Assembly: GCF_029633865.1 (NCBI RefSeq)
Contig: NC_079224.1
Coordinates: 23,368,895 to 23,432,894, forward strand
Origin: Lampris incognitus
Lineage: Eukaryota > Chordata > Actinopteri > Lampriformes > Lampridae
Direction: 5' to 3'
DNA length: 64,000 nt
The notes beneath the pieces were generated by a model, which was not told the DNA's origin, did no database searches, and saw only the letters and a program-made list of their open reading frames with translations. The position numbers and the translations under genes were made by a program. Of this stretch, positions 1 through 64,000 are shown piece by piece. How positions within the stretch are numbered: position 1 is the first letter of the stretch; each line of letters opens with the position of its first letter.

Positions 1-89
1 AGGACTGGACGGTTGTCGAAGGGTTTGAAACCAAAATAAATGGCAAGGTGAGCCAAATAGAGTCCTGTGTGTCCCCCCTCCTTCCTTGA

Positions 90-116
90 TTATGATGATG
101 ATGATGATGATGAGAG
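90..116. repeat. (GAT)n microsatellite
   Basis: A short run of GAT triplets. No coding signal accompanies it. Confidence 0.9.
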
Positions 117-280
117 ACTGAGGGCCCCCCATAACACCTGGGACCCCACCGAAAATAGAACACAACGCAGAGCTGATGATGGAAGTGACGGGCGTGCAGC
201 AGGCTGACCAGCAGAGAACAGCATAGGACTGCCCCCGTTACACAAGCTATCACAATACCTATCAGAGCCAAAAGAACAAC

Positions 281-743
281 ACTGGGTAACAGCCAAACAT
301 GTGTTAAATACTTGAAAGGCACAATCAACCAGGAGTTGTGTTACAAGAAAAGTGATGAAAAACTCAAACTTGAGGGATATAGTGATGCTGATTGGGCAGC
401 AAATATGGTTGCAGATGTCATGACCAAGCCTGTAACGAAGTTCAAGATTGAAAAATTTGTGAGATATATGTTTGGGATGTAAATGTTTTGTGACTGATGT
501 GTACAGTATAGAGCAAGTGGGGGTGTTACAATATTCTAAGCCAAGGTTATGTGTATGTGCTCTTATACTGATATCACCACTAGAGGGCGCTGTTGTGTTG
601 ACCTGTGGTCTATAAAACAGCATGCGCAAAATAAAGAAACCACTTGGTTACAGCAACACCGATGAAGTGCACGCGTGATTTTTCTCCGTGAAATGAGTCT
701 AGCTGAGCCAGTATTCCTGCCCTCAGAGATGACAACGTCAACA
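281..743 (+). mobile_element. Ty1/copia retrotransposon fossil, 3' end with LTR
   Basis: The sequence encodes pieces of a copia-type RNase H (YLKGTINQELCYKK, then GYSDADWA). A purine-rich tract follows, then an LTR of about 220 bp that starts TGTTACAATATT at 524 and ends GTCAACA at 743. Only the far 3' part is present. It is a broken, old-looking fragment. Family placement rests on the SDADWA motif and the LTR layout. Confidence 0.75.
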
Positions 744-804
744 GTAATCATAGCATTGTAAGATTGGTTAAGTACTCCATGCCATGTGTTCCCCAGTTTC
801 ATCC

Positions 805-3236
805 ATAGTGGCCAACTTCAGCGTTCAACTTTATTTCACAAAAATATGAAAAAATACAATTTACACATACATATATAATACACAAAATGGTGTGAAAAGG
901 GACACCCCAAGGAAGCTCAGCAGAGCTTATGGATGGGGGCCCATACTTAAAGTAATTTACGTTAAGAGTAACAGGGGTAAAAGGAAAGAAAATCTACAAA
1001 AATTAAATAATAAAAAAATGTGAAATAAAGTCCTAGCCCTATCATTAGCAAGTTTTTAGAATATCAGTTCTTAATTTATGTTTTAATTTCTTTTTAGAGA
1101 CGTATGGATGATGACATTTTCAAATCGTCACAACGCATTCCACACCAGTGGGCCTTTACATGCCACACCAAGGCTAGTGCATCTAAGCCTGCGCCACTTG
1201 CCCACTGTAAGGTTCTTATTCCTGGTGCTAAATGCATGCGAAGGGAGGCAAATTTGAATGAGGTCACACAGTCTGTCATTGACCCCATAGATAACATGGT
1301 ACATCAAACAAGCATTATGGAAAACATTACATTCAGCAAGCCTTAAAAGACCATAATTGCAGAAAAGGGGGTCTGTGGGAGCACAGACCCCAGACCACGA
1401 TATGGCACATATAACTTTCTTTTGCAGAATCTGTAGTTTTTTTTTAGATGACTGGGATAAGTGTTGCACCAAATAACATTGCAGTAATTGATATGGGGCT
1501 CAAATAAACACTTGTACAAAGTAAGAAGTGCTGCGCATGGGAGAAAATGTCTTATCTTAAAAAACAGACTAACATATTTAGATAATCTTTTTGTTAAAGC
1601 ATCAATATGGCCCTTAAAATTTAAGGATTCATCTATATAGACCCCTAGGAATTTTGTGGACTTTACTCTTTCAATATCATGGCCATTAATTTTGAGACAA
1701 ACATGCTCAGCATTATTTTGATTTTTGTTGGAACAAAACACAATGTAGTTTGTCTTGCTGATATTTAGGGATAATTTATTACATCTGAGCCAAGTGTCCA
1801 TCTTCACCAGCTCCTCGTTTAGAATTTTTTGAAGATCATTTAGACTCTTATGTAACAGGAACAAATTTGTATCATCAGCAAACAATATTTTATGTAAAAT
1901 GTAAGAGGAATTTACAAAGTCATTTATATACAGGATAAAAAACAGCAGCCCTAAAATGGAGAAAAATACGAATGCTGGAGTGTCCTTTATCAATAGCATC
2001 ATTGATTTTTTTCAATGAGTTCAAGAATCGCTATGCATGTGGTGCTCTTTTTCCTGAAGCCATACTGAGACAGAACAGGAATATTAGATTTTTCCAGGTA
2101 ATAACTTAATCTGCTATACACAACTCTCTCTAGTACTTTGAATATTGTAGGCAATGTAGATATTGGATGACAGTTGTGCATATCATTTTTATCACCAGAT
2201 TTAAAGACTGGAACATTTCTAGCAATCTTTGCAATATTAGGCACAATCCCACAAAGTAATGAGAGGTTAATAGAGTAGACAAGTGGCTCCACATTTTTGT
2301 TCACAATGGCTTTAAGAATGTTGCTAGAGATTTTGTCTGCGCCAGCTGTATGTGAACTTTTCATAATCGTGATGATTTTAGAAACTTCATTTTTGTCAGC
2401 TGGCTTCAAGAAAAATGAATTCAAATGATTTTCTTGTAGATGTTGGCTGAAAGTGGCACCCTGTGGTTGGCTGATTTTGTTGGAAAGATTTTCCCCTATG
2501 GAGATAAAATGATTATTAAAGTTATTAGCAAGATCAGTATTGTTAATATCAGCATTATTAATATTGATGCTGGTGCTACTGGCATTTTGTATAATCTTGG
2601 TGTCAGGCAGCACAGCATTTTTACGACCCCAGCTTAGGACTTTGTTTAAAACCTTCCAAGATTTCTTTAAATCCCCCTGTGATGCTTTAATGAGTTCTGT
2701 GTAATAATTTCTCTTACTAGTTCATATAATATGTGTAAGTTTATTTCTGTATTTGGTATAATGTTCCTTATTAGTATCACTAAGGGTTTTAATGTAGAAT
2801 TTATAAAGTTTGTTCTGATGTTTGATGGGTTTTAGGATTCCCTTTGTAAACCAGAAATTGTGATCGCTTCTAACGATCTTTTCAGGTATGTTGCGTTCAA
2901 TGGAGTCTGTTATTTCACTAATTAGAGCATTATATGCAGTATCTGGATCTTTACAATCATAGACTGAGTCCTATGTTATGGTTCGCAGGTTTTACATAAT
3001 TGTAGCAGCGTTTTCTCATTTAGGACTTTAACTTTTGTTTTAGGACTTGAAGCTGTAGTCTTAGCAAGATCAATGAATAACACAATAGCAAAATGATCTG
3101 AAATGTCAGAAAGCACCACACCCGAGTCAATACAGGCATCACGGATGTTTTTGATGAAGTTATCAATGATAGATTTGCTGGTTTTTGTTACTCTGGTAAA
3201 AGTGTTTATGGTGGGGAAGAAAGAAGAGGAATATAA
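805..3236 (-). mobile_element. Non-LTR retrotransposon (jockey/CR1/L2 group), 5'-truncated
   Basis: Minus-strand LINE. Reading right to left, about 2976-3230 gives the end of an AP-type endonuclease (DSGVVLSDISDHFA). About 2000-2640 gives the first reverse-transcriptase blocks (HTAGADKISSNIL, then SQYGFRKKSTT). About 1343-1960 gives the catalytic block with LFADDTNLF and the KLSLNISKTNYIVF block. About 1128-1470 gives the C-terminal block, and an AT-rich 3' UTR ends near 810. The frame is interrupted several times, with the largest gap between about 2640 and 2980, so it is inactive. The 5' part stops where the Penelope element begins. Assignment within the jockey/CR1/L2 group is uncertain. 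Confidence 0.85.
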
Positions 3237-4440
3237 TGTGTTACTTGTACATGGAAGAAGTGGAAAAGAGGGCTCTGATGCCAGGGACACCACCTAGCCA
3301 TTGGTTCAGATTTGTGGATGACACCTGGGTTAGAATTAAATCTCAGCACGTACCACATTTCACCGACCACATTAACTCTGTGGTCAACCACATCAACTTC
3401 ACCAGGGAGGATGTAAAAAATGACAGATTATCATTCTTAGACTGGGAAATTGCAATTGGTGATGGGGGAAATTTGATTGTTGATGTTTACCATAAACCAA
3501 CATATACTGATCAGTACTTAAGGTTTGACTCTCATCCTCAACTAGAACACAAACTAGGAGTCATCAGGACGCTGTACCACCAAGCTGACAACATTCCCAC
3601 CGACACAGCAGCCGGGAAGGGGAGACATCCCACATTAAACAGGCCCTGGTTAAGTGTGGTTATCCTAACTGGGTATTTGTCAAAGCCAGGAAGACGCCCA
3701 AACAGTGCACCAGCCAATTGAAGAGAGGAGAAGGACAACAGCTGCCTAAGTGTAAACCAGTGGTGATTCCATATGTGGCGGGAGTGTCGGAAAAGTTCAG
3801 ATGCATATTTTCCAAACACCCTATCTCAGATGCTTTCAAACCTCAAAACACGCTGTGCCAGAAATTGGTCCACCCCAAGGATTGGATCCCCCAGCACAAA
3901 CAGAGCAATATAGTGTACGCTGTTAAGTGCCAGGAGGATTGCCGTGACTTGTACATCAGGGAAAGCAAACAGACACTGGCCAAGAGGATGATACAATACA
4001 GGAGAGCTAACACGTCAGGCCAAGACTCTGCAGTCTACACCCATCTACAGGTCAGTGGCCACTCTTTCAAGGATGAGGATGTGCACATCCTTGATAGGGA
4101 GGAATGCTGGTTTGAACAGGAAGTCAAAGGGGGGGGGGGCTAAGAGTACATCTGTTGCCATTTTACAATGACGAAATGATATGATTGCAAACATTCGCAA
4201 ATCCTCTGTGACTAGTACACATGGCCATTGTACATTGTAACTGTAGTTAATGGTCACGGCAATTTGCATGTGAACCCAATTGTTGTTTACGGTCATTATG
4301 CCACTGTATTGTTTATAAGGGTGGAGATACCTTCAGTCAGTTGAGACTGAAGAAGTCACTTAGTTGAGTGATGAAACATTTCTCTCAATAAATGTGTCCA
4401 GATGAACTGATTCAAATTTTGGTGATTTCCTTACCTGGAT
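3237..4440 (+). mobile_element. Penelope-like element, 3' half
   Basis: Encodes the end of a Penelope reverse transcriptase (WFRFVDDTWV, about 3300-3336; then SFLDWEIAI and VYHKPTYTDQYL). A GIY-YIG-type endonuclease follows (SNIVYAVKCQEDCRDLYI, about 3905-3960), with a C-terminal [14 protein letters not shown] block to about 4110. The non-coding 3' end (4300-4440) carries a hammerhead-like core and the AATAAATGTGTCCAGATGAA tail seen again near 6.2, 50.8, 52.5 and 57.7 kb. The copy is 5'-truncated and broken. Confidence 0.85.
4347..4376 (+). ncRNA. Hammerhead-like ribozyme core in Penelope 3' end
   Basis: CTGAAGA at 4347-4353 fits the hammerhead CUGANGA box. TCACT and AGTGA (4356-4360, 4367-4371) can form stem II, and GAAA follows at 4373-4376. 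Penelope terminal repeats are known to carry hammerhead motifs. Cleavage by this copy is inferred, not shown. Confidence 0.5.
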
Positions 4441-4569
4441 TATTGAGCGTGCATAAAGACATAAATGTTTACTTTGCTATTTAAATGTGTGCCAGCTCAC
4501 ATTAGCTAGCTACTATGAACTTATGCTAAAGTTACAGATTCCAGTAGCCCACATTAACACCCACTGCTC

Positions 4570-5160
4570 ATTATGGCAATACTTGGGGTCAACTGTCCAA
4601 AGTAACAGGGAGTGCAGAAGAGAGGCGAAGAAGAGAGTGCAGGCAGGGTGGAGTTAGTGGAGAAGAGTGTCAGGAGTGATTTGCCACAGAAGGGTTCCAG
4701 CAAGAGTTAAAGGGAAGGTTTACAAGATGGTTGTGAGACCAACTATGTTATATGGTTTGGAGACAGTGGCACTGACGGAAAGACAGGAAGCAGAGCTGGA
4801 GGTGGCAGAGTTGAAGATGCTAAGATTTTCATTGGGAGTGACGAAGGACAGGATTAGGAATGATTATATTAGAGGGACCGCTCAAGTTGGACGGTTTGGA
4901 GACAGAGCAAGAGAGGCAAGATTGAGATGGCTTGGACATGTGTGGAGGAGAGATGCTGGGTATATTGGGAGAAGGATGCTGAATATGGAGCTGCCAGGGA
5001 AGAGGAAAAGAGGAAGGCCAAGGAGGAGGTTTATGGATGTGTTAAGGGAAGACATGCAGGTGGCTGGTGTGACAAAGGAAGATGCAGAGGACAGGAAGAA
5101 ATGGAAATGGATGATCCGCTGTGGCAACCCCTAACGGGGGCAACCAAAAGTAGTAGTAGT
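4570..5160 (+). mobile_element. RTE-type LINE 3' fragment
   Basis: A stretch at 4667-5134 encodes the C-terminal part of an RTE-like reverse transcriptase ([20 protein letters not shown], then RLRWLGHVWRRD and GRPRRRFMDVLRED). It ends in CCCTAACGGGGGCAACC plus TAG triplets. A longer relative sits at 52.6-53.87 kb with the same end. This copy is a 5'-truncated fragment. Confidence 0.8.
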
Positions 5161-5221
5161 TCATATGGCATACATTAGTGTTATATTACAGTTAAAGTAC
5201 ATTAATTCCTTCCTTAATTAA

Positions 5222-5235
5222 CCTGTGTGTGTATG

Positions 5236-5291
<56 letters not shown>
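5222..5291. repeat. (GT)n microsatellite
   Basis: About 70 bp of nearly pure GT dinucleotides. The Cys-Val reading frame across it is an artefact. Confidence 0.95.
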
Positions 5292-5733
5292 TGTCTCAGC
5301 CAGGTCAGGGTTTCCCAAAACATGGCAGAGATAAGAAAAAAGGTGGACATCAGAACATTTTTGTAGGCTCAAAATGCCACTGTGTAAGTAGGAAGACCTC
5401 TGTAATATTACAAATACTAGCTGAAAAATACTAGTCCATAGAAATTGAATTGAGGGCTAATATAAATGTTCAATAATTGTGCCATTAGACAGCAATAGTA
5501 AAATAATCTGTGAAGGGCAGCAGCAGCAACACACAGAGGGACAGAGACGGGGAGTCTCAGGTAAGGTTTCACAGTTTTAGTCTTGAGAAAATTCCATGTT
5601 TGTGGTCCCCCCTAATTTGTAACAAGATCTGCGCCCTTGGGACTGCACTACAGTTTTGGACCTCGGAGCATGACAAGCTTTGGATTCAAGAAAATTGTCA
5701 AAAACCAGTAATTCTATCATTTATTTTCTGCAC

Positions 5734-8700
5734 CTGTTTGTGTAGCGAGTAGGCAGCCTCCAGTAGGTAGTAATGAAGGCCTTTGTCCAACTTCAGCAAC
5801 CTGAGGGAGAGGTAGACTGGGCCAGGGGGGGGAAAGGTATTCCACAGTGCAGGTAAAGGGTAGGAGACATTGGAACACAGCTGCCAGCCCACCATCTTGG
5901 ACCCTGCAAGGGAAAATTGATGTTGTTTATGTAGTTGTGGTCATTGGAAGATTTGTAAGAACTGTCCCAGTCCACATGTGACCATCTTAAAGCTCTCACT
6001 TTTTGGAAATAATTTCACTGATGTGTTACTAGAGAAATTCATGAATTATCTGATTGATGAGTTTATGTAAATTCAAGCAATTAAATGAAATTGGCATATT
6101 TTGAAAACTGATTCTGTTATTTGCTCTCACCTTTGACATCAAAGCAGAGTATACACACACAACCCAACATATCTATCTTTACGCATGCTCAGTAATACAG
6201 GTAAGAAAATTAAAGAAGGTTGAAACAGTTCATCTGGATACAACGTTTACTGACAGATACGTTTCATCACTCAACTAAGTGACATCTTCAGTCTCAGCTG
6301 ACTGCAGGTATCCACACCCTTATAAACAATACAGTGGCATAACGACCAAAACCACTGACCAGTTTCATATGCAAATTGCCATGACCATTAACTAGAGTTA
6401 CAATGGCCATGTGTACTATTCACAGAGGATTGGGGAAGGTTTGTAATCACAGCATTGTAAGATGGCGACAGATGTACTCTTAGCCCCCCCTGGTTCAGGG
6501 ATGGTCATTCCCTCTTAACATAGATGGCCTCTTTGAAACATATCTATTAATAAATGTTGTATCCAGATGAACTGATTCACCTTTCTTTAACCCAGCATAC
6601 AGACTCAAAAAGCAAAATTCTTTAAGCAAAATTTGCAACGCCAACACAAGCAGTAACAAAACAGCTGACCACAAATTCATAATGGCAATCTGTCAGTAGA
6701 CAAAAGTGAGGGCAGAGACAGTGATGATGGCTAAATAGTCACAATTATCCAGACCAAAGCAGACATAGACCTTAAGATGTAATTCAGTGGTTAAATCTTC
6801 AATACCACAGGCTCAGGCTATAAAGTGAAAATAAAATGACAAGAAAGGTTTATGCAGGTTCAGTTTTCCATGAGAAGGTCAAATGTTAACTGAACAGATA
6901 AAACTGATAATGTAAGCTCAGTGCGACAGTGGCTCAGGAGGTACAGCAGGTCATCTAGTAACTGAGGGTTGCCGGTTCGATCTTTGGCTCCTCCTTGAAG
7001 AAATGTCGAGGTGTCCTTGAGCAGGACACCTAACCCCTAACTGTTCCCGATGAGCTGTTTGTTACCTTGTATGGCTGACACCACCATCAGTGAATGAGTG
7101 TATGTGTGCATGGTTGAATGTGAGGCATTCATTGATTGTAAAGCATTTTGCGTCGCTGTTGCAACCAAAAAAGTGCTATACAAATGCAATCCTATAAAAA
7201 TGCAATCCATTTATAAGCTCAGCATTTATTTACCAGAAACAGTACATTTTAATGTTCATCATTGACAAACTGCAATAATTTCTGTGTATTATTCAAAATG
7301 TTTGTCACAGTATATGAAGCCTTACAGGTCTTTTGTGTGCAGGTGGTCTTTTCTAAACGACTCTTCGGCCCTTTTATCTCTTCTCTGTGGTCTCCACTAA
7401 CTTGAAACACTCGAGAGCTGGAACACAAAAAACTTCACAATGTCATCTATACAATTATCTCATACAATTCTAAAAGCAATACAAATGCCAAAAATGGATA
7501 ACTAGACTAGCAAATAACCACATGCTATTGCATTATAAGTGTTTTGGCAGCAGGTCATTTTTTGACATCCATGCTGCCCTCTTGCTTAGGATGAGGAATT
7601 ACGACAATTTTTGCAAAAATGTCGAATGGAGAATTAGTTGGAAGAAATCTATTAAAGTAATGTTAATATTAAGGCATGGTAACAAGCCTGTCTGATAGCA
7701 GCCCAATAGTTTTGTTTTTGTTTTTGTTTTACAGCGTCTCTGAGTACACTAAAAGTTATGCTAACCATTGTGGAAGTGCAAGGTACTGATCCACCTACTA
7801 GTATGTGCTACATCAGAGTAATTCAAAGCCAAATGTAGTCTTGGAGATACACTGAAATAAAAATGAGTACGAAAAGTGAGAGTTGTCCCTAATTTTGAAC
7901 TAGTTTGGTCAATTGTTAGAGAACAGCATTCATCATTGTTTTTTTATTCATTTCACTTGATATTGACTACAATATTGTAGGGCAGTTTTTTCAAACATTT
8001 ATGATAAGACTGAAAATATTCTCAAATTAAAAACTATTGAGTCATTTCACATCAAAAGAAACTGAAATTTTACCTAAATCATTTGCAAATATTGTTGGTT
8101 GAGATCAAGTATATTGTACACCTACTTCATTAACTACCCATTAAGCTTTTAAAGTAACAATTATTCACTACAGTACATAACAATCTGGCTTAGAAGATTT
8201 GTTAAAAATAGCTAAATTAGTTCTTGATCAGTTGCATAAGCAAGATTCAATTCAAGATTCAGTAATTTATTGCCATATCAATTTTGCAGTTGATTTGGAA
8301 TTTGTTTCGGTGAGCCCAAAGATAAAAGCAAACATATAACTACCCAATACATACAAGGAGTGTCCACAAAAACATACTGTTACAATTATAATTCAGTTAA
8401 TGCAACCATATGGCCCATTCCCTTAAAGTGACAAATTTTATTGCATGTGCTTAAGGAGACTATACATGTACAATCAGTGAAGCACTTAGGATGCGCATTG
8501 CTGCAGTGTAAGTGCTGTTGTGGAAGTGAGATGTTCTGGGTCTTGATACTGTCTTTTACCTGAAGGGAGATGATTGAATAGGGGGTTGGCCAGGTGTGAG
8601 GAGTCCTTTCAAATTTTAAACCTTTCCGCCAAATGTGAATATGGTGTAGTTCAGAAATGACGGGAAGTTTGCAGCCAATTATTCATGAAGCTGTGCGCGC

Positions 8701-11700
8701 AACTCTGTCCTACAGTTTTTTCTCGTGGGCTGTAGAATTGCCACACTGTACAGTTACTAAGAAAGTGAGCACACTTTCTATTACAGCTCAGTAGAACTGT
8801 AACATTTCAACCTTTGATGCTCCAAATTTCCTAAGCTGCCTTAGAAAGAATAGTCTTTGGTGAACTTTCTTCTGGATGGTGGTGAAGTTGTCTTCCCATT
8901 TCAGGGAGGAGGAGATTGTAGTCCCAAATCCAAACTTACCTGAAAGAGACAATGTCCATGAGGTCCTCAGGTGAGTTAAGGGTGATCCTGAGGTCCCGTC
9001 CCTCCTGTAGCTGAACACTGCCATCCAGACTGGTGGAGCTCCTCAGCTCTGAGGCCCACTCCACACCAGCCTGACCCAACACACCGTCCACCCCCATCCT
9101 GGCTGACAGGCCCACATAAGCACTGAAAATAGAGCGAGGAGTTCACCTGTGCTGATAGTCAAATGTAGAGTAGCAGCAGTTACTAATGAAAATGCAAAGT
9201 TTTTGTAAAGTCCCACTCATTATGCAGTGGCCACTCAAATGAGCAAAAACAAATGTGTCTAGGGTCTGCCAATCCCAATAACCACAATGAGTCCACCCTT
9301 AGAGGGAGGAACCTGCCACAAAATTTACATCATACGTGTTTTGTGGTCAGAGCCTTACTGTTTATGGATCAGCAGACAAACAAGTACCTAAATAAAGAAA
9401 TCTAGTTCATGTGCTGCACAAAGGTGCGTAGGCCAACAGGAGCAGAGCTTTGATGGAAAGTCACCGTAGAGAACTTGTGGTTCAAACTATTTCACTAAAC
9501 TTTTCATCTGAAAATTCAGTCTAGACCCAGATATGGAAAAACATGAACAGCTGTGGCTAGGGAAATAGAGGAAGAATCACATACAATTCTAAATTTCAGT
9601 TTGCCTCTAGAAATATTAGTCATATTAACTTTTACATACTTGGCTGTCTACCTCGTCAACAGACTGTTAACACTTTAGCTTCATTATCACCTTATCTATT
9701 CTTCATCTATCACTATAAATTATAATGATAATCAATTGATATGTATTATAATAATTGTGTATTTTGTCTCCCAATTATTTAGATAAAACTCACTTCGGCT
9801 TGATGTAGCCTGCCAGGAAGAAGTGGGTAGCATCCCTATACTTGGCATTGCCCTTCAGACGCAGTGAGAGAAGGGAGGTCATGTTGACAGCCAGTCTGAC
9901 AGGCATACCAGACAGAGATGGCAATACCAACTCTTCTGTCATCAGCACAGCCCTGTGATTCAACTCAATCTCCTGGCCCTGGATGAGAGACGGACAGAGA
10001 GAGTGAGGGAGAGTGGGGTAAAGAAAAAGGAAGAGAACCAGAAAGAGAGAAAAGGCAAGAGCGGGAACTGAGATAAACCTTGAGATAAAGACTGAGTCAA
10101 ATAGACAGCTACACAGAGTAGTGACAGACATACCCTTGGACACAGACTGACTTTATCAGCTACGACAAAAACACTGCTTTCTACTCCCCCCCGCTTTTTT
10201 TTCTCTCCAATTGTATCCGGCCAATTACCCAACTCTTCTGAGCCTTCCTGACCTCTGCTCCACTCCCTCTGCCAATCCGGGGAGGGCTGCAGACTACCAC
10301 ATGTCTCCTCCGATACATGTGGAGTCGCCAGCCGCTTCTTTTCACCTGACAGTGAGCAGTTTCACCACGGGGACGTAGTGTGTGAGAGGATCACGCTATT
10401 TCCCCCAGTTTCCCCTCCCCCCAAACAGGCGCCCCAACCAACCAGAGGAGGCGCTAGTGCAGTGACCAGGACACACACCCAAATCTGGCTTCCCACCCAC
10501 AGATACAGCCAATTGTGTCTGTGGGGACACCCGACCAAGCCGGAGGTGACACAGGGATTTGAACTAGCGATCCCAGTGTTGGCAGGCAACAGAATAGACC
10601 GCCACGCCACCCGGACGCCCTCTGCATTCTACTTTTAAGATAAATCAGCGGTTCCCAATCAGTTCCTTGGGTATCATCCTGTTATGTGAATGTGATGACC
10701 CGTCAGAATAGAAAACCAGCAGTACCAATGGTGTCTTAGGAACGGATTGAAAACCACCGAGAAATACAATGCAACCTTTTTTTTTCTCTGCATACCCTAT
10801 TTAAAGCTTATTGCTCTAGCCTTGAGGAGAACTGTGTGGAAGATACATCTTTTTTCTCAAGAAATTTCAAAACAATATCTGGCAAACAATGGCTTTGTCA
10901 TTTTGCTTGTTACAGTGCTCAGTCAATGTTCATCAGTACAAATGAAAAGTAGCTCTAAGCTACTATATCTGGCAAAATATATTTATTGAGCACTGTCCCT
11001 GTAAAAATACACAAAAAAGTAAACAAATTCTAGTTTATACCATTTCAGAAATATTAGCTTATAGGTACTGCTGGAGCACTAATAAAGAAAGTTTTTCTTG
11101 TGGAGTTTTTCCTCATTCGGGTCTAGGGTCCAAGGATAGAAGGCGTTGTATGTCATATACTGTCATATATCATGCTGATTGTAAAGCCCTTCAGGACTAC
11201 CTTGTGATTTTGGGCTATACAAATAAACTTGACTTGACTTAATTACCACTGCGTTACCTTGAGCAGCCTGACAGCCAGGCCTGCCATACTCAGAGATAGC
11301 TGGTTAATCTGAGTGTAGAAATCGTTGCAGGTAAATGCACTAAGTTCATTACCAAACACCTTCACACCGACCCAACACCTAGGCTTGCTGTCCTCGGCTC
11401 TCCGCCTCCAAGATAACTGGAAAACAGAAAGCAAACATCTAACATGTAAGAGAGGCCTAACCACCAGTTTTTCTTATTGTTGTTCCACAAGTTAATATTT
11501 TCTCATGATCAGTGAAGGAATGTTGCTTGTTTCTGAACGCCCAGGCGAGGTAAATGAACTTAAAAAGCCAAACATGTTGATCAGGAAAAATTATTTATTG
11601 AAGTGCCTATGATGTCCACCAAATGTCAGAAGAACAAACTGTTCCTGAGGACAGCAACATCTGAGTCAATCAAATGACTGCACTAAAAAGAGTTAAAACA

Positions 11701-14700
11701 TTTGTAAAGAAAGCTAATTGTGGTGTAGTGAAAAATCCAAGTTTAAATGTGACATGAAATAGCAACTCAAAGGCTGCAAAACTATCCCAGCCATTACGGG
11801 CACACAGCCACACCATCTAGCAACCAATTTCCATTAGCATACAATTTGAAAACAAGGACTGATCTGATGAAAATGGTGTGTGATTTGATGGATTGTCACT
11901 GAAAATAAAGCTTCATTTCTGGAGGTTACTTCGGGGACAGTGGGGTTCTCAACGAGGCTAAAAAACTTTCCTCTTGAAAGCCACCCCCCTTTTAAGTGGT
12001 CTCTAGTGGCACTTTGCTATGAATATAAATTGGTGCCGGCTGCAACTATCATGCCCGTCATTACTTATACACCACTACTATTGTTGTCTACTATTGAGCC
12101 CTTTTCTACTTGTACTTAACAGCATAATTTTGTCTGTTTTCTGACATATGGCAATGTACAGCCGCACCTACGCTTGATAGGCTCTACATTTTTTCTTGAC
12201 AGCAATTTTCAAATGATTATCTACATTATGAAAACAGCATGTCAAAACCCCATGCCATTAACTCACAATTCCTGTTGCCCACAACACTAATTTCCAATTG
12301 CTTTCACACAAAATAAAAAAGTGCATGTTTGCAGCCCTGTAAGCACAAATGTCATACAATTGACAAAAATCGGTGAAGTCGTGCTAATCAAAATGGATGA
12401 CACCGTTTTCAATTGAACTGTATTACCCTAACATACATATAATCGCGGCACAAATCCTTACAGCAAAATATTAAAAACAATTACTACTCTAACAAGGGGA
12501 GATTACAGTAACGAAATATGGATAATTTAATTTCCTTACATTTGAAAGCAAGCAATCGCACATACAGCCTCGCCTCACAAGTGCAATTTATCAAAAATCA
12601 GTTCCCATAAGCACATTTATACCACAGGAATTCCTTTGTATCGTGTTGCTGAAAATGAAGCATGAACATGCAGTTGTCATATAGGGGCAGGTGGTCTCTA
12701 CCATCTTCCTGTAGAGCATTTAGTGAATTATGCATCTGCAAACTTAAAATGGATACCATGGCTATATCATCAAGCGTTACATTTATGGTGAAACTCCCCT
12801 AGACAAGCTACACATTTCAGCTTATTCTGCTGTTGCATTCTGTAAAATGACTTGGGAGTGTCAGCCAAATGTCTCAATGGAAAACGTGATATAAATCACT
12901 ACTTTAAGTGCATTGATATTTTTGCACGTAGATATGCAGGTCCTGCAGAACTGGCCTTTATCAATTCTTAACCTCTAAAACCAAGCTGACAGGGTAAAAC
13001 CTGCTAAAAGTTGAAAGAGCTGCCCTGTTGGTTAAACACTAGATCACAGAAACACACAACTTATCTTACTGCAACAAGATGCCAGCCTAGTTTACACAGC
13101 TCTTTTACAATTATGAGAAATGCAGCAACCTTACCATAGCCCTGGCTTGGTTCAGGTAACTGCTGGTACCGGATGAACAATCTTCCTCTCCTTCTCTATG
13201 CTCATCATCATCTGCTTTTCTTTTTTTCCTTCTTTCCCTCAGTGGCACATGTCCATCATTATCACTGGCGGGCTCTCGATCAGACGTGTTTGATTGTTGT
13301 GCAAATAGATTCTTCAAAGCTGCTTCAGCATTTTCAATACGAAGGTCAACCTAAAGTGGGAGTCAAAAAATAATATATTCAACATGTCTTGTGAATCTTT
13401 TGTTGTTGTTGTTTTATAAATTGACATCAATACAGCACACTGTCAATTAGTAAGTGTGCATAAGAAAATAGTCTACTTACTTCTAGAAGGTTGTGGGCTG
13501 TACCGTGAAAATATACTGTCAGGTTGGCCATGGTCGATCTTGGTAGAAAGGACTTGGGGGAGAAAACTACAGATCCTTCCTGGTTTGCAATGCCCATACC
13601 TGCAACAAACAAAATTGTCATTACAAAGACAACCTCTGAGCTGCTGGACTGCTGATGTTTACCTTGATAATACACCATGTTCACACAACAGCATCAGCTT
13701 AACCAGTCTCCCTATTCTTTTTCCCCCCCCTTTTCTCCCCAATTGTACCCAGCCAATTACCCCACTCTTCCAAGCCGTCCCGGTCGCTGCTCCACCCACT
13801 CTCTGCTGATCCGGGGAGGGCTGCAGACTACCACATGCCTCCTCCAATACATGTGGAGTTGCCAGCCGCTTCTTTTCACCTGACAGTGATGAGTTTCGCC
13901 AGGGGGACGTAGCACGTGGGAGGATCACACTATTTCCCCCAGTTCCCCCTCCTCCCTGAACAGGCGCCCTGATCGACCAGTAGAGGTGCTAGTGCATCGA
14001 CCAGGACACATACCCACATCTGGCTTCCCACCTGCAGACACAGCCAGTTGTGTCTGTAGGGATGCCCAACTAAGCCGAAGTAACACGGGGATTCAAACCA
14101 GAGATCCCCATGTTGGTAGGCAACGGAATAAACCGCCACGCCTCCTGGATGCCCCCATTATGACCTTTCTATCATATGAATAAAAGACTTGCCAGTCCCT
14201 CTGAGTGACTGCAAGGTGAACAAAGCTGGAGTGTGTTCATACTATAAATCAATTGTTTAATCAATCTTCCCCACATTAGCAGTTGCTATATTCTATACAC
14301 CCAAATATGAAAAAGAGGACTTAACAGTATTGTAAGAATGGAAAACAAGTGTATGGGTACTAGGCCAATCTCCTTAGATGAGAATAATCTGTAAAAGACT
14401 GAACACAAAGCCCTGAGTATTACAGGCTGCTCTAAATACTCCTTTTAGAGCAATATGAGCTACTGCCTCCAGGCTTTAGGTTAAGAAAATTACAGGATAA
14501 ATCGAAAAGACCCTTATAGTCAGTTATTATATAGGCTACAAACGTGTTTGACTGTAGCAGTTAACCCCCCACCCACCCCACCCCCACATACACTTTCTTG
14601 TCATTCTATCTACTGCTCTTTTCATTGTTTATTTAATCCTTCATGTGTTTTTGTGGGTTTTATATTTTTGCATATTGTGCTCATGTTACTGTATATGCCA

Positions 14701-17700
14701 TACTGTAATGGTAGCTTCCTGCTGGGCACCACTAAGATTTAAATGAATGATTCAAATGATGTCTGTGAATGTTCTCATTCAAAATCATTCAAATGAATGA
14801 TTTTACACTTTGTGTGGAGTCAACAAGATGAACCCATGTTTACCTGAGCCAACAGTAAAGTCTGAATAGGAGGAGTATTTCCAGAAGTCGGCTTCAAAGT
14901 CTCTGCTGATGATATCATCAGGCAGTGACTCTATCAGGGACTGCTTCATGGGGTCCTCACTCCTCAGGACATTAGTCAGATGGCTCCACACAAATGAGCC
15001 CACTGGAAAAGCAGCAAGTAACAAAAATGAAGAAAAAATTATTTTTACTGTCAGAACAAGCACAGAAAGCTTATCATATTTGAATGTTTCTTTAATCGAC
15101 AATATGATGAATATTATTTATCCCTGTGGAGAAATTGATGAGCAACAGCAGCTGACAGTTTGTATATCTACACTCACTGGCCACTTTATTAGGCACACCC
15201 GTCCAACTGCTCGTTAACGCAAATTTCTAATCAGCCAATCACATGGCAGCAACTCAATGCATTTAGGCATGTAGACATGGTCAAGACGATCTGCTGCAGT
15301 TCAAACCGAGCATCAGAATGGGGAAGAAAGGTGATTTAAGTGACTTTGAACGTGGCATGGTTGTTGGTGCCAGACGGGCTCGTCTGAGTATTTCAGAAAC
15401 TGCTGATCTACTGGGATTTTCACGCACAGAGAATGGTCCGAAAAAGAGAAAATATCCAGTGAACGGCAGTTCTGTGGGCGAAAATGCCTTGTTGATGCCA
15501 GAGGTCAGAGGAGAATGGCCAGACTGGTTCGAGCTGATAGAAAGGCAACAGTAAATCAAATAACCACTCATTACAACCGAGGTATGCAGAAGAGCATCTC
15601 TGAATGCACAACACGTCGAACCTTGAGGCAGATGGGCTACAGCAGCAGAAGACCACACCGGGTGCCACTCCTGTCAGCTAAGAACAGGAAACTGAGGCTA
15701 CAATTCGCACAGGCTCACCAAAATTGGACAATAGAAGATTGGAAAAACGCTGCTGCGACATTCAGATGGTAGGGTCAGAATTTGGCGTCAACAACATGAA
15801 AGCATAGATCCATCCTGCCTTGTGTGGGGGATATTTTCTTGGCACACTTTGGGCCCCTTAGTACCAATTGAGCATCGTATCAACGCCACAGCCTACCTGA
15901 GTATTGTTGCTGACCATGTCCATCCCTTTATGACCACAGTGTTCCCATCTTCTGATGGCTACTTCCAGCAGGATGACGCGCCATGTCATAAAGCTCCAAT
16001 CATCTCAACTGGTTTCTTGAACATGACAATGAGTTCACTGTACTCAAATGGCCTCCACAGTCACCAGATCTCAATCCAATAGAGCACCTTTGGGATGTGG
16101 TGGACCGGGAGATTCGCATCATGGATGTGCAGCCGACAAATCTGCAGCAACTGCGTGATGCTATCATGTCAATATGGACCAAACTCTCTGAGGAATGTTT
16201 CCAGTACCTTGTTGAATCTATGCCACGAAGGATTAGGGCAGTTCTGAAGGCAAAAGGGGGTCCAACCCGGTACTAGCAAGGTGTACCTAATAAAGTGGCC
16301 AGTGAGTGTATATACAATTTAGGATAGAAAAATTCCACATTCAACATTTCCCTGTTTACTTAACCAATTCCTGAGCTATCAGTTATTCAACACCAATAGC
16401 AAAAGAAACAGCTAACTGTAAGTCAAGTCAATTTTATTTGTATAGCCCAATATCACAGATTACAAATTTGCTTCAAGGGGCTATAACTATAAAATGAAAA
16501 TGGGCAATGTTTTCATATCATAGGTTGATATTTGCAAATATCAATTTCAATGGGTTTTTTTGTCTTCTACAAGCATATTAATCTTTAATTCAGCCCTGTC
16601 TATTTTCAATGAAGTGAGCTGTTCATTGACATTCCCAGCATCTCCTAACACTGCAACACAGAATCACACCTTGGCTGGAAGTCTCGTTTTTCAGAGTCTC
16701 CTTCACCAAACTGAGTACCTCCGGATCAGGGCAGCGTATGAGTTGCTGGTATGCAGCGATCCTGACCTCAGCATCCTCCTGGGAGGAGCGGTACAGCTGC
16801 AACAGCACAGACCTCTGAAGAGAAAATCGGCTGTCAATCAATGGTGTCAGACACCCTCTCTTCTTCTCACCTCTTCACCTCTAACTCAACTCATCGTGAA
16901 CCAATTACACGTCTGTTGTGACACAGGGTCTCATGATATGAGGACTTAACTAAGCAAAGTGAACACATTGCAAATTGAGCAGTCTTTTAAAAAGTGTCTT
17001 TTTAATTATTAAATCTGAGGAATTTAAAAGGGACCTACTTAATATATTGCTCATTTTTGTTACAGCCAACACAATCCAACAGTAAGGAATTTCCAGTCGC
17101 CACTGTTGTGACATGTCTTTTCTCTGTTGACATAAATAGCAGTGTCAGCATTTACTCACATCAGCGGAGCAGGGGATCCGTCTGAAGGCTTGGACAGCAG
17201 CAAGCCGTAGCTCCATTGATGTTGAGTGGCCAAGCACACAGCGGTTTAGCAGAGGGATGAGGCCCACAGCAGACAGACCAGCGTTTCCCACTGATTTCAG
17301 TGCATAAAAAAGCTGTGGGAGATCAGAATTAATGTGGAATGGGCAGGGTTTAGGAAAATTTGTTACAAAGCACTCCCAGTGTGATCTGATAATATTGTGA
17401 TTTTGGACAACTACAATAAATCTTTCTTAGCAACATCGACATTGGTGCAGATCATTAACTGCACCCATCATACCTCTGTCACTCGTGTAGGCTCCTCTCC
17501 TCCACAGCTCTCCTTCAAGATTTCCTGCAGAGTTTGTATGAATGTCTGAACCTGTGGAAGCTGGACACAAGGAGACAGGGACCTCTGGCACAGAAGGTGG
17601 ATCAGGGATGACCCAGCAAGCAGGGCCTTGTTCCGCACCTCTGATATCTCCAGCAATGTCTAATACAAAAAGCAGAGAACTATGTTATGCATTGCTGGGC

Positions 17701-20700
17701 CTATGTCAATACGTTTTCTTTCTCAAAAACTCAAAGAACTGGGTGTGAAACAAACATCTGTAGAGGGATGCTGTCACCTTTATTACAGATTTCAACATGA
17801 CAGATCTGTTCCAACATCATTTTAAACAAATGGTCTAATCAGAAATAAGTAAGTGCACCATTTAGCATCACTGGAACATCAGTCATTAGTATTACTGGAA
17901 CGTCATTGTTCCCATCACAAACACATGGATGCCTACATTGACAGATTCGATGATCTGCGGAGACGGATAGGGGATGAGGGCTATGGCAGTGAGGTAAGAG
18001 TGGGACTGGTCCTCTTCAAGCTCTCTGTTCTTCATCAGCTCAATCAGTAGTAGGATGCAGTTCTCTGATCCACAGGCTGGTAAGGCATCCAACAGCGGCT
18101 GCCTATCCCAACAGAAGAATCAACACAGAGATCAGCTGTCTGTCTAAAGACTATGTTTCTCTGAGGGCTAATAAATCATTACATAACTGATCCCCAAGAT
18201 AAATGCTTTAACATACACAACAGAGCTATAGACGCAGACCCTACAAAATACTGTATATACTGTTATTAGATTCTGCTGCAGAGAAGTGTAGGACCAAGGA
18301 GGGAACACTATTCAGTTCTAGCCTGTTTGGTGATCTGTAAGAGAGGAGTAACAGATGTCTTTGTGCATGACTGGCAGTGTTGGCTCTGTATTATTTATTT
18401 CTCAGGAGAGCCCATAGACAGGCAACTTTTGGGCTTTGACACATTTAGCCCATGACAAGGTATTATGCAGTTTTCCATCGATGCAGAGCACAACTGTTGT
18501 GGGATTTTGTTGTGACCAGAACAATACGGGATCATAGTCTCAAATGTATAGCTGGAAGTGGGCCTAGTATTGACTGCACATTTTAAACTGAGTAACTAAC
18601 GTTACATATCATTCATGTAATGTCCAGACTGAATGCTTAACACTGACATTGTAAGATGGTTGCTTTTGCACCAGTTCAACAAAGAAAGCTAAAGTTAGCT
18701 CATCTGAATCATGTTTTTAGCTAACCAACGACCCAGAAAACCAAGCTGAAGCGTCAGAAACACTAAAAAATAAAAAATAAATGTATGTATTCAGCATGTC
18801 TTACTTACATCTCTTGATAGAATTTCTGTGCCAATTTGCTTACCAATGACCATTATAATGTGAAAAAAAAAGAAGCAAAATCTTTCATGTTTTATAACGG
18901 CACATACTTTTAGATGCACTCACTCACGAACATTTTTGGAGGGGTCCCAAACCCCCCGGTCCCCCACCCTACCAAAGTGTTCACAGCTGGTGTAGCTAAA
19001 TGACAGTTTGTGAGTGAGTGAATGAGAGGCCTGGGTCATGAGGTGCTCCACGTTTAAAAATGTGACTGAAACAATTCTCCTGGGGTAGACGAGGGAGCGT
19101 TGACAGATAACACAAAGATATTTTTTGTAATACTCTGAGGGAAGGACACTGCGGTGGAGTGAGAAAACACAGACCAATCGTTGCGGCACTTGAAGGAGGT
19201 TTCTTGCCAGAGTGTCTCGAGTTCAGAAAGCGACAGATCTCTCAGCTGGAATGCCAGTCGAACAAACTGTTGGGACACCTATGAAAAAGTAAAGACATAG
19301 AAAATGTTCATCCTTGTTGTAGATATTCATCTTAAATATAAACACCATGTGGATTACAGTTTGCCTTTAATAAATCTGTCTGACAAAACAATGATTTCCA
19401 TCTAGGACTTTAAAATCAAGTAATTTCACTATACAGAAATGTAAAGTGACTCCCCCCAATTGTACTTGGCCAATTACCCCACTCCTCCGAGCCATCCCAG
19501 TCACTGCTCCAACCCCTCTGCTGATCTGGTGAGGGCTGAAGACTACCACATGCCTCCTCCGATACATGTGGAGTCGCCAGCCGCTTCTTTTCACCTGACT
19601 GAGGAGTTTCACCAGGGGGACGTAGCGCATGGGAGGATCACGCTATTCCCCCCAGTTCCCCCTCCCCCCCGAACAGGCACCCCGACCAACCAGAGGAGGC
19701 ACTAGTGCAGCAATCAGGACACATACCGACATCCAGCTTCCCACCCGCAGACACAGCCAATTGCGTCTGTAGAGACACCCAACAAAGCCCAAGGTAACAC
19801 GATTCGAACCGGCGAGCCCCGTGTTGGTAGGCAACAGAATAGACCGCTACGCTACCCGGACACCCCGTAAAGTGACTTTTTAACTGACTTTCCAATTTGA
19901 TCTCTTTCATAAAATCAGATTTGGTCCGGCCAACTCCTGTCAAAAGAACAATAATAATTGGCTCATATAAAGACAAAACTTGGAGGAAGTCAAACCTCAG
20001 GATTTAAACACAAACGAAAGACCACAGGTTTGGCTGAGTGACAGCTCACATGAAGCCAGACATTGTCACTTGTCAAAGCATAAACCTACAGTACCTATAG
20101 GCTGGTAAACAATGCTTCACACTTCAGTTTTTGTCCTTTAGTCTTTAATCTCCTGTTTGTAATAACACCATTGCCACAACAAATGGGGGTAACTCTACGG
20201 AGACTGTATGTAGGGAAAAATCTAAAAGGGGGGGGTCAATCTGTCTGTTGCAACTGACAACTACCTGTTGCTGATCTGTGGTCAGACCACATAACATCCT
20301 CACAGTTTCGCTGGCCTGCTGAGGTGTTGCAGCCCTGCCTTTGCCCGGCCCTGCAGCCTCCTCCTCCTCAAACTGCATGCCTGTTAGCACACCAGGGCCC
20401 AATGAATCTGAGGGAGTAAGGAGAGGAAGATGCATGTCTCACAAACACAATGGTGAATATCATATAGGGTAGAACCTGTAGCGATCCACTTTTTTTTTTT
20501 TTTGGATTTTTCCCCCATTTTCTCCCCAATTGTATCCATCCAATTACTCCACTCTTTCAAGCTGTCCTGGTCACTGCTCCACCCCCTCTGTCATTCCAGG
20601 GAGGGCTGCAGACTATCACATGCTTCTTTTCACCTCACAGTGAGGAGTTTCACCAGGGGGACGTAGCGTGTGGGAGGATCACGCCCCCCCAAACAGGTGC

Positions 20701-23364
20701 CCTGATCGACCACAGGAGGCGGTAATGCAGTGACCAGGACACATACCCACATCCGGCTTCCCACCCGCAGACATGGCAAATTGTGTTTGTAGGGACGCCT
20801 GACCAAAATTGAGGTAACACAGGGACTCAAACCGGCAATCCCTGTGTTGGTAGGCAACGGAATAGACCGCTACGCGGCCCGGACACCCAGTGATCCACAC
20901 TTTTATACTCTATGGTACACTAGAGGCACAGCCATGGATAATCGTAGTGATGATGCTGTTTGCAGCCAGTTATGCAAAGACACTAACCTACTGAGGAAGG
21001 TGTCCCTGGCTGGGCTCTAAGCAGGATAAGCCTTGACGTAGTTTGTATCTTCAATGGTACTGCAGTTGCTGACCAAGTCAGCATAGATACAGTCTCCGTA
21101 CAGTTGACTTCTTCCATAACTAGGGTCCCAAAGCGCTGAGCACACTGGAGCTTAGAATCCACCGTCTGGACAAAAAATGGGCAAGAAAGAGTCTATTGTG
21201 AAGTAAATATATCAAATGTAACAAAATAAGGTTCACTGTTAGGAGTTTGATTGGGAAAACTTACTGAAGTACTAATCCCAATATAGCTTGGTAAAGAAAC
21301 CAAATTATTGTCTGCTGTGGAAAACTCAAGACAAATAAATGCAAACTGATGTGATGACTCAGCAACTGTTTTTCAAACTATTATAGCATGCTAAGACAAA
21401 AAGGGAAGGGGAGTATCTGGGTCTTTACTAATGTCTCATTGTCCCAACTTCTGTTTCTGAAGGGAGGAAGAGGAAGGGCAAACTCACAGTATCTTCTGAT
21501 AGAGATATAGACCGTGGCCAGAAGTCTGACAATCTGTGCTGCTGGCATTGTGTCAAATCCCTCATCTTGATCAGTACAGCTCCTCGCCTCTCATATTGGC
21601 TGTTGCAGGTCCCATACATGTCAGTCTGAGAGAAGGGCATTAAGACAAAGTCAGACATTCCCCATGTGCACACACTACATTATGGGAGGCTGATGATGAT
21701 TATAATGTCAGATATTAGTTGTAGTAGTAGTAGCAGTAATAGCAGTAGTAGTAGTAGTAGTAGTAGTAGTGTCAGCGGTGGAACAGTGGTGGCAGTAATT
21801 GCAGTATTCTAAAACTGAAATTATAACTAAAAAGCTACCATACTGCATGAGATGCTATCCCTTAACACTAGTTTTCTGTACAGATTATAAGTTGACAACA
21901 TATGTAAGCTATTAATGCTATAACATCTTTGCAATGTAGCAAAAACTGCACTTGAGAGTATTTCTTAGTTTGTATTTCTGGGAACGATCTCCATCATCCA
22001 CCCTCACCTCTTTGACTATTTCCCATGTGGAAGCTGTGTAGGAGGTCTGGAGCATGCTCAGTAGAGCTCTCTTAACATTGAGGGTCCACACCTGCTCCCC
22101 CTCCTGCGGACAGAGGGCTGTGACCTTTCCCCCCTGAAGGGAGAACTTGAGGCGCGTTTTCTCCAGTGACTCCCTGGGAAACAGGAACACCAGATGAGTC
22201 CTCCAAGACAATAACCTACGCTAGTAAGATGTATCACACTCAAAGGAAGAATGGCTTTCCGAGATGGTTCCGGCTTGCGCTTGGTTCTTAAACTGTTGAC
22301 GCAGTAAATAAAACCAGACAAATCCACACAAAAACTGACAGATAAAAGTTAGATTCATTTATTAATTCATTGCAAGCACAATGAATTACACAAAGTATAA
22401 AACTGAAATAAGTTTGATCCCTGAAATACCTCAAACTCTTTAAGCGTTGCACAGAATGTTCCTTCTGTGGAGAAAGCCGTTTTATCTGTGGGTTCCTAAT
22501 CTGGTGGGAAAGCACAAACACATGAGCTAAAACATATGAATTTTTACAGTGCTTTTATATATGCATATGCATATACCATAGAGTACTTCAAAATACTAAT
22601 TGAATGACAGCTGCTTCAACCTTCTAGGATAAAAACTTTTTGGTCAAACCGTTTACCTGCATGATCAAAAGACACTTGGAGATCACATCGACATCCACTA
22701 CACAGTCTAGAGCCAGTCCGTTCCTGCCAGAGTTTGAGCCATGTAGGGTTGTAGTTATTGTGGTGCTATACCTATACGTATATCTCACTCCTTTCTGGTA
22801 GGGGAGGTCAGGGGAGGGAAATCCTATGGATATCAGGCAACAGACAATTTAGAATCAGAGAAAACAAGAAAAATGTCTCAGTAATACGATTCCTGCTGTT
22901 CAGCTATATATAAAATAGCCTGTTGTATGCTGCAAGCAATAACCTGCACTAGCTACACAATGCATTTTAAAATGACAAAAAAATATTAAAGTATTTGTTA
23001 CTGAGCATGCAGTTTATTCTGATACTATATGCCCGACATTGGAAAACAATAAATATAACCTCTCACCAGCACAACTAGAATCACAAAGACGTTGGTCCAC
23101 CTGAAAACAGTCCCCTACAAATGGAAGTATAATAATTAAGAGAATAGCGTTTTAAAAGCATTTGTTAAATTCTTCATCCACGGTAAAACATGACATACAG
23201 TATAAATCCGATGCTCACGGTGATGCCATTCTTTCAGTTAAATCAGCAAGTCTGCCTCAACAGGAGAATCAAACAACACACCAGAAAGTGGCAGGAAACT
23301 TACCATGAGTAAGGATAAAAATAAGTGTAACATGCAGACAATTAAGCAACGAGGACACAGCCAT
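5734..23364 (-). CDS. ApoB/apolipophorin-like large lipid transfer protein, N-terminal 21 coding exons
   Basis: Secreted lipid carrier of the vitellogenin/apoB family, inferred from domain order and cysteines. Exons (minus): 23304-23364, 23067-23114, 22657-22823, 22430-22500, 22008-22173, 21488-21625, 20988-21165, 20265-20407, 19175-19278, 17937-18102, 17474-17659, 17160-17312, 16670-16814, 14844-15002, 13481-13599, 13135-13350, 11258-11416, 9794-9978, 8940-9122, 7326-7417, 5734-5903. All phases agree, giving about 1003 residues with no stop. The start gives a hydrophobic signal peptide (MAVSSLLNCLHV...). ApoB-type cysteines: C77/C87, C178/C198 (YGTC...RDLTQC), C225/C239, C369/C374 (CGSENC). 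A helical repeat region spans about residues 330-640, then lipovitellin-like sheets (LVLPSLSGMPVRLAV). RERRKKRK lies at 706-713. The 3' exons are outside the window or beyond the repeats at 1-5.7 kb. Weakest splice sites: the exon 9 donor GTCTGT and the exon 21 donor GTGCAG. It could be a fast-evolving apoB paralogue or a separate apolipophorin-like gene. Confidence 0.85.
6205..6590 (-). mobile_element. Penelope-like element 3' end
   Basis: Reverse complement of the same 3' region as the element at 3.2-4.4 kb: the end of the GIY-YIG reading frame near 6500-6540, the conserved non-coding stretch, and the hammerhead-like core at 6262-6291. A short piece of the tail in the opposite orientation follows at about 6540-6590. 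It lies in intron 20 of the lipid-transfer gene. Confidence 0.75.
6262..6291 (-). ncRNA. Hammerhead-like core in Penelope end
   Basis: On the minus strand: CTGAAGA (6285-6291), arms TCACT/AGTGA, then GAAA (6262-6265). Flanking GGATAC and GTATCC can pair as an outer stem I, with an internal loop between them and the core. Activity is not established. Confidence 0.45.
6920..7205 (+). mobile_element. tRNA-derived SINE
   Basis: The head has pol III box-like sequences (TGGCTCAGGAGG as A box, GGTTCGATC as B box). The body is 'TGTCCTTGAGCAGGACACC', and the tail reads AAAGTGCTATACAAATGCAA, as in widespread fish SINEs. It lies in intron 20 of the lipid-transfer gene. Confidence 0.7.
8237..8937 (-). 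mobile_element. Rex1-type LINE 3' fragment abutting a splice donor
   Basis: The minus strand encodes the end of a Rex1-like reverse transcriptase: FGTTISSSLKWEDNFTTIQK, RLFFLRQLRKFGAS, then TASxIIGCKLP. The 3' end is near 8237 with a repeated TTGAATCTTG. Two in-frame stops are visible in the reverse-transcriptase part. The recognisable LINE sequence starts within a few bases of the exon 19 donor of the lipid-transfer gene. Confidence 0.75.
10202..10620 (-). mobile_element. tRNA-derived SINE, copy 1
   Basis: On the minus strand it starts with a tRNA-like head (B-box region around 10555-10575) and ends in a CAATTG-rich, A-rich tail near 10205. It is the same family as the copies at 13.7, 19.5, 20.5 and 60.8 kb. 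It lies in intron 17 of the lipid-transfer gene, sense to the host gene. Confidence 0.75.
11125..11241 (+). repeat. LINE/SINE 3' tail fragment
   Basis: Ends GGGCTATACAAATAAACTTG plus ACTTGACTT, a common fish retroposon tail. Related tails occur at about 16419-16480 (minus) and 51990-52045 (plus). Confidence 0.55.
13216..13239 (-). other. Dibasic RERRKKRK stretch, possible convertase site (in exon 16)
   Basis: Codons for residues 706-713 of the lipid-transfer protein. RERR and RKKR both fit the furin consensus R-X-K/R-R. The stretch is followed by an acidic, probably exposed segment (ADDDEHREGEED). Insect apolipophorin precursors are known to be cut at such a motif at about residue 700-720. 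Cleavage here is inferred. Confidence 0.55.
13719..14156 (-). mobile_element. tRNA-derived SINE, copy 2
   Basis: Same family and orientation as the 10.2 kb copy: tRNA-like head at the right end, A-rich tail at the left (T-rich on the plus strand). It lies in intron 14 of the lipid-transfer gene. Confidence 0.75.
15171..16308 (+). mobile_element. Tc1/mariner transposon, complete ends, defective transposase
   Basis: A 1138-bp element in intron 13 of the lipid-transfer gene. Its ends CACTCACTGGCCACTTTATT and the inverted copy are flanked by TA. The transposase is on the plus strand. The N-terminal helix-turn-helix starts at 15318 (MGKKGDLSDFERGM). The second helix-turn-helix follows (TRRTLRQMGYSSRRP). 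The catalytic region shows FQQDDAPCH and LNPIEHLWDVV. The coding region is split among frames, so it makes no full transposase. The TA target duplication and terminal repeats are intact. Confidence 0.9.
16419..16480 (-). repeat. Retroposon 3' tail fragment
   Basis: CAAGTCAATTTTATTTGTAT followed by AGCCCAATATCACAG: the reverse complement of the tail type seen at 11.2 and 52.0 kb. Confidence 0.5.
19451..19866 (-). mobile_element. tRNA-derived SINE, copy 3
   Basis: Same family. The tRNA-like head at the right end includes GGTTCGAATC on the minus strand (about 19802-19812). It lies in intron 8 of the lipid-transfer gene, sense orientation. Confidence 0.75.
20489..20888 (-). mobile_element. tRNA-derived SINE, copy 4
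   Basis: Same family, with a clear poly(A) tail on the minus strand (T run at about 20490-20502). It lies in intron 7 of the lipid-transfer gene. It lacks part of the central region compared with copy 3. Confidence 0.75.
21717..21769. repeat. (TAG)n microsatellite
   Basis: Imperfect TAG/CAG triplets in intron 5 of the lipid-transfer gene. Confidence 0.85.
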
Positions 23365-25500
23365 AGCGGCCCTGCAACCCTGGCTGCTTCCAAGCCGCCA
23401 CATGTAAGCAAATGAGATGAAACCGAGTACTGTTCACAGCCACTGAATGGCTATGCTTGTGCGCAGACTTCCAGAGTGACCCATACTGCTCACAGTGTCC
23501 AATCAGGAAATACCATCCAAGCTGGAGCCACAAACATACACTGAACCAATCACTTGACACTAACCCCGGGCCCCACAGAAAGGAGGCTTTCTGATACCCC
23601 CAGTGACTTGAACAGGGGTACGAGTCTAAAAGAAGAGGCATAAAGGGAATTCAGTTTAAGCAGAATCACTAGACTGAAAGTGGACAGGTTGTTAAAAAAA
23701 ATGCAACATGATGTCATGTCTTTGGAAGTCACATTATCAAAGAGGTTTAACTTTAGGATGACTTTCTCTCTAAAAAAGGGTGCACACAAATAAACACACA
23801 AACACAGAGTTCTGACTCGGTGATATGATGATCGCTAATAAGGTGTATAAAGATTTACACTTGGGCTGTAATAAAATTGATCGACTTCTCTTAGAACAAG
23901 AAAAATTGAGGGTAAAAATGAAAGGAGAGAGACATCTAGTGTCTGTGTTTTGTCAGGTAGTGTAGGCTACATTTGAAAATGTATTGATCATCTATGGCTA
24001 TGATGGTCACTCATTAAACATGGAGCCAAAAATAGCTAGCTACACAGAATTAAAAGAAAGCGCTAATCACTCTAAAATTTGAAAAATTTAGTTTCCAGCT
24101 GAACTGAATTCAAGAATACCAAACTAATCCAGTCTTTGAGTTCATTCTCTATTTTCAAGCCTTTTTTGTATTTTTACTGTATTTGGTCTGACTTTTCAGA
24201 CAGCCTTGGTGACCTTAAAAGTGACTAGTGACAAAACTAGTGACTTATTTTGATCCCTGGAGCACATCCTGATTTCTGCAAATTGCAGATGTTCCGCATT
24301 TGATATGCTAACGCTAATTCCCGTTTCTAACATCTGATTGGATAAACGTTATGACTCTCCTTGGGCAGAGCAACTGATCTACATGGCAGAGTGGTTAAAA
24401 AAAGGAAAGGTGTAAATTAGTTATCAGGCAAAAAAAAGAAAAGAAAAAAATATTTTAAAAAAATAAATGCCAAGTACATTTTCTCCCACATGCTTTCCTT
24501 GCGTTTCAGAAAATGGATTTCATGAGAAGAAAAGCTCTCCATACTATGAAACCACCTTGTTAATTTAGACAAGGGCGACTGGTTTTTTACTTTTTTTAAC
24601 CATCACATTCAGTATTCATATCAGCTAAATGATTTTGTCTAAAACAAACATTTTTAGTGTTTCTGTTTCCAATTGACACAGTACAAAATAAATAATTCAA
24701 CAAAAACAAACAATTGATTTGATTATGGGATTATTAATACATAATACCATAATAATACCCATTTGATTTTTTTTTCTAACAAACCGATCAATGCAGCCAC
24801 TTAGTTGACAAAATGGTCAAAGTGCATATACAGTTATAATTTAATGTAAACATTAACTTTTTCATGCTGTGACCCAGCTGTGGAGATACATTTTGGGCCA
24901 GAACCCACTAAATATTTTGAGTAGTAAAATTAACAAAAAATTGTCCTTACCTGTCAGAAAGCAAAAAAAAAAGAAAAAGAAAGAAAGCATAAAGCATAAA
25001 GCAAGCAGTCCTCTCTTTATTGTTCATCAATGTAGTTTTCCTTCTTTCAGTCTTCATGGCATACTAATAATTAAATGAAATAGACTACGCATTTCAACAG
25101 TGTATTTATTGTGGACATCCCACAACGACGACCCATAGCGTAAAAACCACTGCTCTACTGAACTATTAAATGAACTGCCTTAATCAGATGGATTGTGGAC
25201 TTGTACCAGAAGTAGGCTACAACAAACTCAAAATACTTAAAATAATTGAAAGACACAAATGTTTTTTCACAATGATGTCCTGACTGTAATCGACTGATTC
25301 AGCTAAAATAATCAAACTGCCCACCACTACGCTGAAACCCTTCCTCTCCCGTGTGACATGATTTACATTCAGATATTAAATGCAAATTTTATAGTGATGC
25401 CATCTATTGAGTTGAAGCCATTAGCTACTTTACTTATCGATAAGTCAGCAACACTTTATATATTATAGAGCTTTTTGATTCAGGTCACCTGCAGAGTTCA
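23365..25500. other. Upstream of lipid-transfer gene; no gene seen
   Basis: AT-rich single-copy-looking sequence. It should contain the promoter of the minus-strand gene starting at 23364. I see no TATA box or other element I would defend, and no ORF with family features. Confidence 0.5.
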
Positions 25501-25514
25501 AAGTGTTGGAAGAT

Positions 25515-25991
25515 GGAGGTTAAAAAAAATGTATGGAACGCCGATGCACATGGCTGAGCGCCGGCCCCGGCGTTTCCCGCCACACTTGGCCTTGGGTCCA
25601 AACTTTGCGTGGTAAAAACATCGGCTGTGATCCTGCTGCCATTGCTGCTGCAGCGGTGACCATTGTGTCTCCAGGCAGTGATGAAAATGTTTGGGCAGGA
25701 AAAAACGTGGCCACATAGTGCTGTTGACCAGCCAGGAAACATTATCAGCCTCCTTGGCCAGAGCACGACAGTCAGTGATGGTGGTGTTGGCTTAAGCAGC
25801 CTGTACCTGAGAAGGCAGCTGTCACAGAAACAGTTGGATGAAGAAGAAGTCGGGCTTGTGCTCTCCCAGGAGATCCAGCATCCTGTCCATAAGTTCAGAC
25901 AGCTTACTGTCACCGATAGGGTTGTCAACTCCCTGAAATGGAAATAAGGGACAGGGGACGGGGTGGGGTGGGGTGGGGGTCCCACGTCCAA
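25515..25991 (-). mobile_element. Ty3/gypsy gag fossil
   Basis: Minus-strand remnants match the gag of the gypsy element at 29.3-33.7 kb: the block around SELMDRMLDLLGEHKP, then ANTTITDCRALAKEAD, then FYHAKFGPKAK. No LTR or pol is seen nearby. It is a broken, much older fragment with about two or more breaks. Confidence 0.75.
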
Positions 25992-25999
25992 CTACCTGT

Positions 26000-26882
26000 A
26001 ACAAATATAACGTGTCTTACACCTGCATGACTGCATTATTACACTTACTGTATCTAAATATATACTTGGTTGTAAGAAGTCCTATTCATACCACAATCCC
26101 ATCAAGGAAATGCAATAGCTTCAGCCATTTACCAGACATATATCTATAGGCCCATGCACGAGGACAAACACACAAACATGAAATTGATCAGTTTCATATT
26201 TTTGAGCAATAAAAATACATGTGTAACAGTATCATTCAAGAATTGTTTTGGTCAGTGCAAAATAACAGTTCAACTGTTCAATCTTCACATTGGCATGTAT
26301 TTATTCAAGATCTTTCTTTTAACATGTAACATGTTCTTCAGTAGTGCGAACAACTTTCTTTTAACAGTGCAGAACAGTATTTTTTCATTCTTTTAAAAAG
26401 AAAATACATAAAGAAAAAATCTAATTAAAGAACTTTCTTTTAACATGTAACATGTTTTGCAGTAGCGCAAAAAAGCAAATTCATATATTCTTTGGAATAA
26501 AACAATCATTAGTGCAAAAGCCATTTTAGATTTCAGATCTTGAAATTATTCCACTAAGGTTCATGGCTGAATCTACTGAGCCAAAAGCACTTTTTTGTGC
26601 CTCAAAGGTTATAGGCCATGACTACACTTCATAGCAATAACAATTATATTAAGAAATAGTTATATTGAAATCACTTGTGTAGCCTACCAACAGTACTTTG
26701 TATCTTGATCTTCTCAATATACACATCTTATCAAGACATTTTCTGAACAAAGGCACAATTAATCATTGAAAATGTATGTATTTAGCAAACAATGAACCAT
26801 GGAAGACATCATACAAAAATTTGTCAAGCAGCTCCAGAACCACAAGCAGCTCTGAATTTGCTAAATTCAGCTCAAGTGTCAT
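26000..26882. other. AT-rich stretch; no gene seen
   Basis: No coding family recognised. A block with CTTTCTTTTAACATGTAACA at about 26310 recurs at about 26430, a diverged local duplication. Confidence 0.5.
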
Positions 26883-26998
26883 AGCTCCAGTCACCGTGTT
26901 ATAGCTCCAGCAACAGTGTTACCTCCAGTTACAGTCTTAGCTCAATTTCACAGTGTTAACTCAAGTCACAGTGTTTCCTCCAGTCACAGTGTTAGCTC
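26883..26998. repeat. Tandem repeat, about 19-bp unit, 6 copies
   Basis: Diverged units close to CTCCAGTCACAGTGTTAG. No function evident. Confidence 0.75.
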
Positions 26999-27380
26999 TG
27001 AGTTTGGTGAAGGCCTATTTTTTCCACTTGTACTTTTTTTGATCTCTTGCAGCAGTAAGCAGTCGTTAATCCCCCAGAGCTGCAGTGCAAAACTCTGAGC
27101 AAGACATTTCATAATTCACAGTGACAATCAGGGCTGGATTAAATGGATAGAGTACACTAGGAAGAGCATTTTTTGGAGGGGCCCACCCCATCCCCACACA
27201 AGCACATTTTGATACTTTGTAAACAAACAACATTACTTTTAACTGCCACACCGTTATTATGGTTAACAAGTTAGGCATATATTTTTCTTTATTATTATCT
27301 ATTTATAGTTCATCACTCGCAATTTGATAGTCATGAATTTAAAGGGGAAAGTATAGGCCAACATTTATATATCTCATATA

Positions 27381-28577
27381 CACTACCGTTCAAAAGTTTG
27401 GGATCACCCAAACAATTTCGTGTTTTCCATGAAAAGTCACACTTATTCACCACCATATGTTGTGAAATGAATAGAAAATAGAGTCAAGACATTGACAAGG
27501 TTAGAAATAATGATTTGTATTTGAAATAAGATTTTTTTTACATCAAACTTTGCTTTCGTCAAAGAATCCTCCATTTGCAGCAATTACAGCATTGCAGACC
27601 TTTGGCATTCTAGCTGTTAATTTGTTGAGGTAATCTGGAGAAATTGCACCCCACGCTTCCAGAAGCAGCTCCCACAAGTTGGATTGGTTGGATGGGCACT
27701 TCTTTGAGCAGATTGAGTTTCTGGAGCATCACATTTGTGGGGTCAATTAAACGCTCAAAATGGCCAGAAAAAGAGAACTTTCATCTGAAACTCGACAGTC
27801 TATTCTTGTTCTTAGAAATGAAGGCTATTCCATGCGAGAAATTGCTAAGAAATTGAAGATTTCCTACACCGGTGTGTACTACTCCCTTCAGAGGACAGCA
27901 CAAACAGGCTCTAACAGGTACTATTTAATGAAGATGCCAGTTGGGGACCTGTGAGGCGTCTGTTTCTCAAACTAGAGACTCTAATGTACTTATCTTCTTG
28001 CTCAGTTGTGCAACGCGGCCTCCCACTTCTTTTTCTACTCTGGTTAGAGCCTGTTTGTGCTGTCCTCTGAAGGGAGTAGTACACACCGGTGTAGGAAATC
28101 TTCAATTTCTTAGCAATTTCTCGCATGGAATAGCCTTCATTTCTAAGAACAAGAATTGACTGTCGAGTTTCAGATGAAAGTTCTCTTTTTCTGGCCATTT
28201 TGAGCGTTTAATTGACCCCACAAATGTGATGCTCCAGAAACTCAGTCTGCTCAAAGAAGTGCCCATCCAACCAATCCAACTTGTGGGAGCTGCTTCTGGA
28301 AACGTGGGGTGCAATTTCTCCAGATTACCTCAACAAATTAACAGCTAGAATGCCAAAGGTCTGCAATGCTGTAATTGCTGCAAATGGAGGATTCTTTGAC
28401 GAAAGCAAAGTTTGATGTAAAAAAAATCTTATTTCAAATACAAATAATTATTTCTAACCTTGTCAATGTCTTGACTCTATTTTCTATTCATTTCACAACA
28501 TATGGTGGTGAATAAGTGTGACTTTTCATGGAAAACACAAAATTGTTTGGGTGATCCCAAACTTTTGAACGGTAGTG
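27381..28577. mobile_element. Tc1-derived fold-back element
   Basis: Two near-identical inverted arms of about 535 bp (27381-27915 and 28043-28577) with a spacer of about 127 bp, flanked by TA. Each arm runs from a Tc1 end (CACTACCGTTCAAAAGTTTG) into the transposase N-terminus starting MARKRELSSETRQS, at 27760 (plus) and 28198 (minus), each 379 bp from its end. The right-arm frame runs further into the spacer (SRKRSGRPRCTTEQED). The catalytic domain is absent, so any movement would need transposase from elsewhere. Confidence 0.9.
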
Positions 28578-29313
28578 TATGTTCATTTATATTTATTTGC
28601 ATTTTACATTTGATTTCATTATTTGTCTTTACATATTCAGATTTGGGTATTTAAGTGGAAAGCGTACGCTAATCAAATTTACAGCTGCTTTCTCCTGACT
28701 TTTGATAAAGTGAAGTCTTCGATAACGTCATCGTAATCCAGGGAGGTGCTAAATTCGTTCTCAATCGCCAACACTGCAAAAGCGTTCAGTTTCTTGTCCT
28801 TCACTGTTGATCTCAGGTACATTTTAACGCGTTTCAGCAAAGAAAACAACCTTTCTCCAGAGCAGTTTGCAAAGAGTAATGGCAGATACATGCGAAGGCA
28901 AATGTCCACGTTAGGGAATGCATTCTCCAGGCCAAGCTCTCTGAGCTTCTTATACATGCCCATGACTGACTGTTCAACCTTTGCCATTGAGCTTAACTGA
29001 CATAACTCTTCCGTAGTCATTTTCAAGATCATATGGGTATATCTCTTTGAGATGTTCTGTCGCTGCACTCATTTCTCGGATATCCATAGAATTGACTTTT
29101 GTAAAAAACGAATTTTGATGCTGGGCTAGGCCCCGAGAGGAACAAAGCCAATCTGTCGTTTTCTTTCCTCTTTATTTTTCTTCCTTTTTTTGCGTTTTGC
29201 TGCACCCGATAGCATTGCTGCTGAGAGGCTGCTGCTAACATATAAGCATGATCTGTGTACTGACTAAACCGCAAAGACTTTTTCGCGCACATAGCAAGGT
29301 GCTTACGTTGTGT

Positions 29314-32300
29314 TGTAGAGCCAAAGGAACGGAGAAGACCGTAGGTTCACACTTTAGCCGTGTAGGCAACTTTCTTTAATCCACGGTAAATCAGAGAGAC
29401 AACCAAACCCAGCTCGACTGAGCGGAGGTGGCAAGAATAACCAGAAAACTGGCTGGACAACCATAACTTAACCCTGCGTTAACCTGCCAGGGCAACCATG
29501 ACTTAACCCTTAGTTCCTGGGTTGAATTCTGTCCCCAATACGTGTCCACCACATGAGCCCCCCCAGAATTCGCCCTAGTAATCGAAGTCAGGCAGGCGCG
29601 GGGGGGCGACAGGCCGTCCGCGGCGGCTCCGGATAACAGGGGCCGGAGTGTCTCTGGGAGGCATTGACGCGGGCCTGTGGAGGTCGGCCTGAGGAGCAGA
29701 AGAGGCAGCTCGGGCCTCCACGGGGGGAGGAGGCGGAGCCGGGGAACGACCACGACGAGGAGGTTGGGCTAACTCCAACGGCTGCGTCAAGTCCAGGTGT
29801 GTGGGTTTAACTCGGTCCACTGAAACATGCTCGGCTGTGCCCCCAAAATCCACCACCAGGTGCTTAGTTCCCCGTTCCAGGACGCGGAAGGGGCCGTCAT
29901 AAGGGGGTTGCAGAGGGGGGCGGTGTGCGTCGTGACAGATGAACACGTAGTCCGCTGACTGCAGACCTGGGGGCACCTGGGACACCGGAGCGCCGTGTTG
30001 GGACGGGTGTGAAAGCTCTGACCCCGTCCAGTAAGGAGGCTCGTTGGTCCACAGCTGACCAGGGACGCGTTGCATTGGGCATGAAATCGCCTGGGACTCG
30101 CAGCGGCGTGCCGTACACCAGCTCCGCAGAGGAGGCTTGTAGGTCTTCCTTCGGGGCGGTCCGCAGGCCCAGCATGACCCATGGGAGCTTGTCGACCCAG
30201 TTGCAGTCCTTGAGAGTAGCCCGAAGCGCAGCCTTCATGGACCGGTGGAGGCGCTCACATAGGCCGTTCGCCTGAGGGTGGTAGGTGGTAGTGCGATGAA
30301 GCTTGACGCCCAGAGCCTCACCCACAGCATTCCATAGCTCTGAGGTAAACTGTGGCCCGCGGTCAGATGAAAGGTCGGAAGCCGTACCGAAACGTGAGAC
30401 CCACGACCCAATAAAAGCCCGGGCCACATCAGCAGACGTCGTGGATGCCAGGGGAACAGCTTCAGGCCAGCGCGTAGTCCTGTCCACCACAGTGAAGAGG
30501 TAGGTGAACCCATGGGAGGGGGGTAGGGGACCAACCAGGTCGACGTGGACATGGTCAAATCGTCTCTCCGGCACTGCGAAGCGTTCCAGGGGCGCCTTAA
30601 TGTGGCGGTGTATCTTAGCCCGCTGACAGGCAACACACGAGTCGGCCCACGCTTTCACGTCTCTCTTAAGTCCCTCCCACACAAACTTAGCAGAGGTCAG
30701 GCGCACGGATGGCTTACCGCCTGGATGAGAGAGGCCGTGCACAGCTTCAAATACGGGGCGTCTCCAGCTGTGCGGGACGATGGGCCTGGGCTGTCCTGTG
30801 GAGACGTCCCACAGGAGGGTGACACCTGTGTCGCTGAAAGGAACGTCCTGCAGGCGGAGCCCCGTGTCGGAGGCCCGGAGACGGAGGATGCTCGGGTCCG
30901 TGGCTTGGTCAGCAGCCATCTGTGCATAGTCAAGGCCTAGGTGGACCGCTCCAATCACTGCCCTAGAGAGGCAGTCAGCTACCTGGTTAGACTTACCAGC
31001 GACGTGCTGGATGTCGGTAGTGAATTCCGAAATGTAGGAGAGTTGTCGCTGCTGGCGAGCGGACCATGGCTCAGCCGTCTTGGACATGGCAAACGTGAGG
31101 GGCTTGTGGTCCACGTACGCAGTAAACTCGCGGCCCTCTAGCAGGAAACGGAAATGCCGGACGGCGAGCCAGAGACCGAGGAGTTCCCTGTCAAAAGTAC
31201 TATACTTGCGCTCTCGGGGTGTAAGCTGGCGACTGAAAAAGGCCAAAGGCTGCCAAGCCCCCCCCACCCACTGTTCGTGAACCGCACCAACAGCATAGTC
31301 CGATGCATCCGTGGTTATGGAAATAGGCGCTGTAGGTGAAGGATGCGCTAGCAGGGTAGCCTGGGAGAGCGCAGCTTTAGTCTCGGTGAACGCACGGTCC
31401 CGCTCTGCTGTCCAGTCGACCGCCTGGTTGGGGGACATGCCTTTCAGCGCCTCGTACAGTGGCCGGATGATAAAGGCGGCTCGGGGAATGAAGCGGTGGT
31501 AGAATGTCACCATCCCGATGAACTCCCTGAGCGCACGAGCTGTTTGGGGGCGCGGAAAGGCCGCCACCGCTTCCACCTTTGAGGGCAGGGGGACTGCCCC
31601 GTCCCCAGTGATGCGGTTTCCGAGGAAATCAATGGCTGTCAGCCCGAACCGGCACTTCGCCGGGTTGACGATCAGCCCATGCTGGCTGAGGCGTGTGAAG
31701 AGGGCATGAAGATGGGACAGGTGTTCTTCCTTGGAGGCGCTGGCGATGAGTATGTCGTCCAAATAGACGAAGATGAAAGGAAGGCCACGGAGCACTGAAT
31801 CCATCAGCCGCTGAAAGGACTGGGCCGCATTTTTGAGTCCAAATGGCATTCGTAGGAATTCAAATAGGCCGAATGGGGTAGTCACCGCTGTCTTGGGGAT
31901 GTCTGAGGGGTGCACGGGAACTTGATGATAACCACGGACCAGGTCGACTTTTGAGAAGACGCATTTGCCAGACAGGTTTGCAGAAAAGTCCTTGATATGC
32001 GGGACAGGATAGCGGTCGGGCGTGGTGGCGTCACTTAGTCGGCGGTAGTCCCCGCATGGGCGCCAACCTCCATCAGGCTTAGCGACGATGTGGAGTGGGG
32101 ACGCCCACGGGCTGTCAGAGTGGCGGATGATCCCCATGCGTTCCAGGTGCTCGAACTCAGACTTGGCAATGGCGAGTTTGGCGGGGTCGAGACGCCTGGC
32201 TCTGGCGTAGACCGGGGGCCCCTTCGTAGCAATGTGATGCTCCACCCCATGCTTAGCGGTGGGTGCAGAGAAGGTAGGCTGGGTGAGGTCAGGGAACTCA

Positions 32301-33715
32301 GCGAGGAGGCGGTTGAACTTGTCTGCCTCTGAGAGAGAGTTGGCTAGACCTGCATAGGCCGCTTCCCTCCGCGTACATGCGAAGGAGGAGAAGGTTAAGG
32401 CATCGACCAGACGGCTGTTCTGAATGTCCACTAGCAAACCGTAAGCGCACAAAAAATCAGCTCCGAGGAGGGGAAGCGTTACATTGGCCATGACGAACTC
32501 CCACGTGAAACGTTGTCCACCAAAACACAGTTCTACAGACCGCACGCCGTAGGTGTGGATAGGGCTGCCGTCAGCCGTCGCCAACTGGGGGCCCCGCTCC
32601 CCGCCCATGATGTCGACGTCAGTAGCAGGGAGCACGCTTCTCTGTGCGCCCGTGTCACAAAGAAATCGCCGACCGGAGATGGTGTCGAGGATGAAGAGTA
32701 GCCTGCTCGTATCGCCAACACTCATGGCCACTACTGAGTGTTGGCCCTCTCGTTTCCCGTCGGCCTGTAGTTGCAGGGGGAACGGCACCGTTTAGCTTTC
32801 GCACCAAATCGAGCGTGGTACATACAGAGTCCAGAGGGCTTGTAGCGGTCTGATGCTGTGGCGCCACCGTCGGGCCACGCCCGCGATGTCGGCGGGAGGC
32901 CAGTGAAGGTAGGAGCCAGCACCCCGGCATGGGAGGAACGTTGTGTAGCGACGAAGAATCGGTCAGCCCCCTTTGCCAGCTCACGGGGATCAGTGATGGT
33001 GGAGTTAGCGAGCGCAGTCTGGACGTGGGGCGGCATGTTGCGCAGAAACAGCTCCATAAACAGGAAACATGGCTTTTCTTGACCCTGTAGGTTTAACATC
33101 CTGCTCATTAGCTCCGATGGTTTGCCATCTCCCAAGCCCTGAATTGCGAAGAGGCGACGTGCTCTCTCCGTTGTTGACAGTTCAAAAGTTTCAAGGAGGA
33201 GATGTTTAAGTGCGGCGTATTTACCATCGGCCGGTGGGTTGGTTATGAAACCGCTTATCCTGGAAGCCGTAGCGCCCCCCAGCGCTGCCGCTACGTAGTA
33301 GTACCTGGTCTCGTCTGCTGTTATGTCTCTGAGCGCGAACTGTGCCTCAGCCTGCGCGAACCATGTAGCCGCGGAAGACTCCCAAAACTCCGGCAGTTTA
33401 ATTGCAACGGCGTTCGTAGCCATAATGTGTGTGGTTTCAGAAAACTTATCCGAAAACCGACGTCGGGGTCACCAGTGTAGAGCCGAAGGAACGGAGAAGA
33501 CCGTAGGTTCACACTTTAGCCGTGTAGGCAACTTTCTTTAATCCACGGTAAATCAGAGAGACAACCAAACCCAGCTCGACTGAGCGGAGGTGGCAAGAAT
33601 AACCAGAAAACTGGCTGGACAACCATAACTTAACCCTGCGTTAACCTGCCAGGGCAACCATGACTTAACCCTTAGTTCCTGGGTTGAATTCTGTCCCCAA
33701 TACGTGTCCACCACA
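29314..33715 (-). mobile_element. Ty3/gypsy LTR retrotransposon, near-complete and young
   Basis: 240-bp LTRs at 29314-29553 and 33476-33715 are almost identical and flanked by a GTGT target duplication (29310-29313, 33716-33719). Minus-strand order is gag (32731-33423), then protease, reverse transcriptase, RNase H and integrase within 29575-32788. A primer-binding site (TGGTGACCCCGAC) and polypurine tract adjoin the LTRs. It looks largely whole with about one break, so insertion is recent. It sits inside the hAT remnant. Confidence 0.95.
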
Positions 33716-33719
33716 GTGT

Positions 33720-35120
33720 AATGATAACGAAACAAAAAACAAAAAAACAGAAAACAAAATCACACCGCTGGTGGTGAAGTAAGCGGTGCACGGTGCGCGT
33801 ATCTCATGCAACGAACGGACACACACACGGACACACGTCACACGTAGAAGAGGCTGCACCGCTTAAAAACTACATTGAAATAAAGTAGTACAATGACAAT
33901 ATAGGGATAGATATTACAAAAATTTGAAAAAAAATTTTTACATTTTGTTCAGTATCAGTGAAATTATTACTATTGCAGAATAATGAACAGTTAAACCTCC
34001 CAGAGAGGATTGTCTTTATCCTTGATTTGATACTCCTCGATCCGTGCGAAAACATTCCCAATAAAAAGTTGAAACGAAAGAAAAATTCGGTACCCCAAAA
34101 AAAAAAATATATAGCGTTCGATAACAAAGAAATATGTTCTCTGATACTCAAGTGACCCAAGAACAGAAGCAGGTGATGGTGGCCAAATCGTCTTGTGTCC
34201 TAGGAGAATGATGTATCTACCCAACTCCCGTCCCATCCATCAGCTAGCCGGAAAACATGGCAGAGAGCGGTGATTTGACAATAAGAAAGGCTAGAGGCTG
34301 GCAACCCTTGGTTAAGTCTTCTGTCTTCTCTACCATTTAGTCAAGTGAAGTCGTTTAGAACTCCGTATACGATGGGTAGAGTATATTAAGCGTTTAGAAT
34401 ATTAGCTAGCGATTAACAATTAGCTAGCATTGACAACTAGCTAGCGATTAGCAGCTAGCTAGCGATTAGTTCTCTGACTTCGTAAAAGGAACGTTTACTC
34501 CTACACAAGAACATAATCTCTTTTCACAAAACAAATACAGGTAAATACATTGCTCACCTAGCAGGGAAACACGGGAGAGAGCGGTGATTTGACAATAAGA
34601 AAGGCTAGAGGCTGGCAACACTTGGCTAAGTCTTCTCTACCACTGAGTCAAGCAAACCGCGAACTCTCGCTCTGAGATCCCTACTCTACAGCCGTAAAGC
34701 TGCGCTCACGGTTGGGAATCTTAAAGAGACTGTCTGACGTTTGTAGTTATCTCCTCCAGGCTACTGCGTGGCAGAGGTAAAAATTGTGCTTGCATATTGT
34801 AGCGAATTCGGGGGGGACAACGCAACCACAGGAACTGCCGCGGCCGGGAACCGAACCCGTATTTCCTGCACTGCAAGCGACAACGTTAACCAGTCGACTA
34901 AAGAGTCCGGCGCGTTACTCAAGGACCAACGTGTCTACTTATCCATGCACGTTACAATATTCTGGAATGGGGTCCACCCCAAGGAGGGGGCTACTGAGGA
35001 AATGACACGCTACATTTACCGAATGGCTTTTAATGATCATTATTCAACAAGCACTCCCTCTGTCCTCCCACCTCAGTCCATGATCATGTTTGTATGTGTA
35101 GCTGTACGTAAGCCTCTGTA
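33720..35120. other. Repeat-rich stretch; no gene seen
   Basis: A block of about 90 bp around GAGAGCGGTGATTTGACAAT occurs twice (34255-34345 and 34563-34655). A tRNA-like segment lies at 34835-34920, with a B-box-like GGTTCGGTTCC on the minus strand, probably a SINE or retroelement piece. The edges are unclear. Confidence 0.5.
34403..34469. repeat. Short tandem repeat of AGCTAGCGATTAG units
   Basis: Four diverged copies of a unit near 17-19 bp built around GCTAGCGATTA. Confidence 0.7.
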
Positions 35121-35153
35121 GCTTCCCTGCAGGGGCGGATCTACCGGGGTGGC

Positions 35154-38100
35154 TGTTACTGGTGGTATTATATCAACACCCAGTGGACGTTAACTACACT
35201 TAATGTCCCGTAAGGCGCATCAGTTCATCTCTGTATTGTTGATACTTAACAGTTCGACACTAAAGCCCCTTAACTGTTAACTTGGAGTATGCCTCGTTTT
35301 TACACACCGCTAGCTCAAACATGGTGTCAGAAGTGGAGCTTTGATTCGGCGATTTGGTGGCTGAAGGGACACTGAGCCGTCAAGCGAGTTTTGCAAGTTT
35401 TTTGTTTTGCTAATGCTAGCTAGCCGTACCGCAGTAACAGCAGTGAATAGCCATGGCCGCGACCATACCCCCGCCAGCGCCGATGAAGCTCAGTGGCAAC
35501 CTGAGTGCGAACTGGGAAATCTTCCGAGCAGAATATGAAGATTATGCTTTAGCCACAGGGCTGGTAGACAAGGACAAGAAGGTCCAGGCGGCGACTCTGA
35601 GGAGTGTCATGGGAGTTTAATGTTGACATGTCTATAAACACAACTTAAATCTGACCGACGCACAGCAAGAAGACGCGACCGTCATACTGGACTCATTGGA
35701 GAGGTATTTCAAACCCGCTAAAAATGTGATTTATGAGTGCGACGGTTTTGGCTGTTGTAAACAAGAGGAAGGTGAAACAGTAGACTGTTTTGTGACACGG
35801 CTCAGGGAGAAAGCTTCCACATGTGAATGTGGAGCTCTAAGAGATGACTTAATCAGGGACAGAATAGTCATCGGCATTGCTAAAGAGGGCACACGCAGAC
35901 GGTTGTTAAGGGAAACGGTCTTGACTCTAGTCAGTGGTATTGAAGCATGCAGAGCAGCAGAGCTGAGTGATTTGCAGTTGAGATCCATGGAGCAGGAGAG
36001 ATCACTCGTTGACAATGTCAAATGTTGTAGGGAAACAAATATTCAAAAGATCAGCCAGTACTACAGAGAAAGTGAGTGGGAACCCCAGATCACAAGGTGG
36101 GGGCCTCTCCACATGCAAATACTGTGGCACAGCACATGAGTGGGGAAGAGAACACTGCCCAGCATATGGCGAGACCTGCAATGCTTGTGGCACAGCCAAT
36201 CACTTTGCGAGAGTTTGCAATAAGAATAAGAAAAAGGATGGTAAACTCCACGCAGTTGAGGGACTGAACATGGATAAAGACAACACAGTCATGGACACAA
36301 TTGATGTGTATGCAACAGAAAGCATTGGTGCAGTGGGAACAAAAGGCGAGAAATGGTTTGTCAATCTCCACCTGAATAGCAAACTACAGAGATGCCAGCT
36401 TGACTCAGGAGCTACGTGCAACGTCATGAGTCTCAGGGACAAGAAGAGGCTAGCTCCCAGAGAGAAACTAAAGCATAGTAGCACCACACTGAAAATGTAC
36501 TCAGACCAAGGTCTGCCATCATTTGGGGTCCTTACCACTGAGTGTGTTGTACGGGGCAGCAAATACAAGCTCGATTTTGAGGTTGTAAATACATGACAGT
36601 TGCCACTGCTGTCAGGGTCCACATCAGAGGAGATGGGGCTCATACACTTTACCATCCCAGAGGAGCTCAGAATAGAGGGGCTCAACGCAGTGGACGACAG
36701 CCTCACCATGCCTCTCACCAGAAGTACAGTTATCAGAGCATATCAGGATGTCTTCACTGGTCCTGTGGAGGCACTTCCCGGAGAGGTTCATTTGGACTTG
36801 GATCCAGCGGTTCAGCCGGTGCAGAGTGCACCACGCAATGTTCCGGGTGGCTATGAAGGAAGCTGTGAAGGCTCAGCTCGACCGATATGAAAGAGAGGGT
36901 CATATCATATCAGTCAGTGAGCCCACGGATTGGATCAGCAATATGGTCATAGTCAAAAGACCAGAAAAGCTGCGTATATATCTACAGCCGCACCATCTCA
37001 ACCAGGCACTCACACACTCGCATTACCTCATGCCCACACTGGAGGATGTGCTCTATAAGCTGCCTAAAGCCAAGGTCTTCACACTGGTCGATGCAAGAGG
37101 TGCTTTTCTTCAGAGTAAACTGGATGAGGCTAGCAGCCTCATGGCCACCTTTTGGACCCCCTGGGGCTGGAAGAAATGGTTGAAACTTCCGTTTGGTGTG
37201 TCAGTAGCCCCAGAGGTCTACCAAAGGAAACAGCATGAGCTGTTGGAAGGGCTTGAGGGAGTGGAGCCTATAGCTGACAACATCCTCATTGTTGGTTGTA
37301 GTGACAGCGAGGAAGAGGCAAACAAGGACCATGATGACAAGCTGGTAGCCCTTTTGGACTGCTGTCGACAAGTGAAACTGCGGCTCAGTGTCAAGAAGCT
37401 TCAGTTTAGAGTGTCTGAGGTGCAGTTCCATGGCCACATCCTGTTGGCTGCAGGTCTAAAAGCTGACCCGGAGAAAGTCAGAGCAGTTTTGAACATGCCA
37501 GCCCATCCGACATCAAGGGTGTGCAGAGACTCATCGGATTCGCCACGTACTTGGCTAAGTTTCTCCCGCGGCTCTCAGAAGTATGCGAGCCTTTGAGGAG
37601 ACTCACAGACAAGGACACAGTCTTGCACTGGCTGCCGAAGCACAATGCGGCTGTCAGGGAGATAAAACAGCTTGTGACACAGACGCCTGTGCTGCGATAC
37701 TATGATGTGTCAAAACCCGTCACAGTACAGAGTGACTCCAGCCAGCATGGCATGGGCGGCTGTCTGATGCAGGAGGGACAGCCTATTGCTTTCGCGTCAA
37801 GGGCACTCACGCCTACAGAGCAAAACTATGCGCAGATAGAGAAGGAATGCCTTAGCATAGTATTTGCCTGCCAGCTGTTTCTATCATTATCTGTACTGTA
37901 GAGACAATATCACAGTGGAGACAGATCACAAGCCCCTCGTAGCAATCTTCAGCAAGCCTCTCCTCAATGCACCCAAGCGCTTGCAGAGCATGCTACTGGC
38001 TCTTCAGAATTACAACCTGAGAGTGATCTACAAACCAGGACCGGACATGTTTGTGAGTGACACATTAAGCAGGGCTGTCACTTCCAAAACACACCCTGGC

Positions 38101-39778
38101 TCTATGCATTCAGAGCACACAGTCTGCAGTATGGTGGACGAGCAGCTGGCAATTGAGCACATAAATACGGCCGATTATCTGAATGTCACAGACAAAAGGC
38201 TGCTACAGATACAGCAACACACAGACAACGACAGACAGCTGCAAGTCATGAAGTCTACTATCCTGAAGGGTTGGCCCGCTGATAAGGGTGAAACAGAGCA
38301 GGCAGTCAGAGAGTTCTGGCCTATCAAAGAGGAGCTAAGTGTCCAGAACGGATTCTTGTTTAGGGGGCAAAGAGTGGTGATCCCAAAATCACTGCGTCCT
38401 GAGATGCTTGCCAGAGTACATGGCAGTCACATCGGTGGCGAGGCCTGCTACAGACAAGCACGGGAGACCATATACTGGCCTGGAATGCAGAGCAAAATCA
38501 AGGATTATATCAGTAAATGCTCTACATGCAATGAGTATGTGATTGAGCAGCAAAAGGAGACAATGCTGAGCCATGAACTGCCCACACGCCCCTGACAAAT
38601 CATAAGTCTGGATCTTTTCCAACACAGTGGGAAAGACTTTCTGATGGTAGTTGACCACTACTCAGATTTCTGGGAGATTGATGTTCTGCCAGACCTTAGC
38701 GCGGAGACAACAATAAAACGATGCAAGGCTCAATTTGCTCGTTGTGGGCAACCTGACAGGGTCATTTCCGACAATGGGCCCCAGTTCGTCTGTACTCAGT
38801 TCCGCCAGTTCGCTGTGCAATGAGGGTTTGACCATATCACCTCCTCACCAAGGCATCCCAAGGCCAACGGGAAGGCGGAAGCAGCGGTCAAACTCGCAAA
38901 GAACCTGTGCAAGAAAGCACTACGGGATGGCAAGGATGCCTGGAAGGCAATCTTACAATGGAGAAACACCCCAACGGAGGGTATGGACAGCAGTCCTGCC
39001 CAACGACTGATGTCACGGCATTTGAAGTCAGCTCTGCCAGTGGTTGATGCACTTCTTGAGCCACGCGTCGTTACGGATGTTGTAGATAAACTGCGGCACA
39101 GGAGACAAATCTTGAAATTCATCTATGACAGAACTGCTAAGGACTTACCTGAGCTCGCAGTGGGAGAAGCAGTTCGGATGAAGCCACTACCAGGGGACAG
39201 GACTGGCATCTGGCAACGGGGAGTGTGTCTGCAGAAAGTGGCCCCACTGTCATATCTGGTAGAGGTCGAGGGCTCCTTGTATCATCGCAGTCGAGTCAAT
39301 CTACGTATGGCATAGCCAAGGCCATCACAAAACCCTAGGGCTGGTGCAGAGGGGCCTTCTTCTGAATGCAGTGGGTCTCAGCCACAGAGTGAAATGACGG
39401 AGGGTGAGAGGGCATGCACGTTCTCTCCTCGACCCTCTCCCAGCAGGCTCTACAGCTCACATGGACTGGTTCTAATGTTCAGTGTTTGCACAGGCTGTTG
39501 AATTGTTTTTGAGATCTAGATATAACCATGTCTTGGGTGAAGTTCACAAGTTGGTATTTCAAGAAGTGTTTTGTTTACTTAAAGGAAAGGGAGATGTTAT
39601 GGGTGGTATTATATCACCACCCAGTGGATGTTAACTACAGTTAATGTCACGTAAGGCACGCAGTCTCCTGCGTGCATCAGTTCATCTCTGTATTGTTAAT
39701 ACTTAACAGTTCGACACTAAAGCCCCTTAACTGTTAACTTGGACTATGCCTCGTTTTTACACACCGCTAGCTCAAACA
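35154..39778 (+). mobile_element. Ty3/gypsy-type LTR retrotransposon (Mag-like), broken
   Basis: LTRs at 35154-35321 and 39595-39778 start TGTTA and end CTCAAACA, are very similar, and are flanked by GTGGC (35149-35153, 39779-39783). Between them, in order, are a gag with CCHC-type zinc knuckles (about 36105-36225), protease (LDSGATCNVMS), reverse transcriptase and RNase H (about 36750-38100), and integrase with a zinc-binding head and core (about 38400-39310). It has several breaks. LTR similarity suggests moderate to young age. Confidence 0.9.
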
Positions 39779-40225
39779 GTGGCCACCCCTAGAAAATGCC
39801 TTGCCACCCCAGCTGCAACTCCAGTTCTGAACAATCTAATTCAAACAAACATATGTGAAAAGTTGTGGCCATTTTGCAATGGCTTAATGGCTTAATGCTT
39901 AATCCTGTAAATAAATTTGATTATTGCACTGAAGTTGGACTTACGATTGACAGCTGATAGGAATAACATATCTACATATCTATCTTGCCTGATAATAGTT
40001 TCTCAATTTTGTTGGTTTTGTCCTCATCCTTTTGTCGGTTTCAGTTTGGGAACATCCAAAATGTCTAAAGATTTGGTAAAAAAAAAAAAAAGATTTCTAA
40101 TGCTAGCTTCAGATATTTCTATTCATTTTAATTATGCCACAATAATGTTTTTGAGTTCAAGTATCTCAATTTGGGGGCTTTTCTGAGCAAATATTGATAT
40201 GTGATCATTTGCGATTAAATCAGCA

Positions 40226-40282
40226 TATATATATATATATGTATATGTGTGTATATATATATATATGTGTATATATATATAT
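40226..40282. repeat. (TA)n microsatellite
   Basis: Interrupted TA dinucleotides inside the hAT element's right part. Confidence 0.85.
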
Positions 40283-40369
40283 ACTCCATGCCACCCTCTT
40301 GCCACCCCATGAATATTTCTCTAGATCTGCCCCGCTTCCCTGTAAGAAGACCTTTCTGTCTCTGTCTTT

Positions 40370-40570
40370 GTAGGACAGTGCACTTCTGCAAGGCACATTT
40401 AAACTAAATGGTGTGAGACTCAGTTTCAAGGTTACAGTGCAGATGGCAGAAGAACTATGGATGGATAAAGAACAAATGGAGGCTCTCCAGGCACTCCATC
40501 GTAATGGTTTCAATGATGAGGAAAAGCACACATTGTTACTGTCTTGTCTTTCTTTTTTTTATCCCAAAGT
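40370..40570 (+). other. Unrecognised open segment, possible exon
   Basis: After a pyrimidine-rich TCTGTCTTTGTAG acceptor-like sequence there is an open frame reading GTFKLNGVRLSFKVTVQMAE, then ELWMDKEQMEALQALHRNGF. Composition looks protein-like, but I do not recognise it and see no good donor or partner exon. It may be an exon of an unannotated gene, a decayed gene, or chance. Confidence 0.25.
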
Positions 40571-41045
40571 GACTATGACCTACTATGTCTTGAACCAAAC
40601 CCTGGCGGATGGATTTAGGTATGGACGACATGGCCAGCTTTCCAGGGTGACATGGGGCCCATGCACAAAAAAAAAAAAAATTGGGATGGGTGTATTAGTG
40701 CCATCGGTTTTCTATTGTTCATTTGCACATTACATCAACGATATTATGGCACTGTCAATTAACCTTGGAGTGGAGTTGGTGTGGGCACCCCGACTCTGGT
40801 TTGTGAGCTAGGCAGGCTTGGGACGGTCCACTCAGAAGTACAAGATGAGGAGGTGGGCGTGGGTAGGTTGACCTCAGGGTAGGTGGTGGGTAGGTTGACC
40901 TCCCCACTAGAAGCCCAAGTTAGTGGGAGCGGGGGTATCTAAAAATAGCGTACCTCTAACTTTGTACAGTACTAATGCAATTGGTAAAATCAGTCACACT
41001 ACCAGTCATGTTACCAAATGAACCACAGTTCATTCATAAAACATA

Positions 41046-41172
41046 TTCAATCCATCCATAATCCAAACCACTTATCCTCAGGGTTGCGGGGATGCTGGAG
41101 CCTATTCCCGCAGTCATTGGGCGGCAGGCGGGGAGACACCCTGGACAGGCCGCCAGGCCATCATAGGGCCTC
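41046..41172. repeat. Dispersed fish repeat fragment
   Basis: Contains CCACTTATCCTCAGGGTTGC followed by GGGGATGCTGGAG and GGCGGCAGGCGGGGAGACAC, a block I recognise as common in fish intergenic DNA. Class uncertain. Confidence 0.5.
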
Positions 41173-41859
41173 ATAACAATGTCATAAGAATATGTCATAA
41201 GACATATTGTTGCATTTTATTATGGTTTGATATTTATAGACGAAAGGGCACCCAGGGCGCCATACAAGCTAGAACTACCACTGGAACCAGCGATAAACGA
41301 AAGTGTAACCCAGGTTATTTTGCAGGTTAAAGGTTCATGTTTGTGCAAGTTTTCAGGAAAAGCACCTTTAAAAGCCTTATCTGTCACCCACACGTACCCC
41401 CCTCCCCCCAATAATTAAACATGCATATGGAAATTGGAGATACGTTTTAATTCTCTCGGTGGTTGACTAAACACTTGATATAAATGACTGACAATGGGGC
41501 ACAGAAAATGAAGTCTTTAAATTGTAATTTCTTTAATTCACTGCGAAAGCCGTGTATACCGCATTAACGTTTGTAAAGTGTAGTAAAACAGCCCAACATT
41601 CTGATTTTAACGATTTTTTTAAGATGAATGAACACACTTTTACATTATCAAAAAGACATCTGAGTAAAGCTTTTGCGATTTAAGTTTGGTTAAGTAAAGG
41701 TATTGCAATTCTCTTTTTCGCCTTGCGTTTTGAAGCTTTCAAATGAGCAGAGATTAGATCCGTTCTAACCACAGTAAGAAATTGCTGGAGCCGAACACAT
41801 GCAAACACACGCGACCAGCAGATCGTACTTTTTCGTTTCCGTTCGCTTTTACAACCCGT

Positions 41860-42402
41860 GTGAGCGACGCTGTTCTGACCCCGCCCATCAGCAATCTGAG
41901 CGCCGAGGGCGGGACGGGTGAGGCTGGACGGCGGGGCGGGGCGGGGTGTTGTGGAGTTGGAGTTGACGGTGGATTTGGTCCACACCCGGAGCTCACGTCA
42001 GTCATCGACGTCAGTTCTCTTGCGTGTTGCTCTGAATCTATACCGGGGGCCGTCCGTCGGTGTGACCGGCTTTCCAGAGTCAGACACAATGAGCCGTCAG
42101 ACGATGTGAGCCACGCACGTTGGTCTGGAGGCTTTATTAACGCGGTTTTAGCATTTTTCAGTGTTTCGCTTTATGTCTGGTATCGTTCGTTATTTTACAA
42201 CCACGGGACTCGGCGCGCTCTATGGCGGTAAACGAATAGCAACAGAACGTTTAGTTCGTCGAGTTTGGTGAAATAAAAAAAACGAGGTCGAAATCCGATT
42301 TAGCCCCTCCTCACGACTCCAACAAGGCGGATTTTCTTTTTTTTCTCTTTCTTTTCCTTTTTTTCCCGCAAGATAAAAGCGAGTAGTTTACAATCGGCCG
42401 TG
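41860..42402 (+). promoter_or_regulatory. GC-rich promoter/5' UTR of the KLF gene
   Basis: CpG-rich stretch directly before the start codon. It has a tandem GC box (GCGGGGCGGGGCGGGG, 41931-41946), an inverted CCGCCC at 41881, and CRE-like ACGTCA and GACGTCA at 41995-42013. KLF9/13/16 proteins bind GC boxes, so self-regulation is possible but inferred. The transcription start is not determined. Confidence 0.6.
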
Positions 42403-43288
42403 ATGTCGATGGCTGCCTATTCCGACTATTTTGCCGCTGAATGTCTGGTGTCGATATCGAGCGGTCCGGTGCTGCACCGACCCACCCCGGTGGCCCCCAC
42501 CAGCCAGCCTCCTCCGTTGGGCCTGGCTCCCGGAGAGCCCGACGGGTCGAGTGAGGACAGGGAGGTCCGGGAGACGCTCAGACTGGAGGGGACCAACATG
42601 ATGACGGTGGCTGGCATCCTCACGGACCTCCACGGAAAGTTCCGGCCCATGTCGGCCTACTCGGAAAGCAGCAACTCGTCGTGCGGGGAGAGCGGTTACA
42701 CCACGTTGTCTGACTCCACCACCACCCCTACCATGACCCCCTCGGCCACCCCGGTGCCTGGACAACAACAGCAGTGGGGAGTGGGAGGTGCGCCGCGATC
42801 CCCGGTGAAACGGCACCAATGCACTTTCGACGGATGCGACAGAGTTTATGGGAAATCGTCCCATTTGAAGGCGCACATCCGAACCCACACAGGTTAGTCA
42901 GGTGGTTTGCCAATCGTGTCTGTGCTATAACGTGTAATTAACTTCGAGGATGTAATTAACTTTTAATCTTTTAGAACATCCCTTTTTTCCTGTTATTGAA
43001 GTATATGTACTCGATTGGGCCAGCATGTATTCTTATTACCGATGTATCGAGTCCCCGTCGCTTTGTTTGTGGTATGGGAGTACTAGTAGGTAATAGCCAT
43101 CTGGGTGGGTACATTTTCCTCTTTACCCGCGAGTTAGTACAATAACTCTGCCAAACAAAGGGGAAACTCTCCTACAGAGGGCTCCTGACAAAGAAATAAA
43201 CTAACAAAAGAGAACGGGGACGGACGTCTTCCTTTGGGCCGGATTTGCATATGAAGCGAGTGTAAAACGAAACCAGTCAATTACCTCA

Positions 43289-43350
<62 letters not shown>

Positions 43351-44493
43351 CTGCCAGATTGTCTCGTAGTTGGTGACATCAGAGATGCGGTTATAGACTG
43401 CTGATGGATGTAATCTTCAGGTGATTGCTGGTTATAAAACCGCATAAATTGACGAGAGAGCGTAAAAACGGGGAACTGCGTGGCGTGTGGAGCCCATAAG
43501 GTTCGAGAGGTCTCACACACATACACTGCTATTGATAAAAATGTATGGGAACGCCCACAGACTGTGGAGTACCCTTGTGAAAACGTGGTCTGGCAATGTG
43601 AGTTTGAATATGGCCCCAAGCGTCCAATATGGTTCCCCTGCCTTCACTCCAATTGCCGTGGAAGGAAAAAAAGATTAAGGCTAGTAGTAGCTTAGCAAGA
43701 ATAATCTTCTAGGCTGTCTAAATCCTTGATATACTTTATACCCGTTTTAACTTTGAAGAGCTTAAAAATGTGTGCACATATCCATTCCCAAAAGACTGGG
43801 TGTCAGAAAGTGGAGGTGGCTTGCATTGTCACCCATCTTAGTACTCTTCACAAGGTTTGTGACGTTGAAAGACTGAAGTTTGCTGAATGGATTTGCAGCA
43901 TCAGAATTCTTAATGTGAGATGTTAGAGATAAAGCATTCAAGATGGCTGCCATATGTGTGCTCCCCAGTTAATCTTGGGCAGGACTCCATCCCATCTGGA
44001 TTATTCACTCCCAATTTTTCAACAACTATAGAATTGGGTGCATATTTTCACTATTACTGATTTATTAGCCCTAAGGTCGTACAGTAAAATGAATTGCTCA
44101 GGCATGCAATGTCTGTCCACTTAAGATACACTTGTTGATGAAATTTGTTATTGGTTAGTTATGTGAGTGGCTTGATGAGCTGAGAAAAAAGGTCTCACTA
44201 CTTTTCTCTGAATCTCCACTTTAGGTGAGAGGCCATTTCCATGCACCTGGCCCGACTGTGAGAAGAAGTTTGCTCGATCTGATGAGCTTGCACGTCACAC
44301 CCGCACCCACACAGGGGAAAAACGCTTCCTCTGTCCTCTGTGTGACAAGCGCTTCATGCGCAGTGATCACCTGATCAAGCACGCCCGCCGTCATCCCGAC
44401 TTCCAACCCTCCATGTTGGGGCGCAACAAGGGTGCAAACCCCACCTCTGCTCCAAAGCAGGGCAACACCTCCAGCCCAACTGTAGGACAATAG
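42403..44493 (+). CDS. KLF9/13/16-type zinc-finger transcription factor
   Basis: Nuclear DNA-binding factor for GC/CACCC boxes. Exons 42403-42892 and 44225-44493 give 252 residues; KLF9 and KLF16 are of similar length. The N-terminus [20 protein letters not shown] carries the Sin3-interacting helix of this subfamily ([10 protein letters not shown], residues 10-19), so repression through Sin3 is expected. Residues 80-135 are Ser/Thr/Pro-rich. Three C2H2 fingers end the protein: C140/C145/H158/H162, C170/C175/H188/H192, C200/C203/H216/H220. Base-contact residues are typical ([24 protein letters not shown]). The intron interrupts the linker after finger 1 (GERPF), as in relatives. Finger 2 [12 protein letters not shown] is KLF9-like, finger 3 GEKRFxCPLC is KLF16-like and the N-terminus is KLF13/16-like. 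I therefore give no symbol. ATG 42403 is chosen because it starts the conserved helix. Confidence 0.93.
43291..43346. repeat. (AT)n microsatellite in KLF intron
   Basis: A pure AT run of about 55 bp, self-complementary. Confidence 0.95.
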
Positions 44494-45447
44494 AGTGCCA
44501 GGGCCTTCCCGGGGTCATCGGCAGCACAAATGGTCCTAAGGAGTGGTTTAAAGTAACCAGCTACAATCAGATCTTCTGGCCAGGACTCGGCATCACTGTT
44601 TTTGTATTCACATCTGTGCACCTAAAAACATACTCAAGCAGATATACATGGACCTGGATAAAATGTAATGTTGGAGTAGCTTCATCTCCATCCACACAGA
44701 TGAATTAAGTGACCACTACCTGCTAACTCAGTACAACCGGATTTTCTCAGAACTACAAAACACACACATTGCAGGGATTCTTACTTTTTTTGTGTAAGTC
44801 TGCACATGCATCAGCCAAATCTTTTCTCATTGTGTTTTTATAGGTCAATTTTTGTGCTCCTACAGTGCCCTGTAGGCCTTTTTATTAGTACATTTTTTTG
44901 GATGTTAGATAGTGCAGCGGAGAATGACTAGAAGCTTTTTTGCTTTATTTTTAAGCTTTGCCGATTCCATATTCTAATCATTTAGTCGACACATTCCATG
45001 TTTTGTGTTGAGGTTTTTGTTTTTTGTTTTGCGGTTTCCTTAACTTCAAATTAGTAATCATTGAGGCCAGGTCTTCCATTTTTTTACTATATATCAAGTG
45101 TCACTGATTTAAATGCAGATCACACTTTAATGTTATTAAAGAGTCGGTCAAACTTCAATTTAGAAAAGAAGTTTGCACGTCAAGCTCATGGTAGTATTAT
45201 TTCTAATACTGATGCAAATGTATATAAGCTTTAAGCTTTTAATGTAGATGATTCTTAACGCTACTAGCAGAAGTAATACGTGATGAATTGTAGTCCTTAT
45301 ATTAAGAGTGACAGTATACGCTTGATAGGATGGCACTGCTTGTGAGTTTTTGTGTGTATGTGTCTTACCCTTTCTTTAGGAACAGAACTTGGCAAAAGTG
45401 TATGTGATGGTCTCCGATATTTGCAGGAAAATAGGTCACGTGGGGTG

Positions 45448-45482
45448 AGCCATCCATGTGCCTGCCGTGCACATGGATGGCT
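45448..45482 (+). other. Perfect stem-loop in KLF 3' UTR
   Basis: AGCCATCCATGTGC (45448-45461) and its exact complement (45469-45482) are separated by a 7-nt loop CTGCCGT. Confidence 0.8.
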
Positions 45483-48098
45483 TAAAAAACTGCTTGCTGT
45501 CAACTTGCATCACAGATGTAGAGCCGCGAGTTTCAGAATCGGGTGAACATATGTCCAATTGTTTCTTTACACCATTTTTTTTTTGGTACCAAATAAATTA
45601 GAACCCTACGTGTGATTTTTTTTTTTAAATTATTTTTGACAATGGATGAGCAGCAAGGTATATCAGCCCACTGCAGTCTGCTTCTTCCTAGGTGTGGTGT
45701 CTTTTGGTAGTGCTGAGTATTGGAAAAAATGAAACCAATCAGGGCAGTGCTCTTATTTTTTTTTTCTGTGTCTCAATTGTAGGCATATCAAGAGTATTTG
45801 TAATGCCCGCTATTAGATAATTGCCATTATGGCATTTCTTATTTACAGGTGTAGGAACATTTCTATTGAGAAAGTAAAATGAATTCTGTCTAGTTTTATC
45901 TAGAAAAGCAAGTGCTCAATGCTATGAACAAAAACACCTTGGAAATTTGATTTGATTCTATGTGTGAGCTGAAACTATGCTAACACTGGTGTCAAATTTA
46001 AGTGTCAAAACTTCCACTGGTTTCTTGCAACCATAAACTCAAGAGGTGTGTGTATTAAGGAAGTGTCCCTCAGAAAATGAAAAAAAAAATCTCATGCAAG
46101 TTTACATATATTCAAGCAAGCCTCAAGTAACTCCGATTTCAAAAACTTATGTAAGTCCATATAATGTCCAAGTGTGGTTGTAGAGGGGTTGATTTTTTTT
46201 TATATATATACTGTTTCCATTGTTTGTCCAATAAGTGGACATATGGTTCTTTATCTCAGTGAACAACACTTCAGGAAACTCAGAAAGCCTTAAACTATGT
46301 CATAACTACTTGTTTACAGTTTGATCATTTTACAGGTATATGGCCTTTTGTAGGCTAATTAAATACTCATATGCAAAATGGCACTTTTTAATTACAGGTG
46401 TTTTAAAATTATATTTGGCTAAATAGTGAGATAGCTTGCACTGTTACTATGCTTCTGAAAGCAAGCACTGTGGGATTTTGATAAGGTATATCATTAACCA
46501 ATGGTTTGTAAAACTGCCTTTGTCCAAGTGCATTAGGAATTGTGTTTGTTCTTTCATATGCTTATTCTAAGTCATTTAGGCCATCTTTTAATTTGTTGCT
46601 GTAGTACTTTGTGTCCTACTATGAGAGGTTTTTTTGTATTCAAATGGAACAGCTCTCATCTCTGTTAAATTTGTTTCCTCCACGGGAAAAACTGATTTGA
46701 GTGATTCACCGTCTTCCTCTTTTATATTCTAAAACCAACAGACTTCGTCGATTTTTCACCTGTCATTTTGCTCCATCTCTCGATCACTGTTAACCCGATG
46801 GGGGAGTGTTTGTTGTAATGACTGCAATGCTGTGGAATTTGTACACATTTTTCTTCAAATGTTGGATCTGTTGACAGTTTTTGGTTGCTGCTGGCAGGAA
46901 CCTTAAACACATGGACTATGCGGCTTCAACACAACACAATACAAGGACAGAAAAACATATTTGCTACATTTTCAAATGAAAATATCTCCTTACATCTCAT
47001 TTTGCAGATGGAAGTGTTTCCTCACACTGACCCTTTCGGGGTCTCTTATCAGAGTTATAGTTTCACAAACAATAACACTTTACCTCGTTTACTTTTTTGG
47101 GAGGTTATTTTTTTCTTCTCTCTGTTGGCAGTCAGAGTTGCAGCGGTGTCTGTCGAAAATCCATCCAGCCCCTCAATGGGTGAAGACTCTCAAGCCATGC
47201 GAGTCTTTTTCTTCTTCCCCCAATGAAATCTACACCTCCAACTTTTTCTGATATATGCTTTTCTTGAGTTCTTGAGTTTGTACTAACTGTTAATGGCTTT
47301 TTATATGCCAGTGGGCCTTTTTTTCCCCATCCCTCCTATTTAAACATTATGTAGCACCACTACTACCTGTGTAGAAACAGTCGGACCACATTTTTGGTCT
47401 GTCCTACAATGAGCTCCTTTTGTAAGTAGACCGCAGTCATCAAAGATGTGGCTAGTGCAAATTAATCTATGGGGTAGATGCTGTGGTAACAACCCTTTTT
47501 AAATGCTACACCCCATCAGGGAATGCTATACTCGTAACAAAAATGGACATCCGTCGGCTCTTGATTCGCGTCATACATCAATAGAAAAACCCCAGTCCAA
47601 AAGAATGACAAAATCTGGCTCAAATGACATACCGGCGTTATTTGAAAATGATGTAATTCTTATGCACTTTAGAAAAACCCTGAGAAAGTATCAAATCCTT
47701 TCTCTTGTCACTGATAATTCAGACCTTTTTTCTTGGTGCCTAATTTTTACATTGATAATAATAATGTAATTTTTTTTTAAATTCTTGTCAAAGCTTTAGT
47801 TAAAAGTCAAAAGGGGGAACTGTGGAACTGAATTAATACTTGCTTCAACATGCTGTTTTGATATTTATATTCTCAGGTGTCTTAAATTTGGAGCATTGGG
47901 ATTTCAATATTTCCTGTGTAACACCGAAGTACAAGCATGTCTCATTTCTGTTATTATGCTGATTGCTGATTAATTTATTTCAAGTTATCATTTGTGTGGT
48001 TTGATTTTTTTTCATAACTCCATTATTTTGTGATATGGAACACAACTAATGTTAAGTAGTTCCATCGTTTGCTTGATATGAATCTACCAGTGCTTTTT

Positions 48099-48104
48099 AA
48101 TAAA
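48099..48104 (+). terminator. Poly(A) signal AATAAA, KLF gene
   Basis: AATAAA just before the convergent colgalt2 3' end. The assignment to KLF is positional. Confidence 0.55.
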
Positions 48105-48322
48105 ATAAGACCCTTGAGATAATTGCTGTGGTCGTCTCGTAAGTAGGAAACTTGATTTTTCTCTCCATAGGTGTAGTTCTTTAACCAGGGTACAACATGG
48201 CAGTGGTTCTCAATCTGGGCCTTGGGGACTCAGTGCTGCTGCATGTAAATAACTACCAAACCAGCAGTACTGAGGGTCTCTGACACACAAGAAAAAAAGG
48301 TGTCAACAGCAATGAAGTCAGG

Positions 48323-48328
48323 TTTATT
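48323..48328 (-). terminator. Poly(A) signal AATAAA, colgalt2
   Basis: Reads AATAAA on the minus strand about 120 bp after the colgalt2 stop codon. Confidence 0.55.
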
Positions 48329-48447
48329 TAAAGAGCTAATGCAACCATAACCGTTTCACTCTCACGCCTATAAAGAAATAGGTCTGTGGAAAGACATGTT
48401 GAGGAGCCGTGTGTGTAGCAGTGTCAGTGAGGTTTCAGGGGGACTCT

Positions 48448-51400
48448 TCAGAGTTCATCTCTTCTGCCGCTGGTGGGGAGCTGCAATGCTTCACCATGGG
48501 TGGAACGAGCAGTTGAGGATTCTTCTTCCACTTCACCGCTGGCTTCTTCACGCCCACGCATCGCGTCGTCTCTGTGCCAATCAGTAGCCATGGCCTCGTT
48601 GTCCCAGATGGTGGAGGTCTCTGTGTCACTTAAGTAGCCAGGCTCACCGGTGTAGTGGGTTGGGAAGAGCAGGAGAGGCTCCACTGAAAACGCCCTGAGC
48701 TCCCGCTTCTCAAAATACCCCATGTACTCCTCTCTGGGACAAGTGTCATAAAATAGCATCATGCTATAGGTACCAAATAATGAAGTGGAGGTTTTATCTA
48801 TCAACAAAATGACAGTCACACACTTCATATTTTGTTCATTTATATTTTGTACAATCATTACTATTAGGCTTATTAATTAGATGTATTCAAAATTAACTGC
48901 TTTCCATTCAGTCAGAAAAAAAATGCTGTCCTTATATAGACTTACTTTGGGTGCTTGTTGAACATGATGGGTAGGAACTCATCAACAGGCAACATCTTGC
49001 TCAGAGGCTCGGCCTCCAGGAGCTTTTTGGCCCCTTGCAAAGACAGGACGTAACCTAGGGTCCAGTAGGAGTAGTCTGGGTGAACCAGGTTATTGACTCC
49101 CTTCACCCAGTACTCTGGCTCCTTTACCTGTAATTGTTTACGGCCAATGTAGCTATAGGAGAGACAGAAAAAGAGAGAAATCATAACAAAAAGTCAGGAG
49201 ATGAGGTAACAGGCAGCTAAGAGACTGAATCAATTGGGCAAAAAGAAGAAAACTTCAGAGACGCCTCACATCAGGTCCCACTCAAGTCCCACTTTGTTCA
49301 CGTTGTCCATAATGGTCATTAGTCTGCTGCGAAACCTTGCCTCAAACCTTACGTCATCCTCCAACACCAGCACCTGCTGCAATTCCTGTTTTACCACCTA
49401 GGGGGCGACACACAGACTTCTGAAAAACTCACTATATAGACCAGTGGCCCCTACCGTGTGTGACGAAGGGTCATGCGGATCCAGGTCAGCAGCTGATTTC
49501 ACATATTTATCTCGCCCTATGTTGTGGATGGTGTGCTAAACTGTGTCAGTCACCTGGTCAAGGGTTCGACACAATGATAACCTGCATAAACGTAGGTGTT
49601 AATAGCACTCGGTTCAAAAAACTGATGTAGACATTCAACGATTTTTACCTGATCATAAGGAAGCCTCTTCCCACGGCCACACCAGCATCAACAAGTTTCA
49701 TTAAACCATATCGGGTAACATCATTGGTGATTTCAGAAGGTAAATCGAGTCAAAATGCAAATTCAGTCATGTGGCAGTGGTAAGTGGTTTAACAACCTAT
49801 GTGTTAAGACAAATAGTTTTAAGGGCAACATCAGCAGAACAAGGTTGCACCTGTTTCCAGATGTTGTAATGACTGAGAAAGCAGCCAATCTCCCCTCTGG
49901 TCAGCACACGGCCTGAATATGGGTCTTTATATCCAGGCAACATGTCAATGCCCATTGCTTGCAGCTTGGAATAATTTAAGGACCTGTAAACAACAGTAGA
50001 AAATACTGTAGTCACAGCCACGGTGAGCAATAAGACAGTGCAACTACTTCAATAGCACATTAGAAAGCCCTTTGGAAATTTGGCATCAGTGTCTTGATCA
50101 TCATATCACCTAATGATGATGATGATGATGATGATGTGATCTGACAGTGGTCACTTTACATTTTGGATTTCACTTTCTTATTTCTCAGCATCCCACAACA
50201 ACAGATGTTTTCAAGGTTGTGAGAAAAGGTCTTAATGTGCATTGTCGTATCGTACTTCCCATCCACCGCCTCCGTCAGTGTCGTGTCAATGCCAAGGACC
50301 GCCAGAGTACCCAGCATCCTCTGCCGCCGGTCCAGGCGTCGCTTCAAATTTATCAGAAAGATCTACCAAATGAAGGAAATAAAAAGTGTATAAACTGTTC
50401 AGCTGTTGACAACTGAAATCATCATCAACCTAGTCACTTTTCTTGATGCATGCTCAATAATCCAGGTAAGGATATCCCAGAAAGTTGAAGAGCTACCTCG
50501 TCAGGCCAGGACTCTGCAGTCTACACCCATCTACAGGCCAGTAGCCACGCCTTCAAGGATGAGGACGTGCACATCCTTGATAGGGAGGAACGCTGGTTTG
50601 AACGGGGAGTCAAAGAGGCCATCTATGTGAAGAGGGAACGACCGTCCCTGAGCCGAGGGGGAGGAGCCTAAGCGTACATCTGTCACCATCTAACAATGCT
50701 GTGATTGTAAACATTCCAAAATCATCTGTGACATCTAATTAATGGTCATGGCAATTTGCATATGAAACCGATCGTTGGTTTCGGTCGTTATGCCACTGTA
50801 TTGTTTATAAGGGTGGGGATACCTGCAGTCAGTTTAGACTGAAGAGGTCACTTAGATGAGTGATGAAAGGTTTCTCGCTCAATAAATGTGTCCAGATGAA
50901 CTCATTCAACTTTCTGGGCTAATCACCACTTCTTACCTTACACTGAGTGAAACAATTAATCCTTGCTGCAAACGTATCTTTACCTCATCGAATCCCATCT
51001 TGCCTAGTTCTTTTGGTGTATGGTGTGTATGTTTGGAAGGCTCCATGGTGTAGTCAACTGCAAAGGAATTTCTGTATGGTGAATCATTTGCAAACTTTAC
51101 ATTTCAAAGCAGCATCTTGAGTGTGTGCTCTTTGTTTTCTGTTGGAAGTCTTTAGTGTGTCTTTCAGAAAATGGCTATTGCCAGACAAGGAGGGAGGTGT
51201 GTGCGTGTGTGTGTGTGGGGGGGGGGTGGAGGCAGTGGGCTTTAACGGAGGAGTGAGATTTCTGTCGGAACCATGAGAGTGGAAAGGAAAAAATGGTCTG
51301 ACAGAGGCAGGCCTATAAGATAGAGAGCAAAATAAATAAATATAACCATGTGAATATAGAGAGGCAAGGGGCAGTGAGGGGAATTAGATAAAAATGAAAT

Positions 51401-53830
51401 GCACATCAAAAAGGAAGCAAGATGGAAGACCAGGTAACATGCCCAGTATTGCTTCAGTATTATTGAGTGTAGAGTTAAAGCATGCATGTCAAAGTACTTA
51501 CTCATTGCTTCAGTCAAGGTGTGGGTGAAGCTTTCCTCCTCTTCCTGCAGAGTCTGATGCTGTTTGAGGGGCAATGGTAAATAGCCATAATGATCCTTGT
51601 TGCACACATACATCTGTACCGCTGAAGTGAAATAAAAAGAGTCAGGTCTAAGTAAACCAAATCCTTTCACTATATCAAGATGCATACTACAAGATGCATA
51701 CTACCCGAGGAGTTACAGCACGCATGCAATTATTGAGGGATTTAGTACCAATGGAAGTCATAGCTGTGGTCTATCTTTGGTCACTACAGAGAGACTATTA
51801 GCTTGAATCAACATAACCCTTAGAGGCATACTAAGTAGGTCAAATATGACTGGGCAATTGGTTTTTATACAATGTAGTCGCATTTTACAGTTCTCTTTTT
51901 ATTAAAGAGACTAAACTTGTTATATTATTTCCCAAAGTTTTCCAAAAGTGGGTCATCAGTGTCCTGAATGTAGTACATTAGCCCACTTGTACAAATTTCT
52001 AATTTGTGATATTGGGCTATACAAATAAAATTGACTTGACTTGCACATCATATTTTCTCAGAATCATTGATCCCTGGCAATTGTTTAAGTTAGGTATTAA
52101 TTTATTGTGCATGATGCTTTAATGTTCAATTCTGTTGACATACATTGCGGCGTAATGGGGTGCAGTCGCACCTATCTCAAGTCAGAGTAATTGGTAGAGG
52201 TTGCTGTGTACCAAAGTCCAATTCCTCATGTGCATAGACACACTTGGCCAATAAAGTTGATTCTGATTCTGATTGGCAGGAGGCAGGTTAAATTATGGCT
52301 GCACCCTAATGAAGACACATGGATAGGGAGAGGTTTTTAGCTCTTTCCCACAGCTACAAATTCTTGATGTCTGTTTGTAACTCTAGTTAATGGTCACGCC
52401 TATTGCATATGAAACTGATCATTTGTTTTAGTCGTTATGCCACTGTATTGTTTATAAGGGTGGGGATCCCTGCAGTCAGACTGAAGAGGTCACTTAGATG
52501 AGTGATGAAACATGTCTGTCAATAAACGTTGTATCCAGATGAATTGATTCAACTTTCTTTGATTTTTCTTACCTGGATTATTGAGCATGCATCAAGATAC
52601 AGAGGTATAAAGTTGATTAGCCACAACATGAAGTTATGGGAAAGAGTCGTGGAAGCTAGGTTAAGAGGAGAGGTGATAATTAGCAAGCAGCAGTATGGTT
52701 TCATACCAAGAAAGAGCATCACAGATATGATGTTGGCTTTGAGAATGTTGATTGAGAAGTATAGAGAAGGCCAGAAGGAGTTACATTGTATCTTTGTGGA
52801 TTTAGAGAAAGCATATGACAGGGTGCCAAGAGAGGAGGTGTGGTATTGTATGAGGATGTCAGGAGTGGCAGAGAAGTATGTAGGAGTGGTGCAGGATATG
52901 TATGAGGGCAATGTGACAGTGGTGAGGTGTGCTGTAGGAATGACAGATGGGTTCAAGGTGGAGGTGGTATTACATCAAGGATCAGCTCTGAGCCCTTTCT
53001 TGTTTGCAATGGTGATGGACAGGTTGATGGACGAGATTAGGCAGGAGTCTCTGTAGACTATGATGTTCACGGATGACATTGTGATCTGTAGCGAGAGTAG
53101 GGAGCAGGTTGAGGAGAGCCTGGCGAGGTGGAGGTATGCACTGGAGAGAAGAGGACGGAAAGTCAGTAGGAGCAAGACGGAATACATACGCATGAATGAG
53201 AGGGAGGACAGTGGAATGGTGAGGATGCAAGGAGCAGAGGTGACAAAGGTGAATGAGTTTAAATACTTGGGGTCAACTGTTCAATGTAAAGAGGAGTGTG
53301 GTAGAGAGGTGAAGAAGATAGTGCAGGCAGGGTGGAGTGGGTGGAGAAGTGTCAAGAGTGATTTGTGACAGAACGGTATCAGCAAGAGTGAAGGGAAGGT
53401 CTACAAGATGGTTGTGAGACCAGCTATGTTATATGGTTTGGAGACAGTGGCACTGATGAAAAGACAGGAGGCGGAGCTGGAGGTGGCAGAGTTGAAGATG
53501 CTAAGATTTTCACTGGGAGGGGCGAAGAAGGACAGGATTAGGAATGATTATATTAGAGGGACAGCTCAGGTTGGACAGTTTGGAGACAAATCAAGAGAGG
53601 CAAGATTAAGATGGTTTGGACATGTGTAGAGGAGAGATGCTAGGTATATGGGAGAAGGACGCTGAATATGGAGCTGCCAGGGAAGGTGAAAAGAGGAAGG
53701 CCAAAGAGGAGGTTTATGGATGTTGTAAGAGAGGACATGCAGGTGGTTGGCATGACAGAGGAAGATGCAGAGGACAGGAAGAGCTGGGAACAGATGATCC
53801 GCTGTGGTGACCCCTAACGGGAGCAGCCGA

Positions 53831-53869
<39 letters not shown>

Positions 53870-56346
53870 ATTTTACTCAGCCTGCAGCCTTTAGCACCCA
53901 GGGTGGAGGGCGGAAATTCCTCACCATAAATTGTAGCTTTTTCACTTCTGTGACGCTCAAAATTTGAGCCTATTATACTATTGTACCGATAACCTAAAAT
54001 CTGGCCCCTTAACTTAAAACAATCAATCAATATACAGATTGTACAGATTACAGACTGTAATCAATGCAGACTGACCTGCTTGCTGTGCAGAGAAAGCAAA
54101 GACCATGATATCATCTAAATGGTACGGATAGTCAGGGTGGGGTGGGTAGAAGGTCAGCGCTTGGCTTGCGCTGCGCCTTAGGTCCAGCAAGAAGGTGGAG
54201 TGAACCATGGGAACAGCAAAGCAGCCCTGGCGCTTCCACTTGCGTGTAGGGATATACTCTGGGGTGCGTCTATAATAACCCTTCAGATATAGTGTGGAAA
54301 GATCCAGAAATAACAGTGACAGACTAAGTCAGATCTGTCTGGCATTTTCTGTAGTGAGAATAGCTTTAAGCAGTTTTTCCATGGAAATGGCAGTGTAGGT
54401 TTCCCGGTATAGTGTTCTCTCTGTTTTTTTTTCTAGTTTTTAACAGTTGTACCTGAGGGCTCATGCCACACCAGAAGTTGGAATAGAGCACTCTTGACTC
54501 CAACATGGGTGCCACAAGGGTCAGATTCTCAGCAATCATGTCTGTTAACACCCAGCGGTTTGTCAGCAGGTTGTCACTGTCCATATACTGGAGAACAAAA
54601 AAGGAGACATAACTATGTGTCTGGTGATATGCAATAATACAACATTTTAATGGCAGCTGACCAATTTAAACAAAAAAGTAAGAAGGTTCGGGATGCCTTG
54701 TGCCTTAAGGGCTTCGTCACTGGCTCATCACAGTGTCTTACCAGTATGTAATCAACCCATAGTCTTCTAGCGGCTCTGAGTGCTGCCTGCCTTAACTTCA
54801 TTACATGTGTAAACCGAGAATTTGGCCAGTGCTTTGGACCTTGCTCATCTGTGTAGAAGCTATAAAGAAGTGAACGAGAGAGGGGGGGGGGTCATTTTAG
54901 GTAGTTTAATTGCCATAATGCAAAAGACTTTTTAAAGAGCTCAGATGGTTTTCTTTATTCCATCATTTGACCAAATTCATGGTTATACAATGCAAGTGTC
55001 TGTGAAAGTTCTCATTCATCCAGGTCATGGTTATCCAAAGGAGTTGAATCAAGTGCAACTGGACTTGGTATATATCTGTGAAGACGTTTCGCCTCTCATC
55101 CAAGAGGCTTCCTCAGTTCGTGCCTTTCTGACTCGACCAAGCTAGTCTGACTGACTGGTGATGAGACTCAGAATTTATCCTCTAGGAGTCGTTGTCAGAG
55201 CTATTGATATGCGTGGCTCTTTGTGATCCAATGTTTACCAATCATCACCAGCCAGTCAGACCAGCTTGGTCTAGTCAGAAAGGCACGAACTGAAGAAGCC
55301 TCTTGGATGAGAGGCGAAACGTCTTCACGGATATATACCAAGTCCAGTTGCACTTGATTCAACTCTTTTGGATAACAATGCAGGTGGAATGAATATTGTG
55401 GGGGAGGAGGGTCATATTTTTACAAATCTATTTAGGCTTTTACCTCAGAAATAACAGAAATTTGCCATTAGAAAGATTTTCCAATAAGCATTGAAGGTGC
55501 ACCTTGGTTGGTCCATGGGTCTCCACTCCACTGAGTGATACAGGTGCTGTACTCCTTTAAGCCACTCCTGAAGCATGGCTGTGGTATTGTCCACATTATG
55601 GTCAGATGCTGCCCTGAGATGAAAAGTTGTGGTACATTACATTACTGAACTTCTATCTATCCATCCATCCATCCATCCATCCATCATCCAACCAAGCACC
55701 CCGCCCCCTCTCAAACCCTCTTCATTTTTCTCACTTGGATGAGGAGAGGTTGAATAGAGGTCATCATCCACTCTGCTTAGAATAACAAAAACGAAGATTT
55801 TCAAAGTCTCACTCACTGATATATGAGTCTTAGTTATTGGTAATCGTTTATTTACTATTTTCGACACAATTGATTATTTCCATTATTTGCCAACTGGTTT
55901 ATCATGTTCCATAAAATCAAATCAGCAGGGAAATGTCATTTACTCTCTCAGCTGAGCGAAACAGAAAATGGTCAGTTTAAGAGCTGTATGCAAAACCATT
56001 ATCCTAATTTCTTGGCAATGTTACTTCAGGATACATGGTTTGAACTAAAGCCCTGGATTGTCTATATCATCAACCCCCCCCCCCCCAGCATTGAACTGAT
56101 TTCATTTTACCAGATAGCAATGCGATCCTTTGGATAGTCCAGTCTGTCAATACATCCCAAGAAGTAGGGGAGGCTATGCTCTGCATTGCGAGCAAGCACA
56201 GCTATTAGTACTTTTGGCTTCAGCAGAGATGATTCCCGTTGGATGGGTTTCACTGGATCAAGTGGCGATTCTTCTGTGCAGGTAAACGAGAGTCTCTCGA
56301 CCATGAGCACAAAAAATAAGCCAAAACTCACAAATCCAAACGGCAT
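48448..56346 (-). CDS. colgalt2: Procollagen galactosyltransferase 2
   Basis: Adds galactose from UDP-Gal to hydroxylysine of collagens in the ER lumen. Coding exons (minus): 56111-56346, 55503-55613, 54742-54859, 54453-54587, 54076-54280, 51502-51621, 50984-51057, 50256-50362, 49851-49983, 49270-49397, 48946-49152, 48448-48733. All phases fit, giving 619 residues (human COLGALT2, 626). Signal peptide [15 protein letters not shown]; first glycosyltransferase part from residue about 40 ([19 protein letters not shown]) with DSD at 158-160; second (GT25) part from about 325 (FLINLKRR) with LEDDVRF at about 425; PVDEFLP; C-terminal RDEL for ER retention. It is closer to COLGALT2 than COLGALT1 ([29 protein letters not shown]), and the tsen15/c1orf21 neighbours agree. 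An upstream in-frame Met at 56385 would add 13 residues; the inner Met gives the cleaner signal peptide. Introns hold Penelope and RTE insertions. Confidence 0.95.
50113..50136. repeat. (GAT)n microsatellite
   Basis: Eight GAT units in a colgalt2 intron. Confidence 0.85.
50440..50930 (+). mobile_element. Penelope-like element 3' fragment
   Basis: Encodes the C-terminal stretch [20 protein letters not shown] and [18 protein letters not shown], then the shared non-coding end with hammerhead-like core and AATAAATGTGTCCAGATGAA. It lies in a colgalt2 intron, antisense to the gene. It starts and ends in CATGCTCAATAATCCAGG-type sequence. Confidence 0.8.
50839..50868 (+). ncRNA. Hammerhead-like core in Penelope end
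   Basis: CTGAAGA (50839-50845), arms TCACT/AGTGA (50848-50852, 50859-50863), GAAA (50865-50868). Confidence 0.45.
51990..52266 (+). repeat. Two retroposon 3' tails
   Basis: First tail: GTGATATTGGGCTATACAAA then TAAAATTGACTTGACTTG. Second, ending at about 52266: CTTGGCCAATAAAGTTGATT plus CTGATTCTGATT. Both are common fish LINE/SINE ends. Confidence 0.5.
52376..52575 (+). mobile_element. Penelope-like element 3' end
   Basis: Conserved non-coding end with CTGAAGA (52481-52487), stem II arms and GAAA (52507-52510). It ends next to CCTGGATTATTGAGCATGCA and lies directly before the RTE LINE. Confidence 0.75.
52600..53868 (+). mobile_element. RTE-type LINE, 5'-truncated, with (TAG)n tail
   Basis: Encodes an RTE reverse transcriptase from the [19 protein letters not shown] block (about 52690) through [14 protein letters not shown] and [17 protein letters not shown]. 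The catalytic block reads [11 protein letters not shown] (usual FADD), and the C-terminal block reads [20 protein letters not shown]. Stops after MDEIRQESL and after SVKSDL, plus a frame change, make it inactive. The 3' end CCCTAACGGGAGCAGCC and TAG repeats match the fragment at 5.1 kb. It lies in a colgalt2 intron. Confidence 0.85.
53826..53868. repeat. (TAG)n tail microsatellite
   Basis: Pure TAG run forming the 3' tail of the RTE LINE. Confidence 0.9.
55025..55376. mobile_element. Inverted pair of Penelope-type terminal repeats
   Basis: About 130-140 bp in minus orientation (about 55030-55170) faces a near-copy in plus orientation (about 55240-55376). Each contains CTGANGA, arms GCCTCT/AGAGGC and GAAAC, then AAGTCCAGTTGCACTTGATT. 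It lies in a colgalt2 intron. Confidence 0.65.
55290..55319 (+). ncRNA. Hammerhead-like core, second family
   Basis: CTGAAGA (55290-55296), arms GCCTCT and AGAGGC (55298-55303, 55310-55315) with loop TGGATG, then GAAA (55316-55319). The inverted partner at 55087-55116 has CTGAGGA with the same arms. Confidence 0.5.
55651..55684. repeat. (ATCC)n microsatellite
   Basis: Tetranucleotide run in colgalt2 intron 1. Confidence 0.9.
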
Positions 56347-56385
56347 TATTTCTAACGAGACACCTTTATTTATCGTCCGCCTCAA

Positions 56386-57233
56386 ACTGCGACTTAAAAG
56401 GAGACAGAGGTGGAAGGGAGAGAGAGGGGGGTGGGGGGTGGGGAGGCTTTAGGGCAGGTGTGGGGGGGGTAATTTGTTAACCTGGCAACGCCCCTCCCCC
56501 CTTAAATCGGACAGTTGACGCACCAATTGAGAATGATCAAATTCATGAAGTTTATGAGTATTTTGCATATTTCGGATTGCGGTAGGACGTAGCAATTTCT
56601 ATCAGACTGCACAGGTCAATGTCCCTTAATGTTCAGGCGAGATGGCATCGTGGTCCGATATGTTTCTTACCGGTGCAATACTATTCTATAGATTTCCGCT
56701 ATATGTAAATTCTTTGCTTTTGTAGCCTGTACAGAAATATATTTATTTTTGTAATTCCGTTCTCATTCGACCACCCAAATATTTCGATATTCTAAGGTAT
56801 GGAAGTTCTCTCTCATCGGGTCCACGTCTATTATCCTACTATGGAACATAGTTTTTATTTTATTTTATTATTTTAATAATGGGCATCACTCCCGAGTCAA
56901 ATTTCTCCCCGAGTAAACTGATTTTGCAATAAAACTTTACCTCCAAAAAATGCATTTATACATATGACATGTTTGGTTGAAATTCCTTTACTATTTGTGA
57001 GTTACTTTATCGGGTGTTGTTCGCATTTATTTTGTTATCGTCACCCGCAAGCTTGATTTGGTCAGCGGACCATCGGCTGGATCGGTTAAAGTTTTCCACC
57101 CGGACTACTAATGTTGTCGCACCACGGAAAACCAACGGTAACGCGATCATGTGTCTCTCAAATTCATGTCCGGTCATTGGATTTATGTTTAGCTGCTTAA
57201 TAAAATAAATTTTTATTTAAGCTAGTTGTAATA
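56386..57233. promoter_or_regulatory. Divergent colgalt2/tsen15 intergenic region
   Basis: About 850 bp separate the two start codons, which point away from each other. It must hold both 5' UTRs and probably both promoters. No TATA box or CpG-dense core is clear. Confidence 0.45.
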
Positions 57234-57766
57234 ATGTCAGCAGTATCACACAGCGGAGACGAGGTACCGGATGAGAAGCCTCCTCCCCCTAACTGGATAT
57301 TACAGCACCCAATGGTATGTGCACAACAAATACATCTCGTCTAGTCCATCGACAGTAGGCGTAAACGATGCTCACGCTGGATGCATATGCCTCTTCATTT
57401 TAGTACCGGCAAATGCTGAACCTGGAGGTGGAAGACAGCGCTCAAGTGTTTGCAGCTTTTCTTGTTTACATGGATCTTTCTGAGGGTGGGTTTTTACAAG
57501 GTTTAATCAACGTGCGTTAACAACAGGAAAGCCATGTGTAGCTTTGTATAGGTCCAAGGATTAACAAAACACTTTATTACTCTTAATCTTTCCAATTAGA
57601 AATAGGTTTGAGAGAGTGTCTTTAGGCATGCTCAATAATCTAGGCAAGAAAATCAAAGAACGTTGAATCAGTTCATCTGGATACAACGTTTATTGACAGG
57701 GTTGAGAGACAATTTTCTCGTGATTTATGTGTTGCCATTAATAATAGAGGCCCCCTCCCTCCCATT

Positions 57767-57804
<38 letters not shown>

Positions 57805-58512
57805 GTCGTCAGCTCTGTTTGTTTTGTCCATTGTAGTGCGCCAATGGAAGGAGGTTTCTAGCATTAAATGTCCCGAGCTCCAGGTGGTGTTGCTGGAGGG
57901 GAGGGAGAAGGAGGGGGATCTGGTCCAAACGGTCCTCCCATTGCCTGTTCACCAGTCTCTGAGCCATAGAAGGTGAGAACACACTGGATGAGCCTACAGT
58001 CTTGCTGCCTATTTCACCTTTTTCCAAACTGACTTAAACCAATAGTGTCCAACCCTGCTCCTGACGAGTTGCCATTCTGCCTGTTCTCACTCCAACCCTA
58101 ATTTAACACATCCAATTCAATCAAGGTCTTGGTCAGTAAGTAATTAGTAGAATCAGGTGTCTTAAATAAGGGTTGGAGTGAAAACAGGAAGGATGGTAAC
58201 TCTTCAAGAGCAGGGTTTGACACCACTGACCACAGGGATTTTTCTTAAATATTCTTCACACTTTTATAGTCCTGATAAAAAAATGTTGTTTTTATCAGCC
58301 TCTGACACAGCCTTTTTGTCTTTCTCCCTCCAATCTGTAGTATACGATGTGTGTTGGACAGGGGATCTTCCATGTTATTGTGTGTGGTGGCAACTGATTC
58401 CACCCTGGTTTACCAAAGAATGACCGATGGCTTAGTGACACCAGACCCTCCCCTGGGCACCTTTCAGGACCTGGGCCGTCGACAGCACCGCAAGAGACGC
58501 CAGCAACACTGA
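57234..58512 (+). CDS. tsen15: tRNA-splicing endonuclease subunit Sen15
   Basis: Small structural subunit of the nuclear TSEN complex, which cuts introns from pre-tRNA. In known complexes it pairs with TSEN34. Exons 57234-57314, 57404-57485, 57837-57972 and 58341-58512 give 156 residues (human about 171). Matching landmarks in order: NWILQHPMYRQMLNLEVED, FAAFLVYMDLSE (residues about 43-54), WKEVSSIKCPELQVVLLEG, VLPLPVHQSLSHRR, VVATDSTLVYQRMTDGL near the C-terminus, then a basic tail RRQHRKRRQQH. The start is the first Met of the exon; a shorter N-terminus than human is usual for fish. AATAAA lies at 58730-58735. Introns carry a Penelope end (57630-57720), a (CA)n run and a small MITE. Synteny with colgalt2 and c1orf21 supports orthology. 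Confidence 0.93.
57630..57720 (-). mobile_element. Penelope-like terminal fragment
   Basis: CATGCTCAATAATCTAGGCA, then TTCATCTGGATACAACGTTT: the tail of the Penelope 3' end in reverse, without the hammerhead-like core. It lies in tsen15 intron 2. Confidence 0.65.
57769..57802. repeat. (CA)n microsatellite
   Basis: CA run about 35 bp before the tsen15 exon 3 acceptor. Confidence 0.9.
58045..58224. mobile_element. Palindromic MITE
   Basis: GTGTCCAACCCTGCTCCTGA at the left and the diverged complement at the right. The two arms of about 80 bp pair along most of their length (ACTCCAACCCT on each arm). No coding content. It lies in tsen15 intron 3. Confidence 0.7.
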
Positions 58513-58729
58513 CTGCTCGCAACAGGAAAAACTACAGTGCTGTGGGTCAACCCGAGAAGATTTGTGTGGAATAGGGAACCAGCAAGTGTGGCTGTATGAA
58601 TGATTTATGAAGGGGAGGCGAGACACTACTTGCAAAATTGTGACAGCAAAAAATGAAGCTATCTGAGGCAGCATTCAAGGCTTGCGCCTGAAAGGCCTGT
58701 AGCCTATACAGCCCTCGTTGGGATAGTAA

Positions 58730-58735
58730 AATAAA
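58730..58735 (+). terminator. tsen15: Poly(A) signal AATAAA, tsen15
   Basis: AATAAA about 220 bp after the tsen15 stop codon. Confidence 0.65.
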
Positions 58736-58948
58736 TTTTGTTTAACACATACTGTAAGCATAGTCCGCAGAGGAACTCATGGGCATTTACAGCAGAAGCT
58801 GGAACCCAGTCAATCCTCAGTCAAGGAAACTTACATGGCAGAGAGGTTGAAAAACTTTGTTTCATAACCTCTGCTGTCAGTTCTCTTTCACCGTCCCTTG
58901 TGGAGTGCAACTGTGTGGTTTTAATTTGAATAATGTAATAATTTGAAT

Positions 58949-59340
58949 AATAATTGGCGGCACAATGGCCCAGTGGTTAGCGCTGTCACCTCACAGCAAG
59001 AAGGTCATGGGATTGAACCCCGGGGTTGTCCAACCTTGGGGGTCATCCCAGGTCGTCCTCTGTGTGGAGTTTGCATGTTCTCCCCATGTCTATGGTGGGT
59101 TTTCTCTGGGTGGTCCGGTTTCCCCCACCATCATCAAAAAGACATGCATGTTAGGGTTAATACTCCTGTGTGTGCCCCAGACTGAGGCATGGTAATACGA
59201 ACTGGAGTTGGTCCCTGGGTTGCTGCATGGCGGCTGCCCACTGCTCCTAGCTACACAGCTAGAATGGGTTAAATGCGGGGAATTTCCCCACTGGGAGTAA
59301 TACAGTATATCAAAATCGAAATAAAAAAATATAACCCAAA
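58949..59340 (+). mobile_element. tRNA-derived SINE, second family
   Basis: The head GGCGGCACAATGGCCCAGTG with GTTAGCGCTGTC and GGGATTGAACCCC resembles pol III boxes. The body TGGAGTTTGCATGTTCTCCC is typical of a widespread fish SINE. It lies between tsen15 and the c1orf21 3' end. Confidence 0.7.
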
Positions 59341-59467
59341 TGAGTGCCATAAAAAGAAGTTTTTGATCAAATGATTCATCTAGCAGATTTCACTTAAACA
59401 GTGTTGGGCATACCTGCCCCAACAATACAACAGTGTCAGGTTTTGAGGTGATTTCCTGAAAATGATT

Positions 59468-59473
59468 TTTATT
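59468..59473 (-). terminator. Poly(A) signal AATAAA, c1orf21
   Basis: Reads AATAAA on the minus strand, implying a 3' UTR of about 1 kb (59450-60492). No other gene is seen in that stretch. Confidence 0.45.
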
Positions 59474-60492
59474 TTACTAGAAAAAAATGAAAACCACAGA
59501 AAAAAAAGAAAAGAAAACACAATGATGTAACACTTGGGGAAAGCAGTACAGAATCAGACTAACACAAATTGACAGTTTACATCGTAAATAAAATGCATAC
59601 TAAAACAAATGTCTGCAACCCTGCTCTGTGTGTGCACATGTGTATGAGAGTATCGTATCGGTGCAACAGTGAAGCTTGACTACAGGAGACAATGACTAAC
59701 ACTTCAACCCTGAGCCTTATTCAACACAAATACCCTACATAACATAAATAGACATAGACAGAAATACTCTGGACTTTATGGCAAATATACTGTAGAAAAA
59801 GGTTAATACTGTCAAAAAATTTGACTTGGAGTGCAGAAATCGCTTTCTGCCGACTGACTTCAGGAGTGGATTTAAGAATGAGAATGTTGTGGATGGATGT
59901 ACTACATTAATTTCTTGCCTTCAGTAAAGAACACTTGATAGTTCCAGTGTAACTCCAATTATATTCACAACTGTCTGAACCTGTGAAACACAGAAGTGGT
60001 CATAACAGTCGTGTCCATTTGCCTTTTCCCGTTTTATCCAGTCAGGTGATCAAAGCATCCTTTAAGCCAGCAGAACGTGCCAAGACCTGAGCTTTCTGTC
60101 ATCCCATCCTCCCATTATGACATTTACTCATTCATTATAAGAGTCTAGACCAGAGGTGTAGTTGTACTCTGTACTCTCCTGGTAGAAGGAAAGCGTAACG
60201 TAAAGTATGGAGAGCAACGGCAAGTCATAAATGCTGTGAGGGCTTTGATTTCGTTCGAGAAATACTGTTCCTTGGGGGTGATCTGATTTGAAAAGACATC
60301 AAGCTGAAAAGGTAGTCGATTAGAAGGGCAGAAAGATTCTCGATTCAAGTCAGCCATCAAATCTTCTCAAACGTGTACAGGGGACAGTCAGAACCAAACA
60401 AGAGTTCTGCCAGATATGGTACCGTCCTCTATAACACCGGCATAGCGATTCCTCTCATACTGGGGATGATGATAGGATACTCAACCACAGTG

Positions 60493-62966
60493 TTATGTCA
60501 GATCTTCCTCCTCTGAGCAATAGTCCTGCCCCTGTATACCAAGGAAAGAGGGTGACAATTATGCATTGTTTTGACTAAACAAATGTTTCATTTTGAACTA
60601 GTTGAGGCAAATACAAAAGTATAACAATAGATGTGAACAAGCAAAATTAAAATTGTTTGCCACTGATAAAATGATTTGTAAGACTGTGTTGAAGTTTTGG
60701 GCGCAGGCGGCGTTTTTCAGAATATAATTGTGTCATTGAGATTTATTTTTTTTTGTTGATTTTTCTCTCCCCAATTGTATCCGGCCAATTACCCCACTCT
60801 TCCGAGCTGTCCCAGTCACTGCTCCACCCCCTCTGTCGATCTGGGGAGGGCTGCAGACTACCATATGCCTCCTCTGATACATGTGGAGTCCCCAGCCGCT
60901 TTTCACCTGACAGTGAGGTGTTTTGCCAGGGGGACATAGCGTGTGGGAGGATCATGCTATTCCCCCAGTTCCCCCTCCCCCCCGAACAGGTGCCCCGACC
61001 GACCAGAGGAGGCACTAGTGCAGCGACCAGGACACATACCCACATCTGGCTTCCCACCCGCAGACACGGCCATTGTGTTTGTAGGGACGCCTGACCAAGC
61101 CAGAGGTAACACAGGGATTTGAACCGCCGATCCCCATGTTGGTAGGCAACGGAATAGACCGCTACGCCACCCGGATGCCTGTCATTGAGATTTTTAAAGG
61201 TATTTTGAGACATTGCAGTTGCGAGATAAAATGTCTTACCTTCTCAATCTTCTCATCCAACATTCTGAAAAATTCCTGCTGACTCTCTGAGGAGTGGATA
61301 CTACTATGAGGAAAATAGTAAAGTCAATTAGGGGCATACTTCATAATGCTCATAATGTAGTGAAGGCCCAACTTAAGAAATGACAAATAGTTTGGGTCAA
61401 ATGGCTTGATTGTACACGGAATACATTAACGACCAGTAAGAAAATAAGGTAAATCATAACAAGTGAGTTAACGGCATCAAAAAAGGGTGATGGATACTTA
61501 CAGTATCTTTCCATTCCCATTGGGCCCTGTGTCATCTATATGCTGTCCTTTGCCAAGTAGGGCACTTTTCTCCTGCAAGATTGAAAACACTTGAACGCAT
61601 TTGGATACATGAGCACGTACACATAGACGCAACTGATTGACAAGGGCAGTCCTCCATCCCCCTGTATGGTGGGAGGGGTAGATAGAGTGATAAAGAAAAT
61701 AAAAGTATGGTCACGCACTGTACTGTCCTGGTTGTCCCCTCCTCCCTCCTCTCCACCGATGTACTTCACTTTCTCTACTCCCTTCATCTTGTACTCGTCT
61801 ATGAGAGAAAGGGAGAGGAGCACATAGGGCTATATCCACTCATCAGCACAATCTGGGTCAATAGGACTCACAGTACAGTACTTGGCAAAGTAATTATGTG
61901 CTTGAATCATCACGCCTCGAAGTAAATCCTCTTTCAATAGTGGTTGGCAAGCACATGAGCTGTCGACCTGATACCCCTCACTTCTCCCTCTTTTTCTTAT
62001 TCCCAGCCTCCCACTCTCATATGAAGGAACAGAAACAGGAATAACGTAGAGAAATAATGTCCTGATTGATTGAATCCGATTTGTCTTGCTGTACTATATG
62101 TAGGCAATGTATATGAAAAATGCATTTAATCAGTCCGCGCAACCACATAATATAAAAAATAGTGTAGCGATGAAATCTGCCGTCATTATGTAATTTAGTC
62201 AGGCGATTGAAGCTTATAAGGAATTCCCCCATTTACAGATCAACTGCATTAACATTACAATCTTCATTGGTAAGAAAATTGGCAAAATGCATTTTTTTCT
62301 GCACCCCCACCACTATTCTCTCTGAGCCTCTCCCTCATACTCCATCACTTGGTATTACCTATTCCACAAAATAGAACCGGAGTCCTTAGACTTGCTTGTC
62401 TCAAAGATTAAGCCATGCGGATCTAAGGACTCCGGTTCTATTTTGTGAGTTTTCTTCTTTGAACTGGAGCCTTATTCCGTTATTCCTGGCTGAGGTATTC
62501 AGGCAACCTGGTAGAAGTTGAGGATGGCTGCTAGGGCTCCTCCCTGCAGGAGTGGGGATCGGACCAGTGTGATGAGCTGTCCGATCCCCACTCCTGCAGG
62601 GAGGAGCCCTAGCAGCCATCCTCAACTTCTACCAGCTAAGCTATTCAACTGAAAATGTGTCAGTGGAAGTAGGTTTAGTACCTACTTCCATTCACAAAAT
62701 TAAGATTCAAAAGTATGTATCAATCAAACAATGATTGACTCATATTGTTCTGTTCCCAGCAAAGTCTCACAACACTTGTGCGCATCTATGACTATTATGT
62801 CCTTGTTACAGCAGAACATCAGACTGGAATTAAAGTGATCGGAAGGTGCAGCGGTTGTTGTTTACCCATACTAACCAGAGAAAAGGTCCCCGTTGCTGTA
62901 GGCTTTACTCCGGCCCTCCTCGCCACTGGGCACGGCCGACACCTGTTTGGCCGAGGTGCATCCCAT
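60493..62966 (-). CDS. c1orf21: C1orf21 homologue, small acylated protein of unknown role
   Basis: Exons (minus): 62876-62966, 61719-61798, 61502-61572, 61240-61303 and 60493-60531, giving 114 residues (human C1orf21, 121). Phases fit throughout. It starts MGCTSAKQVSAV: Gly2 with Cys3 and Ser is a typical myristoylation/palmitoylation signal, so membrane anchoring is likely (inferred; the human start MGCASAKHV is the same). Then NGDLFSDEYKMKGVEKVKYI, a variable acidic middle, and the near-invariant end SESQQEFFRMLDEKIEKGQD followed by YCSEEEDLT. The molecular function of the family is not known to me. The exon 4 acceptor is a TAGTAG tandem, so isoforms differing by one residue are possible. 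The neighbours tsen15 and colgalt2 match human 1q25.3. Confidence 0.93.
60760..61182 (-). mobile_element. tRNA-derived SINE, copy 5
   Basis: Same family as the copies at 10.2-20.9 kb, tRNA-like head at the right. It lies in c1orf21 intron 4, sense to the gene. Confidence 0.75.
62365..62447. repeat. Perfect inverted repeat, 26-bp arms
   Basis: Arms 62365-62390 and 62422-62447 are exact complements (CACAAAATAGAACCGGAGTC...), with a 31-nt loop. In c1orf21 intron 1. Confidence 0.9.
62508..62635. repeat. Perfect inverted repeat, 57-bp arms
   Basis: Arms 62508-62564 and 62579-62635 are exact complements across all 57 bp, with the 14-nt loop CAGTGTGATGAGCT. In c1orf21 intron 1. Confidence 0.95.
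62664..62690. repeat. Perfect inverted repeat, 11-bp arms
   Basis: TGGAAGTAGGT and its complement around a 5-nt loop TTAGT. In c1orf21 intron 1, just right of the 57-bp hairpin. Confidence 0.85.
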
Positions 62967-63357
62967 CTCCTCCTCAGCTGCTCTCCTCACCCGCGAGCAT
63001 CACAGGCTGACCTAGGGAGGTAGACACAGGGGGGGAGGAGGACAGTATATTGAATCAGGTTGCCCCTGGCAACACGATGAAAGATGTAAAGTGTGTTCCT
63101 ATAGATGATTAATTAGTCATGAGGCGCTCCACCCTGCACCGCCAGTCAAAGCTTGAACCCATTGTAGGAGAGATGACAAAATTAAGCGTTAGCCGGTTTT
63201 TCTTTAATCGCGTACACTGCGTGCGTGAGAGGTAGTGCCTTGGGCAGACCAATCACCACACACCATGGTGCCAGCTGCACCGCAGACAATAGGCCTTTTT
63301 CAAGCAATTTGCGATGCCCCGTCCGTGCCAACACGCCGGATAAATGTATTAGCGAAT

Positions 63358-63390
63358 GTGTGTGTGTGTGTGTGTGTGGGGGGGGGGGGG
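63358..63390. repeat. (GT)n and poly(G) run
   Basis: TGTGTG repeats followed by a run of G. Upstream of c1orf21. Confidence 0.9.
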
Positions 63391-63531
63391 GTGTCCTGTG
63401 CCACTCAGAGAATTAAAACGTGTCAGCGTGCTAATACTCTCTTCATCGGTCTGGAAGGGCCACAGCATTTAAAGAGGTTTCATCGGCGACAACTGAATGT
63501 GTGTTGTGATAGAAAGATTGATGGCAATGAA

Positions 63532-63532
<1 letters not shown>

Positions 63533-63622
<90 letters not shown>
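63533..63622. repeat. (CA)n microsatellite, about 45 units
   Basis: Pure CA dinucleotides about 570 bp upstream of the c1orf21 start codon. The His-Thr frame across it is an artefact. Nothing else is recognised from 63.0 to 64.0 kb. Confidence 0.95.
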
Positions 63623-63623
<1 letters not shown>

Positions 63624-64000
63624 GTATTTTGAATTCTGAATTACAAAGTGAAGACTGGGATTGTGATCTCGCTAAAGCGCACAGCTGCGTCCAGCTGCAG
63701 AGTCAGCTGTTTTTGTCACGTCTCAACATCCCGATACAGCATTTTAAATGTGTGTAACATGGATAAAGAGATTCTGGGATAGCTCGCCACCCAGCTCACA
63801 CCAATAGGCTATAGGCTATTTCACGTACGTTTTAGGCTCTCGCATAATAAGGTGAAAGAGCGTGAGATAGCTCCATCCGATCCGGTGTAGCAAATGCCAT
63901 TGTAGATTTCATTTATCTAGCGTGTGGTAACGTTAATTGTCAAACGCTTTATACAGTCGACAACAGAATTATGTTTGTAGATCAGCCATTCCATTTTCTC

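Follow-up and report, generated by a model that had tools for sequence, protein, structure and literature searches.

The window, by which we mean the whole stretch of 64,000 nucleotides analysed here (C17:23368895-23432894, NC_079224.1, in the 1.48 Gb genome of Lampris incognitus that was searched), carries on its minus strand the 5' part of a gene that runs from an ATG at 23364 to the last donor within the window at 5734. Twenty exons were found, in which all internal acceptors are AG, all donors are GT and the phases are consistent; joined together they encode 987 residues with 0 stops. The other two frames of the same spliced sequence hold 55 and 44 stops; among 1000 block shuffles of it none was without a stop, the minimum being 29 stops. 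A neighbouring Kruppel-like zinc-finger gene lies at 42.3 kb. The positions of the ATG and of the donor are exactly those of an earlier note on this DNA, which did not give the strand; its description of phase-consistent open exons holds as well, while its count of 21 exons has to be lowered to 20. The features are collected in Table 1, where position 1 is the first letter of the window and negative numbers lie to its left.

Table 1. Features of the minus-strand gene in the window and to its left.
Feature	Position	Strand	Description
Exon 1	23304..23364	-	ATG and signal-peptide-like start MAVSSLLNCLHVTLIFILTH
Exon 2	22657..22823	-	Vitellogenin_N begins
Exon 3	22430..22500	-	gene model
Exon 4	22008..22173	-	LNVKRALLSML, resembling apoB LNIKRGIISAL; whole-genome PF01347 match
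Exon 5	21488..21625	-	YGTC...DLTQC, resembling apoB YGNC...DLGQC
Exon 6	20988..21165	-	gene model
Exon 7	20265..20407	-	gene model
Exon 8	19175..19278	-	gene model
Exon 9	17937..18102	-	LPACGSENC, resembling apoB LVQCGQPQC
Exon 10	17474..17659	-	gene model
Exon 11	17160..17312	-	gene model
Exon 12	16670..16814	-	whole-genome PF01347 match
Exon 13	14844..15002	-	Vitellogenin_N ends
Exon 14	13481..13599	-	open beta-sheet domain begins
Exon 15	13135..13350	-	carries basic RERRKKR stretch
Furin-type site RX(R/K)R: RERR 690, RKKR 693	13219..13239	-	RERRKKR (residues 690-696), exon 15
Exon 16	11258..11416	-	gene model
Exon 17	9794..9978	-	gene model
Exon 18	8940..9122	-	open beta-sheet domain ends
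Exon 19	7326..7417	-	gene model
Exon 20	5734..5903	-	last exon found within the window; by-eye match to start of apoB DUF1081
Part of putative long intron after exon 20	1..5733	-	filled by retroelement remains
Likely continuation of the gene	about -18400 or -24800 to -76511 (C17:23292383 to about 23350500)	-	predicted

At 5734 the gene is still incomplete, and it most likely continues leftward, beyond the window; read in frame past the donor of exon 20, the sequence gives VQKINDRITGF and then a stop near 5701. A decaying gene, out of use, could account for the fast divergence described below and for the many intronic retroelements, but 20 of 20 exons are open with intact splice sites, the stops are in the other two frames, and the large exons further downstream are also open, which makes decay hardly credible.

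Two Pfam domains cover most of the encoded protein: Vitellogenin_N at residues 29-568 (1.4e-68, 232 bits against a cut-off of 24, profile positions 1-589 of 590) and Vit_open_b-sht at residues 613-898 (1.6e-44, 153 bits against a cut-off of 23.7). Both exceed their cut-offs and nearly whole profiles are covered, so that the gene is a member of the large lipid transfer protein superfamily with an intact 20-exon module. When solved structures were ranked by phmmer, human apoB-100 came first (144 bits), followed by lamprey lipovitellin (55) and human MTP (29). Moreover, in a three-row alignment of the window protein, human apoB and one apoB of the same genome, ten cysteines are invariant (61, 71, 162, 182, 209, 223, 353, 358, 450 and 485 in window protein numbering). 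The lipid-transfer module and the apoB-type cysteine pairs that had been recognised from the sequence are therefore real features of the protein, which, judging from its signal-peptide-like start, is probably secreted.

The rest of the genome offers several relatives for comparison. A genome-wide search with PF01347 gave 29 matches, 18 on contig C3, 7 on C18, 2 on C21 and 2 on C17, the last two being the exons of the window gene marked in Table 1. Three true apoB genes lie on C18, two of them 92% identical to each other across the module, and one on C21, while two loci on C3, with matches of 40-43% to lamprey lipovitellin, are vitellogenins; a third C3 locus, near 101.15 Mb, is represented by partial sequence only. 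Against human apoB, the unfiltered tblastn rows of this genome's apoBs (772-848 of 923 positions) show 42.2-44.3% identity and the filtered rows 43.8-45.1%, whereas the window gene has 21.7-22.7% identity to the five apoB rows (unfiltered) and 25-26% to human apoB and one apoB of its own genome in the three-row alignment. The large distance of the window gene from apoB is understandable because the real apoB orthologues of the genome stand elsewhere, on C18 and C21, and the earlier note's remark that the gene diverges beyond what a fish apoB orthologue would show agrees with these values (22-26% against 42-45%).

RERR 690 and RKKR 693, which overlap in the basic stretch of exon 15, are the sole RX(R/K)R sites of the window protein, and the stretch precedes the segment equivalent to YLRILGEEL of apoB. 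From the sequence, cleavage at RERRKKR is predicted to yield an N-terminal chain of ~75 kDa (the computed mass of residues 22-696 is 75.5 kDa) and a very large C-terminal chain. Both motif and mass agree with what is expected of apolipophorin II/I, namely an RX(R/K)R ~700-730 residues in and an N-terminal chain of ~75-80 kDa. In the available text of PMC1783640 the shrimp protein is cleaved at an RX(R/K)R at residue 725/728 and insect apolipophorin at a similar place, and in that of PMC8545670 furin cleavage in insects gives chains of ~80 and ~240 kDa; the two sources, as far as their text is available, put apoLp-II at ~80 kDa and the shrimp apoCr-II subunit at ~74 kDa (PMC8545670, PMC1783640).

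No RX(R/K)R was found in human apoB (residues 50-972), in the rows of the C21 apoB and of C18a, one of the C18 apoBs, in both vitellogenin rows or in the MTP piece, and lamprey lipovitellin has one at a different place (RLRR, 547). The unfiltered row of a second C18 apoB (C18b) contains RQKR in the equivalent interval, and in the DNA of C18b and of the third copy (C18c) NDRQKR lies just ahead of a probable donor in the equivalent interval; a lone, weaker RQKR motif probably stands near the equivalent site in these two apoBs. For this reason the furin-type motif is not diagnostic as a sign of apolipophorin and is suggestive only.

To place the gene, a tree was built under LG+C20+F+G4 from 10 rows (the window gene, human apoB, the four apoBs and two vitellogenins of the genome, lipovitellin and MTP), in two data sets, one of filtered rows with 813 columns and one of unfiltered rows with 827 columns. 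The filter, applied to the fish apoB and vitellogenin rows, is local likeness to the query and favours apoB cohesion; the vitellogenin rows are partial, with 535-661 of 907 positions, and a third vitellogenin locus (L004), which gave no usable row, was left out. In filtered and unfiltered rows alike, human apoB and the four fish apoBs form a clade with 100/100 support and the window gene stands outside it, and when MTP is removed from the filtered rows the apoB clade has 100/99. Grouping of the window gene with the fish apoBs is rejected (p-AU 5.4e-7 filtered, 1.1e-8 unfiltered), as is its grouping with the C21 apoB (p-AU 1.3e-7, filtered rows). The gene is thus placed outside vertebrate apoB, and a position firmly within teleost apoB, named beforehand in the earlier note as an outcome that would refute its reading, did not arise. 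The best tree of both data sets puts the gene with apoB, weakly (84/83 filtered, 64/58 unfiltered); a grouping with the vitellogenins is not rejected (p 0.154 and 0.27, respectively).

Columns in which the reference groups differ were also counted. In 32 filtered columns the apoBs are uniform for one residue and the vitellogenins have a different one; here the window gene sides with apoB 11 times, with vitellogenin 7 times and with neither 14 times (10, 6 and 11 in the 27 unfiltered columns). The fish apoBs agree on a residue that human apoB does not have in 69 filtered columns, and there the window gene matches fish in 13, human in 4 and neither in 52 (13, 7 and 73 of the 93 unfiltered ones). 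The latter lean might suggest a slight affinity to fish apoB. The branches measure 1.37-1.39 for the window gene, 0.13-0.16 for the fish apoB stem and 0.57-0.62 for human apoB, and the longer human branch predicts a lean to fish, so that the lean fits a position outside apoB too.

Such an affinity, together with the length of the window gene's own branch, would be expected if the gene were a very fast-evolving teleost apoB duplicate whose basal position is an effect of that branch length. Fish apoB is multi-copy in this genome, the ten apoB cysteines are kept in the module, and the RQKR of two apoBs probably lies in the equivalent interval, all of which suits a duplicate. However, monophyly with the fish apoBs is rejected under a site-heterogeneous model in both data sets, and a young apoB copy would rarely be expected to side with vitellogenin as the gene does in 7 of 32 columns (6 of 27 unfiltered); together with the downstream evidence given below, this makes us consider a duplicate very unlikely.

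The gene might also be a vitellogenin paralogue that diverged and has no phosvitin, or a separate branch of equal age, in either case not of the APO family; this would agree with the unrejected vitellogenin grouping and with the modest values for the apoB side in unfiltered rows. Vitellogenin and lipovitellin share with the window gene the Vitellogenin_N and open beta-sheet domains and also, if the downstream exons described below are part of the gene, a terminal VWD, a domain common to vitellogenin. They differ from it in their lower pairwise score (55 bits, against 144 for apoB), the apoB-type cysteines are kept, and the best tree lies on the apoB side in both data sets; this possibility we therefore regard as unlikely.

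According to the available part of PMC1783640, the APO family (apoB, apolipophorin II/I and apolipocrustacein) shares the lipid-transfer module and DUF1081. The 987-residue window protein gave no hmmscan match to DUF1081 (PF06448) with E up to 1. Genome-wide there were 11 matches to this profile, all at the apoB loci of C18 and C21 and none on C17. The minus strand between -50000 and 5740 holds 955 ORFs; a search of these with profiles made from the apoB exons of this genome gave no significant candidate for a DUF1081 continuation, the best E being 0.58. By eye, exon 20 aligns with the start of apoB DUF1081, through a cysteine pair and the strands after it. At profile level, then, the domain that both an apolipophorin II/I-type protein and a teleost apoB should have was not found.

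The minus strand of the same contig was scanned over 160 kb left of the window. Some 24-30 kb, with many retroelement frames, separate exon 20 from the next convincing exon, and beyond this gap lie beta-rich open minus-strand exons, including frames of 379 and 310 residues. The likely downstream exons comprise beta-rich ones from about -24800 (perhaps from -18400) to -47100, a few more to -71200, and the VWD and C-terminal exons from -71424 to -76511. Exon chaining, retrained partly on the exons of the window gene itself, found all of the known exons 2-20 (19 of 19) whichever of two penalties was used; the lower penalty also produced a false exon at 19525-19478. It proposes a phase-consistent chain through the beta-rich exons and takes in retroelement reading frames as well, most of all in the interval from 5734 to about -18000. 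An earlier chaining with a fourth-order model trained on the window gene and the genome's own apoB was over-fitted, missed obvious exons and was discarded; the codon statistics of the apoBs do not suit the window gene.

From the beta-rich exons a middle part of 1547 residues was joined by choosing exons by eye and excluding retroelement-like ones. It contains a repeat, LxHSxxxLxxRGLPxN, and the expression H[NSQ]..L...GLP occurs in it 8 times, against a mean of 0.23 and a maximum of 3 in shuffles; since the repeat was noticed before the expression was written, the count is descriptive and not a blind test. In 3544 residues from large exons of the genome's own apoBs the same expression is not matched once, which again speaks against an apoB duplicate. 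A PDB search with the 1547-residue part gave no match up to E = 10, a Pfam scan of a 619-residue part of the downstream chain, assembled by the same choice of exons, gave none, and neither did NCBIfam, whose coverage is of prokaryotes. Strand, phase and repeat are the basis on which the middle part may be kin to the belt of other carriers.

A VWD domain follows, encoded in three minus-strand exons (-71424..-73612, starting with C17:23297253-23297468; 8.5e-15, profile positions 5-155 of 156), ~95 kb from the ATG, with a cysteine-bearing C-terminal exon after it at -76386. The solved structures that match it best are those of FCGBP, mucins and vWF. A VWD-like pattern matches the minus strand of the 160 kb in 11 places; by eye the match at -71824 is the only convincing one, and that at -73613 belongs to the following exon of the same domain. 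A genome search with the 201-residue VWD piece gave 14 rows: four are strong and correspond to its own exons on C17, two weak ones lie on C3, 9-11 kb downstream of vitellogenin modules, and are probably the VWDs of the vitellogenins, and no row fell on C18 or C21. The exon-by-exon whole-genome search for VWD (127 matches) misses the VWDs of both the window gene and the genome's own vitellogenins and is uninformative on absence. From strand, phase, order and architecture we infer that a single gene contains both the N-terminal part and the VWD. In the available part of PMC1783640 a C-terminal VWD is given for vitellogenin, clotting protein, apolipocrustacein and apolipophorin, and in that of PMC8545670 vertebrate apoB is without one, so that a VWD, if it belongs to the window gene, is a further point against an apoB duplicate.

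The gene could instead stop soon after exon 20 and encode a module-only, MTP-like protein of ~1000 residues, the beta-rich exons and the VWD being part of another gene. The short in-frame tail after the last donor, the retroelement-rich gap of 24-30 kb, the missing DUF1081 continuation and the lack of database matches to the middle part would all be compatible with this. However, exon 20 ends in the middle of a domain whose apoB counterpart spans further exons, and its GT donor is followed on the same strand by phase-compatible exons. Mucin and FCGBP genes hold several VWDs, and the single convincing VWD found here suits lipid carriers rather than genes of those kinds. We consider it quite unlikely that the gene ends there.

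Vertebrate apoB, including the four copies of this genome, resembles the window gene in module homology, cysteines, the open beta-sheet and, by eye, the start of the DUF1081 region, and differs from it in sequence identity, in the clade from which the gene is excluded, in the GLP repeat missing from the large exons and in the absence of any VWD row at the apoB loci. The MTP large subunit shows module homology to it. MTP itself ends after the module and remains in the ER, in which it differs from the architecture proposed here. Apolipophorin II/I of insects and apolipocrustacein/dLp of crustaceans, compared by description in the available parts of the sources, are alike in having the module first, an RX(R/K)R ~700 residues in, an N-terminal chain of ~75-80 kDa and, if the downstream VWD is part of the window gene, a single C-terminal VWD; the window gene differs in having no profile-recognised DUF1081 and in standing in a genome of vertebrate type. 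Pattern scans of genomic and viral contig collections for invertebrate apolipophorin or its relatives gave 49 and 31 matches, none of them confirmed.

In our opinion the window gene probably encodes a very large secreted lipid carrier of an old lineage distinct from apoB, most likely with the apolipophorin II/I architecture of module, furin-type site, long beta-strand belt and C-terminal VWD. The earlier note had left the choice between an apolipophorin-like lineage, for which it proposed retention in fish and loss in mammals, and a rapidly changed apoB duplicate; the former is favoured, because the gene lies outside the clade of human and fish apoB, has a VWD downstream on the same strand and carries the strong furin-type stretch, though this last point is suggestive only. 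As DUF1081 was not recognised at profile level and the motif is not diagnostic, our claim is that the protein is most likely built like apolipophorin and lies outside apoB, not that it is a proven orthologue. More tentatively, and with somewhat less than an even chance in our view, ray-finned fish and perhaps other vertebrates may have retained, in addition to apoB, a genuine orthologue of arthropod apolipophorin II/I. It would represent a third class among the large circulating lipoproteins, one that is cut by furin, has a VWD at its end and was lost in tetrapods.

In this superfamily the module forms a lipid pocket, MTP loads the module and the beta belt wraps the particle. By analogy, the most likely function of the window gene would be the assembly of a secreted, furin-processed lipoprotein particle. 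One transcript would be made from ~95-100 kb or more of DNA and its protein would enter the ER, where the MTP complex may assist the module in taking up lipid while the beta-belt wraps the growing particle. Furin in the Golgi would then cut after about residue 696, leaving the ~75 kDa and the large chain both on the particle, and the VWD end may serve in folding, in dimer formation or in receptor and surface binding. Expression would be expected in liver, intestine or yolk syncytial layer.

Accounts of vertebrate lipid transport name apoB, vitellogenin and MTP as its large lipid transfer proteins, three in all. The same three vertebrate proteins are given in the available part of PMC1783640. 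Gene-prediction databases may already contain automatic names such as 'apolipophorins'. Among the open-licence PubMed Central titles and abstract starts that the literature searches listed, none describes a vertebrate gene of the present kind; in their available parts, PMC12263248 cites only the classical apolipophorin/apoB paper, PMC6071982 only the apolipocrustacein paper, and PMC7431520 and PMC9569473 describe no such vertebrate gene. Our reading suggests that vertebrates kept a lipoprotein lineage regarded as invertebrate. If it is true, a fourth, apolipophorin-like vertebrate protein alters which invertebrate and vertebrate lipoproteins count as counterparts, bears on when apoB lost its VWD end, and is a candidate for the plasma and yolk lipoproteins of fish; and if the gene is a true orthologue, the relation between apoB and the apolipophorins would be one of ancient paralogy instead of one-to-one correspondence.

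The fish carries three adjacent apoB genes on contig C18, all on one strand, and a single apoB gene on C21. Two of the three are 92% identical in the lipid-transfer module, and the trio is a recent local duplication. In two of its members, C18b and C18c, the motif NDRQKR directly precedes a probable donor; no counterpart of it was found in human apoB or in the other two copies of this genome (C18a and the C21 gene). Apolipophorins are cut by furin in the same interval, and NDRQKR is a possible processing site in these two fish apoBs.

Features of the window and the apoB genes of C18
Feature	Location	Strand	Evidence
Three adjacent apoB genes	G000:C18:16211610-16298918	- (all)	
Several reverse-transcriptase-like remains	window 1343-5134 (left edge)		
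LTR retroelement	window 29575-33468	-	long open pol frame
Second retroelement	window 35627-39315	+	RNase H and integrase pieces
Open frame like a Kruppel-like-factor first exon	window 42304-42897	+	reading frame and Pfam

The Kruppel-like frame, which we take to resemble the first exon of the KLF9/13/16 group, is closed by C2H2 finger 1 (Pfam 1.1e-4, slightly under the cut-off), and may serve as a synteny anchor.

The pol frame of the LTR retroelement encodes reverse transcriptase, RNase H and integrase, and is adjoined by a gag-like frame; the stretch containing this element is also the G+C peak of the window (0.54-0.59). The reverse-transcriptase-like remains sit within the inferred long intron of the apolipophorin-like lipid-carrier gene. 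Further left on C17, long simple repeats (window coordinates -75466 to -76011) lie immediately upstream of the C-terminal exon, and exon borders around them are less certain.
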